Origin: Lineus longissimus
Taxonomy: Eukaryota > Nemertea > Pilidiophora > Heteronemertea > Lineidae
Assembly (NCBI RefSeq): GCF_910592395.1
Contig: NC_088323.1
Coordinates: 7,812,001-7,876,000 of the forward strand
Length of the DNA: 64,000 nucleotides
Reading direction: 5' to 3'
Shown: positions 1-64,000 of the stretch, piece after piece
Position numbering within the stretch: position 1 is the stretch's first letter
How the letters are laid out: each line of letters begins with the position of its first letter
The notes under the pieces: generated by a model
What the model saw: only the letters and a program-made list of their open reading frames with translations
Database searches by the model: none
Told to the model about the DNA's origin: nothing
Program-made: the position numbers and the translations under genes

Positions 1-174
1 ATGCATCTTTTACAGGGCAATGAACATGTTTGTCTATTTCCGGATATTTACCCCCCGGGCCGCCGGGACAGATTAGTATGGGGCGGCGGGGTTCAAGGGG
101 TTAACAACACATTTTACATTCTTGTCTCCTTCACTTCAGATATTTTCACCTTATAATAATGGGTGGACTGAACC
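1..174 (+). other. Gypsy-B copy 1: end of LTR/leader with PBS-like motif
   Basis: This stretch matches the leader of the second Gypsy-B copy: CT-rich end at about 117-139, then TTATAATAAT and GGTGGACTGAACC at 151-174. The same order is at 53595-53652. A TGG-starting motif just after the LTR is where a tRNA primer-binding site sits in Ty3/gypsy elements, but I could not match it to a specific tRNA. The window starts inside the element, so the LTR start is not visible. Confidence 0.45.
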
Positions 175-307
175 TCAAGATCACCAACTCCTCCCACAAC
201 ACCAAGCGAGTTCTCCCCAGGACAACACGGTAAACTGCCGACCGCTTCACAGCCAGTAACAACACTACATGGTCAAGAATCATTCAGGACTTGAGTACCA
301 ATTCGTC

Positions 308-1468
308 ATGGCTCCGCCTGTCCAACAGCAGCCACAGCAACAGCAGCAACCACAGCCAGCCCAGCCAACACAGCAACAGTAGCCACAGCAACAACCACAG
401 CAACAGGCACCTCAACCGCAACAAGCTCCACAGGCACAGCAACCCCAACAACCACAGCAGGCCCAGCAGCCAGCCCAACCAGCCCAACAGCAACCACAGC
501 AGGCCCAGCCGCCAGCCCAGCCACCGGCCCAGCAACCACAGGTCGCACCGACTACACCACAGCCATTCAACATGCTGGCCAACGTCACACTCCCAAAATT
601 CAACGGATCAAGCGATGGCCGTCATTGGTGGAGCCTTTGGTCCAGATACGCCAATGGCATGGCATGGACCATCCAACAGAAACTGACAAGGTTCCCATTG
701 TTTCTGTTAGGTATCGCCAGCACATGGTACGCTGGACTGCCACAACAGACCAAGGATAATGGCACCCAACTGGAGGATGCCTTCAGAAAGCGCTTCACAA
801 AGCAACATCTTGATCTCGGCCTCCTCAGCGAGCACCAAAAGGATGAATCCTGCACTGTGCATCTGGAGAGGATGCGCCTACGCTTCGCTGGACATAACTT
901 ACCAGATACATTTTTGGTGCCATTATTGATCCGAGGCCTACGTCCAGAACTGAAGGCACATGTTATGCCCTCGAATCCGAAAAACTATGAGGACCTGTTA
1001 CGTGTCGCCAAGTTGGGAGAGCGCACAGTTAAGGAACTTCAGTCTTCTGCGCCTGTCAACACCATTCACCAGGATTCAGGTGTCTCCTCCATAGCGGCCA
1101 AACTTTCTGCCCTAACAGACGCTGTCCTCACTTTACAATGCGGCCAACAACAACAATACACGAACTTTCAACCTCATGCCGCCGACCAGTACTCACAACA
1201 GGACACACGAACCCAACGGCCCATCACCCAGCAACCCACGGACAACAACTTCAATCGCAACTCCAACACAAGACGCCCAAGGAACCCTGAATCCCTTACG
1301 GACCAACAACTGGCACGCCCATGTGGAGGATACTTCTGTGGTAAGTCATATTGTCGATATCGTAGCAATTGTCCAGCCCGTAATGCCATCTGTAGACAGT
1401 GTCAAAAGTTGGGTCACTTCCAGGATGTTTGCCTGTCGTCGCGGCGCTCCGCCCCATCAAACCAATAG
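308..1468 (+). CDS. gag: Gag of a Ty3/gypsy-type element (Gypsy-B copy 1)
   Basis: Gag is the structural nucleocapsid precursor of an LTR retrotransposon. From ATG 308 the frame runs through a Gln/Pro-rich tract (to about 570), a capsid-like helical region (DGRHWWSLWSRYANGMA; LIRGLRPELKAHVMP) and a Cys-rich end. The end contains a CCHC knuckle, CRQCQKLGHFQDVC (Cx2Cx4Hx4C), preceded by another Cys cluster (CGGYFCGKSYC). An in-frame TAG at 380-382 lies inside the Gln tract, so the protein may start downstream or be broken. The second copy, 53738-54910, is clearly related and also has a TAG inside its Gln tract. The ORF ends at TAG 1466-1468, and the same frame then continues into protease. Family assignment is by domain order. 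Confidence 0.8.
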
Positions 1469-1502
1469 GGGTGCGCACCTGTCCAGGGAGTCCAAACACC
1501 CT
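1466..1502 (+). promoter_or_regulatory. Candidate UAG readthrough site between gag and protease
   Basis: The gag stop is CAA-TAG-GGG and the same frame stays open into protease. Just after the stop, GGGTG (1469-1473) can pair with CACCC (1497-1501), enclosing a small CCT/AGG hairpin. The second copy has the same stop, frame and stem at 54908-54940. Gammaretroviruses use this arrangement for stop suppression; here it is inferred. Confidence 0.5.
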
Positions 1503-1663
1503 TGGTCAGGCACGATACAGCAACTAGCTCTAAACAAACTCACCAGGGCACATGTATCTTGAGTATGTCAGATAACTGTATCAATGCAACCGTGGGTAGA
1601 CGGCAGGTGCGATGCCTCATCGACACGGGCGCACAAATTAGCTGCATTTCCAATAAGATGTTA
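1469..1663 (+). pseudogene. Aspartic protease start, truncated (Gypsy-B copy 1)
   Basis: Same frame as gag, directly after the UAG. It encodes a short linker, then MSDNCINATVG and the retropepsin active-site motif LIDTGAQISCIS. It matches the second copy at 54911-55110 until SNKML, after which (about 1663) the similarity ends abruptly and unrelated AT-rich DNA follows. The rest of protease, RT, RNase H and integrase are missing, so this copy is dead. Retropepsins normally need about 100 residues; fewer than 40 remain after the linker. Confidence 0.75.
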
Positions 1664-2660
1664 GTAGTACATCGGAAACTGCAAGATTTAATTGACCTAG
1701 TTAGCGTGCTAATTAGTGACCTAATTGCATATTTAATTAGGTCCTTTTGTTCCCAAGGTCATGACCTTGAGTTAAGGAAAACATGGGGCAAAAACCTTGA
1801 CCTTGAGAGTTAGAATGATGTTTGTGGAGGTTATCCTTGATAGTTAAGGTAATTAGTGTGCTAATAAGTGACCTAATTAACAGTGTCCTTGACTTCCAGG
1901 GTCTTATTTTTCCAGGGGGAAGGGGAACACTTTCTACTTTTACACCGGCACGTTCCGAAACATCGCCGACGCGTGCGATCCATAGAAATGTGTGGTATTG
2001 TCGATCACCAGGGCATAGACAAGCGTCCATAGAAATTGTCTCCACTCATGTTGATGTCCGGCTGTCAAGATGTCAAGAGAAAACATTGTATTCATTCCGC
2101 ATCCTTTTAATGCTGTTTTATAAAACACTTGTTGTATTGCTATTTTTGCATCACATTTCCAAATGAATGCGCGCAGAAGTGTGACAAAAGAGGCATTCGT
2201 CGCGTGTCCTATATCACAGGTGTGCCTTTGTCAGAAGCAGGGGACTGAGTGGTCCTTATAAGATCTTCGATGAAGTAATTGTATTGTTCTGTTCTAATCA
2301 GAGCGCCAAACACCCTCAACCATCATAGAAATCCCGAATGAAATTGGCCATCAATCAGGCATCTGTTTGATATAAACTATAGCCTAGCAGAGGCCGCGTC
2401 ATCTGTTTTTTAAATAAAAGTAGGGTTGCCCTCATTAAGCCGTGACCTGGTTTTGAGGACACGCTTATGTCTAAACAAATCAGGGGACGACTCCGTCCCC
2501 TCATCAGGACGCGTGGTGGCTGCGGCTGGTTGCACCGAAACTTCAGTGAAAGAAATCAAGATGTGTCATTTAAGTACACGCCAGTAAATTGTCAAAATTG
2601 CGCCAAAAAGTTGACATCATGAAAAGTTAGGCATATTTAAAAAAAACATCTGCCTCGGAG
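1664..2660. other. AT-rich non-coding stretch with GGTCA-type motifs
   Basis: No coding sequence supported. 1680-1890 repeats phrases such as CTAATTAGTGACCTAATT and holds the palindrome AAGGTCATGACCTT (about 1757-1770). TTTAATTAGGTC also occurs in the arm of the large palindrome at 42540-42550. From about 1900 to 2660 I see nothing recognisable. Confidence 0.4.
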
Positions 2661-3256
2661 ATGCCTTTGAGATTTCAAATAAAAAGGCCGAAATGCGATG
2701 ACCAAATCATCAGTTCATCTGAACGAAGGGCGAGAGCAGAACGACACGTGTTTGCCGATTTCAAGTTCAACAAATTTACCGTGTTCTACCGTTGATCGAA
2801 ATTCAAGGAGTTTGTTGAAATCAACATCGGGCGATAAAATGTCCAGCAAGAAAGGTAAGAGGACATTTTGATACACTTTGCTTCGCTTTGTATTGAGCGC
2901 ATGTCGATTACCGTTCATCACCTGTGTTTGGTGGAAAAAATCTAATGATTCTAAAGTGTGATTGTACACATAGTATTTGGTCTGTGGGTGCTATTATAGT
3001 CATGTTGAACCATGCGGTCATTCATTAGTCAAGATGATGTCTCAAAGTGTGCATCGCTGCCGCGCGTCTGTATGGCTGTCTATTGCCTTGGCACTTTTCA
3101 TGGTGGAAGGTGTTTTGCTTTTTGTATTCGCGTCTTATATGAAGAAAACAAAATGTCTTGTTGACAGCCTTATATCACAGTCCGATTTAAATGTGGTTAG
3201 CGTTTACTAAAGACGTGCTACTTTTTTTAAATTTTTCAGTAAACAGCAGCTGTAGA

Positions 3257-3422
3257 ATGGAAAGAAATAGCGACAGAGACGATGAAACACACCGCAGTTA
3301 CGCCGATGTGGTGTCTGAAAACATAAGGGAACGCATGTTTTCTTCAACGGGTCTGTCCCTGAAGAAAAGGCAGAAGAAGGCGGATGTCGCACCTAAAGCG
3401 TCAGTCGCAGCATCTGTGAAAG
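3257..3422 (+). CDS. Unknown protein, first coding exon (unit A)
   Basis: The exon follows a TTTTTCAG acceptor at 3239 and begins at ATG 3257 with a hydrophilic, charged sequence (MERNSDRDDETHRSYADV). It ends at AAAG|GTACGT, a good donor at 3422/3423. The Lys/Ser-rich composition resembles a disordered N-terminus. I do not recognise the family. The unit B copy (25493 onward) has the same reading frame but the donor reads GAACGT, so splicing there is probably broken. Support for coding is splice signals plus conservation of the frame between copies. Confidence 0.5.
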
Positions 3423-3539
3423 GTACGTATACGTCTGTGTGGATTTCGCGATCATTTTTGATTCAATGCAGCAAAATATTTACGAACCATATTTGAAAGA
3501 GACACACTTTTAATCACACTGCTTTTTGTGTGTTTTCAG

Positions 3540-3610
3540 TGGAAGACAAACGTCCAGTGAAAATTGGGAAAGCGACACGGAAGACGTCACGACACGCACC
3601 CACGTCTCCT
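3540..3610 (+). CDS. Unknown protein, second exon (unit A)
   Basis: Acceptor TGTTTTCAG ends at 3539. The frame continues from the previous exon and reads a basic stretch (KRPVKIGKATRKTSRHAP). A possible donor is CCT|GTAAAG at 3610, but phase with the next exon is not clean, so the end is uncertain; the frame stays open to 3720. Conserved in unit B at 25776. Function unknown. Confidence 0.35.
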
Positions 3611-3748
3611 GTAAAGAAGACAAGCAAGTTTCTGCAGTTAGTTGAAAATTGCGAATTTCTCAGTTCAATGTGCGCCATTACACATAATTTACTGTTATTT
3701 GATCTTTTATGTCGATTGTAAATCAGGGTATCTTTTCTGTGATTGTAG

Positions 3749-3871
3749 AAACATCAGCTGAGACACTCAGACCTGCAACTGCAACAACATCGACAGCTGC
3801 AAGTGCATCGCCAATAGGAGGGACAACACCAGCAGTGCCCTCTCACAACAATGATGGTCATCCGATTGAAG
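3749..3871 (+). CDS. Unknown protein, Ala/Thr-rich exon (unit A)
   Basis: The stretch between acceptor TTGTAG (ends 3748) and donor GAAG|GTGCGT (3871/3872) encodes a low-complexity sequence rich in Ala, Thr, Ser and Pro (ATATTSTAASASPIGG). It is a likely disordered linker. Unit B has the same exon at 25985-26107 with one visible coding change. No family recognised. Confidence 0.4.
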
Positions 3872-3979
3872 GTGCGTAGCGTAACATGTGACATATTATC
3901 AAAAGCAGTTACCATTGAGTGCTAGTGTTTTAGCAAACATCTCGTTTTTGTTCTGCTGAGAACAAATCTTGCCCATGAG

Positions 3980-4351
3980 ATGTTGCGCACCCCCGGTGTG
4001 TTGTTTAATTCTGTTTCTGGGTGTGTTGTTGACGACTTGTTCAATTTATCAAGATTTTGGAGCAACTACATTAAGCCGCTGAACGAACATGTGTTTGGGC
4101 AGGAGAAGAGCGCCAGTAGACATCACATCTACGAAACGAAGTGTTATGTGTTTGAGCCACAGGTTTACGAAGGCGAAGCCAGCAACGAAGATGTTATAAT
4201 AACAGAAGATCTGAAGTCAATTGCGCAAACGAACTTGCAAAAAATCGTACCCCTTGCCAGAGACTGTGTTAAGGTCTTGTGCAAAGACTATGATTCTGAA
4301 TTTGACGTCGCAGATCTTACGCTATTGACCAGAATAGACTTCATCCGATAA
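3980..4351 (+). CDS. Unknown protein, conserved exon beginning MLRTPGVLF (unit A)
   Basis: This open segment encodes about 120 residues with ordinary globular composition (FNLSRFWSNYIKPLNEHVFG; HHIYETKCYVFEP). It may extend a few codons upstream toward the TGCTGAG acceptor near 3960. Residues up to about 90 are conserved in unit B (26224-26495), where a deletion then joins it to a different reading frame. Here it runs on to a stop at 4351, just where a minus-strand coding fragment ends, so the two are convergent. I recognise no domain. Presence in both units with frame kept suggests a real exon, possibly of the same mobile element as the downstream polymerase. Confidence 0.5.
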   Translation: MLRTPGVLFNSVSGCVVDDLFNLSRFWSNYIKPLNEHVFGQEKSASRHHIYETKCYVFEPQVYEGEASNEDVIITEDLKSIAQTNLQKIVPLARDCVKVLCKDYDSEFDVADLTLLTRIDFIR

Positions 4352-4775
4352 CTGTCAAAATTGAAGAGCCACCACCCACGTGACCCGCGTTAATATCAAT
4401 ACCTTCGTGACCGTAGAGACTTTGGACGATATTGTGAAAATCTTCCAGCAGTTCTTCCTCGTCGAACTTGTAAATGAACTCGTTGAATGTCAAAAGCATT
4501 ATGTTAAATAAACTTTTGTCTATTGGACCATATATTTGGTCAACACCAACAAACCAGGGATCAATTATATTTGAATCCAGTTTGGCCAAATACTCTACGT
4601 AAGCGTCCCTGTAACAAGCTGACTCGCACACAACGTGGAGATCAGTACAGTGTCGGGTAGGCTTAATATGTATCGGAGACCAATGGAGTTGGTTTCAATT
4701 TGGTCCTTGTCAGACTTGAAGATATAGAGCTTACAGTTTTGTTTACTCACGAGGGTTAGAATAGTCAGTAATAGA
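4341..4775 (-). pseudogene. Unknown minus-strand gene fragment, frameshifted
   Basis: Reading the minus strand, 4631-4341 encodes 96 residues with good globular composition (YVEYLAKLDSNIIDPWFVG; LLTFNEFIYKFDEEELLEDF). A second minus-strand frame upstream (about 4775-4610) reads LYIFKSDKDQIETNSIGLRY, so the two look like one protein broken by a frameshift near 4620. The fragment is convergent with the plus-strand exon at 3980-4351. It is absent from unit B, which lacks this region. Not recognised; a remnant of the same element is one possibility. Confidence 0.4.
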
Positions 4776-4881
4776 AGAAGAGGATGGGGATAGTCAGTTG
4801 AATTCTACAACCAGGATGATGATCAGTAGATAATTTCTTTATAAATAAAATGGGAAAGTGCTGGTCACTTATGTCCACTTA

Positions 4882-4922
4882 TGCACCCGTCAAAAAGTAT
4901 CTTGACCCCACTCCCCTCAGGC
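4882..4922 (+). repeat. Left TIR of the 8.4-kb element
   Basis: Starts TGCACCCGTCAAAAAGTATC and is the reverse complement of 13228-13268 except for two positions. Preceded by TTA. Confidence 0.8.
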
Positions 4923-5110
4923 ATCGACGTTGATTCGACGTCGAGTCGACGCCGAATCTTTGCCGAACAGGTCGGGGAAAAAAGTGAATCTCAAACGAAA
5001 TAAGAACAGCTGATGGTGAATCCTGGACGAATAACTGCATTATGAGAGTGAATAAGTGACGAATCTTTGACGAACAAAATAATGTGCGAGGTGAATAAGC
5101 GTTGAATCTT

Positions 5111-7957
5111 TTCAAGAAGAAAATCTAATAATCTTAATGCGCCGCCGTCTTCGATATACGGGATCGTCATTCGTCTTTCACTTTTCAACTCTGCGCACCG
5201 CACGAATCGCGCTATTAAAATTATACAGATTACAAAATTTTCCAATTTATTGTCATGATTCAGTAATATAATAGCACTTGCAAATTGAAATTTGTTTTGA
5301 TGAAAAATAATTGGACTATCTGTGCTAAAAAATGTACTTTGTGCATTGAATCGGTTACTGTCAGGAATCTGTACAAAATGGTGGTGACTGTATTGCAGAG
5401 AAGTAAACGCCAACCCTCCTCAGGCATGCGCAGCAACTATCTTAGAATCGACCTCGGCTCCCATCCCTGTTCCCTATTTATTTGTACACTTATACACACT
5501 GTGGCTTTATCTTCGTCCCGAGAATGGATTGAGCGCCATTACAAGTTTTTAAAACTTCGATTTGCGATTGTCGTTCGTCACGAAATAGGTAAATATTCGC
5601 ACTTATCAAAGAGAAATGTCCATTGATAAATGACCGATTTGTAGATGATACAGTGTAGAACACAAAGAGAGCATTTTGGTGGGTTTTATGAGCGTAAGAG
5701 AGGGATCTAGACCACGCTTTACCGCCACCACATCACATGATACTAGTGACAGTGCATCACATGCACGCGGCCCTGCACACGTGCAATAGTCAACTTCACA
5801 CATGCCCATATAAGGCTTTATTTTGGCTAGCAAACGCACATGGTGGTCTAAGAATAGGCCCGGACAATGGGTCGAACAAAAGACATGATGACGTCGATAG
5901 CCACAACAAACTTGGTGTGAAGCCGTCTATAGTGTACACGTTTCGCTATGCATCCATGCATGGCCTGGCCTGGGGTCTGGCACCCGGGCCTGGCAGTGGC
6001 ATGCTCATCATGCGGCCATCATTACCATGCATTGAAGTCATATGTGTAGGTCAGTTTTGACATGGTCATGCATAGTGAATTTTAAAAATCATCGGGGGCA
6101 GATCCAGGCCAGGTTTTCGAAAAAGGGGGGGGGGCGGCCGGGCCTGGCCTGGCCTGGCCTGGCTAATTCATGGTCAATTATCCAAAAGTTGTTCTAAGAT
6201 GCTCAAATTTTCAAGGGGGGTTGCGGGGCGGCCCCCGCCCTAAATCCGCCCATGGTAGTGATGAAACTCCAAAGGTATAATCGAGACCCAGAAATATAAA
6301 ATGCATGCCTCCTATAGTAGGGTATGCAAATGAAGTGTCGTCGATCTATTTTGGTTTATTTTGTATCTGGCATGCACCCATGCACGAGACTACCCCCCCC
6401 CCCCCAGCTGACAAGAGACTGTCACTTGCAGCCAGTCCCTGTACTTCAGACGATACCATACAAACCACTGTGACCCTTTACTCTTTGTACTCATACCATG
6501 ATACCAGGTAAATGCATGACAGATCATGAATTGAATGAAAGCCCTCAAACAAACTTTTTTGTAGCACTACAGTCTGTGGTGATGTTGTACTGTACATGGG
6601 CCTCATAAAAATAAATGGGATGTTTGCAGTTGAGGGCATTTTCAAATCGACCAGATATTTACCAACTTCACATGCACTTGGGAACTCTCACAAAAAGCAA
6701 TTTGTGATTATGCCCAAAAGTTTGCAAGCTCCAGAACAAAAAATAATATAATTTTTCAGACCAAATATCATGTGGTCCTTTGTTGTAGTTCAGGCGATCT
6801 TGTTGTTGCATCGTCATTTGAACAACTTCTTACAAAAGGTATGTGCAATAGTAAGCCTCTGCTCACATCTTCACAGTTTTTGACAATTGGTTAAGAACTT
6901 CTTGCGAGGCAGTTATCATGGATTTTGCCAACGCTTTTGGGGCAGTTTACTGGTATGACTGCCTACTGCAGAACTAGTGACTGTATGGACTTCCAAGATG
7001 AATTTTCTGTTGTAGGAGTTGGAAAGGTGGTTATTACAGACATGGGTTATTGATTTAAGGGCTAACTGTTCTACGTTGACGTTGTATTTCAGACTGTATT
7101 ATGCTGAATTACTCATCAGGTGCCCAGGGCATACATAGTGATGTGTCCCGAAAATTATAGCTCTCAAGTGGGTGCCCTATACCATGTATACATATTCTTT
7201 TTAAAAAGAGGCCTGAACTATCACTCAGGTCACCTTCAATTCAAGGTCAACTAGAATTGTCAGTTGAGTCTTAAGCAGACTCTGGAGTCTCCGCCTCATA
7301 TGCACACAGCCATGCATGTTGACAAAAACAAAACAAAAACATCGCACTTTCACTTCAGCGGAGCGATGGTTTATGTGCGTAATACGACTGATCAAGGCAA
7401 CATAAAGTGTCCAGAAGGGAAGAACAAAATTCTTGAAACTCAGCTGCTTTAATTCACTGCCATTTTTCTTATTTCATAGCCCATAAACTCCAAATATTAT
7501 ATTAGGTATTATAGCAAAATGCTTTGATGGTGTAGACTAGTCCCTGGTCTTTATCCATTACGTTCCTCCATATGTGCAGCCAATATGTAATACACATAAC
7601 GCGGGGCACCAGTCATCGTGCCGGTATGGCGAGGTTTATTGGTTAAAAATTTACATGTATTGCGCTATGCATGCCCATAGCACTTTCGCGGCTGTAACCC
7701 AGATTGACTTCTCAGTTCATGGACACCCTCGTTTTAATAGATGTTTTGCAATGCATTGCCGTGTTCATGTACATATGAAGCTTTCACCTGGGGACGAGAG
7801 TTTGCTGGAATAATTTCTTGAGGAGAATAATACCCTAGTACAAAAGTCTCAGCCGATGGCGGAGACTAATGACAATGAGCTGAGGGGTTTTGGCTCGCTT
7901 TGTGATGTGATTTTCTATATTTCTACATTGTAAATAAAGTTCTCTGTATTTTTTCAG
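5111..7957. other. Non-coding interior with low-complexity tracts
   Basis: I see no supported gene. There is a GGCCT-type run (about 6133-6164), poly-C (about 6392-6405) and many CATGCA/ACATGCAT words. Short open frames here have no domain and no splice context. Confidence 0.4.
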
Positions 7958-8174
7958 GTGCTGCAAAGTTTTTCGCGGCAAGTAACTGATATTGTCAGGA
8001 TCACGATGAATGATGGTACTGAATTGGATGCTGATGATGCGGAAATGTTTGACCTGCTGTCCCCGGAGTCCCCTCTTATTGTACAGTTCAAGGGCGATGA
8101 CGTGGATAAGCAACATGACTTGGATGCCTTCATTACGCCAGCCAAAGTCCCATCGGGTATGGATGAAACACCAG
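7958..8174 (+). CDS. Single internal exon, possible CIDE-N/ubiquitin-like fold
   Basis: The exon has a strong acceptor (TATTTTTTCAG ending 7957) and a consensus donor (CCAG|GTATGT at 8174/8175), and is open for 72 codons. The core (VRITMNDGTELDADDAEMF then LLSPESPLIVQF) has the pattern of a beta-hairpin, an acidic turn and a hydrophobic strand. That pattern resembles CIDE-N or similar ubiquitin-like N-terminal domains (DGTxxDxxEx...L). This is a weak resemblance from memory. No neighbouring exons are obvious, so it may be captured host DNA inside the 8.4-kb transposon. Confidence 0.45.
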
Positions 8175-8602
8175 GTATGTAAGGCACTTTTCTTATACCC
8201 TTGCCCTGTCAGTTAGGGAGGATCTTAAAAAATACAGACGTCCCTATACAAATCTGGACATTACCAAAAATACGGCCGCTGAACCTGTGCGTCCTGAAAT
8301 GTTATGATGCCACCATCGTCCAAAAATATCGGTACATGTACATCAGCATTTATGTGAACAATTAGCAAACATCAATATAGTTGATTCAGTCAATACTTTT
8401 CCTACGCGTTACCCTACATGCATGACATGTATATTCAACTTGAATTTGTGGATTTCCCTCGATTCATATCGTAATTTTGCGAAATCTAAGTTAGCTCTTG
8501 TACTACAGGTATACTATCCTTCCATATCCTGCTGAGTCATCATTGCGCTCTCCCACATGCTGATGCACAGAATGTGGTTATTGAGGGGGAGTTCTCCTTT
8601 TT

Positions 8603-8628
8603 AGCTCACCTCTCAGCAGAGGTGAGCT
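8603..8628. repeat. AGCTCACC hairpin heading a dispersed repeat
   Basis: Perfect 11-bp stem AGCTCACCTCT / AGAGGTGAGCT with a CAGC loop, followed by CGTCGTCCGTTAGCAGGGCACG. The same ingredients (GGTGAGC end, CGACGGACGAC run, GTGCC motif) close the satellite arrays at 30.5-33.1 kb, so it is probably a relative of that element. Confidence 0.5.
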
Positions 8629-11113
8629 TAACCGATACCGTTGCCTCCGTCGTCCGTTAGCAGGGCACGTTTCGTAACTGTTAGAGCTATTGAGAGGTCA
8701 AAATTCATTAAATCACCGTATTAAAGTGGCACGTTTTGTTTCTATTTGAGCTAGTATAAGCTTCTAAACTTGTGTGGACATATATCTAGCTTGACCCTCT
8801 AATCTACCCCTAAAATTTGGCGTGCTTGGACATCAAATATATTTTATGGCTGTCAGCTGGCCATCTTGAAAATTGAACAAAGTCATATTTCTCTGAAACC
8901 GATGATTGGACTTCAACCAAATTTCATGTGTTTATCTTATGTTTCTATTTCGGGCATAAAATTGATGTTTTGATGTTTAGCTACAATATCAGATATACCT
9001 CTCAACATAAAAGGGTTGAGCTTATCTCATGGACTGAACACTACAGTGTACAGCCTAGCTCATATTGAATTGGAATATCAACAATCAATCATTGTAGAAA
9101 AGCTATGGAGCCCATTTTCAAACTAAAAGAGCTAGGAAATAATTATAACTTCTACTGCCTGTGGACATGTATCTAACAGTCCGAGTCACAAATGTCATCC
9201 CCTATAAAATCGTGTCATTGTTGATCACTGTTGCGCAAATGACGCGCTACAGCGCAAAGCGCAGCGTAAAGTTGCGTGTGAAAGACATTCAACAGGGAGG
9301 GATAAATGCCTCACTGTGGCAGCGCTGGCGCGTCATTTGGCACAAAACTCAAACGAATGTTGTGCGTACCTGATGCGACAGGCAGGCAATATAAAAGTTA
9401 CACTAAGTCACAAAAAGGAGGGCTCTCACAGTTAGGAACAAATTTAGTGCTGAGTCTGCAGGCACTGCACTGCACTGTGTTTACCTACATTAGAAGATGG
9501 CTATGTTATTGTTAACCTCTGCGTCTGCCTATAGTGCCCCTTTAAAGTGCGATTTTAAGGCATCTTGATTTTAAACCACAGTTCACAGTGTATAAGATAA
9601 TAATATACCGGTACTACTGTTCCTCATCGTGAGAGCAGTTGTGGTAAAGCAAACAGTTTAAAAACCGTGTGCGATTGTGCAAAACGTGAAAGCAGTCTTA
9701 TTACCTTTCAAAAGCATGTCATTGGGAGCACTTTGTTAGTTTTAGTGGTTACTTAATAATGGAAATTAATCCCTTACTCTACGCATGTTAGTTTACCCTA
9801 AAGTTTGTTATTAGTTTCTGCAGGCAAAAACAAACATGTCCAAGCTAGTCGTTGTGAGACAAAGTTGTCAAAAGTGATGATGATGCAGATTTGCTGTGTC
9901 AGTGCGAGATAGTAGAGACATCTACATGAATCAGTGACTGAGAGTTGGGCAAACCTCGCTTATGTATGCATGTATATTCTACTTGAAATATTCAGTTTAC
10001 ATTGATGAGTTTTCCGGGCTATCTTGCATTTCTTTCAGGCTTCATCATGGTTCTAAATTCAAATTTTGTGTCCATTGTGATGGGTTAAAACAACTCGCGT
10101 TGTTGTTCTGTGGACATCAATATTAAAATGCAGCAGGGGTTACAAAATGTTCAAAATATGTAACATTTTTACCATACATGTATGTGGAAAAGAAGTCCTG
10201 TTCCCACATTGTCCTTGTGTTTGTATCAATTTTTGTTTCGTATTGTGCAATGATTGTGTGGTGGATTTGAAACAAAGAAATTAAGAGAAATATTCACTTC
10301 CTTCTTACAGTTTTTTCTGTCTTGCTGAAAAATGAATGATATCTACAGTCCTAATCACAATTCACATCCCTAGATTCATGGCACATGCTACTGCAAAATG
10401 TCAGTGTAAGTGGTGCACACCTTTTGCTCAGTAGGATGCTGGCCATACACTTACTCAAAGCAGAGGGTATGTCAATTGTGACTGGGACTGTAGCACGAAA
10501 TGAAATGATGTGGTTCATTTGCACTTGTGCATACTGAGGTACACATGACAGCTTATCTGAATGTTGGGGCGACTTCAGCTCAGACTTGGCGTCCTTTGCA
10601 TCACAAACTCGACTTGGTTGTGCAAGCCCGGTACATGTATGGAGGACAGTTCACTGACAGGCCAGTATGTGATAGAAAATGAGCATCAGGCAAAGGTTGG
10701 CCATCACCATGAGATTACCCCTCCTGGCATAGCAGGCAATACCAATGATGTGGCTTCGGATCATCCCAATAGGAGCTGGGTACCCAGCATTTACGGTACC
10801 ATGCTTTATGCTGTTGTCTGGACACTGGACAAGCGATAATTGGAGGGATGACTGTCTTTGACCAACAAGACCATCCTTGCTTTCATTTTGGTCATCAATT
10901 TCCCATACAAAGAAAGCAACCTGAAATATAAATAATTGGATAGGGTGGTGTTCCCTCTCCTTTTCCAGCGGCATGGGACTCTCTGACAATCCAATAGCTT
11001 GCACACACCACCCTTCCACACTGTGCCAGGCGGCACTTGGATAGCCTTCATGGCTGCCTTGATTGTGACTACATGTAATCTACTGACGAGACAGCTCCTC
11101 TGCTGAGTGTTCA

Positions 11114-11440
11114 TCTGATTTTGTCTTCAAATATTCCCATTCGGATTGACTGCACCTACCGTCCTGACAGGACCACCACGCCGATGCTGTCTTTCAATAT
11201 TGTCTGATCATTGGGATTGATTGTGACAAAACGTTACTAGTCCCAATACAGGGCAACTATAGCTCCATCTCTGTTGAATGCTCCTCTGATTTTGTCTTCA
11301 AATATTCCCATTCGGATTGACTGTACCTACTGTCCTGACGCCCTGACAGCACCACCACGATGCTGTCTTTCAATATTGTCTGAATCACTGGCCGGTGATT
11401 GTGACAAGACGCTACTAGTCCCAACAGGGCAACTATAGCT
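11114..11440. repeat. Tandem duplication, two ~153-bp copies
   Basis: 11114-11264 and 11286-11440 match closely: both start TCTGATTTTGTCTTCAAATA and end GGGCAACTATAGCT, with a few substitutions and indels. Confidence 0.8.
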
Positions 11441-13227
11441 GATTACACCCAATTATTGGTTGTCCTTTTACCAGTTTTACTGTTTTGCTGGTGACAACAG
11501 ATTTGCCTGTAACAAAACTGATTCAGGTGTCTGTACAGTCTTAAGGTGTAACATTTCAACATGATATTGTGTACAATTGGGTTTTTGAGAATACTGCATG
11601 ATTAGGTTGATACAATGTCATCCAATTTCACCACGACAGTGCAATAGAAACAGCATACTATTGGGACATTGTGTGGAGGATTTCCACAGTACGTATATGT
11701 GAAAGACACAAAGATGATAAACAGGGATGGTACAACCTACTGGTCCCCATGACTTGCAACTTTCCTCGCTCAGTCCGGGGGGGGGGGGCAGTAGGTTATG
11801 CTTTTTGGAATGGGACGCGGACACCTGTCTAGTCCACCTTCCCCAGGAAGGCCTATCTGTTTACCAGCAATGTATGATGATCCTCCCCAAACCCAACCTG
11901 GGGCGCCGGTCTTGTGTACGCAAAAATAGAAAATGTCCGCCTGGAAAAAGTGTCTGGTCCTATTGTGTTCTGACGTATTCGGTATGGCCGGATGGCAAAT
12001 GGGTCAGTCTGGAGGCCATTACCACCAACAATAGCTCAGAGATTTTAAAAGCACATGGTAGAGAATCATCCCTAGACATTCTATCCTACGACACTTAAAA
12101 CTTCTACACGGCCTATACTAGTTCTTTGGGTCGACTGCTCATGGCAAGACATTGGTTTTGAACATACCATCAGTGCTGTACAAAAACATAAGGCATGTAC
12201 ATTCTTCAGAAACAGGCTACAATGTATTTCATGCATCATATCACGGATTTTCCTTTAGAATGGATGATAGAAATTCAAGTCAATAAGACACTTATTTTAT
12301 AGGAGAAATAATTTCAACTTGAAGGATTCACATTAGCTGCCGAGGCAGAAGGGTTATTACAACAAGCTGTGAAATTTTCAAAGCCACAGCTTAAAATATG
12401 AAGTGGCTGGAGCCCTCGAGTTTTTGTAAAAAAAACCTCTTCAAAGTCAACATTTTGAGTTCTGATGCACACCACACTTCAAACTGAACCAAATTTATTA
12501 CTGATCTCAGTATAAGAAGACAAGGAATTCAAGGCGCAAAGCACACACTAGCGCATGTAATAAGGTTTCAACCTGTGAATAGGCCTCTGTTATCACAACC
12601 AGTTATATAACTGGCTATGGAATAACTTCCTTACTACAAAACAGCTATTATAAACCAGCCCATTATAGTCAAAAGCGAGGCGGTGTTCTCTATACAAAAA
12701 GTTGTGCTTATAGTACCCAATTAGCTGTTGCCATGACTACACAGACCTCCTGGTTGCGCCCCCCCCCCCCCCTGCTTGACGAGGTTGTACCATAGTGCCG
12801 TGCCACCTAGCTGGCAATGGCTAAACTAGGCCTAATTGATGATTCAACTTACTGTCTGCTTTATAAATAAATCCCAGGAAAATGCTACTGCTAGTGCTAT
12901 AATAGAGAAGACAATGCGTACCATACTGACAACTCATTTGATGACGAATGCAAGTGGCTTGATTAGGGCACTATTGGCACTATTAGGTGAATCTTGAATG
13001 ATCAGGTGAATCTTCACACCAGGTGAATCTCGGTCCCTTATATGTGAATAAAAACATTGGGTGAATCCTGACTAAAGATGTTTTTTAGATGAATGAATCC
13101 TGACCTAATCTAAAAAGAAATGGTGTGAATCAATGGTGAATCCTGACCTAATTTTACATGTTTTGTTGTGAATCAAAGGTGAATCTTGACCCAATTATTT
13201 TGCTGCAAAAGTGAATAGAGGGTGAAC

Positions 13228-13268
13228 GCTTGAGGGGGGTGGGGTCAAGATACTTTTTGACGGGTGCA
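13228..13268 (-). repeat. Right TIR of the 8.4-kb element
   Basis: Inverted match to 4882-4922, ending GACGGGTGCA at 13268 and followed by the TTA duplication at 13269-13271. Confidence 0.8.
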
Positions 13269-13271
13269 TTA

Positions 13272-13440
13272 GACCTCTGAGGTACCCCTGCAATTCGTCA
13301 ATTTCTCCACCATCTTCGTCCGTCTCGTCGTCTATCAAACCAAATAACCACGGCTTGTTGACCACGACGTCACCGTGAGGTTCTACGTCACGGACTGCAT
13401 GCGCGCGCACCCATGTGATACAACCGTGTGATACGGAAAA
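13272..13440 (-). pseudogene. Coding-like minus-strand fragment cut by the 8.4-kb element
   Basis: The minus strand reads an open acidic stretch (VVVNKPWLFGLIDDETDED) that runs straight into the transposon end at 13271. It may belong to the same minus-strand gene as 4341-4775 on the other side of the insertion, since the insertion splits that region. No domain recognised and a stop lies just upstream, so the call is tentative. Confidence 0.3.
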
Positions 13441-13740
13441 ATATCACACTCCTGGATTGCACGCTTGACAACGCATAGAAACGTTCGAATAAAGTTCTTT
13501 TGCCGAGTCCGAAATCGGTTTTAATGATGTTCAACCGGTTTTGAAAGCAACAACGAGCCATTGGATAGAAAACACACACATCTGTTATACCGTGTCTGGC
13601 GGTTGCTCGACGATGCCATCGGTCATAAAAGCAAGTCCATAGATAAAATCTGATGCAGTTATGCATAGAGCTTAAGTTTTTCTTCTTTTTCTACATGGGT
13701 GTCCCGCAATAAGACGGATCGTTTGGCCGAAACACTAAAT

Positions 13741-14310
13741 TCCATCATGGCAGAACGTATGCAACTAGGAAAATATGGACTACCGCGTGAAATGACGGAG
13801 CCACACGAATTCAGGGCAATGGAAAGGGTAGTGAAACCATTTTATATAACAGTAAATACATGTACATGTACATGTAGGCCTAACAATGCTGGTGATGACG
13901 ATGAGCCCAGAATCCCACCATCACAAATACCGGGTTCACACCAAGCGCCTGCTGTTGTTGATGCGCCTGCTGTTGTTGATGCGCCTGCTGTATTTTCCGT
14001 TGTTGATGAGCCGTATCAAAGTTCTCAACAGGCAACTACGTCAGCCGCTTACGTGATTCCACCTAGTAAGCGGCCAGTTGATTTTCATGCTGGAATAAAG
14101 CAAGGGGTACGAAGTAGGGTAGAAGGTTACCGCCCAATTCTTAGGAGTCTACTTTCAGAGGGAAATATACCTGCACCTTCAGATGTCGGAGATCGGTACG
14201 GTAAGGGCAACATTGCCCAACAACCTCTAAAAGTGCAAAATGTTCCTGAACGTACCATTGTACACCAGTCTTTTTTAGGGGTGGGTCCACACAAACAAAA
14301 AGCAACCTAA
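13741..14310 (+). CDS. Unknown Pro/Ala-rich protein, internally deleted copy (unit A)
   Basis: The open frame has no ATG at its far 5' end (frame open from about 13699; nearby ATGs at 13747 and 13759). From about 13908 it matches the unit B protein at 26497-27529. It lacks the middle 0.65 kb of that protein. The deletion joins at a shared TATCAAA (14009-14015 here; 26585-26591 and 27231-27237 in unit B), which suggests microhomology-mediated loss and keeps the frame. It carries a short repeat (APAVVDAPAVV) and a conserved C-terminal part (PSKRPVDFHAGIKQGVRSR). The function is unknown. Confidence 0.5.
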   Translation, partial: SIMAERMQLGKYGLPREMTEPHEFRAMERVVKPFYITVNTCTCTCRPNNAGDDDEPRIPPSQIPGSHQAPAVVDAPAVVDAPAVFSVVDEPYQSSQQATTSAAYVIPPSKRPVDFHAGIKQGVRSRVEGYRPILRSLLSEGNIPAPSDVGDRYGKGNIAQQPLKVQNVPERTIVHQSFLGVGPHKQKAT

Positions 14311-14390
14311 CAGGTGTGCAGACTGGTGGTAACAGGGTTGTTGCGGGCAACGCTCGAAGTGTTGGTGATATGGATGATGATGATGATGAT

Positions 14391-14558
14391 TGTATCATAT
14401 CTGGGACGCCAGAACAGCACGTGTTGGTGCTGCCCTCTGGCAATACGTTGTGACACCAGTTTGGTGAGCTGGTAAATAAAAGTAGTACCGTTTTGTGAAC
14501 TCAAAACACGTGTGATTTCCCTTTTGTTGCGAGGCCCAAAGCTGGGAAATACCGCACA
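14391..14558 (+). repeat. 5' LTR (168 bp)
   Basis: Starts TGTATCATATCTGGGACGCC, ends AAATACCGCACA, and contains AATAAA at 14475-14480. Very short for a Ty3/gypsy LTR. Identical to 22784-22951. Confidence 0.95.
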
Positions 14559-14560
14559 TC

Positions 14561-14578
14561 TGGCGACCCTCGGCTTAA
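14561..14578 (+). promoter_or_regulatory. Probable tRNA primer-binding site
   Basis: Two bases after the LTR comes TGGCGACCCTCGGCTTAA, beginning with the TGG that complements a tRNA CCA end. I could not assign the tRNA. Confidence 0.55.
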
Positions 14579-14782
14579 ACTCGACCTGGATGATGATAAT
14601 AATGAATTTCACCTGAACGATTTCGATATTTATAGGCCCCTACATTTTCTAGGTGGCTGGAACTTTGTCTTTGAAATGGATGTCCTCACGCAGCGTCCTA
14701 TGTAGTATGTTATACGATACACATACATGCTCTGGCTATGTGTAATGTACAGTGATTGCGATAACATGACGCTGTGTCTACC

Positions 14783-15418
14783 ATGCATGTGCTCGTAGTA
14801 GGACATTCGTTTGTTCGCTGCTACAAGGAATATATGATTAACTTTCATGGTTTGCCTCGGTGGGTAGGCACTTCTTTTAACTTTGGTCCTTATCTTGGAG
14901 TTCCCCGAGAGTATGTTCAAATTTGTGGCCGTGATGGTTTAAAGATCGACTCTGAAGGGCGTGCATTTATTCGTACATTTATAGTGGCCAAACCTCCGGA
15001 CCTTGTTGTTATTGAACTGGGTACTAACGATTTGGTAGACGCCCACAATTTTTCACCTGAATATCTGGCCAGGCAACTAGTGGAATTTGCTCAGGAATTG
15101 GTCGATGTGTATCGTGTATCAGCAGTGGTCTTGTGTTTGGTAGTGGATAGACGGCAATCTCGACGTGGTCTTCACGTTGCACCAGATTTTTCTCAGAGGA
15201 GGGAACGCTTCAATTTTGCAGTCCGGTCAGCCCTCGCTGACAATCGTCGTATCATTCCGTTTAAACACGATCGCTCGGTGTTGGTTAATCTACAGGACCG
15301 GCTGTCGGGTGATGCCATTCATTTCACGTCTCAGGAGGGACTATCCCTGTATAACTTCAGCATGCGGCAAGCTGTGCTTCTCGGGATGAGGCGAGTGAGA
15401 CGACTACAGCACAACTAA
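14783..15418 (+). CDS. SGNH/GDSL-type hydrolase carried by the gypsy element
   Basis: 211 residues from ATG 14783, starting MHVLVVGHSFVRC. The SGNH blocks are present: the nucleophile serine in GHSF (Ser9, block I with GHS instead of GDS), GTND at 80-83 (block III, oxyanion Asn82) and GDAIH at 176-180 (block V, Asp177 and His180 as DxxH). The triad therefore looks complete. SGNH enzymes cleave esters, often acetyl or acyl groups on lipids or sugars; the substrate here is unknown. It sits between the 5' LTR and gag, where Ty3/gypsy elements normally have nothing. Esterase-like domains are known in ORF1 of some CR1-type LINEs. No signal peptide is visible. Whether it is translated from the genomic RNA and what it does for the element are open. 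Confidence 0.8.
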   Translation: MHVLVVGHSFVRCYKEYMINFHGLPRWVGTSFNFGPYLGVPREYVQICGRDGLKIDSEGRAFIRTFIVAKPPDLVVIELGTNDLVDAHNFSPEYLARQLVEFAQELVDVYRVSAVVLCLVVDRRQSRRGLHVAPDFSQRRERFNFAVRSALADNRRIIPFKHDRSVLVNLQDRLSGDAIHFTSQEGLSLYNFSMRQAVLLGMRRVRRLQHN

Positions 15419-15872
15419 TGACTGATGGAGCTGCATCGATACTGATATTTCATCATTGTGGACTGGTTTGGTTTGATTGATAATATTTGAAGTCATTTTG
15501 AACATTTTCTGCATCCGTTGTAAATTTGAAGAAATTCATGAAAGTATTCTTATTATTTTTGTTTAGAAAGTGACATTGGAATGAACCACTTAAGTAAGAA
15601 CTAAATTTTTACACAGCTCGATAATATTTTTGCATTGTCATATTACGGTACAACCAGCTATATTTTCTTCTTCAGGGAATGATCATGGTTGTGTGTACGG
15701 TGTATTGTGGATGGTGGTAAGAGTATTATGAATGTAAGGTTGTGATACTGGTAAATGACTGGGCTGCATGTCTGCCTGCCGACATCTGTTACAGTTGCAC
15801 AGGTAGGCTCTTATTTTGTTTATCATTAGACTGTGTGTGTTGCAGACTTGGGTCTGATAATATAGCACAACC
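15419..15872 (+). other. Spacer between hydrolase and gag, with a possible splice acceptor
   Basis: No coding potential. GTGTGTGTTGCAG ends at about 15845, 27 bases before the gag ATG, and looks like a 3' splice site. If used, gag could be made from a spliced RNA that skips the hydrolase ORF; donor-like TTTGGTGAGC lies in the LTR (about 14460-14469). This is inference. Confidence 0.35.
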
Positions 15873-17399
15873 ATGGCAGATCAAGATGGCGAGGATGTAG
15901 AGGTGTACGAGGATGTGCAGGAGGATGTACCGGCTATGCAGGAGGGTATGCGACTACGACATCGACAGCTTCCTGGCGTGGTTCCTGTGATACAGCGACA
16001 GCGGGATCTCAATGGTGAGGATGGACCTAGGATGATTGCTCCACCTGCTTTAGGGCTGTTGGGAACTATAAGGAAGAAACTGGTAGATGTTTTTTCGGCC
16101 CTTTCAGTGAGTATAGCAGCAATAGGGAACAGGACATCCTATGAACAGGTACCCATGGAGGAGACCTATGCAGCTGCACCTTACCAGCGAACGTCAACAC
16201 CTCGGAGCGACGCAGCAGCTGGTAACATGTATACCGGCTATGCACAATTGCCACCAGTTTTTCAGTCACACTCTGCAGACAACCCTGTTTCCGTAGCGAC
16301 GGTACCTACTCCACAGACAGCATCACATGTTACCTTTGCTGATGTACATCAGAGTAAAGAGCATTTTCGACAGTTACCTCAGGCCGTAACTCGACAGGAT
16401 GAGTTAACTGCATCGCCATCACTTCAACCCCACCCAGTCGCAATGACTCCCACTCGCCCATCTACTACAATGCCAGTATTAGATAACTTCTATGATGCTG
16501 TGGACACCACTGCCCCACCACCTGTGGTAAATAATTATTCTAATTGTTCTTTTGGCGGCAAGGATGAATCGTTTGTTAAAAGGCGACGCCCAAAAATTCC
16601 TGCTTTTGATGACACGAAAACTGATTTTGAGGCCTACATTGCCAATTTTAATGCTATTACCGTGGCTTGGACCAAGGAGGAAAAATTGACCGGCCTCCGT
16701 GAGAAACTTGAAGGCAAGGCTGCCAAGGTTCTAGCCAACATGGACTTACAAGGCATACAGGTGACATTTGACTCCCTTGTCAAGGCTCTTGAGAAGCATT
16801 ATGTCGGGGAACGTTCCCTGTGGATGACAAAACTTCGCGATACGAGGAGAGAGGAAGGGGAGACTCTGGACGACCTCTCTTTTAGGCTAAGTCTTTATTC
16901 CAAGCGTGCATACGGCACCCTTAAACCAGATCTTGGTTTGGAATTCTACCTGGCTCTGCGCGACACCCCCTTAGGTGATAAGCTATATGCCTACAAAGAC
17001 AGACCCCTCGCTGAAATTTTGGACCATGCAAAGTCTTATGAGAGTCACTTACTCTCTACCAATCAGTCGGTGTCTTCTGTTCCAGCTGACACTCCGGTTG
17101 TTGCGGCTTTGGGCCCAGACGCTAACAACAATGGACCGAAGGCGTCGTATCCATCTCGAAATGGAGAGAATTTCCCGTCGCGTGGTCGCGGGCGTGGTCG
17201 TGGGGCTGGCAGAGGCCGATACAACCAGAATGATCGCCGGTTTTCTTCAGATGAGCGACGATGCAATATCTGCAACTCTGCAGATCATCTGTGGTGGGAA
17301 TGCCCGTATGTAAAGCGCCACATGGATGCACAGATCAGAGCTGCTAGAGATGTTGGTCAGCCTTCAGGAACAGATGTGACTACGTCGTCAAACCAGTAG
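15873..17399 (+). CDS. gag: Gag polyprotein of the intact gypsy element
   Basis: 508 residues from ATG 15873, forming the virus-like particle and binding RNA. The order is an acidic N-terminus, a disordered Pro/Thr-rich stretch, a retrotransposon-gag helical domain around residues 235-395 (DDTKTDFEAYIANFNAI; LDDLSFRLSLYSKRAYG), a Gly-Arg RNA-binding box (RGRGRGRGAGRGRY) near 435, and one CCHC knuckle, CNICNSADHLWWEC. The length is normal for Metaviridae. Pol lies in the -1 frame relative to gag and its frame opens at 17348, before the gag stop at 17397-17399. A -1 frameshift would therefore join them, though I see no canonical X XXY YYZ heptamer. Confidence 0.92.
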   Translation: MADQDGEDVEVYEDVQEDVPAMQEGMRLRHRQLPGVVPVIQRQRDLNGEDGPRMIAPPALGLLGTIRKKLVDVFSALSVSIAAIGNRTSYEQVPMEETYAAAPYQRTSTPRSDAAAGNMYTGYAQLPPVFQSHSADNPVSVATVPTPQTASHVTFADVHQSKEHFRQLPQAVTRQDELTASPSLQPHPVAMTPTRPSTTMPVLDNFYDAVDTTAPPPVVNNYSNCSFGGKDESFVKRRRPKIPAFDDTKTDFEAYIANFNAITVAWTKEEKLTGLREKLEGKAAKVLANMDLQGIQVTFDSLVKALEKHYVGERSLWMTKLRDTRREEGETLDDLSFRLSLYSKRAYGTLKPDLGLEFYLALRDTPLGDKLYAYKDRPLAEILDHAKSYESHLLSTNQSVSSVPADTPVVAALGPDANNNGPKASYPSRNGENFPSRGRGRGRGAGRGRYNQNDRRFSSDERRCNICNSADHLWWECPYVKRHMDAQIRAARDVGQPSGTDVTTSSNQ

Positions 17400-20300
17400 G
17401 CCATGTCCCTGATCCGGAAGCACCAGGGCATGGCCGTCCAACTCGAAATGTTGCTTCTTTTGGTTCCAATCTTTATAGAGCATATTTGACTACATATCTG
17501 AATGGCCTACCTACTTGTTTTTTGTTGGACACTGGCTCAGTGTCGACTTTCCTTTCGTCGCGGGCCTATTTCAAGATACCCCGGAAATACAGACCACCAC
17601 TTACAGGTTGCGATGAGGCTGTAACTATGGCAGATGGTAAATCAACTATGAGGATTCGGGGAAAGGTTTCCATGCCAGTTCGGATACACGATATGAAGTT
17701 TACTTTCGCCATGACAGTAGTGGATATGGATTGTATGGACGGAATATGGGGCACAGATTTCATGTCAAGATTCAATTGTGATCTGAAGTTTGGTAGTGGC
17801 ACTTATGTTTTTAATGGAAAGGAATATCCCATAAATGACGTCAAACACAACTTACTACCTCATTCGGTTTGTCTTCTTAGGCCTGTTACTTTATCTCCGG
17901 GTGCTGAGATTGTCTTATCAGCAAAGTTAAATAGTCCTTTCCGTGCAAAACAGGAGGTAGTAGTGGAACCAAGCATATATTTTGTGCAGGAGCATAACAT
18001 CTTGCCTGCCAAATCTGTAACTGTACAATCTAGGAAACAGCGGCATACACCTATCCAACTTTTCAATCCTACGGCGGAAACGATTACCTTACCAAAGGGA
18101 GTGCTACTTGGCTATGCTTTTCCGGCAGCAGTGGCTGAGGCAGATCAACATTCCGAAAATTTGGAACATGATATGGGAATGGAATCTGAGACGACTTCAT
18201 CAGAATCTACTCCCCAGAGCTCCATGGATTGTTTTTCCGTGAGAACTCTGGAGGAGCTAGAAGAGGATATGCCTGAACATCTGATTGATCTGTATAAGAA
18301 ATCAAGTGCTTCTTTGGATGTGGAACAAAAACACCAGTTAGCGTCACTTCTTCTGAGGTATGGCCCTACTTTTTCTTCATCACCAACTGATATTGGATCT
18401 ACGGATATAGTGAGTCATGAGATAGATACTGGGGATGCACGGCCTTTTCGACTGCCGCTCCGAAGGCAAGGTTACCAGAAGGAAAGAGAAATCCGAGCTG
18501 CGGTTCAGGACGGCTTACAGAGAGATGTTATGGAGGAAGCCAATGGCCCATGGGCGAGTGCCCCTATTATTGTAAGGAAGAAGGACGGGACGAGTAGATT
18601 CTGTGTTGACTTTCGCAAGCTCAACTCTGTAACAAAAGTGGATGGTTACCCGATCCCAAGATTTGACGAGTGCATTGACTCACTCCACGGCAGTAACTAC
18701 TTCTGCTCTTTAGACCTCCAGGCGGGATATTGGCAAGTGCCACTAAAATCGAAACAGGACCGCGAAAAAACAGCTTTTCTAACCAAGATGGGGTTATTTC
18801 AATTTAAAGTTCTACCATTTGGCTTATGTAATGCTCCACGTACATTTGAGCGCCTCATGGAGTGTGTGCTCAGGGGTTTACAATGGGAGAAATGCATCCT
18901 CTACCTGGATGACATCTTAGTGTATGGAAAAACGTTCCAAGAGACTATGCATAACTTAGAGTGCGTATTAGAGCGTCTCCATAAAGCTAAGCTTAAAATG
19001 AAGCCTGGAAAGTGCCTCCTTTTTCAAACTAGTCTCGAGTATCTCGGACATCAACTCTCTCCACAAGGGATTGAGCCACTGACCAACAAGATAACAGCTG
19101 TTCAGTCGTGGCCCTCGTTAGCTTCTGTACCTCGGAATAAACTAAGAACGGAAGTAAAGCGTTTTCTGGGACTGGTAGGTTACTATCGTAAATTCATAAG
19201 AAACATGAGTGACATTGCGGCGCCTTTATACAACATTTTGAAGAAGGACAGTCCACTTATTTGGACACTGGATCATGAAAACTCGTTCAAGCGACTAAAA
19301 GCAGCACTCACTAGTGCACCTCTCCTGTCCTACCCGGATGTCACCAAGGGTAATTTCATCCTCGACACGGATGCCTCCAACACGGGAGTTGGCGGAGTTC
19401 TTAGTCAAGTTCAAGATGGTAAAGAGGCTGTTTTAGGATATTTCTCACATCTGCTTTCTGATTCCGAGAGACGTTACTGTATCACCAAGCGGGAATTTTT
19501 AGGGGTAATCAAGGCTGTACAGCACTTCAAACCATACTTATATGGTCAACGGTTTTTGATCAGGACAGATAATGCTGCGGTAAGCCATATGTTAACCCTA
19601 ACAGATGCTCAGGAACAGATACAACGATGGCAGTTATTTATGTCACAGTTTACGTTTGATGTGATACACAGACCCGGACGTCACCATGCAAATGCTGATG
19701 CAATGAGTAGACTTTTCTGTCAACAATGTGGACGGACCGATGAGATAGACCCAGGGATAGATACAAGCATGTCCAGGGGCAAACCAAGAAGATTCCGTAT
19801 CAAAGAATCTGTAGATGTTCCACCATGTGAACATACGCTACATACAGATGAGTCAGTGGAGGAAGAGGTCGATAGGCTTATGATGAGCTGTGCTGTAACT
19901 ACCCGAGCTCAGGCCCTTGAAGCCATGGTGAAACAACACAGACCTGCTGACCCGTCTGACCCCAACCTGGTCCCAGAGGTCGATCACCTGGTTCCACTGT
20001 CAGGAATGCACAATCTACAAATATCCGACCCTGATATAGCTCCAATCCTTCAGCTCAAGTTGAGTGGATCAGATTATCCAAATTATAGATGTATCTCAGG
20101 CGAGAGCCTCAGTGTTAAAACCCTTAGGCAACACTGGAGGCACTTGTTTGTGGATAATGGAATCTTATGTCGCAAATTGGACATCCCAGATAGACCAATG
20201 AGAATTCAGCTTGTCGTGCCGCGCACACTAAAGCAGTCTATTATGGCGAAACTACATTCTGATCCTTGTTCCGGACACTTAGGAACTTTGAAAACTGCGG

Positions 20301-21316
20301 AGCGTGTAAAGGCTAAATTTTATTGGGTTGGCTGGAGAAGAGATGTTGCCAGGTATGTTTCACATTGTGACGCGTGCAATGTTATGAAGTATCCGCATAA
20401 GAAGAAGAGGGTACCTTTGACCCAACAGCTCTTTGGGGAGGCCTTTGAGCGGGTATGTGTTGACATCATCGGACCGTTGAAGCAGACGCCTAGAGGCTTC
20501 CAGTACGTCTTAACCATGGAGGATACTTTTACAAAATGGGTGGAGGCTGCCCCTCTCAGGACATTGGAGACAACAGAAGTATGTAATGCCATTGTTAGCG
20601 AACTCATTTCACGGTTCGGTTGCATGTATATTTTGCACAGCGACAGAGGCCCACAGTTTGTGTCCCAGCTGTATGACTCACTACTCAAGAAATTGGGGAT
20701 TGATAGGAGTTTGACCACCCCATATAATCCAAAAAGCAATGGCCTTGTCGAGAATTTTAACAAGATCTTGAAGTCTATGATGAAAACATATGTATACGAT
20801 CACAAGGAATCTGTTGGCAACTGGGATGTGATGCTACCAATGTTCTTGATGGCATATAGGTCCTCGGTCCACAGTAGCACTGGGGAAACGCCACATTTTA
20901 TGTTGACTGCCCGTGAGATGAAGACTCCTCTTGATCTCTTATATTCCAAACCATCGGAATCTCGGGAATCTGTTCCTACCTACATCAGGAACCTGGAGGA
21001 TAGATTTCATAAAGCATATAGCATTGCTCGTGACCAGCTTCGATTAGCTCAGCGGATACAGAAAAAACAATATGAACCATCAACGTTAAAATATCAAGAC
21101 TTGAAACCAGGACAGTTTGTCTGGTACTTTAATCCCAGAAAATCGTTCAAGGGTGACAAGCATCTAGCCTGGAAAGGACCATATAGGGTAAAGGATATAG
21201 GTGATGATTTCACCGTAACACTTCAATTAGACTCTGATGGGCATTTATACCGTACCCATCTTGATAAGTTGCGCCCTGCCCATGGAGTTACAGAGGAGAA
21301 CTGGTCACCGAAGTGA
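17348..21316 (+). CDS. pol: Pol polyprotein: protease, RT, RNase H, integrase
   Basis: This frame has no good ATG at its start and is probably expressed as a Gag-Pol fusion. Numbering from 17486, the domains are: protease with LLDTGS at 14-18; reverse transcriptase with FRKLNS, QAGYWQVPL and the catalytic YLDD at 473-476; RNase H starting FILDTDAS with Asp627; integrase with a His/Cys zinc-binding region (CDACNVMKY) and the catalytic triad Asp993, Asp1053 and Glu1089, a DD35E spacing. The C-terminus has the beta-barrel type ending (GPYRVKDIGDDFTVTLQL). No stops or frameshifts interrupt about 1,320 codons. The domain order PR-RT-RH-IN places it in Ty3/gypsy. No chromodomain and no env gene are visible. 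Confidence 0.96.
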   Translation, partial: RCWSAFRNRCDYVVKPVGHVPDPEAPGHGRPTRNVASFGSNLYRAYLTTYLNGLPTCFLLDTGSVSTFLSSRAYFKIPRKYRPPLTGCDEAVTMADGKSTMRIRGKVSMPVRIHDMKFTFAMTVVDMDCMDGIWGTDFMSRFNCDLKFGSGTYVFNGKEYPINDVKHNLLPHSVCLLRPVTLSPGAEIVLSAKLNSPFRAKQEVVVEPSIYFVQEHNILPAKSVTVQSRKQRHTPIQLFNPTAETITLPKGVLLGYAFPAAVAEADQHSENLEHDMGMESETTSSESTPQSSMDCFSVRTLEELEEDMPEHLIDLYKKSSASLDVEQKHQLASLLLRYGPTFSSSPTDIGSTDIVSHEIDTGDARPFRLPLRRQGYQKEREIRAAVQDGLQRDVMEEANGPWASAPIIVRKKDGTSRFCVDFRKLNSVTKVDGYPIPRFDECIDSLHGSNYFCSLDLQAGYWQVPLKSKQDREKTAFLTKMGLFQFKVLPFGLCNAPRTFERLMECVLRGLQWEKCILYLDDILVYGKTFQETMHNLECVLERLHKAKLKMKPGKCLLFQTSLEYLGHQLSPQGIEPLTNKITAVQSWPSLASVPRNKLRTEVKRFLGLVGYYRKFIRNMSDIAAPLYNILKKDSPLIWTLDHENSFKRLKAALTSAPLLSYPDVTKGNFILDTDASNTGVGGVLSQVQDGKEAVLGYFSHLLSDSERRYCITKREFLGVIKAVQHFKPYLYGQRFLIRTDNAAVSHMLTLTDAQEQIQRWQLFMSQFTFDVIHRPGRHHANADAMSRLFCQQCGRTDEIDPGIDTSMSRGKPRRFRIKESVDVPPCEHTLHTDESVEEEVDRLMMSCAVTTRAQALEAMVKQHRPADPSDPNLVPEVDHLVPLSGMHNLQISDPDIAPILQLKLSGSDYPNYRCISGESLSVKTLRQHWRHLFVDNGILCRKLDIPDRPMRIQLVVPRTLKQSIMAKLHSDPCSGHLGTLKTAERVKAKFYWVGWRRDVARYVSHCDACNVMKYPHKKKRVPLTQQLFGEAFERVCVDIIGPLKQTPRGFQYVLTMEDTFTKWVEAAPLRTLETTEVCNAIVSELISRFGCMYILHSDRGPQFVSQLYDSLLKKLGIDRSLTTPYNPKSNGLVENFNKILKSMMKTYVYDHKESVGNWDVMLPMFLMAYRSSVHSSTGETPHFMLTAREMKTPLDLLYSKPSESRESVPTYIRNLEDRFHKAYSIARDQLRLAQRIQKKQYEPSTLKYQDLKPGQFVWYFNPRKSFKGDKHLAWKGPYRVKDIGDDFTVTLQLDSDGHLYRTHLDKLRPAHGVTEENWSPK

Positions 21317-22741
21317 GTGAAGTTGGAAACTGGATTATCCTACAAGTGGGGACCTACTTGGGCACGGTAAGGATGTCGACAGGCGAGACGTGACGCTTAT
21401 GTTGTTGTGAAACTGTCTGTTAGTGCGAATCTTCTTGTATAAATGCGATGTGCGATTCTGGTGTGCCTGAGGGTGTGACTAGGACCCTGGTCACCCCGTT
21501 TTGTATCACGAGTGTATTTTATCGTTTTAAACAGGTCAGTTTTTACTTCTCAGCCGATGCGTAATAATTCTATGCATCTATGGGTGCTCAATTTTATAGT
21601 GGCTTTGGAGTCGCAAAACGCGAGTTGGTAAAACACAGTGGTGTATTTTATAGGTAGAGACTCAGCGTGCTGGCCATTTCTTGAATTTGTGCGTCTTTTG
21701 GTGCCTGCTCAAATCCAGTTGTATATTGTGCCTTAATGTCAATAGCTCAGGGATGTTAGATCTCTATTGGTACAATCAGGGTAACACGATGAATGGTTTC
21801 CACTTCAATATTAATGGGTGCTCAGTGTTTTTTCATGTCACAGTGCGACATCTTACTAGAGATATTTCTGTTTCTTGTGTGGTGAGGACTACCCGTTTAG
21901 CTACTAGTTATTATGAACAATGTTGTTTCTTATACTGTACATGGGTTGGCTGGATTGCTTTGCTGGTTAACGCCATGATACAGCGGACACTGAACTTTTG
22001 ATACCAAATGTGTTTACTAGTAAATCGGAATTTTGTACTGGTGGTTTGAACATTGTGTACATGTATCAATATTGTATACGTATTCACTGCTTGTGGTACT
22101 GCGTACCAAAGTGTTTTTGACGTGCTTTTTATTTGATTAGGAGTTTTGTTGTGGTATTCATTATGATATACATGTACTTGTGTGTGTTTTCGTATATGAA
22201 TGAGCAAGTGGGTGCGACTAGAAACTGTCGGTGTGCTTTGAGGTTTTGTCTGCACGGAAATGTGGACGTGTTGTTTCATCACATGTTAAGCTACAGCTGT
22301 GGAGTGTTCAACTTATTAACCTGGCAACTTTCACGCACTATCAGCATAAGCAACTGGGACCTTAATGTGTATTGGATTATGTGCATTGAGATGCCTTTTG
22401 ATAGTTGCTTTTGCCTAAATGGTTATTTGGAGCCCCTTTGCCACTGACTGAAGCACTATTGTTCACTTTGTTTACATTTGTATTTTCTATCACACTTTAT
22501 GTGCTAGGGACCTTTTGGGTGGCTTCTTCAGGCACTTCTACACCATTACATTATTTATTTATTTTCACTTTGGTTAACCATAGTGCTACAGTTTTTGTGT
22601 ACCATGTGCATGGCCGAGCTAGTCAATTGGTCCTGGGGCATGTGACGTGAGTGTAGACTTGGAGAATCATGGTCGTGGGTACGAATAGTACTTAATTATT
22701 TGGTTTTGTTTGAAAACATGTTTATTGTTGTTTTGGTTTAA
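21317..22741 (+). other. Non-coding 3' region of the gypsy element
   Basis: About 1.4 kb with only short, hydrophobic chance frames. Nothing resembles an envelope protein with a signal peptide and anchor, so I read this as 3' untranslated element sequence. Confidence 0.55.
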
Positions 22742-22783
22742 GCGTATGGCAGGAGCTATCATACGCTCATCCGAAGGGAATGG
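22742..22783 (+). promoter_or_regulatory. Hairpin and polypurine tract before the 3' LTR
   Basis: GCGTATG and CATACGC (22742-22766) form a perfect 7-bp stem. GAAGGGAATGG (22773-22783) directly abuts the LTR and is the expected plus-strand primer site. Confidence 0.7.
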
Positions 22784-22951
22784 TGTATCATATCTGGGAC
22801 GCCAGAACAGCACGTGTTGGTGCTGCCCTCTGGCAATACGTTGTGACACCAGTTTGGTGAGCTGGTAAATAAAAGTAGTACCGTTTTGTGAACTCAAAAC
22901 ACGTGTGATTTCCCTTTTGTTGCGAGGCCCAAAGCTGGGAAATACCGCACA
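22784..22951 (+). repeat. 3' LTR (168 bp)
   Basis: Identical by eye to 14391-14558. It is followed by ATGATGATG, continuing the interrupted GAT tract of the target gene. Confidence 0.95.
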
Positions 22952-23772
22952 ATGATGATGATGATGATGATGATGACGATGATGAGGTTGATGATGATGA
23001 TAATGATGAAGAAGGACCCCCAACCATTGATTATGAGTCTGACTCTGATGGTGATGCGGAACGTGAACCAGCGTTTCGTGTCATAAGCGTTGGTGAAACA
23101 TACTTTCGAAAATATAAACAAAAAATGAAAATGAAAATCAGCGTTGACGGTTTGGAAAAAAGTGCATCATACAACGATGTACTTTTCCATCTGTCCAATG
23201 TCTTTTCGGAACTTTTGGCCACACTTATGCGGAACGACGATTCTCAAGACAGAGTCAGACTTATTGTGTCGGGGGATGGTCTGCGCCATATCAGTATACC
23301 GTTCATAGCCCCTGATCGGATGAGCGTAGAGAGGATTTTAACACACTTGGAAAGGGTTACACAGTCAAATGATGCATGGTTTTTTAAAGGGGTATTTCAC
23401 GTGAGTTTCATACACGTTAGATTGCCGATCGGCGGTCAGTACGCCAGGGGTATTGCATGTCCTGAAAAAAGGGTAAAAGACAAAACTACTTTTGTCGAAA
23501 TAAAAAACAAAGACAACCTTTGCCTAGCACGTGCAATAGTGACGGCAAGAGCCCGTGTGTTAAACGACCCGAACTATGAAGGCATCCGAAAAGGCTACAT
23601 CAAGCACCAACTCCAATTAGCTTCTGAGCTTCACGAAAAAGCAGGGGTGCCCAAGAAAAAATGCGGGATTCCAGAGATACGAAAATTTCAGGCATATTTG
23701 GCTCCAGATTTTCAACTAGTTGTATTTTCTACGCATACTATGAACAGTATTTGTTATACATGCTTCTCATAA
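22952..23772 (+). pseudogene. Family-B DNA polymerase, N-terminal part (unit A)
   Basis: After a poly-Asp tract, the frame runs through ESDSDGDAEREPAFRVIS into a region typical of the N-terminus of Polinton/Maverick-like family-B DNA polymerases found in invertebrate genomes. Landmarks are MSVERILTHLERVTQSNDAW, IKNKDNLCLARAIVTA, and ending KFQAYLAPDFQLVVFS. The exonuclease and palm domains are not here. The frame ends at 23772, where unrelated sequence shared with unit B begins; this is either an insertion point or a splice donor (CAGTATTTG near 23745). The upstream part of the same gene is cut off by the gypsy insertion. Family recognition is from memory of these landmarks. Confidence 0.65.
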
Positions 23773-24645
23773 AACATTGCCACCTATGGAGAACTCCTAG
23801 GAACTACACAGGAAGTGATGTCAGCAGAGGCCAGAAGTGTTGAATGTATCATGAAAAGCCAGTGCATGCCACTCTGAACAATAGACAGAATATCGCTCCA
23901 TTTATCATAGTTTGACCTATTCTAACAATAGCCACACGCTTCACTGACAAGTGATACGGGTAAGAAATTGAATGGAGGAGAATTGTAAACTAATTGAAGT
24001 GTGAAAAGGCCATAATTCCATGTAATATGAACTAATAATTTTGCTCAGTAATCTACATGCAATGCATGGCAGCCCAGGGCACAACAATGGATCAGCTGGC
24101 TAGGCTAATTGATGGGTGCATGTGCATGCTGGTCTGCTGCTCTACTGAGTAAATTAGGCCTGCATGGGCCTATCATGCATAATTTAGAATGCAATAGGGA
24201 GTAGAATTGCCAGCTAGGCCTAAGGCCTAGTATAAGATCAGCTGGATTGTACAGTGTAAACAAAGAAAATGATAATATAAATAACTAACTTCAACAAAGA
24301 TACCCTGCAGATTGTGAATTAATTAATCTGTTGTTCAAATCCCAGTCAAGGCAACTTTAGTTTTCTGTATTAATTATTATTAATAATTGATTAGATTTCA
24401 AAACAGTTAAATGTTTTTACAATATTGTCCCCCAGTTTAGGCCTACTGTAGGATTTCACACCATGGAGGATTTCAGTATAATTAATCAAACAATGCCAAC
24501 ACAGTCAGGCCTACACTGTGTTATCATTTAATGAACCAGGCCTGTCTACTTCTGCCTTAAAGGGACAATTAGGGGATGATAATAACATAAAACATTAACA
24601 TCCATTGCAAAATTAATTAAAATGTGTCTTTTTTTCAGTCTGAAT
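23773..24645 (+). other. Non-coding spacer shared with unit B
   Basis: No coding sequence. It matches 33379-35668 of unit B once the Harbinger element (33830-34812) and the MITE (35110-35538) are removed. This spacer is the empty site that defines both insertions. It ends in a T-rich acceptor, TTTTTTTCAG, at 24638. Confidence 0.8.
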
Positions 24646-25038
24646 ATGGCAACTCCTAGTCAGGCGTCATCACCAGATTCGCCGGTACGATCATCACAGG
24701 CATCAACCCAAGAACCCTCATCACCAATCCCGAGCCTTGATAGTGCCGTTACTGCTGTGAGTGAAACATCACTATCCGATTCTGAGGACTCGTCAGTGAT
24801 TTCTCAACTTCGATTCGATTGGCCCTTATCAAGTTCTCCGAGCTCAGAGTCAGAAGTTTTTGGCGCACCAAGCAATCCTAGTCCCAAGCAATATGAGATG
24901 AATATGCCTTTGAGATTTCAAATAAAAAGGCCGAAATGCGATCACCAAATCATCAGTTCATCTGAACGAAGGGCGAGAGCAGAACGACACGTGTTTGCCG
25001 ATTTCAAGTTCAACAAATTTACCATGTTCTACCATTGA
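24646..25038 (+). CDS. Ser/Pro-rich N-terminus of the YqaJ-gene, chimeric at the duplication joint
   Basis: From ATG 24646 the first 83 codons match the first exon of the YqaJ-associated gene at 35669 (MATPSQASSPDSPVRSSQAS). At about 24894 the sequence jumps to the left block of unit B and reads on out of any known frame (MPLRFQIKRPKCDHQIISSS) to a stop at 25038. The joint carries about 9 extra bases (24895-24903) partly copied from nearby (GATGAAT). The product, if any, is a truncated chimera. Confidence 0.6.
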   Translation: MATPSQASSPDSPVRSSQASTQEPSSPIPSLDSAVTAVSETSLSDSEDSSVISQLRFDWPLSSSPSSESEVFGAPSNPSPKQYEMNMPLRFQIKRPKCDHQIISSSERRARAERHVFADFKFNKFTMFYH

Positions 25039-25492
25039 TCGAAATTCAAGGAGTTTGTTGAAATCAACATCGGGCGATAAAATGTCCAGCAAGAGAGGAC
25101 ATTTTGATACACTTTGCTTCGCTTTGTATTGAGCGCATGTCGATTACTGTTCATCACCTGTGTTTGGTGGAAAAAATCTAATGATTCTAAAGTGTGATTG
25201 TATACATAGTATTTGGTCTGTGGGTGCTATTATAGTCATGTTGAACCATGCGGTCATTCATTAGTCAAGATGATGTCCCAAAGTGTGCATCGCTGCCACA
25301 CGTCTGTATGACTGTCTATTGCCTTGGCACTTTTCATGGTGGAATGTGTTTTGCTTTTTGTATTCGCATCTTATATGAAGAAAACAAAATGTCCTGTTGA
25401 CAGCCTTATATCACAGTCCGATATAAATGTGGTTAGCGTTTACTAAAGACGTGCTACTTTTTTAAAATTTTTCAGTAAACAGCAGCTGTAGA

Positions 25493-26107
25493 ATGGAAAG
25501 AAATAGCGACAGAGACGACGAAACACACCGCAGTTACGCCGATGTGGTGTCTGAAAACATAAGGGAACGCATGTTTTCTTCAACGGGTCTGTCCCTGAAG
25601 AAAAAGCAGAAGAAGGCGGATGTCGCACCTAAAGCGTCAGTCGCAGCATCTGTGAAGGGAACGTATACGTCTGTGTGGATTTCGCGATCATTTTTGATTC
25701 AATGCAGCATAATATTTACGAGCCATATTTAAAAGAGACACACTTTTAATCACACTGCTTTTTGTGTGTTTTCAGTGGAAGACAAACGTCCAGTGAAAAT
25801 TGGGAAAGCGACACGGAAGACGTCACGACACGCACCCACGTCTCCTGTAAAGAAGACAAGCAAGTTTCTGCAGTTAGTTGAAAATTGCGAATTTCTCTGT
25901 TCAATGTGCGCCATTACACATAATTTACTGTTATTTGATCTTTTATGTCGATTGTAAATCAGGGTATCTTTTCTGTGATTGTAGAAACATCAGCTGAGAC
26001 ACTCAGACCTGCAACTGCAACAACATCGAGAGCTGCAAGTGCATCGCCAATAGGAGGGACAACACCAGCAGTGCCCTCTCACAACAATGATGGTCATCCG
26101 ATTGAAG
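25493..26107 (+). pseudogene. Unknown gene, three small exons with a lost splice donor (unit B)
   Basis: Counterparts of 3257-3422, 3540-3610 and 3749-3871: coding segments 25493-25657, 25776-25846 and 25985-26107. The first exon's donor reads AAGGGAACGT instead of AAAGGTACGT, removing the GT. Acceptors (TGTTTTCAG at 25775, TTGTAG at 25984) and the GAAG|GTGCGT donor remain. The frames are otherwise conserved. Function unknown. Confidence 0.4.
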
Positions 26108-26223
26108 GTGCGTAGCGTAACATGTGACATATTATCAAAAGCAGTTAACAAAAACGTATTGAGTGCTAGTGTTTTAGCAAACATCTCGTTTTTGTTCTGC
26201 TGAGAACAAATCTTGCCCATGAG

Positions 26224-26495
26224 ATGTTGCGCACCCCCGGTGTGTTGTTTAATTCTGTTTCTGGGTGTGTTGTTGATGACTCGTTCAATTTATCAAGATT
26301 TTGGAGCAACTACATTAAGCCGCTGAACGAACATGTGTTTGGGCAGGAGAAGAGCGCCAGTAAACATCGCATCTACGAAACCAAGTGTTATGTGTTTGAG
26401 CCACCGGTTTACGAAGGCGAAGGCAGCAACAAAGATGTTATAATAACAGAAGATCTGAAGTCAATTGCGCAAACAAACTTGCAAAAAATCGTACC
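26224..26495 (+). pseudogene. Unknown exon MLRTPGVLF, deleted on the right (unit B)
   Basis: Matches the first 90 residues of the exon at 3980, with a few substitutions (DDLFNLS becomes DDSFNLS, HHIYET becomes HRIYET). At 26495 it is joined directly to sequence that in unit A lies at 13908. About 1.26 kb (4253-4881 plus 13272-13907 in unit A) is therefore missing here, or was added in A. Confidence 0.5.
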
Positions 26496-26496
26496 A

Positions 26497-27529
26497 CAGA
26501 ATCCCACCATCACAAATACCGGGTTCGCACCAAGCGCCTGCTGTTGTTGATGCGCCTGCTGTTGTTTCCGTTGTTGATGAGCCGTATCAAATTCCAGATG
26601 TGCTACTGGAGACAATTTCTTCGCCTGGTTCACCGCGCCGTACGGTATCTCAAGGAGACCAGGACACATCCACACAGGTCCCACTGATTGATGCGCATCA
26701 GCAACAACAACAACAGGTGGAAGCGAACTCGGTCGAGTGTTGCACGCCCCCTGTTAATCCGATTGCTGGTTTACCTGTGACAGACGATTCTGCAACCAGT
26801 TCAGAATTGTTTGAATTATTGTCGGGCGGGTTTGAAATGCTAATGGAAACGTGTGACACAAATAAATTACCAGTTGATCTATTGCACGGGGCACACGATT
26901 CTGTTGGGCATTCAGGACCGCCCGATGATGTATTGTCAACGATGTTCAACCCAACAGAGGTTTTGTCTGGCACAGGTGACCGAGTGCTGCAATCGGATAA
27001 ATCTCCGACAGAGCCAACTGCTCCTCTTGCTATCACGACAACGGGAACTGATGAAAATCAATCAAATAGGAGCCTCTGTGAGAATATGCAATGGGCGACA
27101 CATATGATCGAAGAGCTCGCAAACGGTCAGCGTTTCCTTGAGCCGCTCCCGAGTAAGCAAAGTATAATTCTAGACGCAGTTATAGAGCGTGCGAAACCTT
27201 TGCATACACCGGAGCGGCAAACCAATGATGTTTATCAAAGTTCTCAACAGGCAACTACGTCAGCCGCTTACGTGATTCCACCTAGTAAGCGGCCAGTTGA
27301 TTTTCATGCTGGAATAAAGCAAGGGATACGAAGTAGGGTAGAAGGTAACCGCCCGATTCTTAGGAGTCTACTTTCAGAGGGAAATATACCTGCACCTTCA
27401 GATGTCGGAGATCGGTACGGTAAGGGCAACATTGCCCAAAAACCTCTTAAATTGCAAAATGTTCCTGAACGTACCATTGTACACCAGTCTTTTTTAGGGG
27501 TGGGTCCACACAAACAAAAAGCAACCTAA
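26497..27529 (+). CDS. Unknown ~340-residue protein, full-length copy (unit B)
   Basis: One long open frame with ordinary amino-acid composition and no recognised domain. It starts with a Pro/Ala/Val-rich stretch (PAVVDAPAVVSVVDEPYQ), has a Gln run (about 26697-26715), a middle region (LFELLSGGFEMLMETCD; MQWATHMIEELANGQRFLE) and a C-terminal part conserved in unit A (RSLLSEGNIPAPSDVGDRYG). Frame continuity over 1 kb suggests it was coding recently. It lies just upstream of the Asp-rich and polymerase N-terminal frames in both units. It may therefore be a companion protein, or the N-terminal region of the same polymerase gene; splicing would be needed because the frames differ. Confidence 0.55.
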
Positions 27530-27534
27530 CAGGT

Positions 27535-27756
27535 GTGCAGACTGGTGGTAACAGGGTTGTTGCGGGCAACGCTCGAAGTGTTGGTGATACGGATGATGAT
27601 GATGATGATGATGATGATGACGATGATGAGGTTGATGATGATGATAATGATGAAGAAGGACCCCCAACCATTGATTATGAGTCTGACTCTGATGGTGATG
27701 CGGAACGTGAACCAGCGTTTCGTGTCATAAGCGTTGGTGAAACATACGTTCGAAAA
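27535..27756 (+). CDS. Acidic Asp-run segment leading to the polymerase, cut by a pogo insertion (unit B)
   Basis: Encodes a run of about 12 Asp residues, then PPTIDYESDSDGDAEREP and FRVISVGETYVRKY. In unit A the same frame runs on into the polymerase N-terminus. Here a transposon interrupts it at the TA of 27757-27758, and the frame continues artificially into the transposon for 18 codons. Confidence 0.6.
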
Positions 27757-27758
27757 TA

Positions 27759-30156
27759 CTGGCTTTTCATCGACAAACCACCGGTTCCTGATATTCAGGC
27801 CAAACCCACCTGATGATGGTACGTAGTAGAGGATCACAATACACGCATGGTAACGACCAATAGCAGTAGACTGTCAACTTGGAAGGCAGGCCTAGGTTTT
27901 AGAGGGGCTGCTGTATGTTTCGCAGGTGACCTAATAGGGTTACGTCATTTGTACGGACGAGTGCCGCGGCGGAATAATACGGGGTGTCCCACAAAATACT
28001 CCACCGGTTTTTACAGGATGTTTAATTTCAAAATTTGAGTACCTTAAAAAGCGTAAAAAAGGCATATCAAGGCTTGTTTGCTAAGTGTAATGGATGATTG
28101 AAAGGAACTTCGAACAACAATGTCTGGTCCATAGTTTGGAATCCGGGAGAATTACCTTAGCATTTTAGTTGGGACAACACGTAGGCCTAAAAGGGCAAAA
28201 ACTATTGAGTAATCAGTGAGGTTTCAGGCGTATATAAAGTTTGGGTACTGTCGGAAACCTCTTCTTGCCTTGCCTACAACTTGTAGAAATATGGATGAGC
28301 CACTGCCTAAAAGAAAGCGTAGTTATTCCGTGTCGGAGAAGCTGCGATACCTGCGATACTTTGAGGTTGCCATTGGAAATGGCACTGTGCGAACGATGAC
28401 AGAATTTGCCAACCACCACAACATACCTTTTGAGACGTTTCGCAGGTGGAACCGTCATGACCTGGAATTGAAGGAGGAGCAGAACCGGGGCAAAGACCGA
28501 AAGGTGAAGCAGAGGATGATTGGTTACTGGCCTGAGGTCGATGACCAACTAGAAATTTGGTTCCGGGATGTTCGGCGAAGACGTCTACCTGTTGTGATCC
28601 AGGATGTCCAGGTCCAGGAGAAGGCCGTGCAACTATTCCAGACCTGGTGGGAAGCCCTCCCAGAAGAGCGCCGACAACTCGCCACAGAGGCAAAACCACT
28701 AATGCATGATTTCCATGCATCCAACAGCTGGGTGGAACTTTTTATGAAGAGGAAGGACATCAGCCTGCGAAAGGTCATGAAGAACACTACCACCATTCCA
28801 GAAAACCCCGTTGTCCTGGTTCGAAACTTTCGCGATGAAATAACCAACACCATCGAAAATTTTGGTATACGAATACGCCTGTTTTTCAACATGGACCAGA
28901 CTTTCCTCCTTTTTGACCTCCGCCTAATGTACACCCTCAATGAGAAAGGTGCCAAGTCTGTTGATGTACGAACCTCAAGGAAGAATGCAAAGCTGGGATG
29001 TTCTGTTACACTTTGCGTGGCGGCGAATGGCGATAAGATGCGAGCCCACATCACCTTTCCGAGAAGAGGATTTGTTCGCGCGCTTCGAGCTCTGGAAGAG
29101 GCCGAGTTGCCCGAAAACATTGTGGTCACATCGTCCGCCACGGGATGGGTCAGACAGGAGACAAGTCACCATTGGCTTGACGAAATCTTCATCCCATACG
29201 TCCATGAGGCCCATGCTGAACATTTCATACTTTTGGTGGATCAGTTCAGAGTACATCGAACGGAGAACTTCAGGAATCGTCTCACTGCAGAAGGGGGCAG
29301 ACTCAACTTTGTACCGGTTAGATGCACATCTTTGGCACAACCCCTGGATGTGGCTGTCATGAGATCCTTCAAATGTCACGCCAGACAAGCATGGAAGTCA
29401 TGGAAGACCGAAAACACCAACACCGAAGCAGGCCAGTGTGATCCAATTGGACTCAGAGATGTCGTCAAAATCGTCAGCCGTGCCTTGGAAGCGATCAGCC
29501 CAGAGGTCGTCGAGCATGGATTTGAGAAAGCGTTACGCCCACAGAACATAGATGCAGGTCCACACTCGGTTCCAGATGACGACGATGACGACGAAGAGGG
29601 GGTAGAATTCCTCAATCTGCCTGATGAGTTTGAGCCTGAGATAGCAGGGCAGTAAGCAATCGGGTCAACAGAGAAAATCGACAACCGGACCAGAATAAAA
29701 ATCCAAAATAATGAATAAAAAAAAAACAGAAATGAGAAATAAAAAATAAAAACAATGAATAAAGGCAAAAAAGATGAATAAAGATTGGATGAAAGCCAAT
29801 CTGAATAAACCTGAATGCATGAAGCATTGCTGTCTTGAAGCGATGCTGGTAGAGCCCCCAAAAGGCCTGTGATGCCCACTCAAACGCGTTTTATGTGAGA
29901 AAGGGTTAACGTTGATCTATCAAACAGACCCAAACCGCAAAACCGCACTGAAACCGCAAACTCCGACCGCAAACCACAATAAACGCGAGCGCTTTGCATA
30001 TCCTATGTGTCTCGTTAGGCCAATCTGTCATTCTACTAGTAATACACCTACTTCATTCAACTTTCGACCAATGAGTGAAATGGTATTGTGCCCTGTGCTC
30101 GCGGTAGGCGTATGCATTAAGCCTAATGAACCGGTCTTACATCGATGAAAAGACAG
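27759..30156 (+). mobile_element. pogo/Tigger-like DNA transposon with TA target duplication
   Basis: The ends are inverted repeats: CTGGCTTTTCATCGA at 27759 against CTGTCTTTTCATCGA read inward from 30156, with ACCGGTTC shared a little further in. TA flanks both ends (27757-27758, 30157-30158). Unit A at about 23112 is the uninterrupted site. At 2398 bp with one long transposase ORF, this is the usual size for the family. Confidence 0.92.
28291..29655 (+). CDS. pogo/Tigger-type DDE transposase
   Basis: 454 residues from ATG 28291. An N-terminal helix-turn-helix region (YSVSEKLRYLRYFEVAIGNG) is followed by a CENP-B-like second HTH (SNSWVELFMKRKDISLRKVM). The RNase-H-like catalytic domain shows Asp202 (FFNMDQTFL), Asp317 (LLVDQFRVHR) and Asp353 (AQPLDVAVMRSFK); the last two have 35 residues between them, giving the DDxD signature of the pogo branch of Tc1/mariner. 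An acidic tail with an Asp run ends the protein. The frame is intact, and the flanking TIRs suit it, so the element could be recent. It would cut and paste elements carrying these TIRs at TA sites. Confidence 0.92.
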   Translation: MDEPLPKRKRSYSVSEKLRYLRYFEVAIGNGTVRTMTEFANHHNIPFETFRRWNRHDLELKEEQNRGKDRKVKQRMIGYWPEVDDQLEIWFRDVRRRRLPVVIQDVQVQEKAVQLFQTWWEALPEERRQLATEAKPLMHDFHASNSWVELFMKRKDISLRKVMKNTTTIPENPVVLVRNFRDEITNTIENFGIRIRLFFNMDQTFLLFDLRLMYTLNEKGAKSVDVRTSRKNAKLGCSVTLCVAANGDKMRAHITFPRRGFVRALRALEEAELPENIVVTSSATGWVRQETSHHWLDEIFIPYVHEAHAEHFILLVDQFRVHRTENFRNRLTAEGGRLNFVPVRCTSLAQPLDVAVMRSFKCHARQAWKSWKTENTNTEAGQCDPIGLRDVVKIVSRALEAISPEVVEHGFEKALRPQNIDAGPHSVPDDDDDDEEGVEFLNLPDEFEPEIAGQ

Positions 30157-30158
30157 TA

Positions 30159-30513
30159 TAAACAAAACACCATAGAAATGAAAATCAGCGTTGACGGTTT
30201 GGAAAAAAGTACATCATACAACGATGTACTTTTCCATCTGTCCAATGTCTTTTCGGAACTTTTGGCCACACTTAGGCGGAACGACGATTCTCAAGACAGA
30301 GTCAGATTTATTGTGTCGGGGGATGGTCTGCGCCATATCAGTATACCGTTCATAGCCCCTGATCGGATGAGCGTAGAGAGGATTTTAACACACTTGGAAA
30401 GGGTTACACAGTCAAATGATGCGTGACTTTTTAAAGGGGTATTTCACGTGAGTTTCATACATGTTAGATTGCCGAATGGCGGTCAGTACTCCAGGGGTAT
30501 TGCATGTCCTGAA
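30159..30513 (+). pseudogene. Polymerase N-terminal fragment, first part (unit B)
   Basis: Continuation of the interrupted gene after the pogo element. It matches 23113-23470 of unit A with few changes. The Trp codon of TQSNDAW (TGG) is TGA here (30424-30426), so the frame is broken. At about 30513 a satellite-bearing element interrupts it; the gene resumes at about 33071. Confidence 0.7.
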
Positions 30514-33070
30514 ATGAAACGGCCAGGGGCCATTGTGCTCACCGTATACATCTTTTAGTAGGCAGGATCATGCTTAGTTTAGAGGTGAATATGGTGAACA
30601 CAATCAGGCATGAAGACTTTTTTTAGATGTGTATTGATGTCAAGTAATAAGACAGGGCAGTAAGTTTATGATCCAACCAATAATTGTCTATGACATCAAC
30701 AAGATCAATATCCTGTGATTGCTAAGAGTCCCTGCAATAAAAAATTCATCGAAAAAAAGTCATTAATAAGCAAGATATTGCACGTCCTACTTTTTCAGTT
30801 TTGACCCCCTGGTGGCCAAATCAAGAATCAGATGAGGCCAAAATTCGGTGTCAGAGATTATCTGATGTAGGGGGTTACATGTACCAACTTTCAAGTTCAT
30901 AGCTTCAGCAGTTAAGAAACGTGCCATAGTTACACTCTAATGGCAAATTTATGCCATTTGACCTCTGTGATCTAGAAAAGGAGGTCAAATCCAAAAATCG
31001 TAGGACATGTGGTGTATCCTTGCTAGAAGTCCCTGCCATAAAAATTTTATCGAAAACAATTCACTCAAATAAGCAAGATATTGCACTTCTTCCTTTTTCC
31101 ATTATGGCCCCCTGGTGGCCGAATAAAGAATCAGATCAGGCCAAAATTCGGCATCAAAGGTTATCTGATGTAGGGGGTTATATGCACCAAGTTTCAAGTT
31201 CATAGCTTTACTGGTTAAGAAACGTGCCATAGTTTACACACCAACGGCAAATTTACGCCATATGACCTCTGTGACCATGAAAAGTAGGTCAAATTGAAAA
31301 CCCATAAGACATGTGATGTATTCTTCCAAAGAGTACCTACCATAAAAATTTTATCGAAAACAAGTCACTTATAAGCGAGATATCACACTTTTTAGATCCA
31401 CTTTTGGCCCCCTGGTGGCAAAGTTGAGAATCAGATCAAACTGAAATTCAGCACCAGAGGCTATGTGATATAGGGGGTTATATGTACCAAGTTTCAAGTT
31501 CATAGCTTTAGTGGTTAAGAAACGTGCCATAGTTTACACTCTAACGGCCAATTTACGCCATATGACCTCTGTGAACTTGAAAAGTAGGTCAAATTAAAAA
31601 CCCGTATGATATAAGATGTATATTTGCTATGAGTACCTACAACAAAAGTTTCATCGAAAACAAGTCACTAATAAGCGAGATATCACACTTTCTCGATATC
31701 GACATTTGGCCCCCTGGTGGCCAAGTTGAGAATAAGATCGGACCGAAATTCAGTGTCAGAGGTCACCTGACCTAGGGGGTGCTGTGTACAAAGCTTTAAG
31801 TTCATAGCCCTAGCGGTTAAGAAACGTGCCACTGTTTTTTAAATAGGATACGACGACGGACGACGGACGACGACGACGGACGACGGACACTGCGGTATTA
31901 CATAAGACTCCCCTACGGTGAGCCAAAAATCAAGAAAATGTAAGATACAAGTCAGAAAAGACAAAAGGGAAAAGATAAAAAATAATAAAATAAAAAAATA
32001 TTTTTGGCCGTCCCTGACCGGGGTTTGAACTCACGACCTTTGGATTGCCACAACACGAAAAACACAAAACATGCAATTTCGGCCATATCTGTGTCTGCGT
32101 TGTGACCTCTGTGACCTCGACAAGTAGGTCAAATTAAAAACCCATATGATATATGATGTATCCTTGCTATGAGTACCTAACACAAAAGTTTTATCGAAAA
32201 CAAGTCATCAATAAGCGAGATATCACACTTTTTAGATATCCACATTCAACCCCCTGGTGGCCAAATTGAGAATCAGATCGGACCGATATTCAGCACAAGA
32301 GGTTCTCTGATATAGGGGGTTATATGTACCAAGTTTCAAGTTCATAGCTGTGGCGGTTGAGAAACGTGCCATAGTTACACTGAAACAGCCAATTTATGCC
32401 ATTTGACCTCTGCAACCTTGAAAAGTAGGTCAAATTAAAAACCCGTACGATATATGATGTATCCTTGCTATGAGTACCCACCACGAAAGTTTTATTGAAA
32501 ACAATTTATTGATAAGCGAATTATCACACTTTTTAGGTATCCACATTCGGCCCCCTGGTGGCCAAGTTGAGAATCAGATCAGACCGAAATTCAGCACCAG
32601 AGGTTATCTGGTATAGGGGGTTATATGTACTAAGTTTCAAGTTCATAGCTGTGGAGGTTGAAAAACGTGCCATAGTTACACTGAAACAGCCAATTTACGC
32701 CATTTGACCTCTGTGACCTTGAAAAGTAGGTCAAATTAAAAACCCGTATGATATATGATGTATCCTTGCTATGAGTACCTACCACAAAAATTTCATTCCA
32801 AACAAGTCATTAATAAGCGAGATATCACACTTTTTAGATATCTACATTCGGCCCCCTGGTGGCCAAATTAAGAATCAGATCGGACTGAAATTTAGTGTCA
32901 CAGGTCATCTGACCAAGGGAGTCCTGTGTACAAAGTTACAAGTTCATAGGCTTAGCGGTTAAGAAACGTGCCACTGTTTTTGAAACAGGATACGACGACG
33001 ACGACGGACGACGACAGACGACGACGGACGACGGACACTGCGGTATTGTAAAGACTCCCCTACGGTGAGC
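30514..33070. mobile_element. 2.5-kb insertion made of ~300-bp tandem repeats with GGTGAGCC ends
   Basis: Unit A (CCTGAAAAAAGGGTAAAAG at 23461) is the empty site. The insert begins near TGAAACGGCCAGGGGCCATTG and GTGCTCACCGTA and ends CTCCCCTACGGTGAGCC, so short inverted ends are present (GCTCACCGTA). Inside are two arrays with a period of about 300 bp: four units (about 30600-31850) and three units (about 32095-32975). Each unit holds GGCCCCCTGGTGGCCAA, AGGGGGTTATATGTACCAAG and AAGAAACGTGCCA. Each array closes with an ACGACGG run and GACTCCCCTACGGTGAGCC (to 31925 and to 33070). No protein is encoded. Confidence 0.8.
31985..32075 (-). mobile_element. Possible tRNA-derived SINE fragment
   Basis: Between the two satellite arrays, the minus strand reads AAGGTCGTGAGTTCAAACCC then CGGTCAGGGACGGCC and an A/T-rich tail. 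GAGTTCAAACCCC resembles the B box of a tRNA-derived promoter. No A box or full cloverleaf is visible, so this is not a tRNA gene. Confidence 0.35.
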
Positions 33071-33378
33071 CAAAAAGGGTAAAAGACAAAACTACTTTTG
33101 TCGAAATAAAAAACAAAGACAACCTTTGCCTAGCACGTGCAATAGTGACAGCAAGAGCCCGTGTGTTAAACGACCAGAACTATGAAGGCATCCGAAAAGG
33201 CTACATCAAGCACCAACTCCGATTAGCTTCTGAGCTTCACGAAAAAGCAGTGGGTGCCCCAGAAAAATGCGGAATTCCAGAGATACGAAAATTTCAGGCA
33301 TATTTGGCTCCAGATTTTCAACTAGTTGTATTTTCTACGCATACTATGAACGGTATTTGTTATACATGCTTCTCATAA
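33071..33378 (+). pseudogene. Polymerase N-terminal fragment, second part (unit B)
   Basis: Resumes at AAAAAGGGTAAAAG and matches 23467-23772 of unit A, including IKNKDNLCLAR and KFQAYLAPDFQLVVFS, with a small change near the KAVGAPEKCG segment. It ends at the same stop as unit A. Confidence 0.7.
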
Positions 33379-33829
33379 AACATTGCCACCTATGGAGAAC
33401 TCCTAGGAACTACACAAGAAGTGATGTCAGCAGAGGCCAGAAGTGTTGAACGTATCATGAAAAGCCAGTGCATGCCACTCTGAACAATAGACAGAATATC
33501 GCTCCATTTATCATAGTTTGACCTATTCTAACAATAGCCACACGCTTCACTGACAAGTGATACGGGTAAGAAATTGAATGGAGGAGAATTGTAAACTAAT
33601 TGAAGTGTGAATGGGCCATAATTCCATGTAATATGAACTAATAATTTTGCTCAGTAATCTGCATGCAATGCATGGCAGCCCAGGGCACAACAATGGATCA
33701 GCTGGCTAGGCTAATTGATGGGTGCATGTGCATGCTAGTCTGCTGCTCTACTGAGTAAATTAGGCCTGCATGGGCCTATCATGCATAATTTAGAATGCAA
33801 TTGGGAGTAGAATTGCCAGCTAGGCCTAA
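33379..33829 (+). other. Non-coding spacer, unit B copy
   Basis: Same sequence as 23773-24225; continues at 34816-35109 and 35539-35668 after the two insertions. No coding potential. Confidence 0.75.
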
Positions 33830-34812
33830 AGGCGACATTCCACGTGAGAGTTTTCTCTTAGAAGTTCACTCTCAGACACTCTCAGACACCAAGTCGCATG
33901 TGGACAAGACGCTGCGAGCAGCTGTCCGAGAGCGATCAATAAATGTCAGAAGTGTTTAGCTGGGCGATCTTATGTCATGTGGACGGACGAAAGGTAGGTC
34001 ATTTCGGACACTTTTTGTGATGTCAGATAGTGCTCTCAGTGAATAGGACTGGTTCTTTTTTGCAATAAACTTCCAGCAAGTATTCAATGCATTGGTCATT
34101 TTGCGCATATGCATAGCTAGCAGCAACATGGAAGCAAGCAAAGAGTGGAGTCGGAACGACACGTTCCAACTGATAGCTGTGTTTGAGGGCAACCCGTGCC
34201 TATGGGATGTGCAATCTAATCTCTACAGAGACAGGGGAAAGAAGGCGTTGGCGTGGAAAGAAATTGGGGCAGTTGTGGAGAGAGATGTTATAGAATCCCA
34301 ACCAGTATTGCCAACTCTTCGAAATCAGCTGCTGTCATGCGCAGGAAATTTCGAAGATGCTTCGGATCTTCAAGGAGTAATTCCTGCTAAAGAGCATGAT
34401 AGGCCCCATAGGTTTCTCTTCTCATCAGCCACTTGTGTGCCCAGATCTTGTGTTGTGTTTCCTCTTCGGTTTCCTCTTCGTTTGTAGAATAATGTACACC
34501 GCAGCCGCGGCTGCTACCTCCGCGGCTGCTACGCACTCTTCGAAGGCAGCATACTAAATGACCTTTCCCAATAGGCCTAACTCGCACGTGGAGGGATCAA
34601 TGACTGTCTGATGGCTGTTTTCTGACAGTTTTACTCTCACGTGGAAGAAGCTACGAAAACATTCTCTCGAGAGAAACTCGCGATAGCTAGAAATCATCTC
34701 TTCGATAGGAACTGTCAGTACGATTTTCTCGCACGTGGATGGATCAACTATATTTATGTCGACAGTCACTGAGAGAAAATGTCGACACTTTCTCTCACGT
34801 GGAATGTCGCCT
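33830..34812. mobile_element. PIF/Harbinger-type element with 21-bp TIRs and TAA duplication
   Basis: Ends AGGCGACATTCCACGTGAGAG and its exact inverse at 34792-34812. TAA at 33827-33829 is repeated at 34813-34815, and unit A (CTAGGCCTAAGGCCTAG, near 24221-24237) shows the single-copy site. Subterminal CACGTGGA words recur at the right end (about 34568, 34634, 34731). The 3-bp TWA duplication plus an internal MADF ORF fits PIF/Harbinger. At 983 bp without a transposase it is non-autonomous. Confidence 0.85.
34128..34487 (+). CDS. MADF/Myb-like DNA-binding protein of the Harbinger element
   Basis: 119 residues from ATG 34128. The region WSRNDTFQLIAVFEGNPCLW then RDRGKKALAWKEIGAVV has the MADF pattern (LI..a....P.LWd, then aW..Ig..v). 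Autonomous Harbinger elements carry a separate Myb/MADF protein that brings the transposase to the ends and the nucleus. The expected downstream helix (LRNQLLSCAGNFE) is present, but the tail (FLFSSATCVPRSCVVF) looks frameshifted. The transposase partner is absent here; an unrelated-looking fragment of one lies at 56086. Confidence 0.7.
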   Translation: MEASKEWSRNDTFQLIAVFEGNPCLWDVQSNLYRDRGKKALAWKEIGAVVERDVIESQPVLPTLRNQLLSCAGNFEDASDLQGVIPAKEHDRPHRFLFSSATCVPRSCVVFPLRFPLRL

Positions 34813-35109
34813 TAAGGCCTAGTATAAGATCAGCTGGATTGTACAGTGTAAACAAAGAAAATGATTATATAAATAACTAACTTCAACAAAGATACCCTGC
34901 AGATTGTGAATTAATTAATCTGTTGTTCAAATCCCAGTCAAGGCAACTTTATTTTTCTGTATTAATTATTATTAACAATTGATTAAATTTCAAAACAGTT
35001 AAATGTTTTTACAATATTGTCCCCCAGTTTAGGCCTACTGTAGGATTTCACACCATGGAGGATTTCAGTATAATTAATCAAACAATGCCAACACAGACAG
35101 GCCTACACT

Positions 35110-35538
35110 AGTCGTACTTCCACCTATCAAATCCCCGTGTCTTTTGCGCTTACACCTATGAATTGCCGTGTCTAAATAGACCCTTGTGTCTAATCCCCGT
35201 GTCTATAAGCCCCATCGAGCTCGATGGGGCTAATCGGGGGATAATTTAGACCCGTGTTCAAAACAGGTTTTTTGATAGGTGGAATCTGAATAGACACGGC
35301 AATTGCAAGTTCTAAGATCCGGCGACAGATGGCGCGGTGCAGTTGCCTCGGTATTGCGCCCCCTCCAACGGGAAAGAAACACAGGAGAGCTCCCTACCTA
35401 CAGCGCACCTGTCGCCGGGGCTCTTAACCATTATATAACACAACTGATAGGTGTAAGTGCGCCGTGGGTTTTTTGACACACGGCGAAGACACGGGTCTTG
35501 AAAAAACATGGGGTTTTATGATAGGTGGAACTACGACT
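35110..35538. mobile_element. 429-bp MITE with AGTCGTA...TACGACT ends
   Basis: Terminal inverted repeats AGTCGTACTTCCACCTATCA and, read inward from 35538, AGTCGTAGTTCCACCTATCA (one mismatch). Unit A at 24513-24530 (CCTACACTGTGTTATC) is the empty site. A clean target duplication is not visible. Internally there is a perfect palindrome AGCCCCATCGAGCTCGATGGGGCT (about 35207-35230) and a further inverted GATAGGTGGAA copy near 35274. No ORF of note. Confidence 0.75.
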
Positions 35539-35668
35539 CATGTGTTATCATTTAATGAACCAGGCCTGTCTGCTTCTGCCTTAAAGGGACAATTAGGGGA
35601 TGATAATAACATAAAACATTAACATCCATTGCAAAAAAAATTAAAATGTGTCTTTTTTCAGTCTGAAT

Positions 35669-36174
35669 ATGGCAACTCCTAGTCAGGCGTCATCACCAGA
35701 TTCGCCGGTACGATCATCACAGGCATCAACCCAAGAACCCTCATCACCAATCCCGAGCCTTGATAGTGCCGTTACTGCTGTGAGTGAAACATCACTATCC
35801 GATTCTGAGGACTCGTCAGTGATTTCTCAACTTCGATTCGATTGGCCCTTATCAAGTTCTCCGAGCTCAGAGTCAGAAGTTTTTGGCGCACCAAGCAGTC
35901 CTAGTCCCAAGCAATATGACAGTGACACTTCTAGTTCGGGGGCATCCTTCATTTTTGGACCACCAAGGAAAACTGAATTGTGTCTTGTATGCCATAGAGA
36001 CATGGATCTTCAAAATAGAGAATGTTTTGAATGGGATGGTCCATATTCAATAGATGCCGGCACAGAAGCTGACATGGTGGATGATACTCCGGATGTGTTT
36101 GACATTTCCTTTGCGGATTCGTATGTTTTTGGGGCACCATCGGATCTGCCTGATGTGCCACACTCACCTGATAG
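35669..36174 (+). CDS. YqaJ-gene, Ser/Pro-rich first exon
   Basis: Follows acceptor TTTTTTCAG (35661) and ends at a good donor, ATAG|GTATGT (36174/36175). It encodes 168 residues that are Ser/Pro/Asp-rich and probably disordered (SETSLSDSEDSSVISQLRFD) with a CxxC pair (LCLVCHRDMD) and repeated FGAPS motifs. The first 83 codons are duplicated in unit A. No domain recognised; position and orientation suggest it belongs with the SAP/SWIM/YqaJ exons downstream. Confidence 0.55.
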
Positions 36175-36390
36175 GTATGTTGAAATAAATGTCATTCAAC
36201 TGCTATCAAATAGTATTTGTATAATATGAGTATATCTCATTCATTGCTGAGGTATGCCAATGTATGAAATGAGTTCGCTCACACTGACAGTGCAGGGGAA
36301 CAGAAGTGAGAGGAATGATTTTAAAATTTTAAAAGTACGATGCATTGTAGTTTGTTCAGTATCATAAACAATTTTCTAAATTCATTCCAG

Positions 36391-36459
36391 AGTGTCCACA
36401 GATCACAGTCAGCTGACTCGACAGAATGCCAGCAGCCATGTGTGTGTGGAGGAGGAAAG
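36391..36459 (+). CDS. Small exon of the YqaJ-gene
   Basis: 69 bases between acceptor CATTCCAG (36390) and donor GAAAG|GTAAGT (36459/36460). In phase with the previous exon it reads STDHSQLTRQNASSHVCVEEE. Confidence 0.45.
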
Positions 36460-36718
36460 GTAAGTTTTCATGGTTTGCTTTCTATATCAAGCTTAATATT
36501 AAGTCTTTGATGAGAATATTAAATTTTTTTATAGATTTCTGTAATTTAGGCATAAAATTTCAATGAGGATACTGGCCTTTAAAAAACCATTAGTTTGCAA
36601 CTTGATTGGGGGGGGGGGGGGATATCCCCCTCCCCCCCTGTATGAGACCCTGGGATAGCAGAATGTTTGGGTTGCAATTCTAAAAACTGATTGGTTTACG
36701 ATTTTCAGCTCACTGAAG

Positions 36719-36846
36719 CAGACGTACCAGGAGCCAGACTGGGAAACTTCGAAAAGGCCAAGAAGACGGAATTTCAGTTCTGGCTCAAGTGCCGAGGATT
36801 GAAGTACAAGACAGCCGCAACAAGGGCTGTCTTGATAAACAATTAA
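36719..36846 (+). CDS. SAP-like exon of the YqaJ-gene
   Basis: Acceptor GATTTTCAG ends at 36718. The frame LTEADVPGARLGNFEKAKK then FQFWLKCRGL has the pattern of the SAP-like (helix-extended-helix) segment that precedes SWIM and YqaJ domains in invertebrate transposon genes (aDvPGA.LG...LkfWL.CRG). Phase with the previous exon is not clean: the spliced frame would stop early, so either the exon model or the gene is damaged. A stop lies at 36844-36846. SAP-type folds bind DNA. Confidence 0.5.
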
Positions 36847-37355
36847 GTTCATAGTTCATAGTTCATAGTTGCAGCATGCAGTGAAATCTCAGTATGGGTT
36901 GTTTTCGGGACAAAGATTAAGTGGTCTAATTGCTGGATTTAAAAGTCACTCTTCAGGACCATGAGTCAAGTTGTCGTGTTGGCGGGTGTGGTAGGCTACA
37001 GTGCAAGACAAAACAAAATATAGCATGTTTACATTTTTGGAGGTGTATTTTGATTAATTTTATTAATGTTTTCTAGCATGTCCAAAGAATCCTATCAGCT
37101 GGAAAAAAATTTCAAATTCTTCACTCAACACAGGTGTTCACGAAATTTTGAAATCTCATCTCGAAAAGTGCAAAAAAGGTGGGCGTGGCACTTTTGAGAT
37201 TTTCAAAAAAACACCCTAAATCTGGGAGAAGATGATCAACCAAACCGATTGTATTTTGAGCACGCCAGTGTGTTGAGCCTTTTAAAAAATAGACAATCAT
37301 GCTGTCTTTCAGTTCACTGTATCTTTTATACTAAGTTTGTGATATTTTCTTCCAG

Positions 37356-38617
37356 GGTTCGTTTGGCAAGCCAGCAAAATCACCAGATAGTGGACCCAGA
37401 CCCAGGAAAGTGTTACATGCGCCAGAAACAAGCAAACTGTCCGAGGTGTAGATCAACAGTAGTACCGGTAGCCAGTACCAGCACATCTGATGACACGACT
37501 GCGCCAAGCGATGGATGGTCTAAACAGACAATGTGTGTACTCCAAACTTTTGGCCACAACTGCATAATGCAACATGTCAAGAAGTCGAGAAAGAACTCAA
37601 TATATGTTGAGAAGCCCCTAGAAAAGTGCTACCGCTTTTTCTTTGAGAACTATGTTCACAACATTCAGGCTGTTAAAAGGGACACAACTACCCACCTGAA
37701 GGCAAATTGCTATAGGTCTCAAAGAAAGAAAGAAACTCCCCACTCCTTGGCTGTTGCATTAACCAGTGATGGAAATGTGAAAACTGCCAAATGCTCTTGT
37801 GCAGCTGGGGTGCAAGGTTTATGCAACCATATTGTTGGACTCTTGTATAGTCTAAACCATATCATAATTATGGGATTAAAAGAGTTTCCGGAGGCAGGTA
37901 CTTGTACGGACAATCCCCAGCAGTGGCACAAGCCAAGAACATCTGGCATCAAACCGGAACCCATTATGGGATATAATGTTGTGAGACCATCATATGGATC
38001 GAAGAGTATGCGCGGGGTTCAGTGTACCCTTTATGAGGCACGTGGTCCTCGCACTGAAAAGCCGGGTGAGCAATTTGCTCTGGTCGGTGCACTTGCAGAT
38101 ATAAACCCCAACCTGGGGATCTGTCAAAATTTGAATGCGGCAAATGCCTTTGTCCCAACTAGAATGGGGTTTGAGACAATGATAGGGTCGACCTTTGGCC
38201 ACCAATTTGCCCTCACTGGAGGGAATTTAAATGTGACCGGTGATTTCTCTGCAACACAAGATGTACTTGTTGACACTTCCAGTCCCAGTCTGTCCTTACC
38301 AATAGCACTGGGTCCTGCTATCACCATTTCACAGGATTTATCTGATGCTGAACAGTCTGCTCTTGACCAGATACACCTCAGCCTGGATGAAGTTAGGAAT
38401 TTAGAGGAGAACACAGTTGGACAGGGCAATAGTTCTCTTTGGTCCAAGAGCAGAGTAAATAGGCTTACAGCCAGCAACTTCGGAATTATTTGCAAAAGGA
38501 GGGTGTTCACTGAAAAGTTTTCTGAATCTGTTGTTTTTGAGACAGCAGACCTGTCTCATGTGCCTGCCATCAAATATGGCCGGGAGACAGAATCGGTGGC
38601 TATTGAGGGGTACAACG
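37356..38617 (+). CDS. SWIM zinc finger plus YqaJ-type nuclease, truncated and fused to polymerase
   Basis: After acceptor TTCTTCCAG (37355) one frame runs without a stop to 39096. The SWIM finger is at 37792-37830 (CSCAAGVQGLCNH: CxC...CxH). The YqaJ/lambda-exonuclease-like fold starts at SLWSKSRVNRLTASNFG (about 38437) and reaches the AIKYGRETESVAIEGY motif (about 38568-38615), which carries the conserved Glu. The rest of the nuclease domain is missing; at about 38618 the frame passes in frame into polymerase sequence. YqaJ nucleases act on DNA ends in recombination, and similar SAP-SWIM-YqaJ proteins accompany ISL2EU-type DNA transposons. An inserted, 3'-truncated transposon gene is the simplest reading; a real fusion is the alternative. 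Confidence 0.65.
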
Positions 38618-39828
38618 CACAACATCGCTTGAATATCTATCATTACGGTGAACACTATGCCCCTATTATGCCTATGACCGGTTTCTTAGAAAAAGCCTAT
38701 TTTTGTCCTCATTGTGATACAGGCTTCCAGGATTACAAAACACATATTTGCAACAAAACTTGTGCCTGTTGTAAAACCGATGAGGATTGTCCCATCGTTA
38801 AGTGGCGAAACTGTTCCGATTGTCTACGGGTCTTCAAAAGTAATAAGTGTTTTGACAGACACCAAGTCAAAAACCAAAACGACAATAGTGTGTGCGATCT
38901 TTTCAAAAAATGTAAAACATACGCTAAGTGTTATGACGCGCGGCGCACAAAGCATGCATGCTACATGTCTTTTTGCAGTATTTGCGGGTTGAACAGGCCT
39001 TTCGCACACGACTGCTATATAAAGAAACCTGTGATAAAGAAAAGGGATCCTGGTGTACCCCGTAGAATTTATGAAGTTTGTATTCTACGATTTTGAGGCA
39101 ACACAGGAGAAAATACTGGCTGATGGTTCAAAGGAGCACGTGCCCAATCTGTGTGTTGCACAGCGTTGCTGCCTTTTTTGTGGGAGGGAACAAAGCGCTA
39201 AAAATGATGACGACTTGAGCTGTATTGTGTGCGGAGACAGACGTGATGAATGCGTCTTCAAGGGGGAGGGTACCGTGACGGAATTTTGTGATTGGTTATT
39301 CAACGACGAAAATATGGGGCGGGTGGGGAGATACCCGACATGAAGTACTTTGACCCTGAGAGCATGTCTGTTGACGGTAGAAAGGAATTTATGTTGCGGT
39401 ACGAAAATCAAAAAGGAAAAGAGTACAACATGTTCGAGGAGCTTCTTGCATACTGTAAAAGTGACGTTACGATTCTCCGTCGCTGTTGTGTCTTATTCGC
39501 TCTGGCTTTTGAAAACATTCTAAAGGTTAATCCCTTTGAGAGAAGTACAACCATGGCTTCAGCATGCAGTCGAGTGTACCGTCAAAACTTTATAGAGCCC
39601 AACACCATTGGCGTACTACCTCCATACAGCTATACATGCGACAAACAGTCTGCTATAGGTCTCAAGTGGTTGGAATGGTTGATGCGAAAAAACCCAAATC
39701 TCTTTATACAACATGCCCAGAACGGGGGCAAAAAGGCGATTGCGAATTACAAAGTAGACGGGTAGGATGAGCGGAATAACGTTGTCTATTCATTCGATGG
39801 GTGTAACTTTCATGGTTGCGAAGTCTGC
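38618..39828 (+). pseudogene. Family-B DNA polymerase, zinc-binding and exonuclease region, decayed
   Basis: Begins at RLNIYHYGEHYAPI and continues with a Cys/His-rich zinc-binding region (YFCPHCDTG; CKTCACC-type pairs; CSICGLNRPFAHDC) typical of Polinton-like polymerases. A frameshift near 39065 precedes Exo I (FVFYDFEATQE). A deletion at about 39315-39330 removes Exo II: the sequence jumps from DWLFNDEN to GEIPDMKYFDPESM. Exo III survives (YCKSDVTIL, about 39450). It ends KVDG, then TAG at 39762-39764 where such proteins have Tyr, then a short FHGC motif at about 39811-39822. Right after that the NS1-like block begins. The protein would have replicated linear DNA, probably by protein priming, but this copy cannot be functional. 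Confidence 0.75.
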
Positions 39829-41572
39829 ACAATTCGTTGAAGCTTTGAACAAGCTGGACGTTATCGTCTATTTCCATCCGCGTGAGGAAGAGAAACCGAG
39901 TGATGAATGTAACGAGTTCCCTCACGGACATCTCCACCTTATCGTCCGACTGGAGGGGCGTCCTGACAATTGCCGCCCTCTACGTCGCATTAAGCGTATT
40001 GCGGGTGATATGCTCGGCTATTGTAAGTCGGCTCCCTGTGTCAGTCCAAAGGGCCTTGTTCAGTATTGCGAACAGGCTCCTCGTATCTATGCTGGAACGA
40101 GGACTCGTGGTTGGTGTAGCAGAAGGAGAGATGCCATTGCCGACGCTGTCGGGATGGAAAACGCCAAGACCAAGCAGGAAGCCCGGAACGCACGATCGAC
40201 CAGATGGGCAGCCGATCGCGCCGATAAAGAGCTACAGAGTAGCCCTGTTAAGGCATGGCAAATGATTAGCGGAGACGCTATGCGGAAATTCACAAACGAG
40301 GATTGTATTACCATGTTAACGGCATTCGCTCGGAAAAAGCACTGCTACGATCGAGAGGAGTTTATGCGTTACGTAAGTGGGGAGTACTCTTTGCCGCATC
40401 AAACTCGTGTCAACCTGAAACGAATCTTCGCCCGGAGTAACTTCGAGCAAGTGTTTAATAAAGCCGTGGACGTCGTCGTCGAGGAACTAAGGAACATTCC
40501 ATTCTGCCAACGTATTCAAGCCGCGAACATATCTGGGACTTATCAGGACAATGAAAAGTACTTGTCGGTGGATACTTCGGCTATTGTCGTGGACAATATC
40601 CTGAAGGCCTGGGGCATTGATCGCCGTGAATTTCTGAGCAAGGTCTTCGGGGTATTGTGCAGGATAAAGCCGAAGAAAAACTGCGTGGTGTTCGAGGGCG
40701 AATCCAACGCCGGAAAATCATTCTTGGTAAGATCATTATTTCCTTTGTATAACAACTTGTACGGGGAAGTCCACCCCCATCTCCTGAACCAATTCGCGTT
40801 CATGGATTGTGTCAAGAAGAGCCTCGTAGTGGCCGAAGAGTTTGTCATAAGCCCAGAAATTTGTGACATGAGCAAACTTCTGCTCGAAGGGTCGGCCTTC
40901 AAAACCCCGGTGAAATGCAAGAGGGACGCTTTCGTAGATCCCACCCCTGTCATCATAACCACAAATAGGCCTATCGATAGCTGGCTTCAGGGGGAGGACA
41001 AGGTCGCTATCAAGAACCGTTGCTACTTCATAAAATGCAAAACCTGCGAGTTCCTCAAAGATATCCAAAAACCCCTGAACCCCGCTGTGTGGTGCGAACT
41101 GTATAACTTCTACGAGGCCATGGCCATGCTCCGTGATTTGGAGGAAGACGACGATGTCGTCGAGTTTGATCTCGAGCAAGGGTTTAAAGATCTAGCATCA
41201 GACATAGATTCCGATGAAGAGCGCCTTGAAGCTCTAAAAGATGCTTCTGCTGTTGCAGACGCAGAGGAGATGGAAGTGTACGACCAGATGCAGTATTTGG
41301 TCTCTCCCACTGTGGACATCCCAGATCCTACTCCTCGGCAGGCCTACAATGAGCAAAGCCCCGTTAAAGCTCCGGTGTACGAGGTTGAAGATATTTCAGA
41401 TCCAGAGTCACCCTTGAAGGCACCTGGTGCGCCCAAGAGGGGTAGGCCCAAATCTAAAGTTGTTAGGCCTAATGCGTTGAAGTTGCCGAAGATTAAGCTC
41501 GACTTTAAAACTCCAGAGTCACCCGAGAAGAAGAAAAAAAAAACCACCCGGGGCAACAGTGCCACAAAGTAG
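39767..41572 (+). CDS. NS1-like replication initiator: HUH endonuclease plus SF3 helicase
   Basis: 601 codons without interruption. The first ~22 come from polymerase DNA read in another frame, so the original N-terminus is missing or replaced. Then follow the HUH motif GHLHLIV (His55, His57), candidate nicking tyrosines near 85-108 (GLVQYCEQ), and an SF3 helicase: Walker A GESNAGKS (311-318), Walker B-type LVVAEEF (354-359) and motif C PVIITTN (394-400), then KNRCYF (Arg418). The C-terminus (about 480-601) is acidic, then Pro/Lys-rich. This layout is that of parvovirus NS1/Rep, which nicks an origin and unwinds DNA for rolling-hairpin replication; bidnavirus and some transposon Reps are related. 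The ORF is intact although it sits inside a broken gene, which implies later arrival or selection. A GTGTAG-type end and poly-A signal follow at 41769. Confidence 0.85.
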   Translation: MSGITLSIHSMGVTFMVAKSAQFVEALNKLDVIVYFHPREEEKPSDECNEFPHGHLHLIVRLEGRPDNCRPLRRIKRIAGDMLGYCKSAPCVSPKGLVQYCEQAPRIYAGTRTRGWCSRRRDAIADAVGMENAKTKQEARNARSTRWAADRADKELQSSPVKAWQMISGDAMRKFTNEDCITMLTAFARKKHCYDREEFMRYVSGEYSLPHQTRVNLKRIFARSNFEQVFNKAVDVVVEELRNIPFCQRIQAANISGTYQDNEKYLSVDTSAIVVDNILKAWGIDRREFLSKVFGVLCRIKPKKNCVVFEGESNAGKSFLVRSLFPLYNNLYGEVHPHLLNQFAFMDCVKKSLVVAEEFVISPEICDMSKLLLEGSAFKTPVKCKRDAFVDPTPVIITTNRPIDSWLQGEDKVAIKNRCYFIKCKTCEFLKDIQKPLNPAVWCELYNFYEAMAMLRDLEEDDDVVEFDLEQGFKDLASDIDSDEERLEALKDASAVADAEEMEVYDQMQYLVSPTVDIPDPTPRQAYNEQSPVKAPVYEVEDISDPESPLKAPGAPKRGRPKSKVVRPNALKLPKIKLDFKTPESPEKKKKKTTRGNSATK

Positions 41573-41768
41573 ATATGTTAGTCCGGTACAAGGGTCACGT
41601 GATGACCAAATGTAATAGATTGTTGTTTCGTAATAAGTACCAGAAGAAGAAGTAGAAATGTCATGTATTGTGTAGTCTGTTGTAGTTTTGAATGTCTTTT
41701 GAGTGTATTTCTAGTTTAGCGTGTAGAATGTAGTAGGAGAGCTGGCCTTTCGTTGTAGACATTGTACC

Positions 41769-41774
41769 AATAAA
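41769..41774 (+). terminator. Poly(A) signal AATAAA after the NS1-like ORF
   Basis: AATAAA about 200 bases past the NS1-like stop, followed by GT/T-rich sequence. It is the first such signal downstream. Confidence 0.5.
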
Positions 41775-41829
41775 TGATTGCTTGGTAGTTGTACCTAAAC
41801 TATCGAATATATTTGTCTTCACATTATCA

Positions 41830-41946
41830 ATGGCTGACGGACATAGGAGTCCCGAGCTGAAGATGGACGGAATTGCTCGCCTTAGGGCTACGTACTCTCC
41901 AAATTTCATGGAATTCGGACCAAGGACACCGGAGATATTTACTTAA
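41830..41946 (+). CDS. Short ORF between NS1-like gene and palindrome
   Basis: 38 residues from ATG 41830 to TAA 41946 (MADGHRSPELKMDGIARL...). It follows the poly(A) signal and could be the start of a second gene of the NS1 block that was lost. The length is within chance, and I do not recognise it. Confidence 0.25.
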   Translation: MADGHRSPELKMDGIARLRATYSPNFMEFGPRTPEIFT

Positions 41947-41989
41947 AACCCCCGACGCTAACGGTTAAGCCCTTTAACGAAAATTGAAA

Positions 41990-42029
41990 ATGACACGAAG
42001 TGTCATAAATCCCTCTTACACCGGTGTAA
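41990..42029. repeat. Two small palindromes near the large one
   Basis: ATGACAC-GAA-GTGTCAT (41990-42006) and the perfect palindrome TTACACCGGTGTAA (42016-42029) lie 10 bases apart. Small palindromes of this kind occur at Rep binding and nicking sites; this is a suggestion only. Confidence 0.5.
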
Positions 42030-42156
42030 CAGGGAAAATACTCCCTTGCTAATAAAATAGAAATGACTGGACTTTCTTAGACCCTGCACCCTGCCCTGCC
42101 TGCAGTCCCTGCAGCAGCTAAAAACAATACAAATTAATTGCCTATTGTCTTTGACC

Positions 42157-42573
42157 TTTGACCTTTGACCTTGAACTTGACCTAATTAAATATGTAAATT
42201 GAGAAACCGTTACATTGTTATGCAAAATCGTTAAAACAGTTCCATTGATAAAAAGTAGTTCGTCTCGTTAAAACAGTTCCATTGTTCGAAAAGTAGTCCG
42301 TGTTATCGAATGTAAAAAACTAATCCCGAGTTACCAAGTCCAAAACCGGAACTGGCTACTCGCTGTGCTCGGCCTTCCGGTTCTTGCTACTTGGTGTCTC
42401 GAGCTTAGTTTTTGACTATTCGATGTCACAGACTACTTTTCGAACAATTCCACTGTTTTAACTCACCGAACTACTTTTTATCAATTCCACTGTTTTAACG
42501 ATTTTGCATAACAATTCCACTGTTTCTCAATTTACACATTTAATTAGGTCAAGTTCAAGGTCAAAGGTCAAAG
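42157..42573. repeat. Imperfect palindrome of ~417 bp (terminal-hairpin or foldback)
   Basis: The left arm (TTTGACCTTGAACTTGACC, then GTAAATTGAGAAAC, GTTATGCAAAATCGTTAAAA, GATAAAAAGTAGTTCG, TTCGAAAAGTAGTC) reappears inverted in the right arm down to 42573. The centre is near 42365, between AACCGGAA (about 42344) and its inverse TTCCGGTT (42375-42382). Mismatches are clustered, not random: three times one arm has CAGTTCCATTG (or a variant) where the other has CAATTCCACTG, so the TTCCA core is conserved in the same orientation and would form an internal loop. It lies just after the NS1-like gene and ends about 20 bases before polymerase sequence resumes. A non-viral foldback element is the alternative. 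Confidence 0.85.
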
Positions 42574-43985
42574 TGGACAAATGGAGACACCATGAATCAA
42601 CGTACAGGTTCAACTATGGGTGAACTGCGCGAACCCACTGCGTTTTGGCGTACTTTCTTGAAAGACCGCGGGTACACTGTCATTTCCAAGCGCGAGTGCG
42701 AGTTCAGAGCGGAAATTAAGGAAGATCCCGAACTGGCAGCATTAGCAAAAGATCTGAACATCTCCGAGCCTCTGAACCCCCGAGAAGCCATTTTCGGGGG
42801 AAGAACGAACGCTGTGAAACTGTATCACAAATGCAATGAAAACGAAAGCATCAAATATGATTTTACATCGCTTTATCCGTATGTCAATAAATATAAACAT
42901 TATCCTCTAGGGCACCCGGTGGTGTACTGGGGTGAAAATCTGCAAAAGGTTGACGACCAACTGAAGTGCGAAGGTCTTATCAAATGTAAAGTATTACCGC
43001 CAAATCAATTGTATTTTCCTATTTTACCCCAGAGGACGGGTAACAAGTTGAAGTTTTCTCTTTGTGCGAAGTGTGCGGAGACGTCGTCTAAAATGTGTGA
43101 CCATTCAGATGATGAGCGCGCTCTGATAGGGACATGGGTTATATTTGAAGTCAGAAAAGCGGTCGAAAAGGGCTATCGTCTGGTGCAAACATACGAAATT
43201 TGGGATTTCGAGCAAACAACCCAATATGATCTTGAGAAGAAAGAGGGCGGTCTATTTACGAGTTTCATTAATACTTTTCTAAAGCAGAAGCAAGAAGCTA
43301 GCGGTTGGCCCGATTGGTGCGAGACCGAAGAAGACAAAAAGAAGTACATTGATGATTACGCGAAGCACGAGGGGATCACTTTAGACCGTTACAATATCAA
43401 ATATAACGCAGGCATGCGCAGTACCTACAAGGCAGGGTAATGTGCGTTGTGGGGAAAATTCGGGCAACGAAATAACTTTGTATAGACATTATATACGGAT
43501 AGTCCAGAGGTTTATATCAATAAATTGATGGTCGGTAGCATTGAAGTAACAGATTCTCAATTAGTGAATGAAGAATTCGTTCTTTTGAAATCCCGTGAGA
43601 AGACTGAATTCATAGAAGCGTGTCCTTACACAAATTGTGTTATCGCAGCTTACACAACTGCACATGTGCGGCTGAAATTGTATGAGGAGTTGGAAAAACA
43701 TGATCAACAATTATTATATTATATTTTGACACTGATAGTATTATATACGTGTACGACAAAACAAACAAAAAACACTTCAACCCACCCCTAGGCGACTATC
43801 TGGGGGATTTCAAGGATGAGTTGAACGGCGCATCCATTGAAGAGTTTGTTTCAGGGGGACCAAAAAACCACGGGTATCGCATCAAAGAGAGTCAAGAGAC
43901 TGTGTGCAAAGTCCAAGGGTTCACCCTGAACTATGGTAAAGTTCCAGTATCTTCGCGGGCTTCTGGTTACGTGACCCAAAAAAGA
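42574..43985 (+). pseudogene. Family-B DNA polymerase, palm and thumb region, decayed
   Basis: Continues the gene split by the NS1 block. Readable segments are STMGELREPTAF, GYTVISKRECEF, the FGGRTNA template-binding type motif, motif A (DFTSLYPYVNKY, about 42860), motif B (CALWGKFGQRNN, about 43441-43476) and motif C (DTDS at about 43725). Stops lie at 43438-43440 and 43483-43485, and a frameshift falls immediately before motif C. Beyond it PPLGDYLGD and GPKNHGYRIKE are typical C-terminal features. Homology ends near 43985. Both catalytic motifs keep their Asp residues, but the gene is broken. Confidence 0.8.
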
Positions 43986-44228
43986 AAAAGTTCACCCTGC
44001 TGCGTAGCTGTGGTATATATATATATATATAATTATTGTATATTATCAGATTATATCAGGATGGTTTTATTCCAGTCCTTATTATCGTTGTTTCTTTTTT
44101 CTCTGGGGTTTCCGCCGTGTCTCCTGGCCCTCCTTCCCTTCCGGGTTGGTGATGGCCCGGTGTCCGGTGTGTCGGGGATTCATAGTCCCCACCCCGTTCC
44201 TTCCCCCAGTCAGGGTACTGACAAGTCT
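43986..44228. other. Non-coding, with an AT dinucleotide run
   Basis: A TA run at about 44013-44031 and a CT-rich stretch; nothing coding supported. Confidence 0.4.
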
Positions 44229-44516
44229 GAAGTTGGCGTCGGATACTGCAGCTGGGAATTTAAATGTATCAGACGACAAACCGGTACCAAGGATGAAAAG
44301 CATAAGACCAAGAGCTGGACTTGCTGTAACACTGAAGTTGGCGTCGGACACTGCAGCTGGGAATTTAAATGTATCAGACGACATACCGGTACGAAGGATG
44401 AAAAGCATTAGACCAAGAGCTGGACTTGCTGTAACACTGAAGTTGGCGTCGAACACTGCAGCTGGGAATTTAAATGTATCAGACGACATACCGGTACCAA
44501 GGATGAAAAGCATTAG
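44229..44516. repeat. 105-bp tandem repeat, about 2.75 copies
   Basis: Units start GAAGTTGGCGTCGGA at 44229, 44334 and 44439, with few differences. 105 is a multiple of three, so frames stay open on both strands (plus strand LASDTAAGNLNVSDD repeated). I take it as a minisatellite; a captured coding repeat cannot be excluded. Confidence 0.8.
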
Positions 44517-45097
44517 AGCAGAGGGGAGAGCAAACCAGTATATTTTTGGCCAAACACGGTTATAATAGATACTGTTGTAAACAATACTTTGAGTTTGATG
44601 AAGGGAGAAGTTCACTTACTCATCATGATTTCCAGGTTGTATCTTGTTTGAATTCTTCATTTACTCCATACCCTATCTAGGTACTTCTACCTCGTGCTGT
44701 GTTGAAAATGCTGAAGTAAACATGGCACAAAAGATTCAAAGTCACCGGAAGGATTCAAGGCATGTGTAATACTACAGCTTCAATGGTGCCAAAGGTTATA
44801 TGGTTGCAAACAGGCACAGTTGTGGTCGACCCCCATGCCATGACTGAACTAGCAGCTTTGTACGTGACACATGCTATGAAAATCACAAGAAGGCCAACAA
44901 GGCTGAAAAATGTGTCGGCGCACACCAAATGAATTGCACGATAGTCAGATATCACTGGTATATACGGACCAGAAGGAAAAAAACCATGACAGCAACCTGA
45001 CTATTAGTTGTTCTGTGATCATCCAGTGTACAACCCATGAGGCGAGGTCAATGTATGCCTACATGGTGCACTTGCCTGGCAGGAGTTTGATTAGGCC

Positions 45098-45862
45098 ATG
45101 ATTCTGAAAACCATAATTAGTCAAAACGATGGAGACAGCCAACTGAAAGACACCTTAAATGCTCTGAGGAATTACACAGTCACCAAAGAACAGGCAACAT
45201 GGCTGCAAGGTTTCCAGTGGGACAACTTGAGGAAGAAACATGGACCAGATTTGTTTGAGAGGATGAGCGACAAGGGATTGTTTGTTTTTCCAACCCATGC
45301 CGATGAATGGGAGCACAATAAGATGAAACTCATTGAAGCTAACTGTTCGGCTCCTATAGCAAGAACCAAAGCAGTGAACACAGGAATCCATAAGAATACC
45401 CAAGCGACAAGGCACGAGGGCTCCTACCTGAACTATTTTTGTGCCGTGAAGGCAGAGTGATGCTGACTGGACATCTTGCTGTCAAAAATTGATTATTCAA
45501 CGGATCTACAGGGATTGTCAGCGATATTGTGTACACAGATGGGAAAGACCCCCAAAATGGGATTACCTGATGTCGAATGGTGGAATTCGACTCTGACAGG
45601 TACAGTGGACCACCCTACGTTTCTGGAACCTGTACCTGTCCAGCGTCTAATGGAGTGCCCATGCCATTCATGTAGACGTAAACAAATTCCCTAGCGACTT
45701 GGCTGGGGAACTACTATCCATCGATGCCAAGGCATGAAAATTGGAGACAACGAAGCTTACCGGGTACCTTGTCATTCATCCCGGGACCAGAGCTTTCGAG
45801 TCGAGAAATCCAGGTGCTCTCTTCGTTGCTCTGTCGCGAGCAAAGTTCTTTTTTTTCCGATT
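45098..45862 (+). pseudogene. PIF1-like helicase fragment, frameshifted
   Basis: The first part (45098-45460) has the segment typical of PIF1-family helicases carried by invertebrate mobile elements: a helical region, then LFVFPTHADEWEHNKMKLIE and IARTKAVNTGIH. The C-terminal motifs appear in changing frames: a Cys pair followed by RKQIP (about 45675), LGWGTTIHRCQGM with the motif V/VI TIH..QG signature (about 45697-45737) and NPGALFVALSRAK (about 45808-45850). At least two frameshifts and an in-frame stop are present, and Walker A and B are absent. PIF1 helicases unwind DNA 5' to 3'. Confidence 0.65.
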
Positions 45863-46130
45863 TAGTTATTGAAGTAGCGAAGAAGATGAAGTCTCTTTGG
45901 GCGCAACACACCCTAGAGAAAAACAAGGTGCTGGCAGCAACGAGCAGTGAAACAGGCGCTGACGACATACCAAAAGTCAACTGGGTTCATTATCACCAGA
46001 TGCATTTTTTGGAGGAAGTTGCCGAAAAGCGCACAACAACTAGATCAAATCTGATCAGTCAGTCACAGGTTAGCCTATTTCCATTCAATTCCAGTTTTCA
46101 GCATTTTGTCCTGCACAAGCTTTGGAGTTG
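45863..46130 (+). other. Coding-like tail after the PIF1 fragment
   Basis: An open frame with KKMKSLWAQHTLEKNKVL and VNWVHYHQMHFLEEVAEKRT. The last phrase resembles ends of MADF-type proteins of Harbinger elements, but this is weak. Confidence 0.25.
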
Positions 46131-46251
46131 AAGTGGTCACACAAGACATCTCTGATTTTTTCCCCTATGTCTATTAACTGCCTCCCCGCAAGCCACCTGT
46201 AATATCAATTAGTCCTTTCGGTTCTGGTTCCTGTGCGACAGCTCCAGGTGC

Positions 46252-46440
46252 CAGTGGTTTTGCCGTGTTGTGTCGGGCCACGCCCAAGGTGAACACACTT
46301 GTTTTGCAAGGTGAAAGCAACTCCGGTAGGTCACTCTAAATTCGGTCACTCCTGCCCTTGTACGACAACAATTACGGGGAAGTACATCCCCACTTTATGG
46401 ATGGTCAGTGGCCTCTTGACTATTGTTACAAGGGTCGAAG
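46252..46440 (+). pseudogene. Second NS1-like helicase fragment
   Basis: Reads FAVLCRATPK, then GESNSGRSL and a TAA stop, then IRSLLPLYDNNYGEVHPHF. This matches the Walker A region of the NS1-like protein at about residues 294-340 (FGVLCRIKPK, GESNAGKS, RSLFPLYNN, YGEVHPH). The Walker A lysine is Arg here and a stop follows, so it is dead. No HUH domain or palindrome is seen nearby. It shows the NS1-like family is present more than once. Confidence 0.75.
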
Positions 46441-47610
46441 TTCAAGACGTGGTTCCGGCACCTGGAGGACGCCCCCCCCCCCCTCCTCATCATCCCCGGC
46501 CTTCAATCCGATGGTTTGTTTTTATCTTACGGATTTTTTGTAACGATGATAATCCGCAAAAGGTAAACAAACGCTTCATTCACCCGTCATAAACAACTTG
46601 AGAACACATCCCCCCAATCCCCGGCCCCCAGGTGCGTAATACATAAGCTGGGTACAGTTTGTAAGAAGAAAGTGGACCCAGGGTGCAGTTTCAGCGGACG
46701 ACATTGAACCTGGGTACACTTTATATGTACCCAGGACAACAGTAATCCCTTCAGCCCAAGTTACTCAGGGACAATAGACCGATACAAATGGTCCCGCAAC
46801 AATTATTACAATCCACGTTGAATGAAATCTCCACCATGTTGATAAGAAAAAATTCAACCTTTAGCAAGCTCACCGCTACGATAGAAAAAGAGTGGCTGAA
46901 TTTTACAACACAGTTGACCACCTTTTAATCAATGGGATTTGATAGTTCGATCTTTCATCTGTACAGGCGTTAAACGACAATGTTTCAGCATCAACCAGAA
47001 TTGTGACTGACAAGCCATATTTTGCAATAAGTATTGATTCTTGATGGAACCAGAAGCCAGTTATTATGATTGTGAATGTGCCAAATTGTTTATCTTCACT
47101 TTACCTGGCTGATCATCGGAATATTATGAGGCTTCGTAATTTTTCCCTGACCCCACACCATACGAATGAATTTCTGATCCCCTGGCACCAAAACCAGTAT
47201 TTAGCTTCCAATATACAATCAAAATGGAAAATATCTTGCCATGTTAGATCTGCATACACCTGAAGCCTTGCAAATATTGCATAATTAATTTACCAGAATG
47301 TAGATGCACTCTTCAGAAACATATGTTATAGATCATGCGCAGTACATCAATGGACAATATTACATACTCCCATACTGTTAATGTTCTGCTAGGTGTCTTG
47401 GACCAGAAACTACTTGATAGGCTTTCTGTTGTAGATGTTGAACAACACCACCAGCACTTAAACTGCCCACTATACCAAATGTAAAGGGTTTCAGATTCTC
47501 TTTTACTTTTATGGAATTACCTCTCGTTTATCTGCGGCATCTCTCATCAGCCTTCGTCATTAGAATCCCTGCCCCCATGTACATGATTGCCCAAGCGATT
47601 TGTTTTTTGG
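46441..47610. other. No gene seen
   Basis: A poly-C tract near 46479 and AT-rich sequence; no coding or repeat structure that I can support. Confidence 0.4.
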
Positions 47611-47615
47611 ACCTC

Positions 47616-47657
47616 GCGTCCCTCCCTCCCTCCCTCCCTCCCTCCCTCCCTCCCTCC
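47616..47657. repeat. CCTC/CCCT microsatellite
   Basis: About ten CCCT units in a row. Confidence 0.9.
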
Positions 47658-47663
47658 CCATCC

Positions 47664-48480
47664 GCCCTGGATCCTGACCCTGGAAATTTTTTTGGCAAAT
47701 CGGAGGAGTCAAAACAGAACATTCTTGAGCAAGTGTTCAAATATAAAAACGTTCCGCTTCAAACCAAGGACCCAGAGAAATTGGCAGCTTTCATTACGCT
47801 GGAGGGGATATCCCCAATAGTTGTACACGAAAATGTTGACAATGTACTTGCAAAATATGGAACGACAACGTCGCCATGCCGTTTTACTCTGATTAAAGGA
47901 ACAAAACTTTACAATATATCCAAAAGGATTATCGAAATTGAACTAAAAACGCCGGTAGCTGGGCAGAAAAGAATAACGGTGAGCAGGTCTCATTTAGAGC
48001 TTTTAATAAAGATCAGCCGAAGATGTATGGTATATGCAAAGAAGAGGACCACATGTGGTTCCAGAGCAGGGAGGAATGCCTTCATCCGAACCATCATGAA
48101 GAAGACTGTATACAGCTAGCTTACCGCAAAGAGCCAGTAAACCAACTGTGACTAAAGGAAGAAGAGCAACAAATGTAGCTAATAAAGCTAACGAGACTCA
48201 TGACACGCCAGCGACGAAAGAGGCTGAGGAGGACGATACAAACCAAGAAGAAAACACATCTGTCGGCCTACCAGGTGCCTATCCCCAAATGGTGTAGGTG
48301 AAGCTGAGAGATGTCGAGACAACAAGGAACACAGACAAAGAGGAAGACAAGATGTCGACGATAACGACTGCAACCAGTAAGAGAGGACACGACAGCGAGA
48401 GTGAAGCCTCAGTTGATTCCCAAACAATACCGAAAGCTACAACATCGAAAAAGATGAGGGTGTACAGCGGATGCGCCATG
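47664..48480 (+). pseudogene. LINE ORF1, N-terminal part, frameshifted
   Basis: The open frame to 48119 (KNVPLQTKDPEKLAAFITLE; ISPIVVHENVDNVLAKYG) looks like the RNA-binding half of an ORF1 protein from an L1/Tx1-like LINE. A frameshift near 48018 leads to a Cys/His segment (DHMWFQSREECLHPNHHEED). After a stop, an acidic Ser/Lys-rich stretch follows (EDKMSTITTATSKRGHDSES). The 57.1-57.4 kb region carries the last two pieces in the opposite order. Confidence 0.55.
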
Positions 48481-48952
48481 GAGAATAGCATATTACGGTG
48501 AAGGACGAGGAATCTTACCAGAAACTGAAGGACTGGGGATTTCAGTTGTACCGTAATGGAAACATTATGGCTATCATATGCAATGTTTTCAGCATATATC
48601 CTAAAAACAGAGGAATCGCCTAAGCAGAGATAACAAGCTGTTGCATGTACTGCTATGGGGTAACAATAATACCTAAGGATATGCAGTTGGCTGTAAGGGT
48701 TAGAGGAGTCAGAGCTTATTATGATGTAGTAAACTCATATTATTGTCACCATTACCTTGGACTTTTTGTTTAAAGAATACCTGGGAGAAGGGAATATATT
48801 TACTTATATTATATGCTTGTAAATAAAATATATAAACAAAAAACCTTATATTATTTTATTAGAAATGGAGCATTAACTGTGGTATAGTAATATGATTGTA
48901 TGTAATATTGGTAATAACTATTTCATTATTATACACGGGACAACCGGTAAGC

Positions 48953-49507
48953 TGCAACATTTGCAACAGTTTCGGACATATAGCTGCGAAATTTATGCGA
49001 AAAGGCCAAATGTAGCAAATGCTTAGAGAAGGGCCACCTCGCCAAGAACTGCAAAAAAGAAGTTAAATGCAGGAATTGCAACGACAAAGGGCATTTGGCC
49101 AAAGCATGCATGGAACCGTGTGGGACCTGTGGCAAAGAGGGCCACAAGTCCTTTCGATGTCCAGACAAGCTAGCCTGGGCCAAGCCAGATAAACAACAGG
49201 AAGAAAGTAAACAGGAGGAAAGCAAATCGAGGATAGCGATGAGGAGGAGGGGGAACGACTGGTTATTGATGAAAAGAGAGCTGAAGAGGTGGCTGATAAA
49301 GCCGCCCCACCTAAGGTGCAGCAACAAGGGACTCCCCTCAATGCAATGCAACAGCCAATGCCTTATTTCCACTCACCTGGGACAGTCGTTCAAATGGGGG
49401 GATTATCTAAAAGACCTCTGGATGTCACACCAACGAAAGATGAAAAGAAGAGGATTAAAGAAGACAAGAAACAACAGAAGAAGATTGGCTTTTTTAGTAA
49501 TAAGTAA
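48953..49507 (+). pseudogene. LINE ORF1, tandem zinc knuckles
   Basis: Three complete CCHC knuckles in a row, CSKCLEKGHLAKNC, CRNCNDKGHLAKAC and CGTCGKEGHKSFRC (each Cx2Cx4Hx4C), plus a degraded one in front (CNICNSFGH). A Lys/Gln-rich tail follows with a frameshift near 49280. Nucleic-acid-binding C-terminus of ORF1. The gap 48481-48952 is AT-rich and non-coding. Confidence 0.7.
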
Positions 49508-49615
49508 TGTATTTATTAATGTATTTTAAGTCTGCCTCACTTTCCATTTTAGTCCTGGATAACAAGATATTTTTATTGATATTGCTATTTCTACTCACAA
49601 TGAGTACCAACAAAT

Positions 49616-50115
49616 TTGGGAACTGGCACCCTTAACACAGCTGGGTTAAGGAGTGTCGACACCGATAAAAGATTGGCAACTTTCAATTGGATAAAACATA
49701 ATAAATTTGACGTTATGTTCCTAAAGGAAACCCATGCTGAAACTGAGTATGATAATTATACGATCTGGGGTAGGGAATGGGGTGGTGAATCTCTCTGGTC
49801 CAATGGAACAACTCATGCCAGGGGTGTAGCCATTCTTGTATCAAATAAAATGAAAGTTGTAAAGATTCCTTTAAAAAAGATAACGAGGGGAGGATTGTTC
49901 GAATAAAATTTGAATGGGAGGGAAAAACATACACTACTTTAAATATCTATGACCCGAATAGAATCAGGAAACCTCTTTCTGAGAAGCTAAAGATCGGATG
50001 GATTACAGCTGATGATAATGATATTCTTGGTGGAGACTTCAACTGTGTTGAAGACTTCAATTTAGACAAAAGCGGAGCACAAACGTATGGTATAGAAGGT
50101 GGTTACAACTCTTGA
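49616..50115 (+). pseudogene. LINE ORF2, AP-endonuclease domain, 3' truncated
   Basis: Apurinic-type endonuclease that nicks target DNA for reverse transcription. Visible motifs are FNWIKHNKFDVMFLKETHAE (catalytic Glu in KETH), a WSNGTTHARGVAIL segment, and GGDFNCVEDFNLDKSG (the GDFN motif). There is a frameshift near 49905 and a stop at about 50115. The reverse transcriptase that should follow is absent, so the element is cut on its 3' side. Confidence 0.75.
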
Positions 50116-50489
50116 TGAGATTAAAAATCAGTTTAATCTTAACGATTATTGGCGGCGGATATCTACACTACTAAAGCAACAGAGTCCAAGCGATATAGTC
50201 CAAGCGATATCTGCTGCTCGCCGCAACCTCCCGCTCTGGATATTTTATCAGGGGCCAAGTGTACTATCATGATGTAAGTGTCCCCTTTTGGGCTAAAATA
50301 AAGCAGGAGAAAAAATACGGAAGCTTCTGATTGAATCTCCTTACCCTCTCCACTGCCATATTCTCGATCTAAAACCCCGCATATTGAAGATACAACCATT
50401 CGCTACTAAATCGTGACATGCATGACATGCATGACATGCGACCCAGCGATCCCACTTCATGATTTGATTTAGCTAAAAGATCAAGAGGT
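50116..50489. other. Non-coding, small GCATGACAT repeat
   Basis: ACATGCATG repeated three times around 50418-50442. No gene supported. Confidence 0.4.
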
Positions 50490-50974
50490 ATGAATGTCAT
50501 TTTCTGCGAGGGATGTTTTACCTGGTTTCACATCGATTGCCAAGACCCTTTACAAGATCTGTTTGAAGAGTTAGGAGAGATGTCCCTCGGCTATTGGTGC
50601 AAAGACTGGGTGCGTTCACCACACCCACCGCACGGATTTGATTACGGCTTGTAGATCCAACGACTGAGAGATGCTGCCGACGTTTCAAAGCTCACAGAGG
50701 CCGCCAGACTAAAAGAGATTTTTCTGCGTCATCATACTCAGGTATCAGCACCACCCGGATTTAACTTTTTGCAAGTGAAAGACAGCCACGTCACAGATAG
50801 ACATGCAGCAAAGATTTTATCGAGCTTTGGAGGTTGCAGGAATAGAACGCCTATTGAAGTAGATCTCAAATCATCCACTACAGAAAACAGATGGAATACA
50901 GCAGACGATGTACAACGCCTAATGTCGGACATTCATGACCATCCTTTCATCCAGGATATTTTTTTCACCCGCTG
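50490..50974 (+). pseudogene. PHD-finger half plus linker, interrupted by TAG
   Basis: From ATG 50490 the frame reads FCEGCFTWFHIDCQDP, then LGYWCKDW, the second half of a PHD-type zinc finger (CxxC, WFHxxC, WxC). A TAG at 50652 interrupts it; the same frame then continues to 50974 (KLTEAARLKEIFLRHH; FNFLQVKDSHVTDRHAAKIL). It lies just upstream of, and in line with, the gene at 51505 and may be its N-terminal part. PHD fingers read histone tails and occur in several transposon proteins. Confidence 0.45.
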
Positions 50975-51504
50975 ATCAGTGGCCATTTTGAAAATTTGAA
51001 GACGATCAGCCGTGAATTTAGCTCATTCTGACCACTAAATATCTTGCCATCTAATGCATATTCTGCCAAGCTATGATGATTAATGATGAGAAAAGACATA
51101 TTTAGTTAATATTCTATGAGTTTATGTTGTTAGAGCCATTTAAATTGCCGATGATGTCTGATGTTTTTGATGTGGATTTCTAGGCTGCAGACGATAGGGG
51201 CACCCCAGCCAATCAAATCTGGACCAAAAAGTGGTAAGTGCAATCAGTTTTAGGATTTTCATTGCTCCTTGAAAAGAGTATAACAATATTATTTTAATCT
51301 GATTAGTTTTCAATAATTCAGAAAGGTCAGTGGATTTATACATTTGATTCAACAGACAGATACATTCTTAGAGTGTTTGACAGGAGTTCTTGTTCATCAC
51401 TACTTCTGGTTTTCTTCATATCTGTGCACAGAACTGTCAGTTGAACGTTGTTAACCAGAAACAAATATTTTACCGGGTACATGGCATTCTTTGCTATACT
51501 TTCA

Positions 51505-52603
51505 GGCAAGATGGCAAAGTTGGAAACAGAGGACATCGACTTCGTCAAGAACTGGTTGAAAGACCTACCCACTGTTGATTCGCATTATTGCAGAAACACA
51601 GCAACATACCGAGACAAGAAATTTCTATACCCAGGCACAACCATTGCCCAGCTGCATCGAGAATATCAACTGGCAGCCACTGCTGCTGGACAGAGAGCCG
51701 TCAGTAATATGCCCTTTCACTGAAATGTTTCATGAAGGCAAATATTCTGTGTTCATTCCTCGAAAGGATCAATGTGACGTGTGTGTTTCATTCAAGCATC
51801 AGAATATAAACAAAGCCGTGTATGATGACCACATTGCCAAGAAAAACCAAGCACGAGAAGAAAAATCCCGTGACAAGGATTCAGCGAACCATGAGAGATC
51901 CGTGTGGACTATGGACCTGCAAGCTGTCCTGCTTTGCCGAAGAACCAAAGCAAGCACTATGTACTACAAGACAAAATTGCAGGTGCATAACTTTACCCTG
52001 TTTAACCTGAAATCCAAGGAAGGGTATTGTTACATCTGGTATGAATCGGAGGGTGACCTTAGCAGCGAGGTGTTTGCCTACCTTCAATACAACCATTTTG
52101 AAAGGTTCATAAACGATCATCCTGAGATCAAAGAGATCATCATCTGGAGCGATGGGTGCGGATACCAGAACCGAAATGTCAAAGTTGCCAATGCATTCTT
52201 CGATCTTGCTAGGAATTGTGGAGTGACAATTACCCAGAAATATCTTGTGGCAGGTCATTACCAAATGGAGTGTGATAGCATGCACAGTACGATCGGGCGT
52301 AAACTGACAGCAGACATCTTCACTCCAAGGGATTATGTCATGGTGCTTCAAACAGCAAGGATAAAGCCATCACCATACCATGTTCAGGTGGTCAAGCATG
52401 ACCAAATTCTTAAGTTGAATGGCGCGTACTTGTCAAGTGTCAGGCCAGGCAAGAAAGCTGGTGACCCAACAGTCCATGATTTGCGTGGTCTCCAGTTTAC
52501 ACATGATGGAAAGATCTTATACAAGCTGGCCTTCACTGAAGATACTGACTGGGACCCTCTTCCACAGAGGATATTGATGCCTATATTATGTAGCGTATTT
52601 TAG
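51505..52603 (+). pseudogene. Transposase-like gene of unnamed family, one frameshift
   Basis: Follows acceptor TACTTTCAG (51504); ATG at 51511 (MAKLETEDIDFVKNWL). It has PTVDSHYCRNTATY, a shift of frame near 51705, then YSVFIPRKDQCDVC, TMDLQAVLLC, IIIWSDGCGYQNRN and LVAGHYQMECDSMHSTIG. Similar proteins are common in insect and other invertebrate genomes. The spaced acidic residues (Asp in TMDLQ, Asp in WSDGC, Glu/Asp in MECD) suggest an RNase-H-like DDE/D core, which is inference. Terminal repeats were not found. The second exon could be repaired only by assuming an error or a recent mutation, so I call it a pseudogene. Confidence 0.5.
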
Positions 52604-53079
52604 AACTTTTTTCACAATTTATTTTCTTCAAACTTTAACAATGTCTCCTGCTAATTCATAAGACTGTCAAGATTATTAGGTGGGCTTATCGATGTTTACG
52701 AAACTACTTTTGACCAATTTTGGCTGGTAACAATTGTCCAGGCCGTGTCCAGCAACTCGCCTGAACGTGAACGTCCACTTTATTCTATTTTGATCACTCT
52801 ACTCCCTATTATCACGAACTGGACAATAGCATGTCGTTTACCTAACCATTTCTACGCTCGTTGTAACTCTCGCTTAATCAGCCACTTCGGCAAAGTTCAA
52901 TCGAATCTTACTGCCACGATCATTAATTAAATACTGCGTGTCTGAACAGACTCTAGGGACCGGTCAACATTTTATTAAAATTGGCACGTTTCGGATTAAC
53001 GAGACTGTCTGGTCTTGAAATTATATAAGTTATTAAGTTCGCGCCTAGGCACATCAGGGTCCAGCCTAAAATGATCTCT

Positions 53080-53291
53080 TTCTAATCGTCCCAACGTGGA
53101 GGACGTTGATTGGTCAGCCTAGTGAGGGGCACAGGATGTCGTTTGTGGTTTAAGCATTTTGATTGGCTCCGGGCATGGTCTAGGCCTGCTTTATATCGGC
53201 TGGACCGAGGCGAAATCGTCAGATCATGCTGCAGGAGACTGATTAAAACTTCATCTAACCACATTCGATATTCTTGTCTCTTTCTCTGCAG
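53080..53291 (+). promoter_or_regulatory. Gypsy-B copy 2: LTR promoter region
   Basis: Two ATTGG (inverted CCAAT) boxes at about 53109 and 53158, a TATA-like TTTATATC at 53190, then a CT-rich leader ending TCTCTGCAG at 53291, directly followed by donor-like GTAAGC. The start of the LTR is not defined. Confidence 0.45.
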
Positions 53292-53615
53292 GTAAGCGAA
53301 CTTTTACTTTAACTTCCATCGGTTATATTTTACCACGCTTTTAATTCTCATGATGCATCATACATTGTGTAATTGTACTTGATTTAGACCTTTAAACAAT
53401 TGATATGCCTCCCGCCCAAAATACTTCTCGGGCTGTAATTAGTTTACCTAAATATCGAGCCAGTTAACCATTCGAATGTTTTCAATAAGTAATTTGATAT
53501 TTGTTACTGTAATTCTATATTATATTGTATTGTGTGTATTGTTGAGATCATGCTGCAGGAGACCGATTAAAACTTCATCTAACCACATTCGATAATCTCG
53601 TCTCTTTCTCTACAG
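53221..53615 (+). repeat. 71-bp leader sequence repeated 253 bp apart
   Basis: 53221-53291 and 53545-53615 match over 71 bp with about five differences (start AGATCATGCTGCAGGAGA, end TCTCT[G/A]CAG). The first is followed by GTAAGC and the second ends TACAG|C, so the piece between could be an intron of the leader, or the pair could be a partial LTR duplication. Confidence 0.75.
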
Positions 53616-53737
53616 CTACGGAATCTCATTATAATAATTGGTGGACTGAACCTAAAGATCTCAACCTCCCACAGCCCAAGTGAGTGTCCCCACGGCAACA
53701 GTCAATGGTAACCACTCGATCCGGACGTCAATACAAC

Positions 53738-54910
53738 ATGGCCCCTCCGATCCAACATCAACCGGCAGGCAACCAGGCACCTGACAACGCTCAACAAGGG
53801 CAAGACCAACAACAGCAACAACAGCAGCAGCAGCACCTACAACAACCCCCACAACAACAACAGGTTCAACAACCGCTGCAACAACCCCAGTAGCAACCTC
53901 AACAGCCACAGCAACAAGCCCAGCAGCCTCCACCACAACAGCAGGCTCAGGTCCACGTAATACTAAATGGCCCACAGCCACTGATCGGCGCAATCCCAGC
54001 AGCACCGGTACAGACGTTCAACTTACAAGCAAATGTGTCGCTGCCCAAATTTGATGGCACAACTGACGGCCGTCACTGGTAGAGCCTGTGGTCCCGTTAC
54101 GCCAACGGCATGGCGTGGACGATCCAACAGAAACTCACGTGGTTTCCGCTTTTCCTCTTGGCGGCAGCGAGTACTTGGTATGCCGGCCTGCCACAGCCAA
54201 ACAAGGACGACGGAACCGCGCTCGAAGCGGCGTTTAAGAAACGGTTTACCCGTCAGCACATAGATCTTGGCCTTCTAAGTGAGCAGCAGGGAGATGAAAC
54301 GTGCACCGTCTACCTCGAAAAGATGCGGCTCCACTTCACGGGTCACGACCTGCCTGAGACATTTCTCCTCCCCTTGCTTATTCGTGGCCTCCGTCCCGAG
54401 CTGAAGGCACATGTAATGCCGTCCAACCCGCGAACATACGAGGAACTGCTCCGTGTGGCAAAATTAGCAGAGCAGACTGTCAAGGAACTTCAACAGTGCT
54501 CCATACGGACAATCCAGACCCAACAGGATATCTCATCCGTCGAAACTAAACTTGCCGCCCTCACTGAAGCCGTGCTGACACTGCAGCGTAACTCCCACCC
54601 ACCACAGCCAGATCGCCCCAATTATCCAGCCCAGGACTCAAGGAACAGCAGACCCATCACCAAACAAACAATGAACAATTCATTCAGACAAGACAACAAT
54701 GGACGATTCCACAACCGTCCAAACAACGGAGGATCTTTACCGGATTACAAGCTCGATCAACCGTGCAGAGGATTCTTCTGTGGTAAGTCACATTGTCGAT
54801 ATCGTTCTGATTGTCCCGCCCGTAATGCCATCTGCAGATATTGCCAAAAACTGGGTCACTACCAAAGTGAATGCAGGTCGTCGTGCTGCTCCACTCCATT
54901 TAACCAATAG
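53738..54910 (+). pseudogene. gag: Gag, Gypsy-B copy 2
   Basis: Closely related to 308-1468. ATG 53738 (MAPPIQHQPAGNQAP), then a Gln tract with an in-frame TAG at 53891-53893. A second TAG at 54080-54082 replaces one Trp of the DGRHWWSLW motif. The capsid region (ANGMAWTIQQKLTWFPLF; LIRGLRPELKAHVMPSN) and the CCHC knuckle (CRYCQKLGHYQSEC) are intact. It ends at TAG 54908-54910 in the same context as copy 1. Non-functional unless the stops are read through. Confidence 0.8.
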
Positions 54911-54945
54911 GGGTGCGCGCCTGTCCAGGGAGTTAAAACACCCTT
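54908..54945 (+). promoter_or_regulatory. Candidate UAG readthrough site, copy 2
   Basis: CAA-TAG-GGG with the same downstream stem (GGGTG at 54911, CACCC about 25 bases later) and the same frame open after the stop as in copy 1. Conservation of both stop and stem while other positions vary is the main support. Confidence 0.5.
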
Positions 54946-56085
54946 GGTCGGGCACGGTAAAACTACAAGCTCTAAAAAAATTCATCAGGGCACCTGTATC
55001 TTAAGCATGTCAGACAACTGTATCAACGCAACTGTCGGTGGACGTCAGGTGCGATGCCTCATCGACACCGGCGCTCAAATTAGCTGCATATCCAACAAAA
55101 TGCTACGCAACCTGTCCCCTAGGACACCTAAAGCAAAATGTCAACTCCAATATATCACTGGTGTAGGTGGTACTAGGCACACTGTTCTCGGTAAAGTTCT
55201 CCTTAAACTCTGTTTTCACAAAATTACCATTCCCCATGATTTCTATGTTGTTGACATACCAGACGAGACCTCAACTCTCATTCTCGGTCGACCATTTCTC
55301 ACTGACAACAAGGCTCACCTTGACTATGACACCTCGACGCTGACTTTACAGAACGAAATACAAGTTGATTTAATACAGGTCCCAACAGGACTGACGCGTG
55401 TTGCCAAAACTGAAACTCCCCCCTCGGAGTCAAACTACAATACCTGTACATGTCGACCAAATTTACCAGAACCAACATATTTTGATCGAACCGTGCGCAA
55501 ACATTGACAACAATGGCGTCCTGGTCGCACGCTGTGTGTCAAAAATACACAATGGGAGGTCATTGGTCACTATTCTGAACCCGAACGACCACCCTGTTCG
55601 GATCAGGTCAAACAAGGTCATCGCCATTGCGTCTGATATTTGTGAAGACTCCATTCAATCACTAGACGAAACGCCCCCGACGGTAAACACTGTCCGGACG
55701 CCTGAAGACGAAAGCGAGTATGAAGATTTCATGCCCAACTTGCCCATGCCCCAGGATTACAATACAGGTGAATCCGATCTCAATTTCGACCTTTCACAAG
55801 CTGATCTAACAGAACCTCAGAAGTTAGAACTTAGGAACTTTTTGAAAGAGTGGCATAGTGTTTTGCCACTGATTTGTCTGAAATTGGTAGAACGCATATT
55901 CATGAATATAAGATCGAAACTGAACCAGGAGCTAAACCTGTACGCATGCCCTTTTATCGCACTGGCCCCCTTGAAAAAGCTGAGATTGAGAAGCAGGTAG
56001 CTGATATGTTGAAACACGACATCATTGAAGCCTCAACAAGTGAATGGCACTCCCCAGTCATCCTCTGTAAGAAGAAGAACAGCAG
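54911..56085 (+). pseudogene. pol: Protease and start of RT, Gypsy-B copy 2
   Basis: Retropepsin with LIDTGAQISCIS and a second conserved segment (TLILGRPFL). A frameshift near 55440 leads into the protease-RT linker (NGVLVARCVSKIHNGRSLV; EDFMPNLPMPQD), another near 55865 leads into the RT N-terminus (IHEYKIETEPGAKPVRMPFY; DIIEASTSEWHSPVILC). At about 56085 similarity stops and Harbinger transposase sequence follows. RT catalytic motifs, RNase H and integrase are missing. Confidence 0.8.
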
Positions 56086-56617
56086 TTTGCTTGGTGATCC
56101 CGCTTACACGTGCCGCACTTTCATGCTTACTCCTGTGCGCAACCCAAGGACACCAACTGAGAATCGCCACAACAATGCTCAGAGACGAACCAGGGGAGTC
56201 ATTGAAAGAGCATTTGGAATTTGGAAGAAGAGGTTTCCATGTATTTCAAAGGGAATGCATCTGAGATGTTCAGTGAGTATGTTGATACAGTTAGTACCAG
56301 TCACTATTCAGGTACATAGCCTTCCGATCAACTTCCGAACGTGACATCAGCGTACCTTGCTCTGATCTGAAGTTGCGCGGATTCTTATTCCTGAATAGTG
56401 ACCGGTTCTGTACGTATAGGCATACCCGGAACTAAGTGGCGATAAATTACTCCTCCAAACCCTATTCTAAATTAACAGGGAAAAAAATCTGCTCATTCCT
56501 AACTTTGATTTTCAGTTGGATCACAATATGGCCATTATAGTTGCAACTGCCTGTCTACATAATCTTGCCAAACGTAGAAATGATCATTTGCCGGAACCTG
56601 GTATCGGATACGCATAA
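56086..56617 (+). pseudogene. Harbinger transposase, C-terminal fragment in two exons
   Basis: Exon 56086-56272 encodes LLGDPAYTCRTFMLTPV, then ENRHNNAQRRTRGVIERAFG and WKKRFPC, matching the second catalytic half of HARBI1/PIF transposases (LLGDxxY...TP...E..N....R..IER.FG.lK.RF). A donor TTCA|GTGAGT at 56272 and an acceptor TTTTCAG at 56515 frame an intron. The last exon reads NMAIIVATACLHNLAKRR to TAA at 56617, the conserved end with the LHN motif. The N-terminal half is missing, and the fragment interrupts the gypsy RT. Confidence 0.75.
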
Positions 56618-56699
56618 ATTTGAAAATTACTTAGAAAGGTGGGATTATTTTAAATCCAAGTTAAGGAAAATCTAGGACGTTCTCTAAGAAACTTAGTAG

Positions 56700-57092
56700 G
56701 AAATTTCATAAACACAAGAGCTAATCATTGAACGACTTAAATAAAGCTAATGAAAACAAACAAGAGGGGAAATCTCAATATCTCAGGGACCAGCTAAGAG
56801 AAACCGGAAGTACAAGAGGCCAAGGGCTTCAAAATAAGGTCTAAAGCTCAATGGCACAAAGAGGGAGAAATCTCCAGTTGATATTTTTGTAAGCTGGAAA
56901 AAACTAGGGGACAAGACAGACTGTTCAGGTCGGTTAGAAAAGATGATGGTATAAGGGTTGATACAACACAGGAAATTATGAACGAGTGGGTGAAGTTTTT
57001 TTTCTAAACTCTACAGCAAATAGGTAACATTGATGAAAATGTAATGGCAGACTTCTTGGATGCTGTAGAATTAAAACTAGACCAAAGCGGCT
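56700..57092 (+). pseudogene. LINE ORF2 fragment before the RT core
   Basis: Broken frames read KGFKIRSKAQWHKEGEIS, FCKLEKTRGQDRLF and KDDGIRVDTTQEIMNEWVKF, the usual linker between endonuclease and RT in L1/Tx1-like LINEs (R..aqW...GE....yF..LEk.r...., then dG....d..eI...f..fy). Several stops and a frameshift are present. Confidence 0.6.
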
Positions 57093-57099
57093 CATGAAG

Positions 57100-57395
57100 A
57101 CGTTACATCTGTACCAGATGCTGATCCCCAAATGGAAGTGACGCTGCAAGATGTCGAGACGACAAAGAAAGCAGAGAAAGAGGAAGACAGGATGTCGACA
57201 ATATCGACTGCAACCAGTAAGAGAGGGCACGACAGCGAGAGTGAAGCCTCAGTTGATTCTCAAACAATACCGAAAGCAACGCCATCGAAAAAGACACTAA
57301 CCACATGAGGTTCCAGTGCAGGGAGGAATGCCTACATCTGAACCATCATGAAGAAGACTGCAGGCAGCTAGCTTACCGCAAAGAGCAAGTAAACC
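57100..57395 (+). pseudogene. LINE ORF1 fragments in permuted order
   Basis: 57110-57295 matches 48270-48470, and 57296-57395 matches 48045-48130. The order is swapped relative to the 48-kb copy, with the joint at about 57295. Confidence 0.7.
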
Positions 57396-57609
57396 AATTG
57401 CAATTATATTATCTATTGTGAATCGTAATGCAACAGATTAATTTATCAACAAGAGCTACGCAGAGCGAGCACATTATACGCCCGCCATAAGAGTAAAGGG
57501 TGGTTGGTCAGGGTGGAAAGTGTGTGAAGTAGCATTTCTGCAGTTGTACCGGGGAAATGCACTGCAGTACATGCAAAAGAAAAGAAAATGAGTTATCACA
57601 CTCGAAACT

Positions 57610-58060
57610 TAATGAAGAGGCTTTTTGGGCCCATATTAGTGACCTGCAAAGCAGGTTTGGTGGATATAGATGGTGCGCAAACAGTGACTATACATGATAT
57701 AGAATTTCAATAATCGCGCGGACAATGAAAGGTAAGCGGAAAATGGAAACAGGTCTTCGTGACCTTGACCTTTGATCTTTTGACCTCCAAATCAATAGGC
57801 TTCTTCGGGCCTATACAAGTGCCCTGCAAACCAGGTTTGGTGACTATACATGATATAGAATTTCAGTAATCACGCGGACAATGAAAGGTGAGCGGAAAAT
57901 GAAAACAGGTCTTCGTGACCTTGACCTTTGACCTTTTGACCTCCAAATCAATAGGCTTCTTGGGGCCTATACTAGTGCCCTGCAAACCAGGTTTGGTGAA
58001 TATACATGATGTAGAATTTCAGTAATCCCGTGGACAATGAAAAGTTAACGGACCGACGGA
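57610..58060. repeat. ~153-bp tandem repeat, about 2.8 copies
   Basis: Units contain GGTTTGGTGAATATACATGA, CGCGGACAATGAAAGGT and GTGACCTTGACCTTTGACC. Phrases AGGCTTCTT at 57797 and 57951 give the period. It closes with CGGACCGACGGACG, like the array ends at 31.85 and 33.0 kb. Confidence 0.75.
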
Positions 58061-58739
58061 CGATAATAGTGATTATGAGGACTCTGACGATTCAGATCTT
58101 GACCAATAAAAGCCTGGCCAGCATAATGCAGTTCAACCATTTTCAATCCAAAACCTGAGTAAACTGTGTTCGTGAACCCTAACAAATCATATTTTTCCAC
58201 GCCCAGCTTGGACAGTGGGTAGAAAAATTAACACAAGAGGCCCAAGGGCCTGGCGCTCAGCTGAAATGGATAGGTGAAGGCAAGGGCCAAGTGTGTGTCG
58301 GTAACGTTATTATGAGGCAACGTGAAGCTATAACGTCTAGCACGCAGAAGTGCTGATGCGAAAGACCTTCTTGCTATATCAGTGCATGCTGAAGTACTGA
58401 GTTGACGTCACCCTGGTATTATGACGTAAAGTCATTTCTATTGCCGTTGCAGTAGTGGGGTGTGTGATGACGTCAAGGAGTTGTGTGGTGACGTCTAAGA
58501 GTGGAGTCCTTGTCTTCATGCAGCGTAGGTGGAACTAATAACATGCACATGGACACAAGGTACATAATTATTACAGTGTATTTTGTGAGGTGGGGCCTGG
58601 TGCTTTACAATGGTCAAATGAACCGACTGTTGTCTGGACATTGATGAAGTGGATGCAGCCAAATGTTTGGGACGGTCTTTTTTGTATGTGAAGAAAAGAA
58701 GATAAAGAGTTGGTTAACAAAATGAACTTTATTGGTGCG
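58061..58739. other. Non-coding, AAGAGGCCCAAGGGCC motif
   Basis: Contains ACAAGAGGCCCAAGGGCCTG and GGCGCTCAGCTGA at about 58232-58263, a phrase common in invertebrate satellite elements. No gene. Confidence 0.4.
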
Positions 58740-58825
58740 GCAGATATTTGATGCCTTTCGGCAGATATTTGAAGCGCCTTGCGGCAGATATTTGTTGCCT
58801 TGCAGCAGATATTTGATAACGCTCT
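58740..58825. repeat. Short GCAGATATTTG tandem repeat
   Basis: Four copies of [G]CAGATATTTG followed by GCCTT-like words, period about 25 bp. Confidence 0.8.
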
Positions 58826-61800
58826 CCGGGAATGGAAAGCAGTAAAACGAGTAAGCACACCTCACTCTGAATGTGGGAACAGCAAGTGCTTTCCTGGACT
58901 TGAAATGTGCCAACGACTCCTCTTGCAATAACCAACAACAGTTAATCTGTAAAAAAAGAGAAGAGAAATTAACACTGACTGAATAAAAAAGGGTGACATA
59001 GACGGGGAAATGTACACCACCGGATACAGTCTGTGCTTGATCAGGCATCGGTCAGATGATATCCTGAACAAGGCATCTATGGAAGCAAATCCAGAAAGAG
59101 ACTTTACCTTCGAAGGGCACACTTATTACTCAGTGAAAAGTCAGTCCTGTGGGCTGTTTTCCAATTCAAAATAAAAGTGTAACCTCTTTAAATTAGTCTC
59201 ACAGACTGAACCATAACACTCAACAGCCAACCGTGCCCACATGATGTGAGCCGAGAGCTGGGCTTAAAGATGAGCGAGTGGTGTACTACATTTTGAAAAT
59301 TGTCTATCGTCTACGACATGTGACAGAACAGGATCTAGCGGACTTAATGATGAGGTACTATCAAATAAGGTGTCCATCAAATGAATCATGAGGGCCTGTT
59401 TGTTGAGTAATACTCTAAGCCTGTCCTATAGGGCTAGGCTATGTTTTTTGTCTTTTTTACAGCTACAGTACAGCCATGCACAGCGCAGTGTACAGACAGT
59501 ACAGGATTGCAAACCAAAAACATGAGCATTGCTGCGTAACGAAACTGCAGTGGAATTCATACTACGATGTCATAATGTGACTTTCAAAATAATTGTAAAC
59601 AAACGTAGCCTAAATGGCGAAATTTGTTGCAAAATTGCCAACCACAACAACTCAGGGACCGTAGCCAAAATGGCCGACGGCGAATTCTCCGGTCGCTAGC
59701 GCAGTCCATAAACAAGCATCAATTTCACCAAATTTGGGCGCAAGCTTGGTCATCAAAGTTACAGAACTGTTAGAAATACATCCAAACAACATATATATAC
59801 AGTTAAAAGTGCATAAAAATCCCGTTTCAACCTCCGGCCGCTACCTTTTTTTCTCCGCCAGACGCCGGGCCCTACCGGTCGTTATTTAGTGCGACCGCCA
59901 CCAGAGTGTTTATCACGATCTTTCGCCGTTTTAATAGCGCGTTTTAGGCAGATTAATCAATTATTACATGCATGCATTATATATCACCGAAATGATAATT
60001 GCGTAGGCTATTTGAAACTAAGTTCAGATATTATTTTTGATCTTTGAATTGAATTTAGGCGAGTGATTTTTGACACCCGGTCGACATATCAGGACTTGCA
60101 AAATTCACGCGAGATCGCTTGCATCATCGGCACGTTTGAAAACCGAATTTCACAAATTCCACAAATATTTATCACATACCATATGTATCACCACAAAGGT
60201 AACTCTCTAGAATATTTGAAACCAAGTTTAGATACTTATTTTCACAAAAATTCGAAGCTATGCAAGCGATTTTTCAGTGGTAGAGATCGACGGAAACAAA
60301 TTTCTCGCTCTAAAATGACATGAGACGAGCACCAACTTTCGCTAATTTGTGCACAAAATTTCCGCAATATTATAAAAAACTATCGATAAATCTGAATTAT
60401 ATAGACTCTTTTCAGTACCTAAACAAATTTCAGGTACATGGTCATGTTGATTAAAAGAGTATCAACCGATTGAACATGAGAAAGTTCACTCATCTTCATT
60501 GAAGCAGCGACTACCGCCATTTTTAAATGGTGGCATCTCTTCTATCGATCGGCCAATCAGCGGCACTGCTTGCAAAAAGTTGAGCCACCGCCAAATTTGA
60601 AATCGCCAAAATTCAGTCAATGTGCCTGCAGCGCCAACTGGCGGTGAAAACCATATTAATTCCATTAAAAGTAAAAAATTAAAAAATATTAAAAAATATT
60701 CAGCCACATTTGAAAACAATATTTGCTCTGTGGACCGAGGTAAAAAGGGAAAGAAATCTACACGCGAAATGACCTCATTCTCTTAATACAGGTCGGATCG
60801 CGCTGATTTTTCGTTTTTTGAGTTCACCTTGGGCAACTCCTAATTTAGCACCGTCAACGAAGTGGCTAGGCCTTCCCAATCAGAAATGTCCAATTTTGTC
60901 CACAGATGGGTCCCTAGATGGATGGATTGCAGGACGGACACCATTTGAACAGCTATTCTACTAGCTCCGCTGACTTTGTCAGCTGAGCTAACAAGGTTCA
61001 CGAAAGGATGAAACCGTGAAATACAGAGACTTCTGATATTAGGTATCAGTGAGTAATTCTGTTTTGTTCCGTTACAATGTTGCAATGTTTTAGACACTGA
61101 CTACGTGTGCGGCACCCGTATCCCTAGAATTGAAGCTAAAGTTTCAAGGCAACTGGCTGATAAGCCATTGTTGCAAACCTAAATACGCAATGTTTTAGAG
61201 TAGCCGCAATGCAATGTAAGCAGAAAATAACCGTTTAGGCATAAACCAAGTATCTATATCATAATACTATAAGGCGGCTCGATAAAATGCCATTTGGGGG
61301 TAGTGTTTCGTCTCGAAATTTTGCACGTTGGCATATGTTACCCTGATGCAACATAATGTTTGTTTTCGGAAATTTACTTCAGCGGAGCAGTAATGAGGGA
61401 TTTTTAATCGGACACTGTCAATTCTCCTTACCACTCACAGGAGCCAAGCCATTTCTGTTAAGTTATGCAGTGGCTTAATCAATTACCTGCACTCCCTGTG
61501 GGGTGAATAACATAATATTTTGAACAGCTGGCTGTAGGGAGATGGTTGGAACAGCCGGTATACCTGCTGACCTGCTGAACCCAGGTTAATGTTATTTTCA
61601 ATCCACGATTGCAGGTCACCTGATTTTCGAGATTTCGCGGGAAATGAAATTGTAAACAAACGCATGTGTGCAGTTCAAATGTAAACAAAAATGTATTTTT
61701 GGTACTTTTGGTTGCTGGACTGGGGTTTTCCCGCAGCTAGGAGCTGGGGTCAAATTGGGGTCTATTGTTTATGGGTACTGTTTTAGTCAGAGCCAGCCCT

Positions 61801-62308
61801 TGATTATGAAGGGATTTTCAAATTAAGGTGACCATGGTCTTTTTATGTGCTCACCACAGCTTTCAATACTTGATGTATCTGAAGAGGCGCGCTGAACCTG
61901 ACATGGCCTTATCAAGGAGCTGCTCACGGTGCTGAACTTCTAGCTTGCCTGTCGACTAAGTGCCTTGCCCGAGACATCGCTACATGTAGGAGGAGCACGT
62001 ATTTTAAAGGTCATATATCAAGGTTTTTTGCCATTTTCTGCTGTAAGACGATTTCAAAAGTGTACCTAACACTTTATACAATACAGAAAACCAAATGCAA
62101 TTAGCTCCATCCATTTTGAAGATATAGCCAATTATGTGTTTGACAACTTGATTACCTGATCAGGCTAGCAACTGGCTTGTTAGAGCCAGGCGGCGGGTTC
62201 AGCAAAAGTTGTGATGTAGATCAGGTCATCTGTACATGTCATGCAATCATAAAAGCAGGAGGGCCTTAATTAATTATGCACACCTGGAAGTAATGTGTTT
62301 CATTCACT
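58826..62308. other. Large stretch without recognisable genes
   Basis: I see no supported coding exon, array or transposon end in about 3.5 kb. A CpG-richer patch lies near 59830-59910. Confidence 0.4.
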
Positions 62309-62614
62309 ATGGTGTATTGTGTGGCTCCGAATTGTGTCAAGGCTAGCACAAAGAACAATCGAATGACGGATGGGACCCATTTTCATGAATTTCCAAAGCC
62401 AGTTGAACGAGAGAGGAGGAAGCTGTGGATTCGGAAGTGCAAACATTTGGAGTGTTGGAAGCCTGGGCCTTCGGCCAAACTTTGCAGTGATCACTTTATC
62501 GATACGGATTATCACATGAAGCCGGATATCTGCATCCAAATGAATATTAAATGCCACTTGTTAAAAACAGCTGTTCCAACCATGTCAATTGCATTTAATG
62601 CCCGAGGCTGCTGA
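62309..62614 (+). CDS. THAP zinc-finger exon
   Basis: 101 residues from ATG (MVYCVAPNCVKASTKNN). The C2CH signature is present: CVAPNC, then LCSDHF, with the THAP hallmarks HFHEFPK (FPxx), a Trp in RKLWIRKC, and a final TAVPTMS corresponding to the AVPTIF box. THAP domains bind DNA in a sequence-specific way and occur in P-element, Kolobok and ISL2EU transposases and in host regulators. The domain is complete, but the frame ends soon after, so the effector or transposase part must lie in other exons or be lost. No transposase core is visible up to the window end. Confidence 0.85.
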   Translation: MVYCVAPNCVKASTKNNRMTDGTHFHEFPKPVERERRKLWIRKCKHLECWKPGPSAKLCSDHFIDTDYHMKPDICIQMNIKCHLLKTAVPTMSIAFNARGC

Positions 62615-63008
62615 GGTCGGTTGTTATACATAATGTGTAGGCCCCATTGGGGCATGTGATACCGCATAGTGTCTTCTTGTGTTCCAGCCATAGCAAGGTG
62701 ACAGCGACACAGGTCAGTGTCAGTGACAGCCACTGTCAATGACAGATTATTGTCATCTGACATCTAGGCCTATCTAACGTTGCACGGCATTATATCGTCA
62801 CGTCAAGATGATTGTGCATAATACCGTCACTTTTCAATTGTAGTTCAGCGTCATGACATAACTGGCGATACAACACTGACGAGGCGAAACAATATTGTGC
62901 AACATTAGTCTGTTCAAAAATCATACATGTTATGCATCTGCAACCGTCTATCAATGTCTTCTTTGCTATATCGGCAGGTCTGCCATGCAAATTGATTAAC
63001 CACAAATT

Positions 63009-63161
63009 CTAATCACTTTCGTCCGAATGATCACTCTCATTATGATCTAGTGATATTAATGGCTCGAACATGTACAGCTCAACGTTTAAATATCCTTCTG
63101 TATCGACCAAAACATCCTCAAATTCACTGCTCTCACTCTCTGAACTGTATGCGGAAGCCAT
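63009..63161 (-). CDS. Short acidic ORF, P2X7-tail-like N-terminus
   Basis: 50 residues from ATG at 63161 on the minus strand (MASAYSSESESSEFEDV; VELYMFEPLISL; then HNESDHSDESD) to TAG at 63009. The [V/P]xYMFEP phrase after a Ser/Glu-rich start is typical of the first exon of invertebrate proteins ending in a P2X7-type C-terminal domain, many of which are transposon-linked. It faces the THAP exon. It could be a first exon with later exons toward 62.7 kb; I see none. Confidence 0.4.
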   Translation of the reverse strand: MASAYSSESESSEFEDVLVDTEGYLNVELYMFEPLISLDHNESDHSDESD

Positions 63162-63485
63162 CTTGCTTTGTTCTGACTGACCTGATCTACGTCATCAAAA
63201 AATCCCTAGCGGCCACATGTGGAACTAATCTAAAGTTGTGTGTGGTGGGAAATTCAAATAGTTTAAAATTGAAAATTGAAATAACTAAATAATGACTTTA
63301 TTATTAGAATTTTTTTAATGTCTGGGATCTTGTTTTTTTAACCCTCAACATATTTCATGAGTATCAAGCATGTTTTCAAACCTTGATATATGGCCTTTAA
63401 GTTATAGTAGTGATAGTACAGTTGGTTCGAGCCATTTGGAAGCCGACATGTGAAGGCCTATCTGAGTTCTCCCTCTTCTTCTCCG

Positions 63486-63493
63486 TATAAAAA
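63486..63493 (+). promoter_or_regulatory. TATA box of a possible LTR or gene
   Basis: TATAAAAA followed by GGGGC, with TGACTAAGGAACGAGGC about 25 bases downstream. No ORF follows within the window. Confidence 0.35.
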
Positions 63494-64000
63494 GGGGCAT
63501 ATTGCTGACTAAGGAACGAGGCACACTGACATTGCCTCAGTCATCATCTCTATCGGACCAATTGATATACCTTTTATGCACGCATACAGCACGCTACAGC
63601 TAGGTCCGAGTCTGTGGACAAATGGTTTGATTAATTTGTCTCTTCGATATTGCTCCTTTGGTATTGCATTAGGTTTTCATTGCAATTTAATCTATTCAAG
63701 ATATAGCCCATTTGAACCTGCCTGCGCCACGGGTATAATGCTAGTTATTGTATATGACGGGTCCTGTATCTGTAGACAGTGCGATGTTTTATCTACCTTT
63801 TTTCTTTCTAAACTGGTTTATTTTAGATGAATAAAACGTATAAGTTACTTTTATGATGAATTACATGACTTGGTCCAACTCAGTTCATAGTTCATATGCC
63901 GAAACGGTTAGTGCAAGAGTGGTCTATCTCACAAATTCACAAAATTCACAAATTGTGGGAAAAACAATCAATCAAAATTTTAAACACGGTTATTCAAATC

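What the first reader, a model, noticed from the sequence alone, without database searches (positions are those of the whole stretch)
39829..42573. Intact NS1-like (HUH + SF3 helicase) gene next to a long hairpin palindrome, nested in a dead polymerase gene
Seen: a 1.8-kb uninterrupted ORF with HLH, GESNAGKS, LVVAEEF and PVIITTN motifs, then 0.6 kb with a poly(A) signal, then a ~417-bp imperfect palindrome. Family-B polymerase sequence lies immediately on both sides and is full of stops. Known: parvovirus NS1 has this domain order and acts on terminal hairpins; bidnaviruses combine an NS1-like helicase with a Polinton-type polymerase. Inferred: this block is an integrated parvovirus-like genome or a Rep-encoded hairpin-ended transposon, younger than the polymerase it splits. 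No left hairpin or capsid gene is visible.
Basis: partly seen in the sequence, partly recalled or inferred. Interest (0 to 1): 0.88.

Follow-up and report, generated by a model that had tools for sequence, protein, structure and literature searches.

The report
Parvovirus-like genome fragment inside polymerase gene
A piece of an unknown parvovirus-like virus, most of its replication gene plus its terminal DNA hairpin, is lodged in a broken polymerase gene on an animal chromosome, and better-preserved relatives in the same genome show an unusual gene order.

Summary
ORF 39767-41572 encodes a parvovirus NS1/Rep-type SF3 helicase (Parvo_NS1 E 2e-16), followed by a poly(A) signal and a real 418-bp palindrome (fold z -25). 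Open-frame polymerase paralogs give the empty site: the insert is 39829-42577, four target bases are lost, and there is no target-site duplication. So a viral right end was end-joined into the polymerase, which is only the target. 'Intact' is overstated: ~20 first codons are out-of-frame polymerase and ~54 NS1 residues are missing.

Five close NS1 loci in this 391-Mb genome all reach a right-end palindrome or hairpin-tipped ITR (C8 breaks off inside it); a decayed sixth relic has none. The copies diverged under protein constraint with saturated dS, so they look like separate endogenizations.

Sibling C16b reads ITR-VP-PLA2-NS1-ITR on one strand. C5 (ITR-VP) and C8 (NS1-ITR) independently support VP before NS1; the PLA2 domain is seen once. 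This order is unusual for parvoviruses. VP is tentative and placement untested. Window and C20 hairpins share triplet bubbles shown on opposite strands, as flip and flop would be.

The parts
39829..42577 (+). whole insert: NS1 gene without its 5' end, 3' non-coding region, right-end palindrome
   Evidence: empty site in paralogs C13:9600978 and C5:16699117, C10 compatible; four target bases missing, no TSD
39767..41572 (+). 601-aa ORF: NS1/Rep-like protein with chimeric start
39767..39828 (+). ORF start made of polymerase sequence read out of frame, not NS1
   Evidence: the polymerase reading DERNNVVYSFDGCNFHGCEVC continues to 39828
39923..39937 (+). HxHxH (HUH-type) motif, invariant in the 4 copies aligned
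   Evidence: no profile or fold support
40553..41032 (+). SF3 helicase core (Walker A 40697-40720, B 40823-40843, motif C 40946-40966)
   Evidence: Parvo_NS1 E 2.3e-16; profile of 5 copies hits AAV Rep40 E 5.4e-14
41769..41774 (+). AATAAA; followed by a block also found in C20 and C13
42156..42573 (.). right-terminal palindrome/hairpin
42211..42280 (.). three triplet bubbles (42211-42213, 42241-42243, 42278-42280), opposite sites in 42445-42522
39292..39828 (+). left flank: family-B polymerase with in-frame stop
   Evidence: PF03175 E 1.7e-7; 95.8% to C13 and C5 paralogs over 189 nt
42578..43440 (+). right flank: polymerase resumes
   Evidence: PF03175 E 2.4e-17; 95% to the paralogs over about 120 nt
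46250..46500 (+). second, decayed NS1-like relic, closer to the C16b/C8 group
   Evidence: tblastn 68.5% over 54 aa, one stop;

Best explanation
The block is the right-hand end of a parvovirus-like virus genome that was end-joined into a family-B polymerase gene in the germ line. Shown: partial NS1, 3' region, complete terminal palindrome, exact junctions, empty site, linkage of NS1 to a palindrome or hairpin-tipped ITR at the other close loci, and a near-complete sibling with the order VP-PLA2-NS1 between ITRs. Inferred: in the virus, NS1 nicked and unwound the terminal hairpins (rolling-hairpin replication). The repeated triplet bubbles, shown on one strand in the window and on the other in the C20 copy, fit a hairpin that is inverted (flip/flop) at terminal resolution and may mark NS1 sites. 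The window copy lacks about 54 N-terminal residues, probably including the start of the nuclease domain, so it is most likely a non-functional fossil with an open helicase frame.
For: Helicase identity. Empty site, no TSD, 4-bp loss. Right-end structure at 5 of 5 close loci: palindromes at window, C20, C13; ITR with 80-nt terminal hairpin at C16b; C8 breaks off in that hairpin. PLA2 domain PF08398 E 2.7e-12 at C16b; AAV capsid chain E 3e-4. ITR-to-VP junction repeated at C5; junction from the tail of the PLA2 ORF through NS1 to the ITR repeated at C8. NS1 copies: dN 0.11-0.60; dS 2.24 for window-C20 and not computable for the other 12 pairs computed.
Against: HUH nuclease rests on motifs only: no Pfam hit for three N-terminal pieces at E up to 10, no parvovirus hit in the PDB profile search, single-sequence AlphaFold model poor (pLDDT 49). 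VP is weak: first piece has one PDB hit, E 0.34-0.52, second piece none, neither a Pfam hit. The PLA2 domain and VP next to it are seen at C16b alone, whose VP is broken by a 1.17-kb host repeat. The relic at 46250 has no palindrome. No tree against known parvoviruses could be built (protein database off; viral-contig scans found no relative).
Confidence: 0.88

Rival explanations
1. A hairpin-ended transposon that encodes its own Rep and moves by nicking and joining.
For: NS1-like gene and palindrome form a unit at several loci; some Rep transposons leave no target-site duplication (recalled). Three near-identical C15 copies of a distant NS1-like gene with a palindrome exist.
Against: The five close copies are mutually divergent with saturated dS, unlike an amplifying transposon; insertion cost four target bases; the left ends lie at different points; a sibling carries a PLA2 domain and a VP-like gene. 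The C15 copies sit in 97.6-98.6% identical repeats of at least 9.9 kb, so they were copied with their surroundings.
Confidence: 0.06
2. A bidnavirus-like virus in which NS1 and PolB belong to one genome.
For: NS1 and PolB are adjacent; bidnaviruses combine both (PMC4061559, passages).
Against: Open-frame PolB copies without NS1 give a clean empty site; the insert splits the PolB reading; no PolB among the five + strand frames of C16b scanned; its right ITR ends in a hairpin, while the cited paper says bidnavirus ITRs do not form parvovirus-type hairpins.
Confidence: 0.01
3. The NS1-like ORF has been kept by selection as a host gene (domesticated); not exclusive of a viral origin.
For: 579 NS1-derived codons are open in a polymerase copy that has decayed; neutral simulations keep such a frame open in 0.1-7.5% at 2-3% substitutions and in 0-0.3% at 4.5%; C20 and C13 frames are open too.
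Against: At 0.5-1% substitutions the frame stays open by chance in 9-53%. The age is unknown; the 4-5% between polymerase flank and paralogs is an upper bound. The native start is lost and no transcript data were at hand. Two other close copies (C16b, C8) are broken.
Confidence: 0.05
4. Chance neighbourhood of an NS1 relic and an unrelated palindromic repeat.
For: TGACCTTTGACC-type repeats are common in this genome.
Against: In the block search the palindrome had DNA relatives only at C20, also behind NS1 (counts there are lower bounds); arm sequence and bubbles are shared between the two; such palindromes are rare.
Confidence: 0.01

Closest known systems
Parvoviridae, NS1/Rep (AAV Rep40/68 best by sequence)
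   Same: SF3 helicase motifs, hairpin termini, PLA2 domain in a sibling, sibling about 5.3 kb without the inserted host repeat
   Different: sibling has VP and PLA2 ahead of NS1 on the same strand; a paper read here puts the NS ORF on the left side (PMC9896142, passages)
Acheta domesticus segmented densovirus (AdSDV), vp segment
   Same: small VP ORF with a separate PLA2 ORF downstream (PMC10267136, passages and Discussion)
   Different: in the sibling NS1 follows on the same molecule; in AdSDV it is on another segment; no sequence comparison with AdSDV was made beyond the PDB searches
Bidnaviridae
   Same: parvovirus-type SF3 helicase; proposed origin by parvovirus integration into a Polinton (PMC4061559, passages)
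   Different: here the polymerase is a broken target; HUH motif present; hairpin ends present
Endogenous parvoviral elements of invertebrates
   Same: NS1-related sequences are found more often than VP (PMC5013282, passages)
   Different: exact empty site, complete terminal hairpin with patterned bubbles, sibling with a different gene order

Membership tests
Parvoviridae | NS1 with SF3 helicase domain | tested here: met
Parvoviridae | NS1 N-terminal HUH nuclease | tested here: inconclusive
   invariant E, HxHxH, K and Y in 4 copies; no profile or fold support; N-terminus missing in the window copy
Parvoviridae | palindromic hairpin termini / ITRs | tested here: met
   a left terminus is known only from C16b (truncated) and C5
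Parvoviridae | genome of about 4-6 kb with NS and VP cassettes (PMC11357303, start of abstract in listing; PMC10267136, passages) | tested here: inconclusive
   C16b spans L011:237-6751 with a 1.17-kb host repeat inside; VP identity weak
Parvoviridae | PLA2 domain (many but not all members), upstream of the major VP region | tested here: inconclusive
   domain present at C16b, but downstream of the VP-like ORF there
Parvoviridae | NS cassette to the left of VP (customary; not a formal criterion that I saw) | tested here: not met
   VP before NS1 in C16b; C5 shows ITR-VP start, C8 shows NS1 end-ITR
Parvoviridae | linear ssDNA in a T=1 capsid | not testable with these tools
   only integrated DNA at hand
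Bidnaviridae | PolB gene as part of the genome | tested here: not met
   empty site; frames of C16b
Bidnaviridae | ITRs without parvovirus-type hairpins, no HUH domain | tested here: not met
   hairpins; HUH motif only:
DNA transposon with Rep | precise ends and several similar copies at different sites | tested here: not met
   genome counts are lower bounds

The most novel reading that the evidence does not exclude
The loci are fossils of an undescribed lineage of hairpin-ended viruses with the single-strand order VP, separate PLA2, NS1, the reverse of the usual parvovirus order. Some members' hairpins carry an inverted-core triplet bubble that works as a strand-specific NS1 origin signal and records flip or flop at the moment of integration.
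Probability: 0.42. Interest if true: 0.75.

Novelty: new variant of a known kind. Interest (0 to 1): 0.6.

Why it matters
It gives, with exact ends and an empty site, a case resembling the event proposed to have started bidnaviruses (a parvovirus entering a Polinton); here it only destroyed a family-B polymerase, and that this polymerase is a Polinton's was not tested. The siblings point to a parvovirus-like lineage with VP and PLA2 ahead of NS1, which bears on how parvovirus cassettes were shuffled and on AdSDV, described as possibly unique in its PLA2 downstream of VP. The bubble pattern is a testable candidate origin signal.

Tried and rejected
Rejected: a target-site duplication TG(C/G)ACAA that I first thought I saw; the paralogs show four bases lost instead. 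Rejected: reading the 88% arm identity as pure age; half of the mismatches are patterned. Rejected: all of the first VP-like frame as capsid; its residues beyond about 238 are a 1.17-kb host repeat (135 scored matches of 2,520 first-look candidates, two of them the VP itself and C5; 94-98% DNA identity at 4 of 4 such places compared). Rejected: the 253-nt repeats as complete ITRs; the right ITR runs on to a hairpin at L011:6672-6751 (one mismatch in 253 there, 100% as printed).

Changed after checking my calls: the triplet motif fits fewer sites exactly than I first wrote; the PLA2 domain is at C16b only (C8 has the tail of that ORF); the relic without a palindrome is now told.

Full report
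What is there. ORF 39767-41572 (601 aa) is open and matches Parvo_NS1 at E 2.3e-16 over residues 276-405; the nearest solved structures are AAV Rep40/Rep68 at E 1.1e-10, 5.4e-14 with a profile of five copies. About 0.6 kb with AATAAA follows, then a 418-bp palindrome that folds at z -25 against 100 shuffles.

Empty site. The right polymerase flank has 105 listed matches there, among them open frames of about 1,320 aa. Against paralogs C13:9600978 and C5:16699117 the left flank matches to 39828 (95.8%) and the right from 42578 (95%); each paralog has four more bases between. C10, at 83% and 75%, is compatible. The insert is thus 39829-42577, without target-site duplication, and the palindrome ends four bases before it does. 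Polymerase reading continues to 39828, so the ORF's first ~20 codons are not NS1. Against C20 (first Met at residue 18 of its open frame; window residue 24 aligns to residue 75) about 54 N-terminal residues are gone.

Relatives. A protein search of the genome gave ten rows (first-look candidates only, so lower bounds): window, C20, C16:12.28 Mb ('C16b'), C13, C8 (two rows), three C15 copies at 29% identity, and a relic in the window at 46250-46500. C20 holds a 679-aa open frame, then the same 3' region and a palindrome. C13 holds a 5'-truncated open frame, the 3' region and a palindrome of other sequence. C16b and C8 frames are broken. The relic has no palindrome. Thirteen pairs of open segments were compared (two further pairs left out: C16b's two parts of one gene, and its first part against C8's second): dN 0.11-0.60, dS 2.24 for window-C20 and not computable for the other 12, third codon positions differing far more than second. 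They diverged as working genes and so probably entered the genome separately. The block's DNA found the palindrome only at window and C20.

The fullest sibling. C16b has inverted repeats at L011:237-489 and 6352-6604. The right one continues to a perfect 32-bp-arm hairpin at 6672-6751; the left is truncated, as C5 shows. Between them, all on the + strand: a VP-like frame from 531, interrupted by a host repeat from 1245 to about 2412; a second piece, 2434-2928, likely its rest; a frame 2932-3693 with a PLA2 domain (PF08398 E 2.7e-12; AAV capsid chain E 3e-4); and an NS1 frame from 3776 with one in-frame stop. C5 repeats ITR-to-VP (89.6%, L011:237-1063). C8 repeats the tail of the PLA2 frame, NS1 and the ITR (74%, L011:3351-6718) and breaks off in the hairpin; the PLA2 domain itself is not there (residues 139-254 only). 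Since C5 has the start of VP next to an ITR and C8 the end of NS1 next to an ITR, VP before NS1 on one strand does not rest on C16b alone; VP next to PLA2 does. VP is tentative: its first piece has one PDB hit, 'Putative structural protein VP', E 0.34-0.52, its second none, and neither has a Pfam hit.

Hairpin detail. In the stems given to, 9 of 18 mismatches (window, 156 nt) and 12 of 13 (C20, 86 nt) fall in runs of exactly three. The seven triplets share a context: CART-nnn-ATTG fits 6 of 7 on at least one arm and 4 of 7 on both; the seventh ends in ATTC. Random placement gives at least as many triplets in 0.035% and 0% of 20,000 trials (the window trial used 19 mismatches, one more than observed). 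Read on one strand, both arms show T(C/A)C in 7 of 7, with the same bases on both arms in 3 of 7: on the + strand in the window, on the - strand at C20. In one search, CAATTCCA or TTCCATTG occur at 5 sites on + and 0 on - in the window copy, 7 on - and 0 on + at C20, and not at C13. That is what flip and flop of one hairpin type would look like; since the two viruses differ, it may also be a fixed difference.

Mechanism. Shown: fragment, junctions, linkage. Inferred from established parvovirus biology: NS1 nicks and unwinds the hairpin ends; a linear intermediate, broken at the left, was joined into a chromosomal break. Whether the open frame is still used is undecided: neutral simulations (indel ratio 0.05-0.15) keep it open in 9-53% at 0.5-1% substitutions, 0.1-7.5% at 2-3% and 0-0.3% at 4.5%.

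Comparison. Bidnaviruses are proposed to stem from a parvovirus that integrated into a Polinton (PMC4061559, passages); this locus resembles such an event, but a dead one. AdSDV was described as possibly unique in having a PLA2 downstream of VP (PMC10267136, passages and Discussion); C16b would be a second case, with NS1 on the same strand. Sea-star densoviruses discovered up to 2020 are ambisense (PMC7737747, section 8). In nine answered full-text searches I saw no title or abstract start describing the order VP-PLA2-NS1; only asked for gene order, the library holds open-licence papers only, and passages or sections of seven papers were read. What it works like: a parvovirus. Whether it is a formal member: not decided, since no tree was possible and VP is weak.

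Noticed in passing
L027-L029 (C15: 4173500, 4515200, 3653400): Three repeats of at least 9.9 kb, 97.6-98.6% identical, carry a distant NS1-like helicase (29% identity; Parvo_NS1 E 1.9e-17 in L027) followed by a ~720-bp palindrome, beside an ORF with a weak Phage_integrase match (E 0.005, below Pfam's cut-off); possibly part of a larger mobile element.
   Followed up: partly
window 46250-46500: A second decayed NS1-like relic, closer to the C16b/C8 group, 4 kb from the first and without a palindrome.
   Followed up: partly
L011:1245-2412: A ~1.17-kb host repeat with TGACCTCTGTGACC units and an ACG tail, in very many copies, sits in the VP-like gene of C16b; similar-looking units occur in the window at 30719-33033.
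   Followed up: partly
L011:237-489 and 6352-6604: The two repeats differ at one of 253 positions although the element carries a stop in NS1, a stop before the PLA2 frame and a host insertion; unexplained unless young or homogenised.
   Followed up: no
window 17348-21316 and 28213-29655: Long open retroelement pol ORF and an open Tc5/DDE_1 transposase-like ORF.
   Followed up: no
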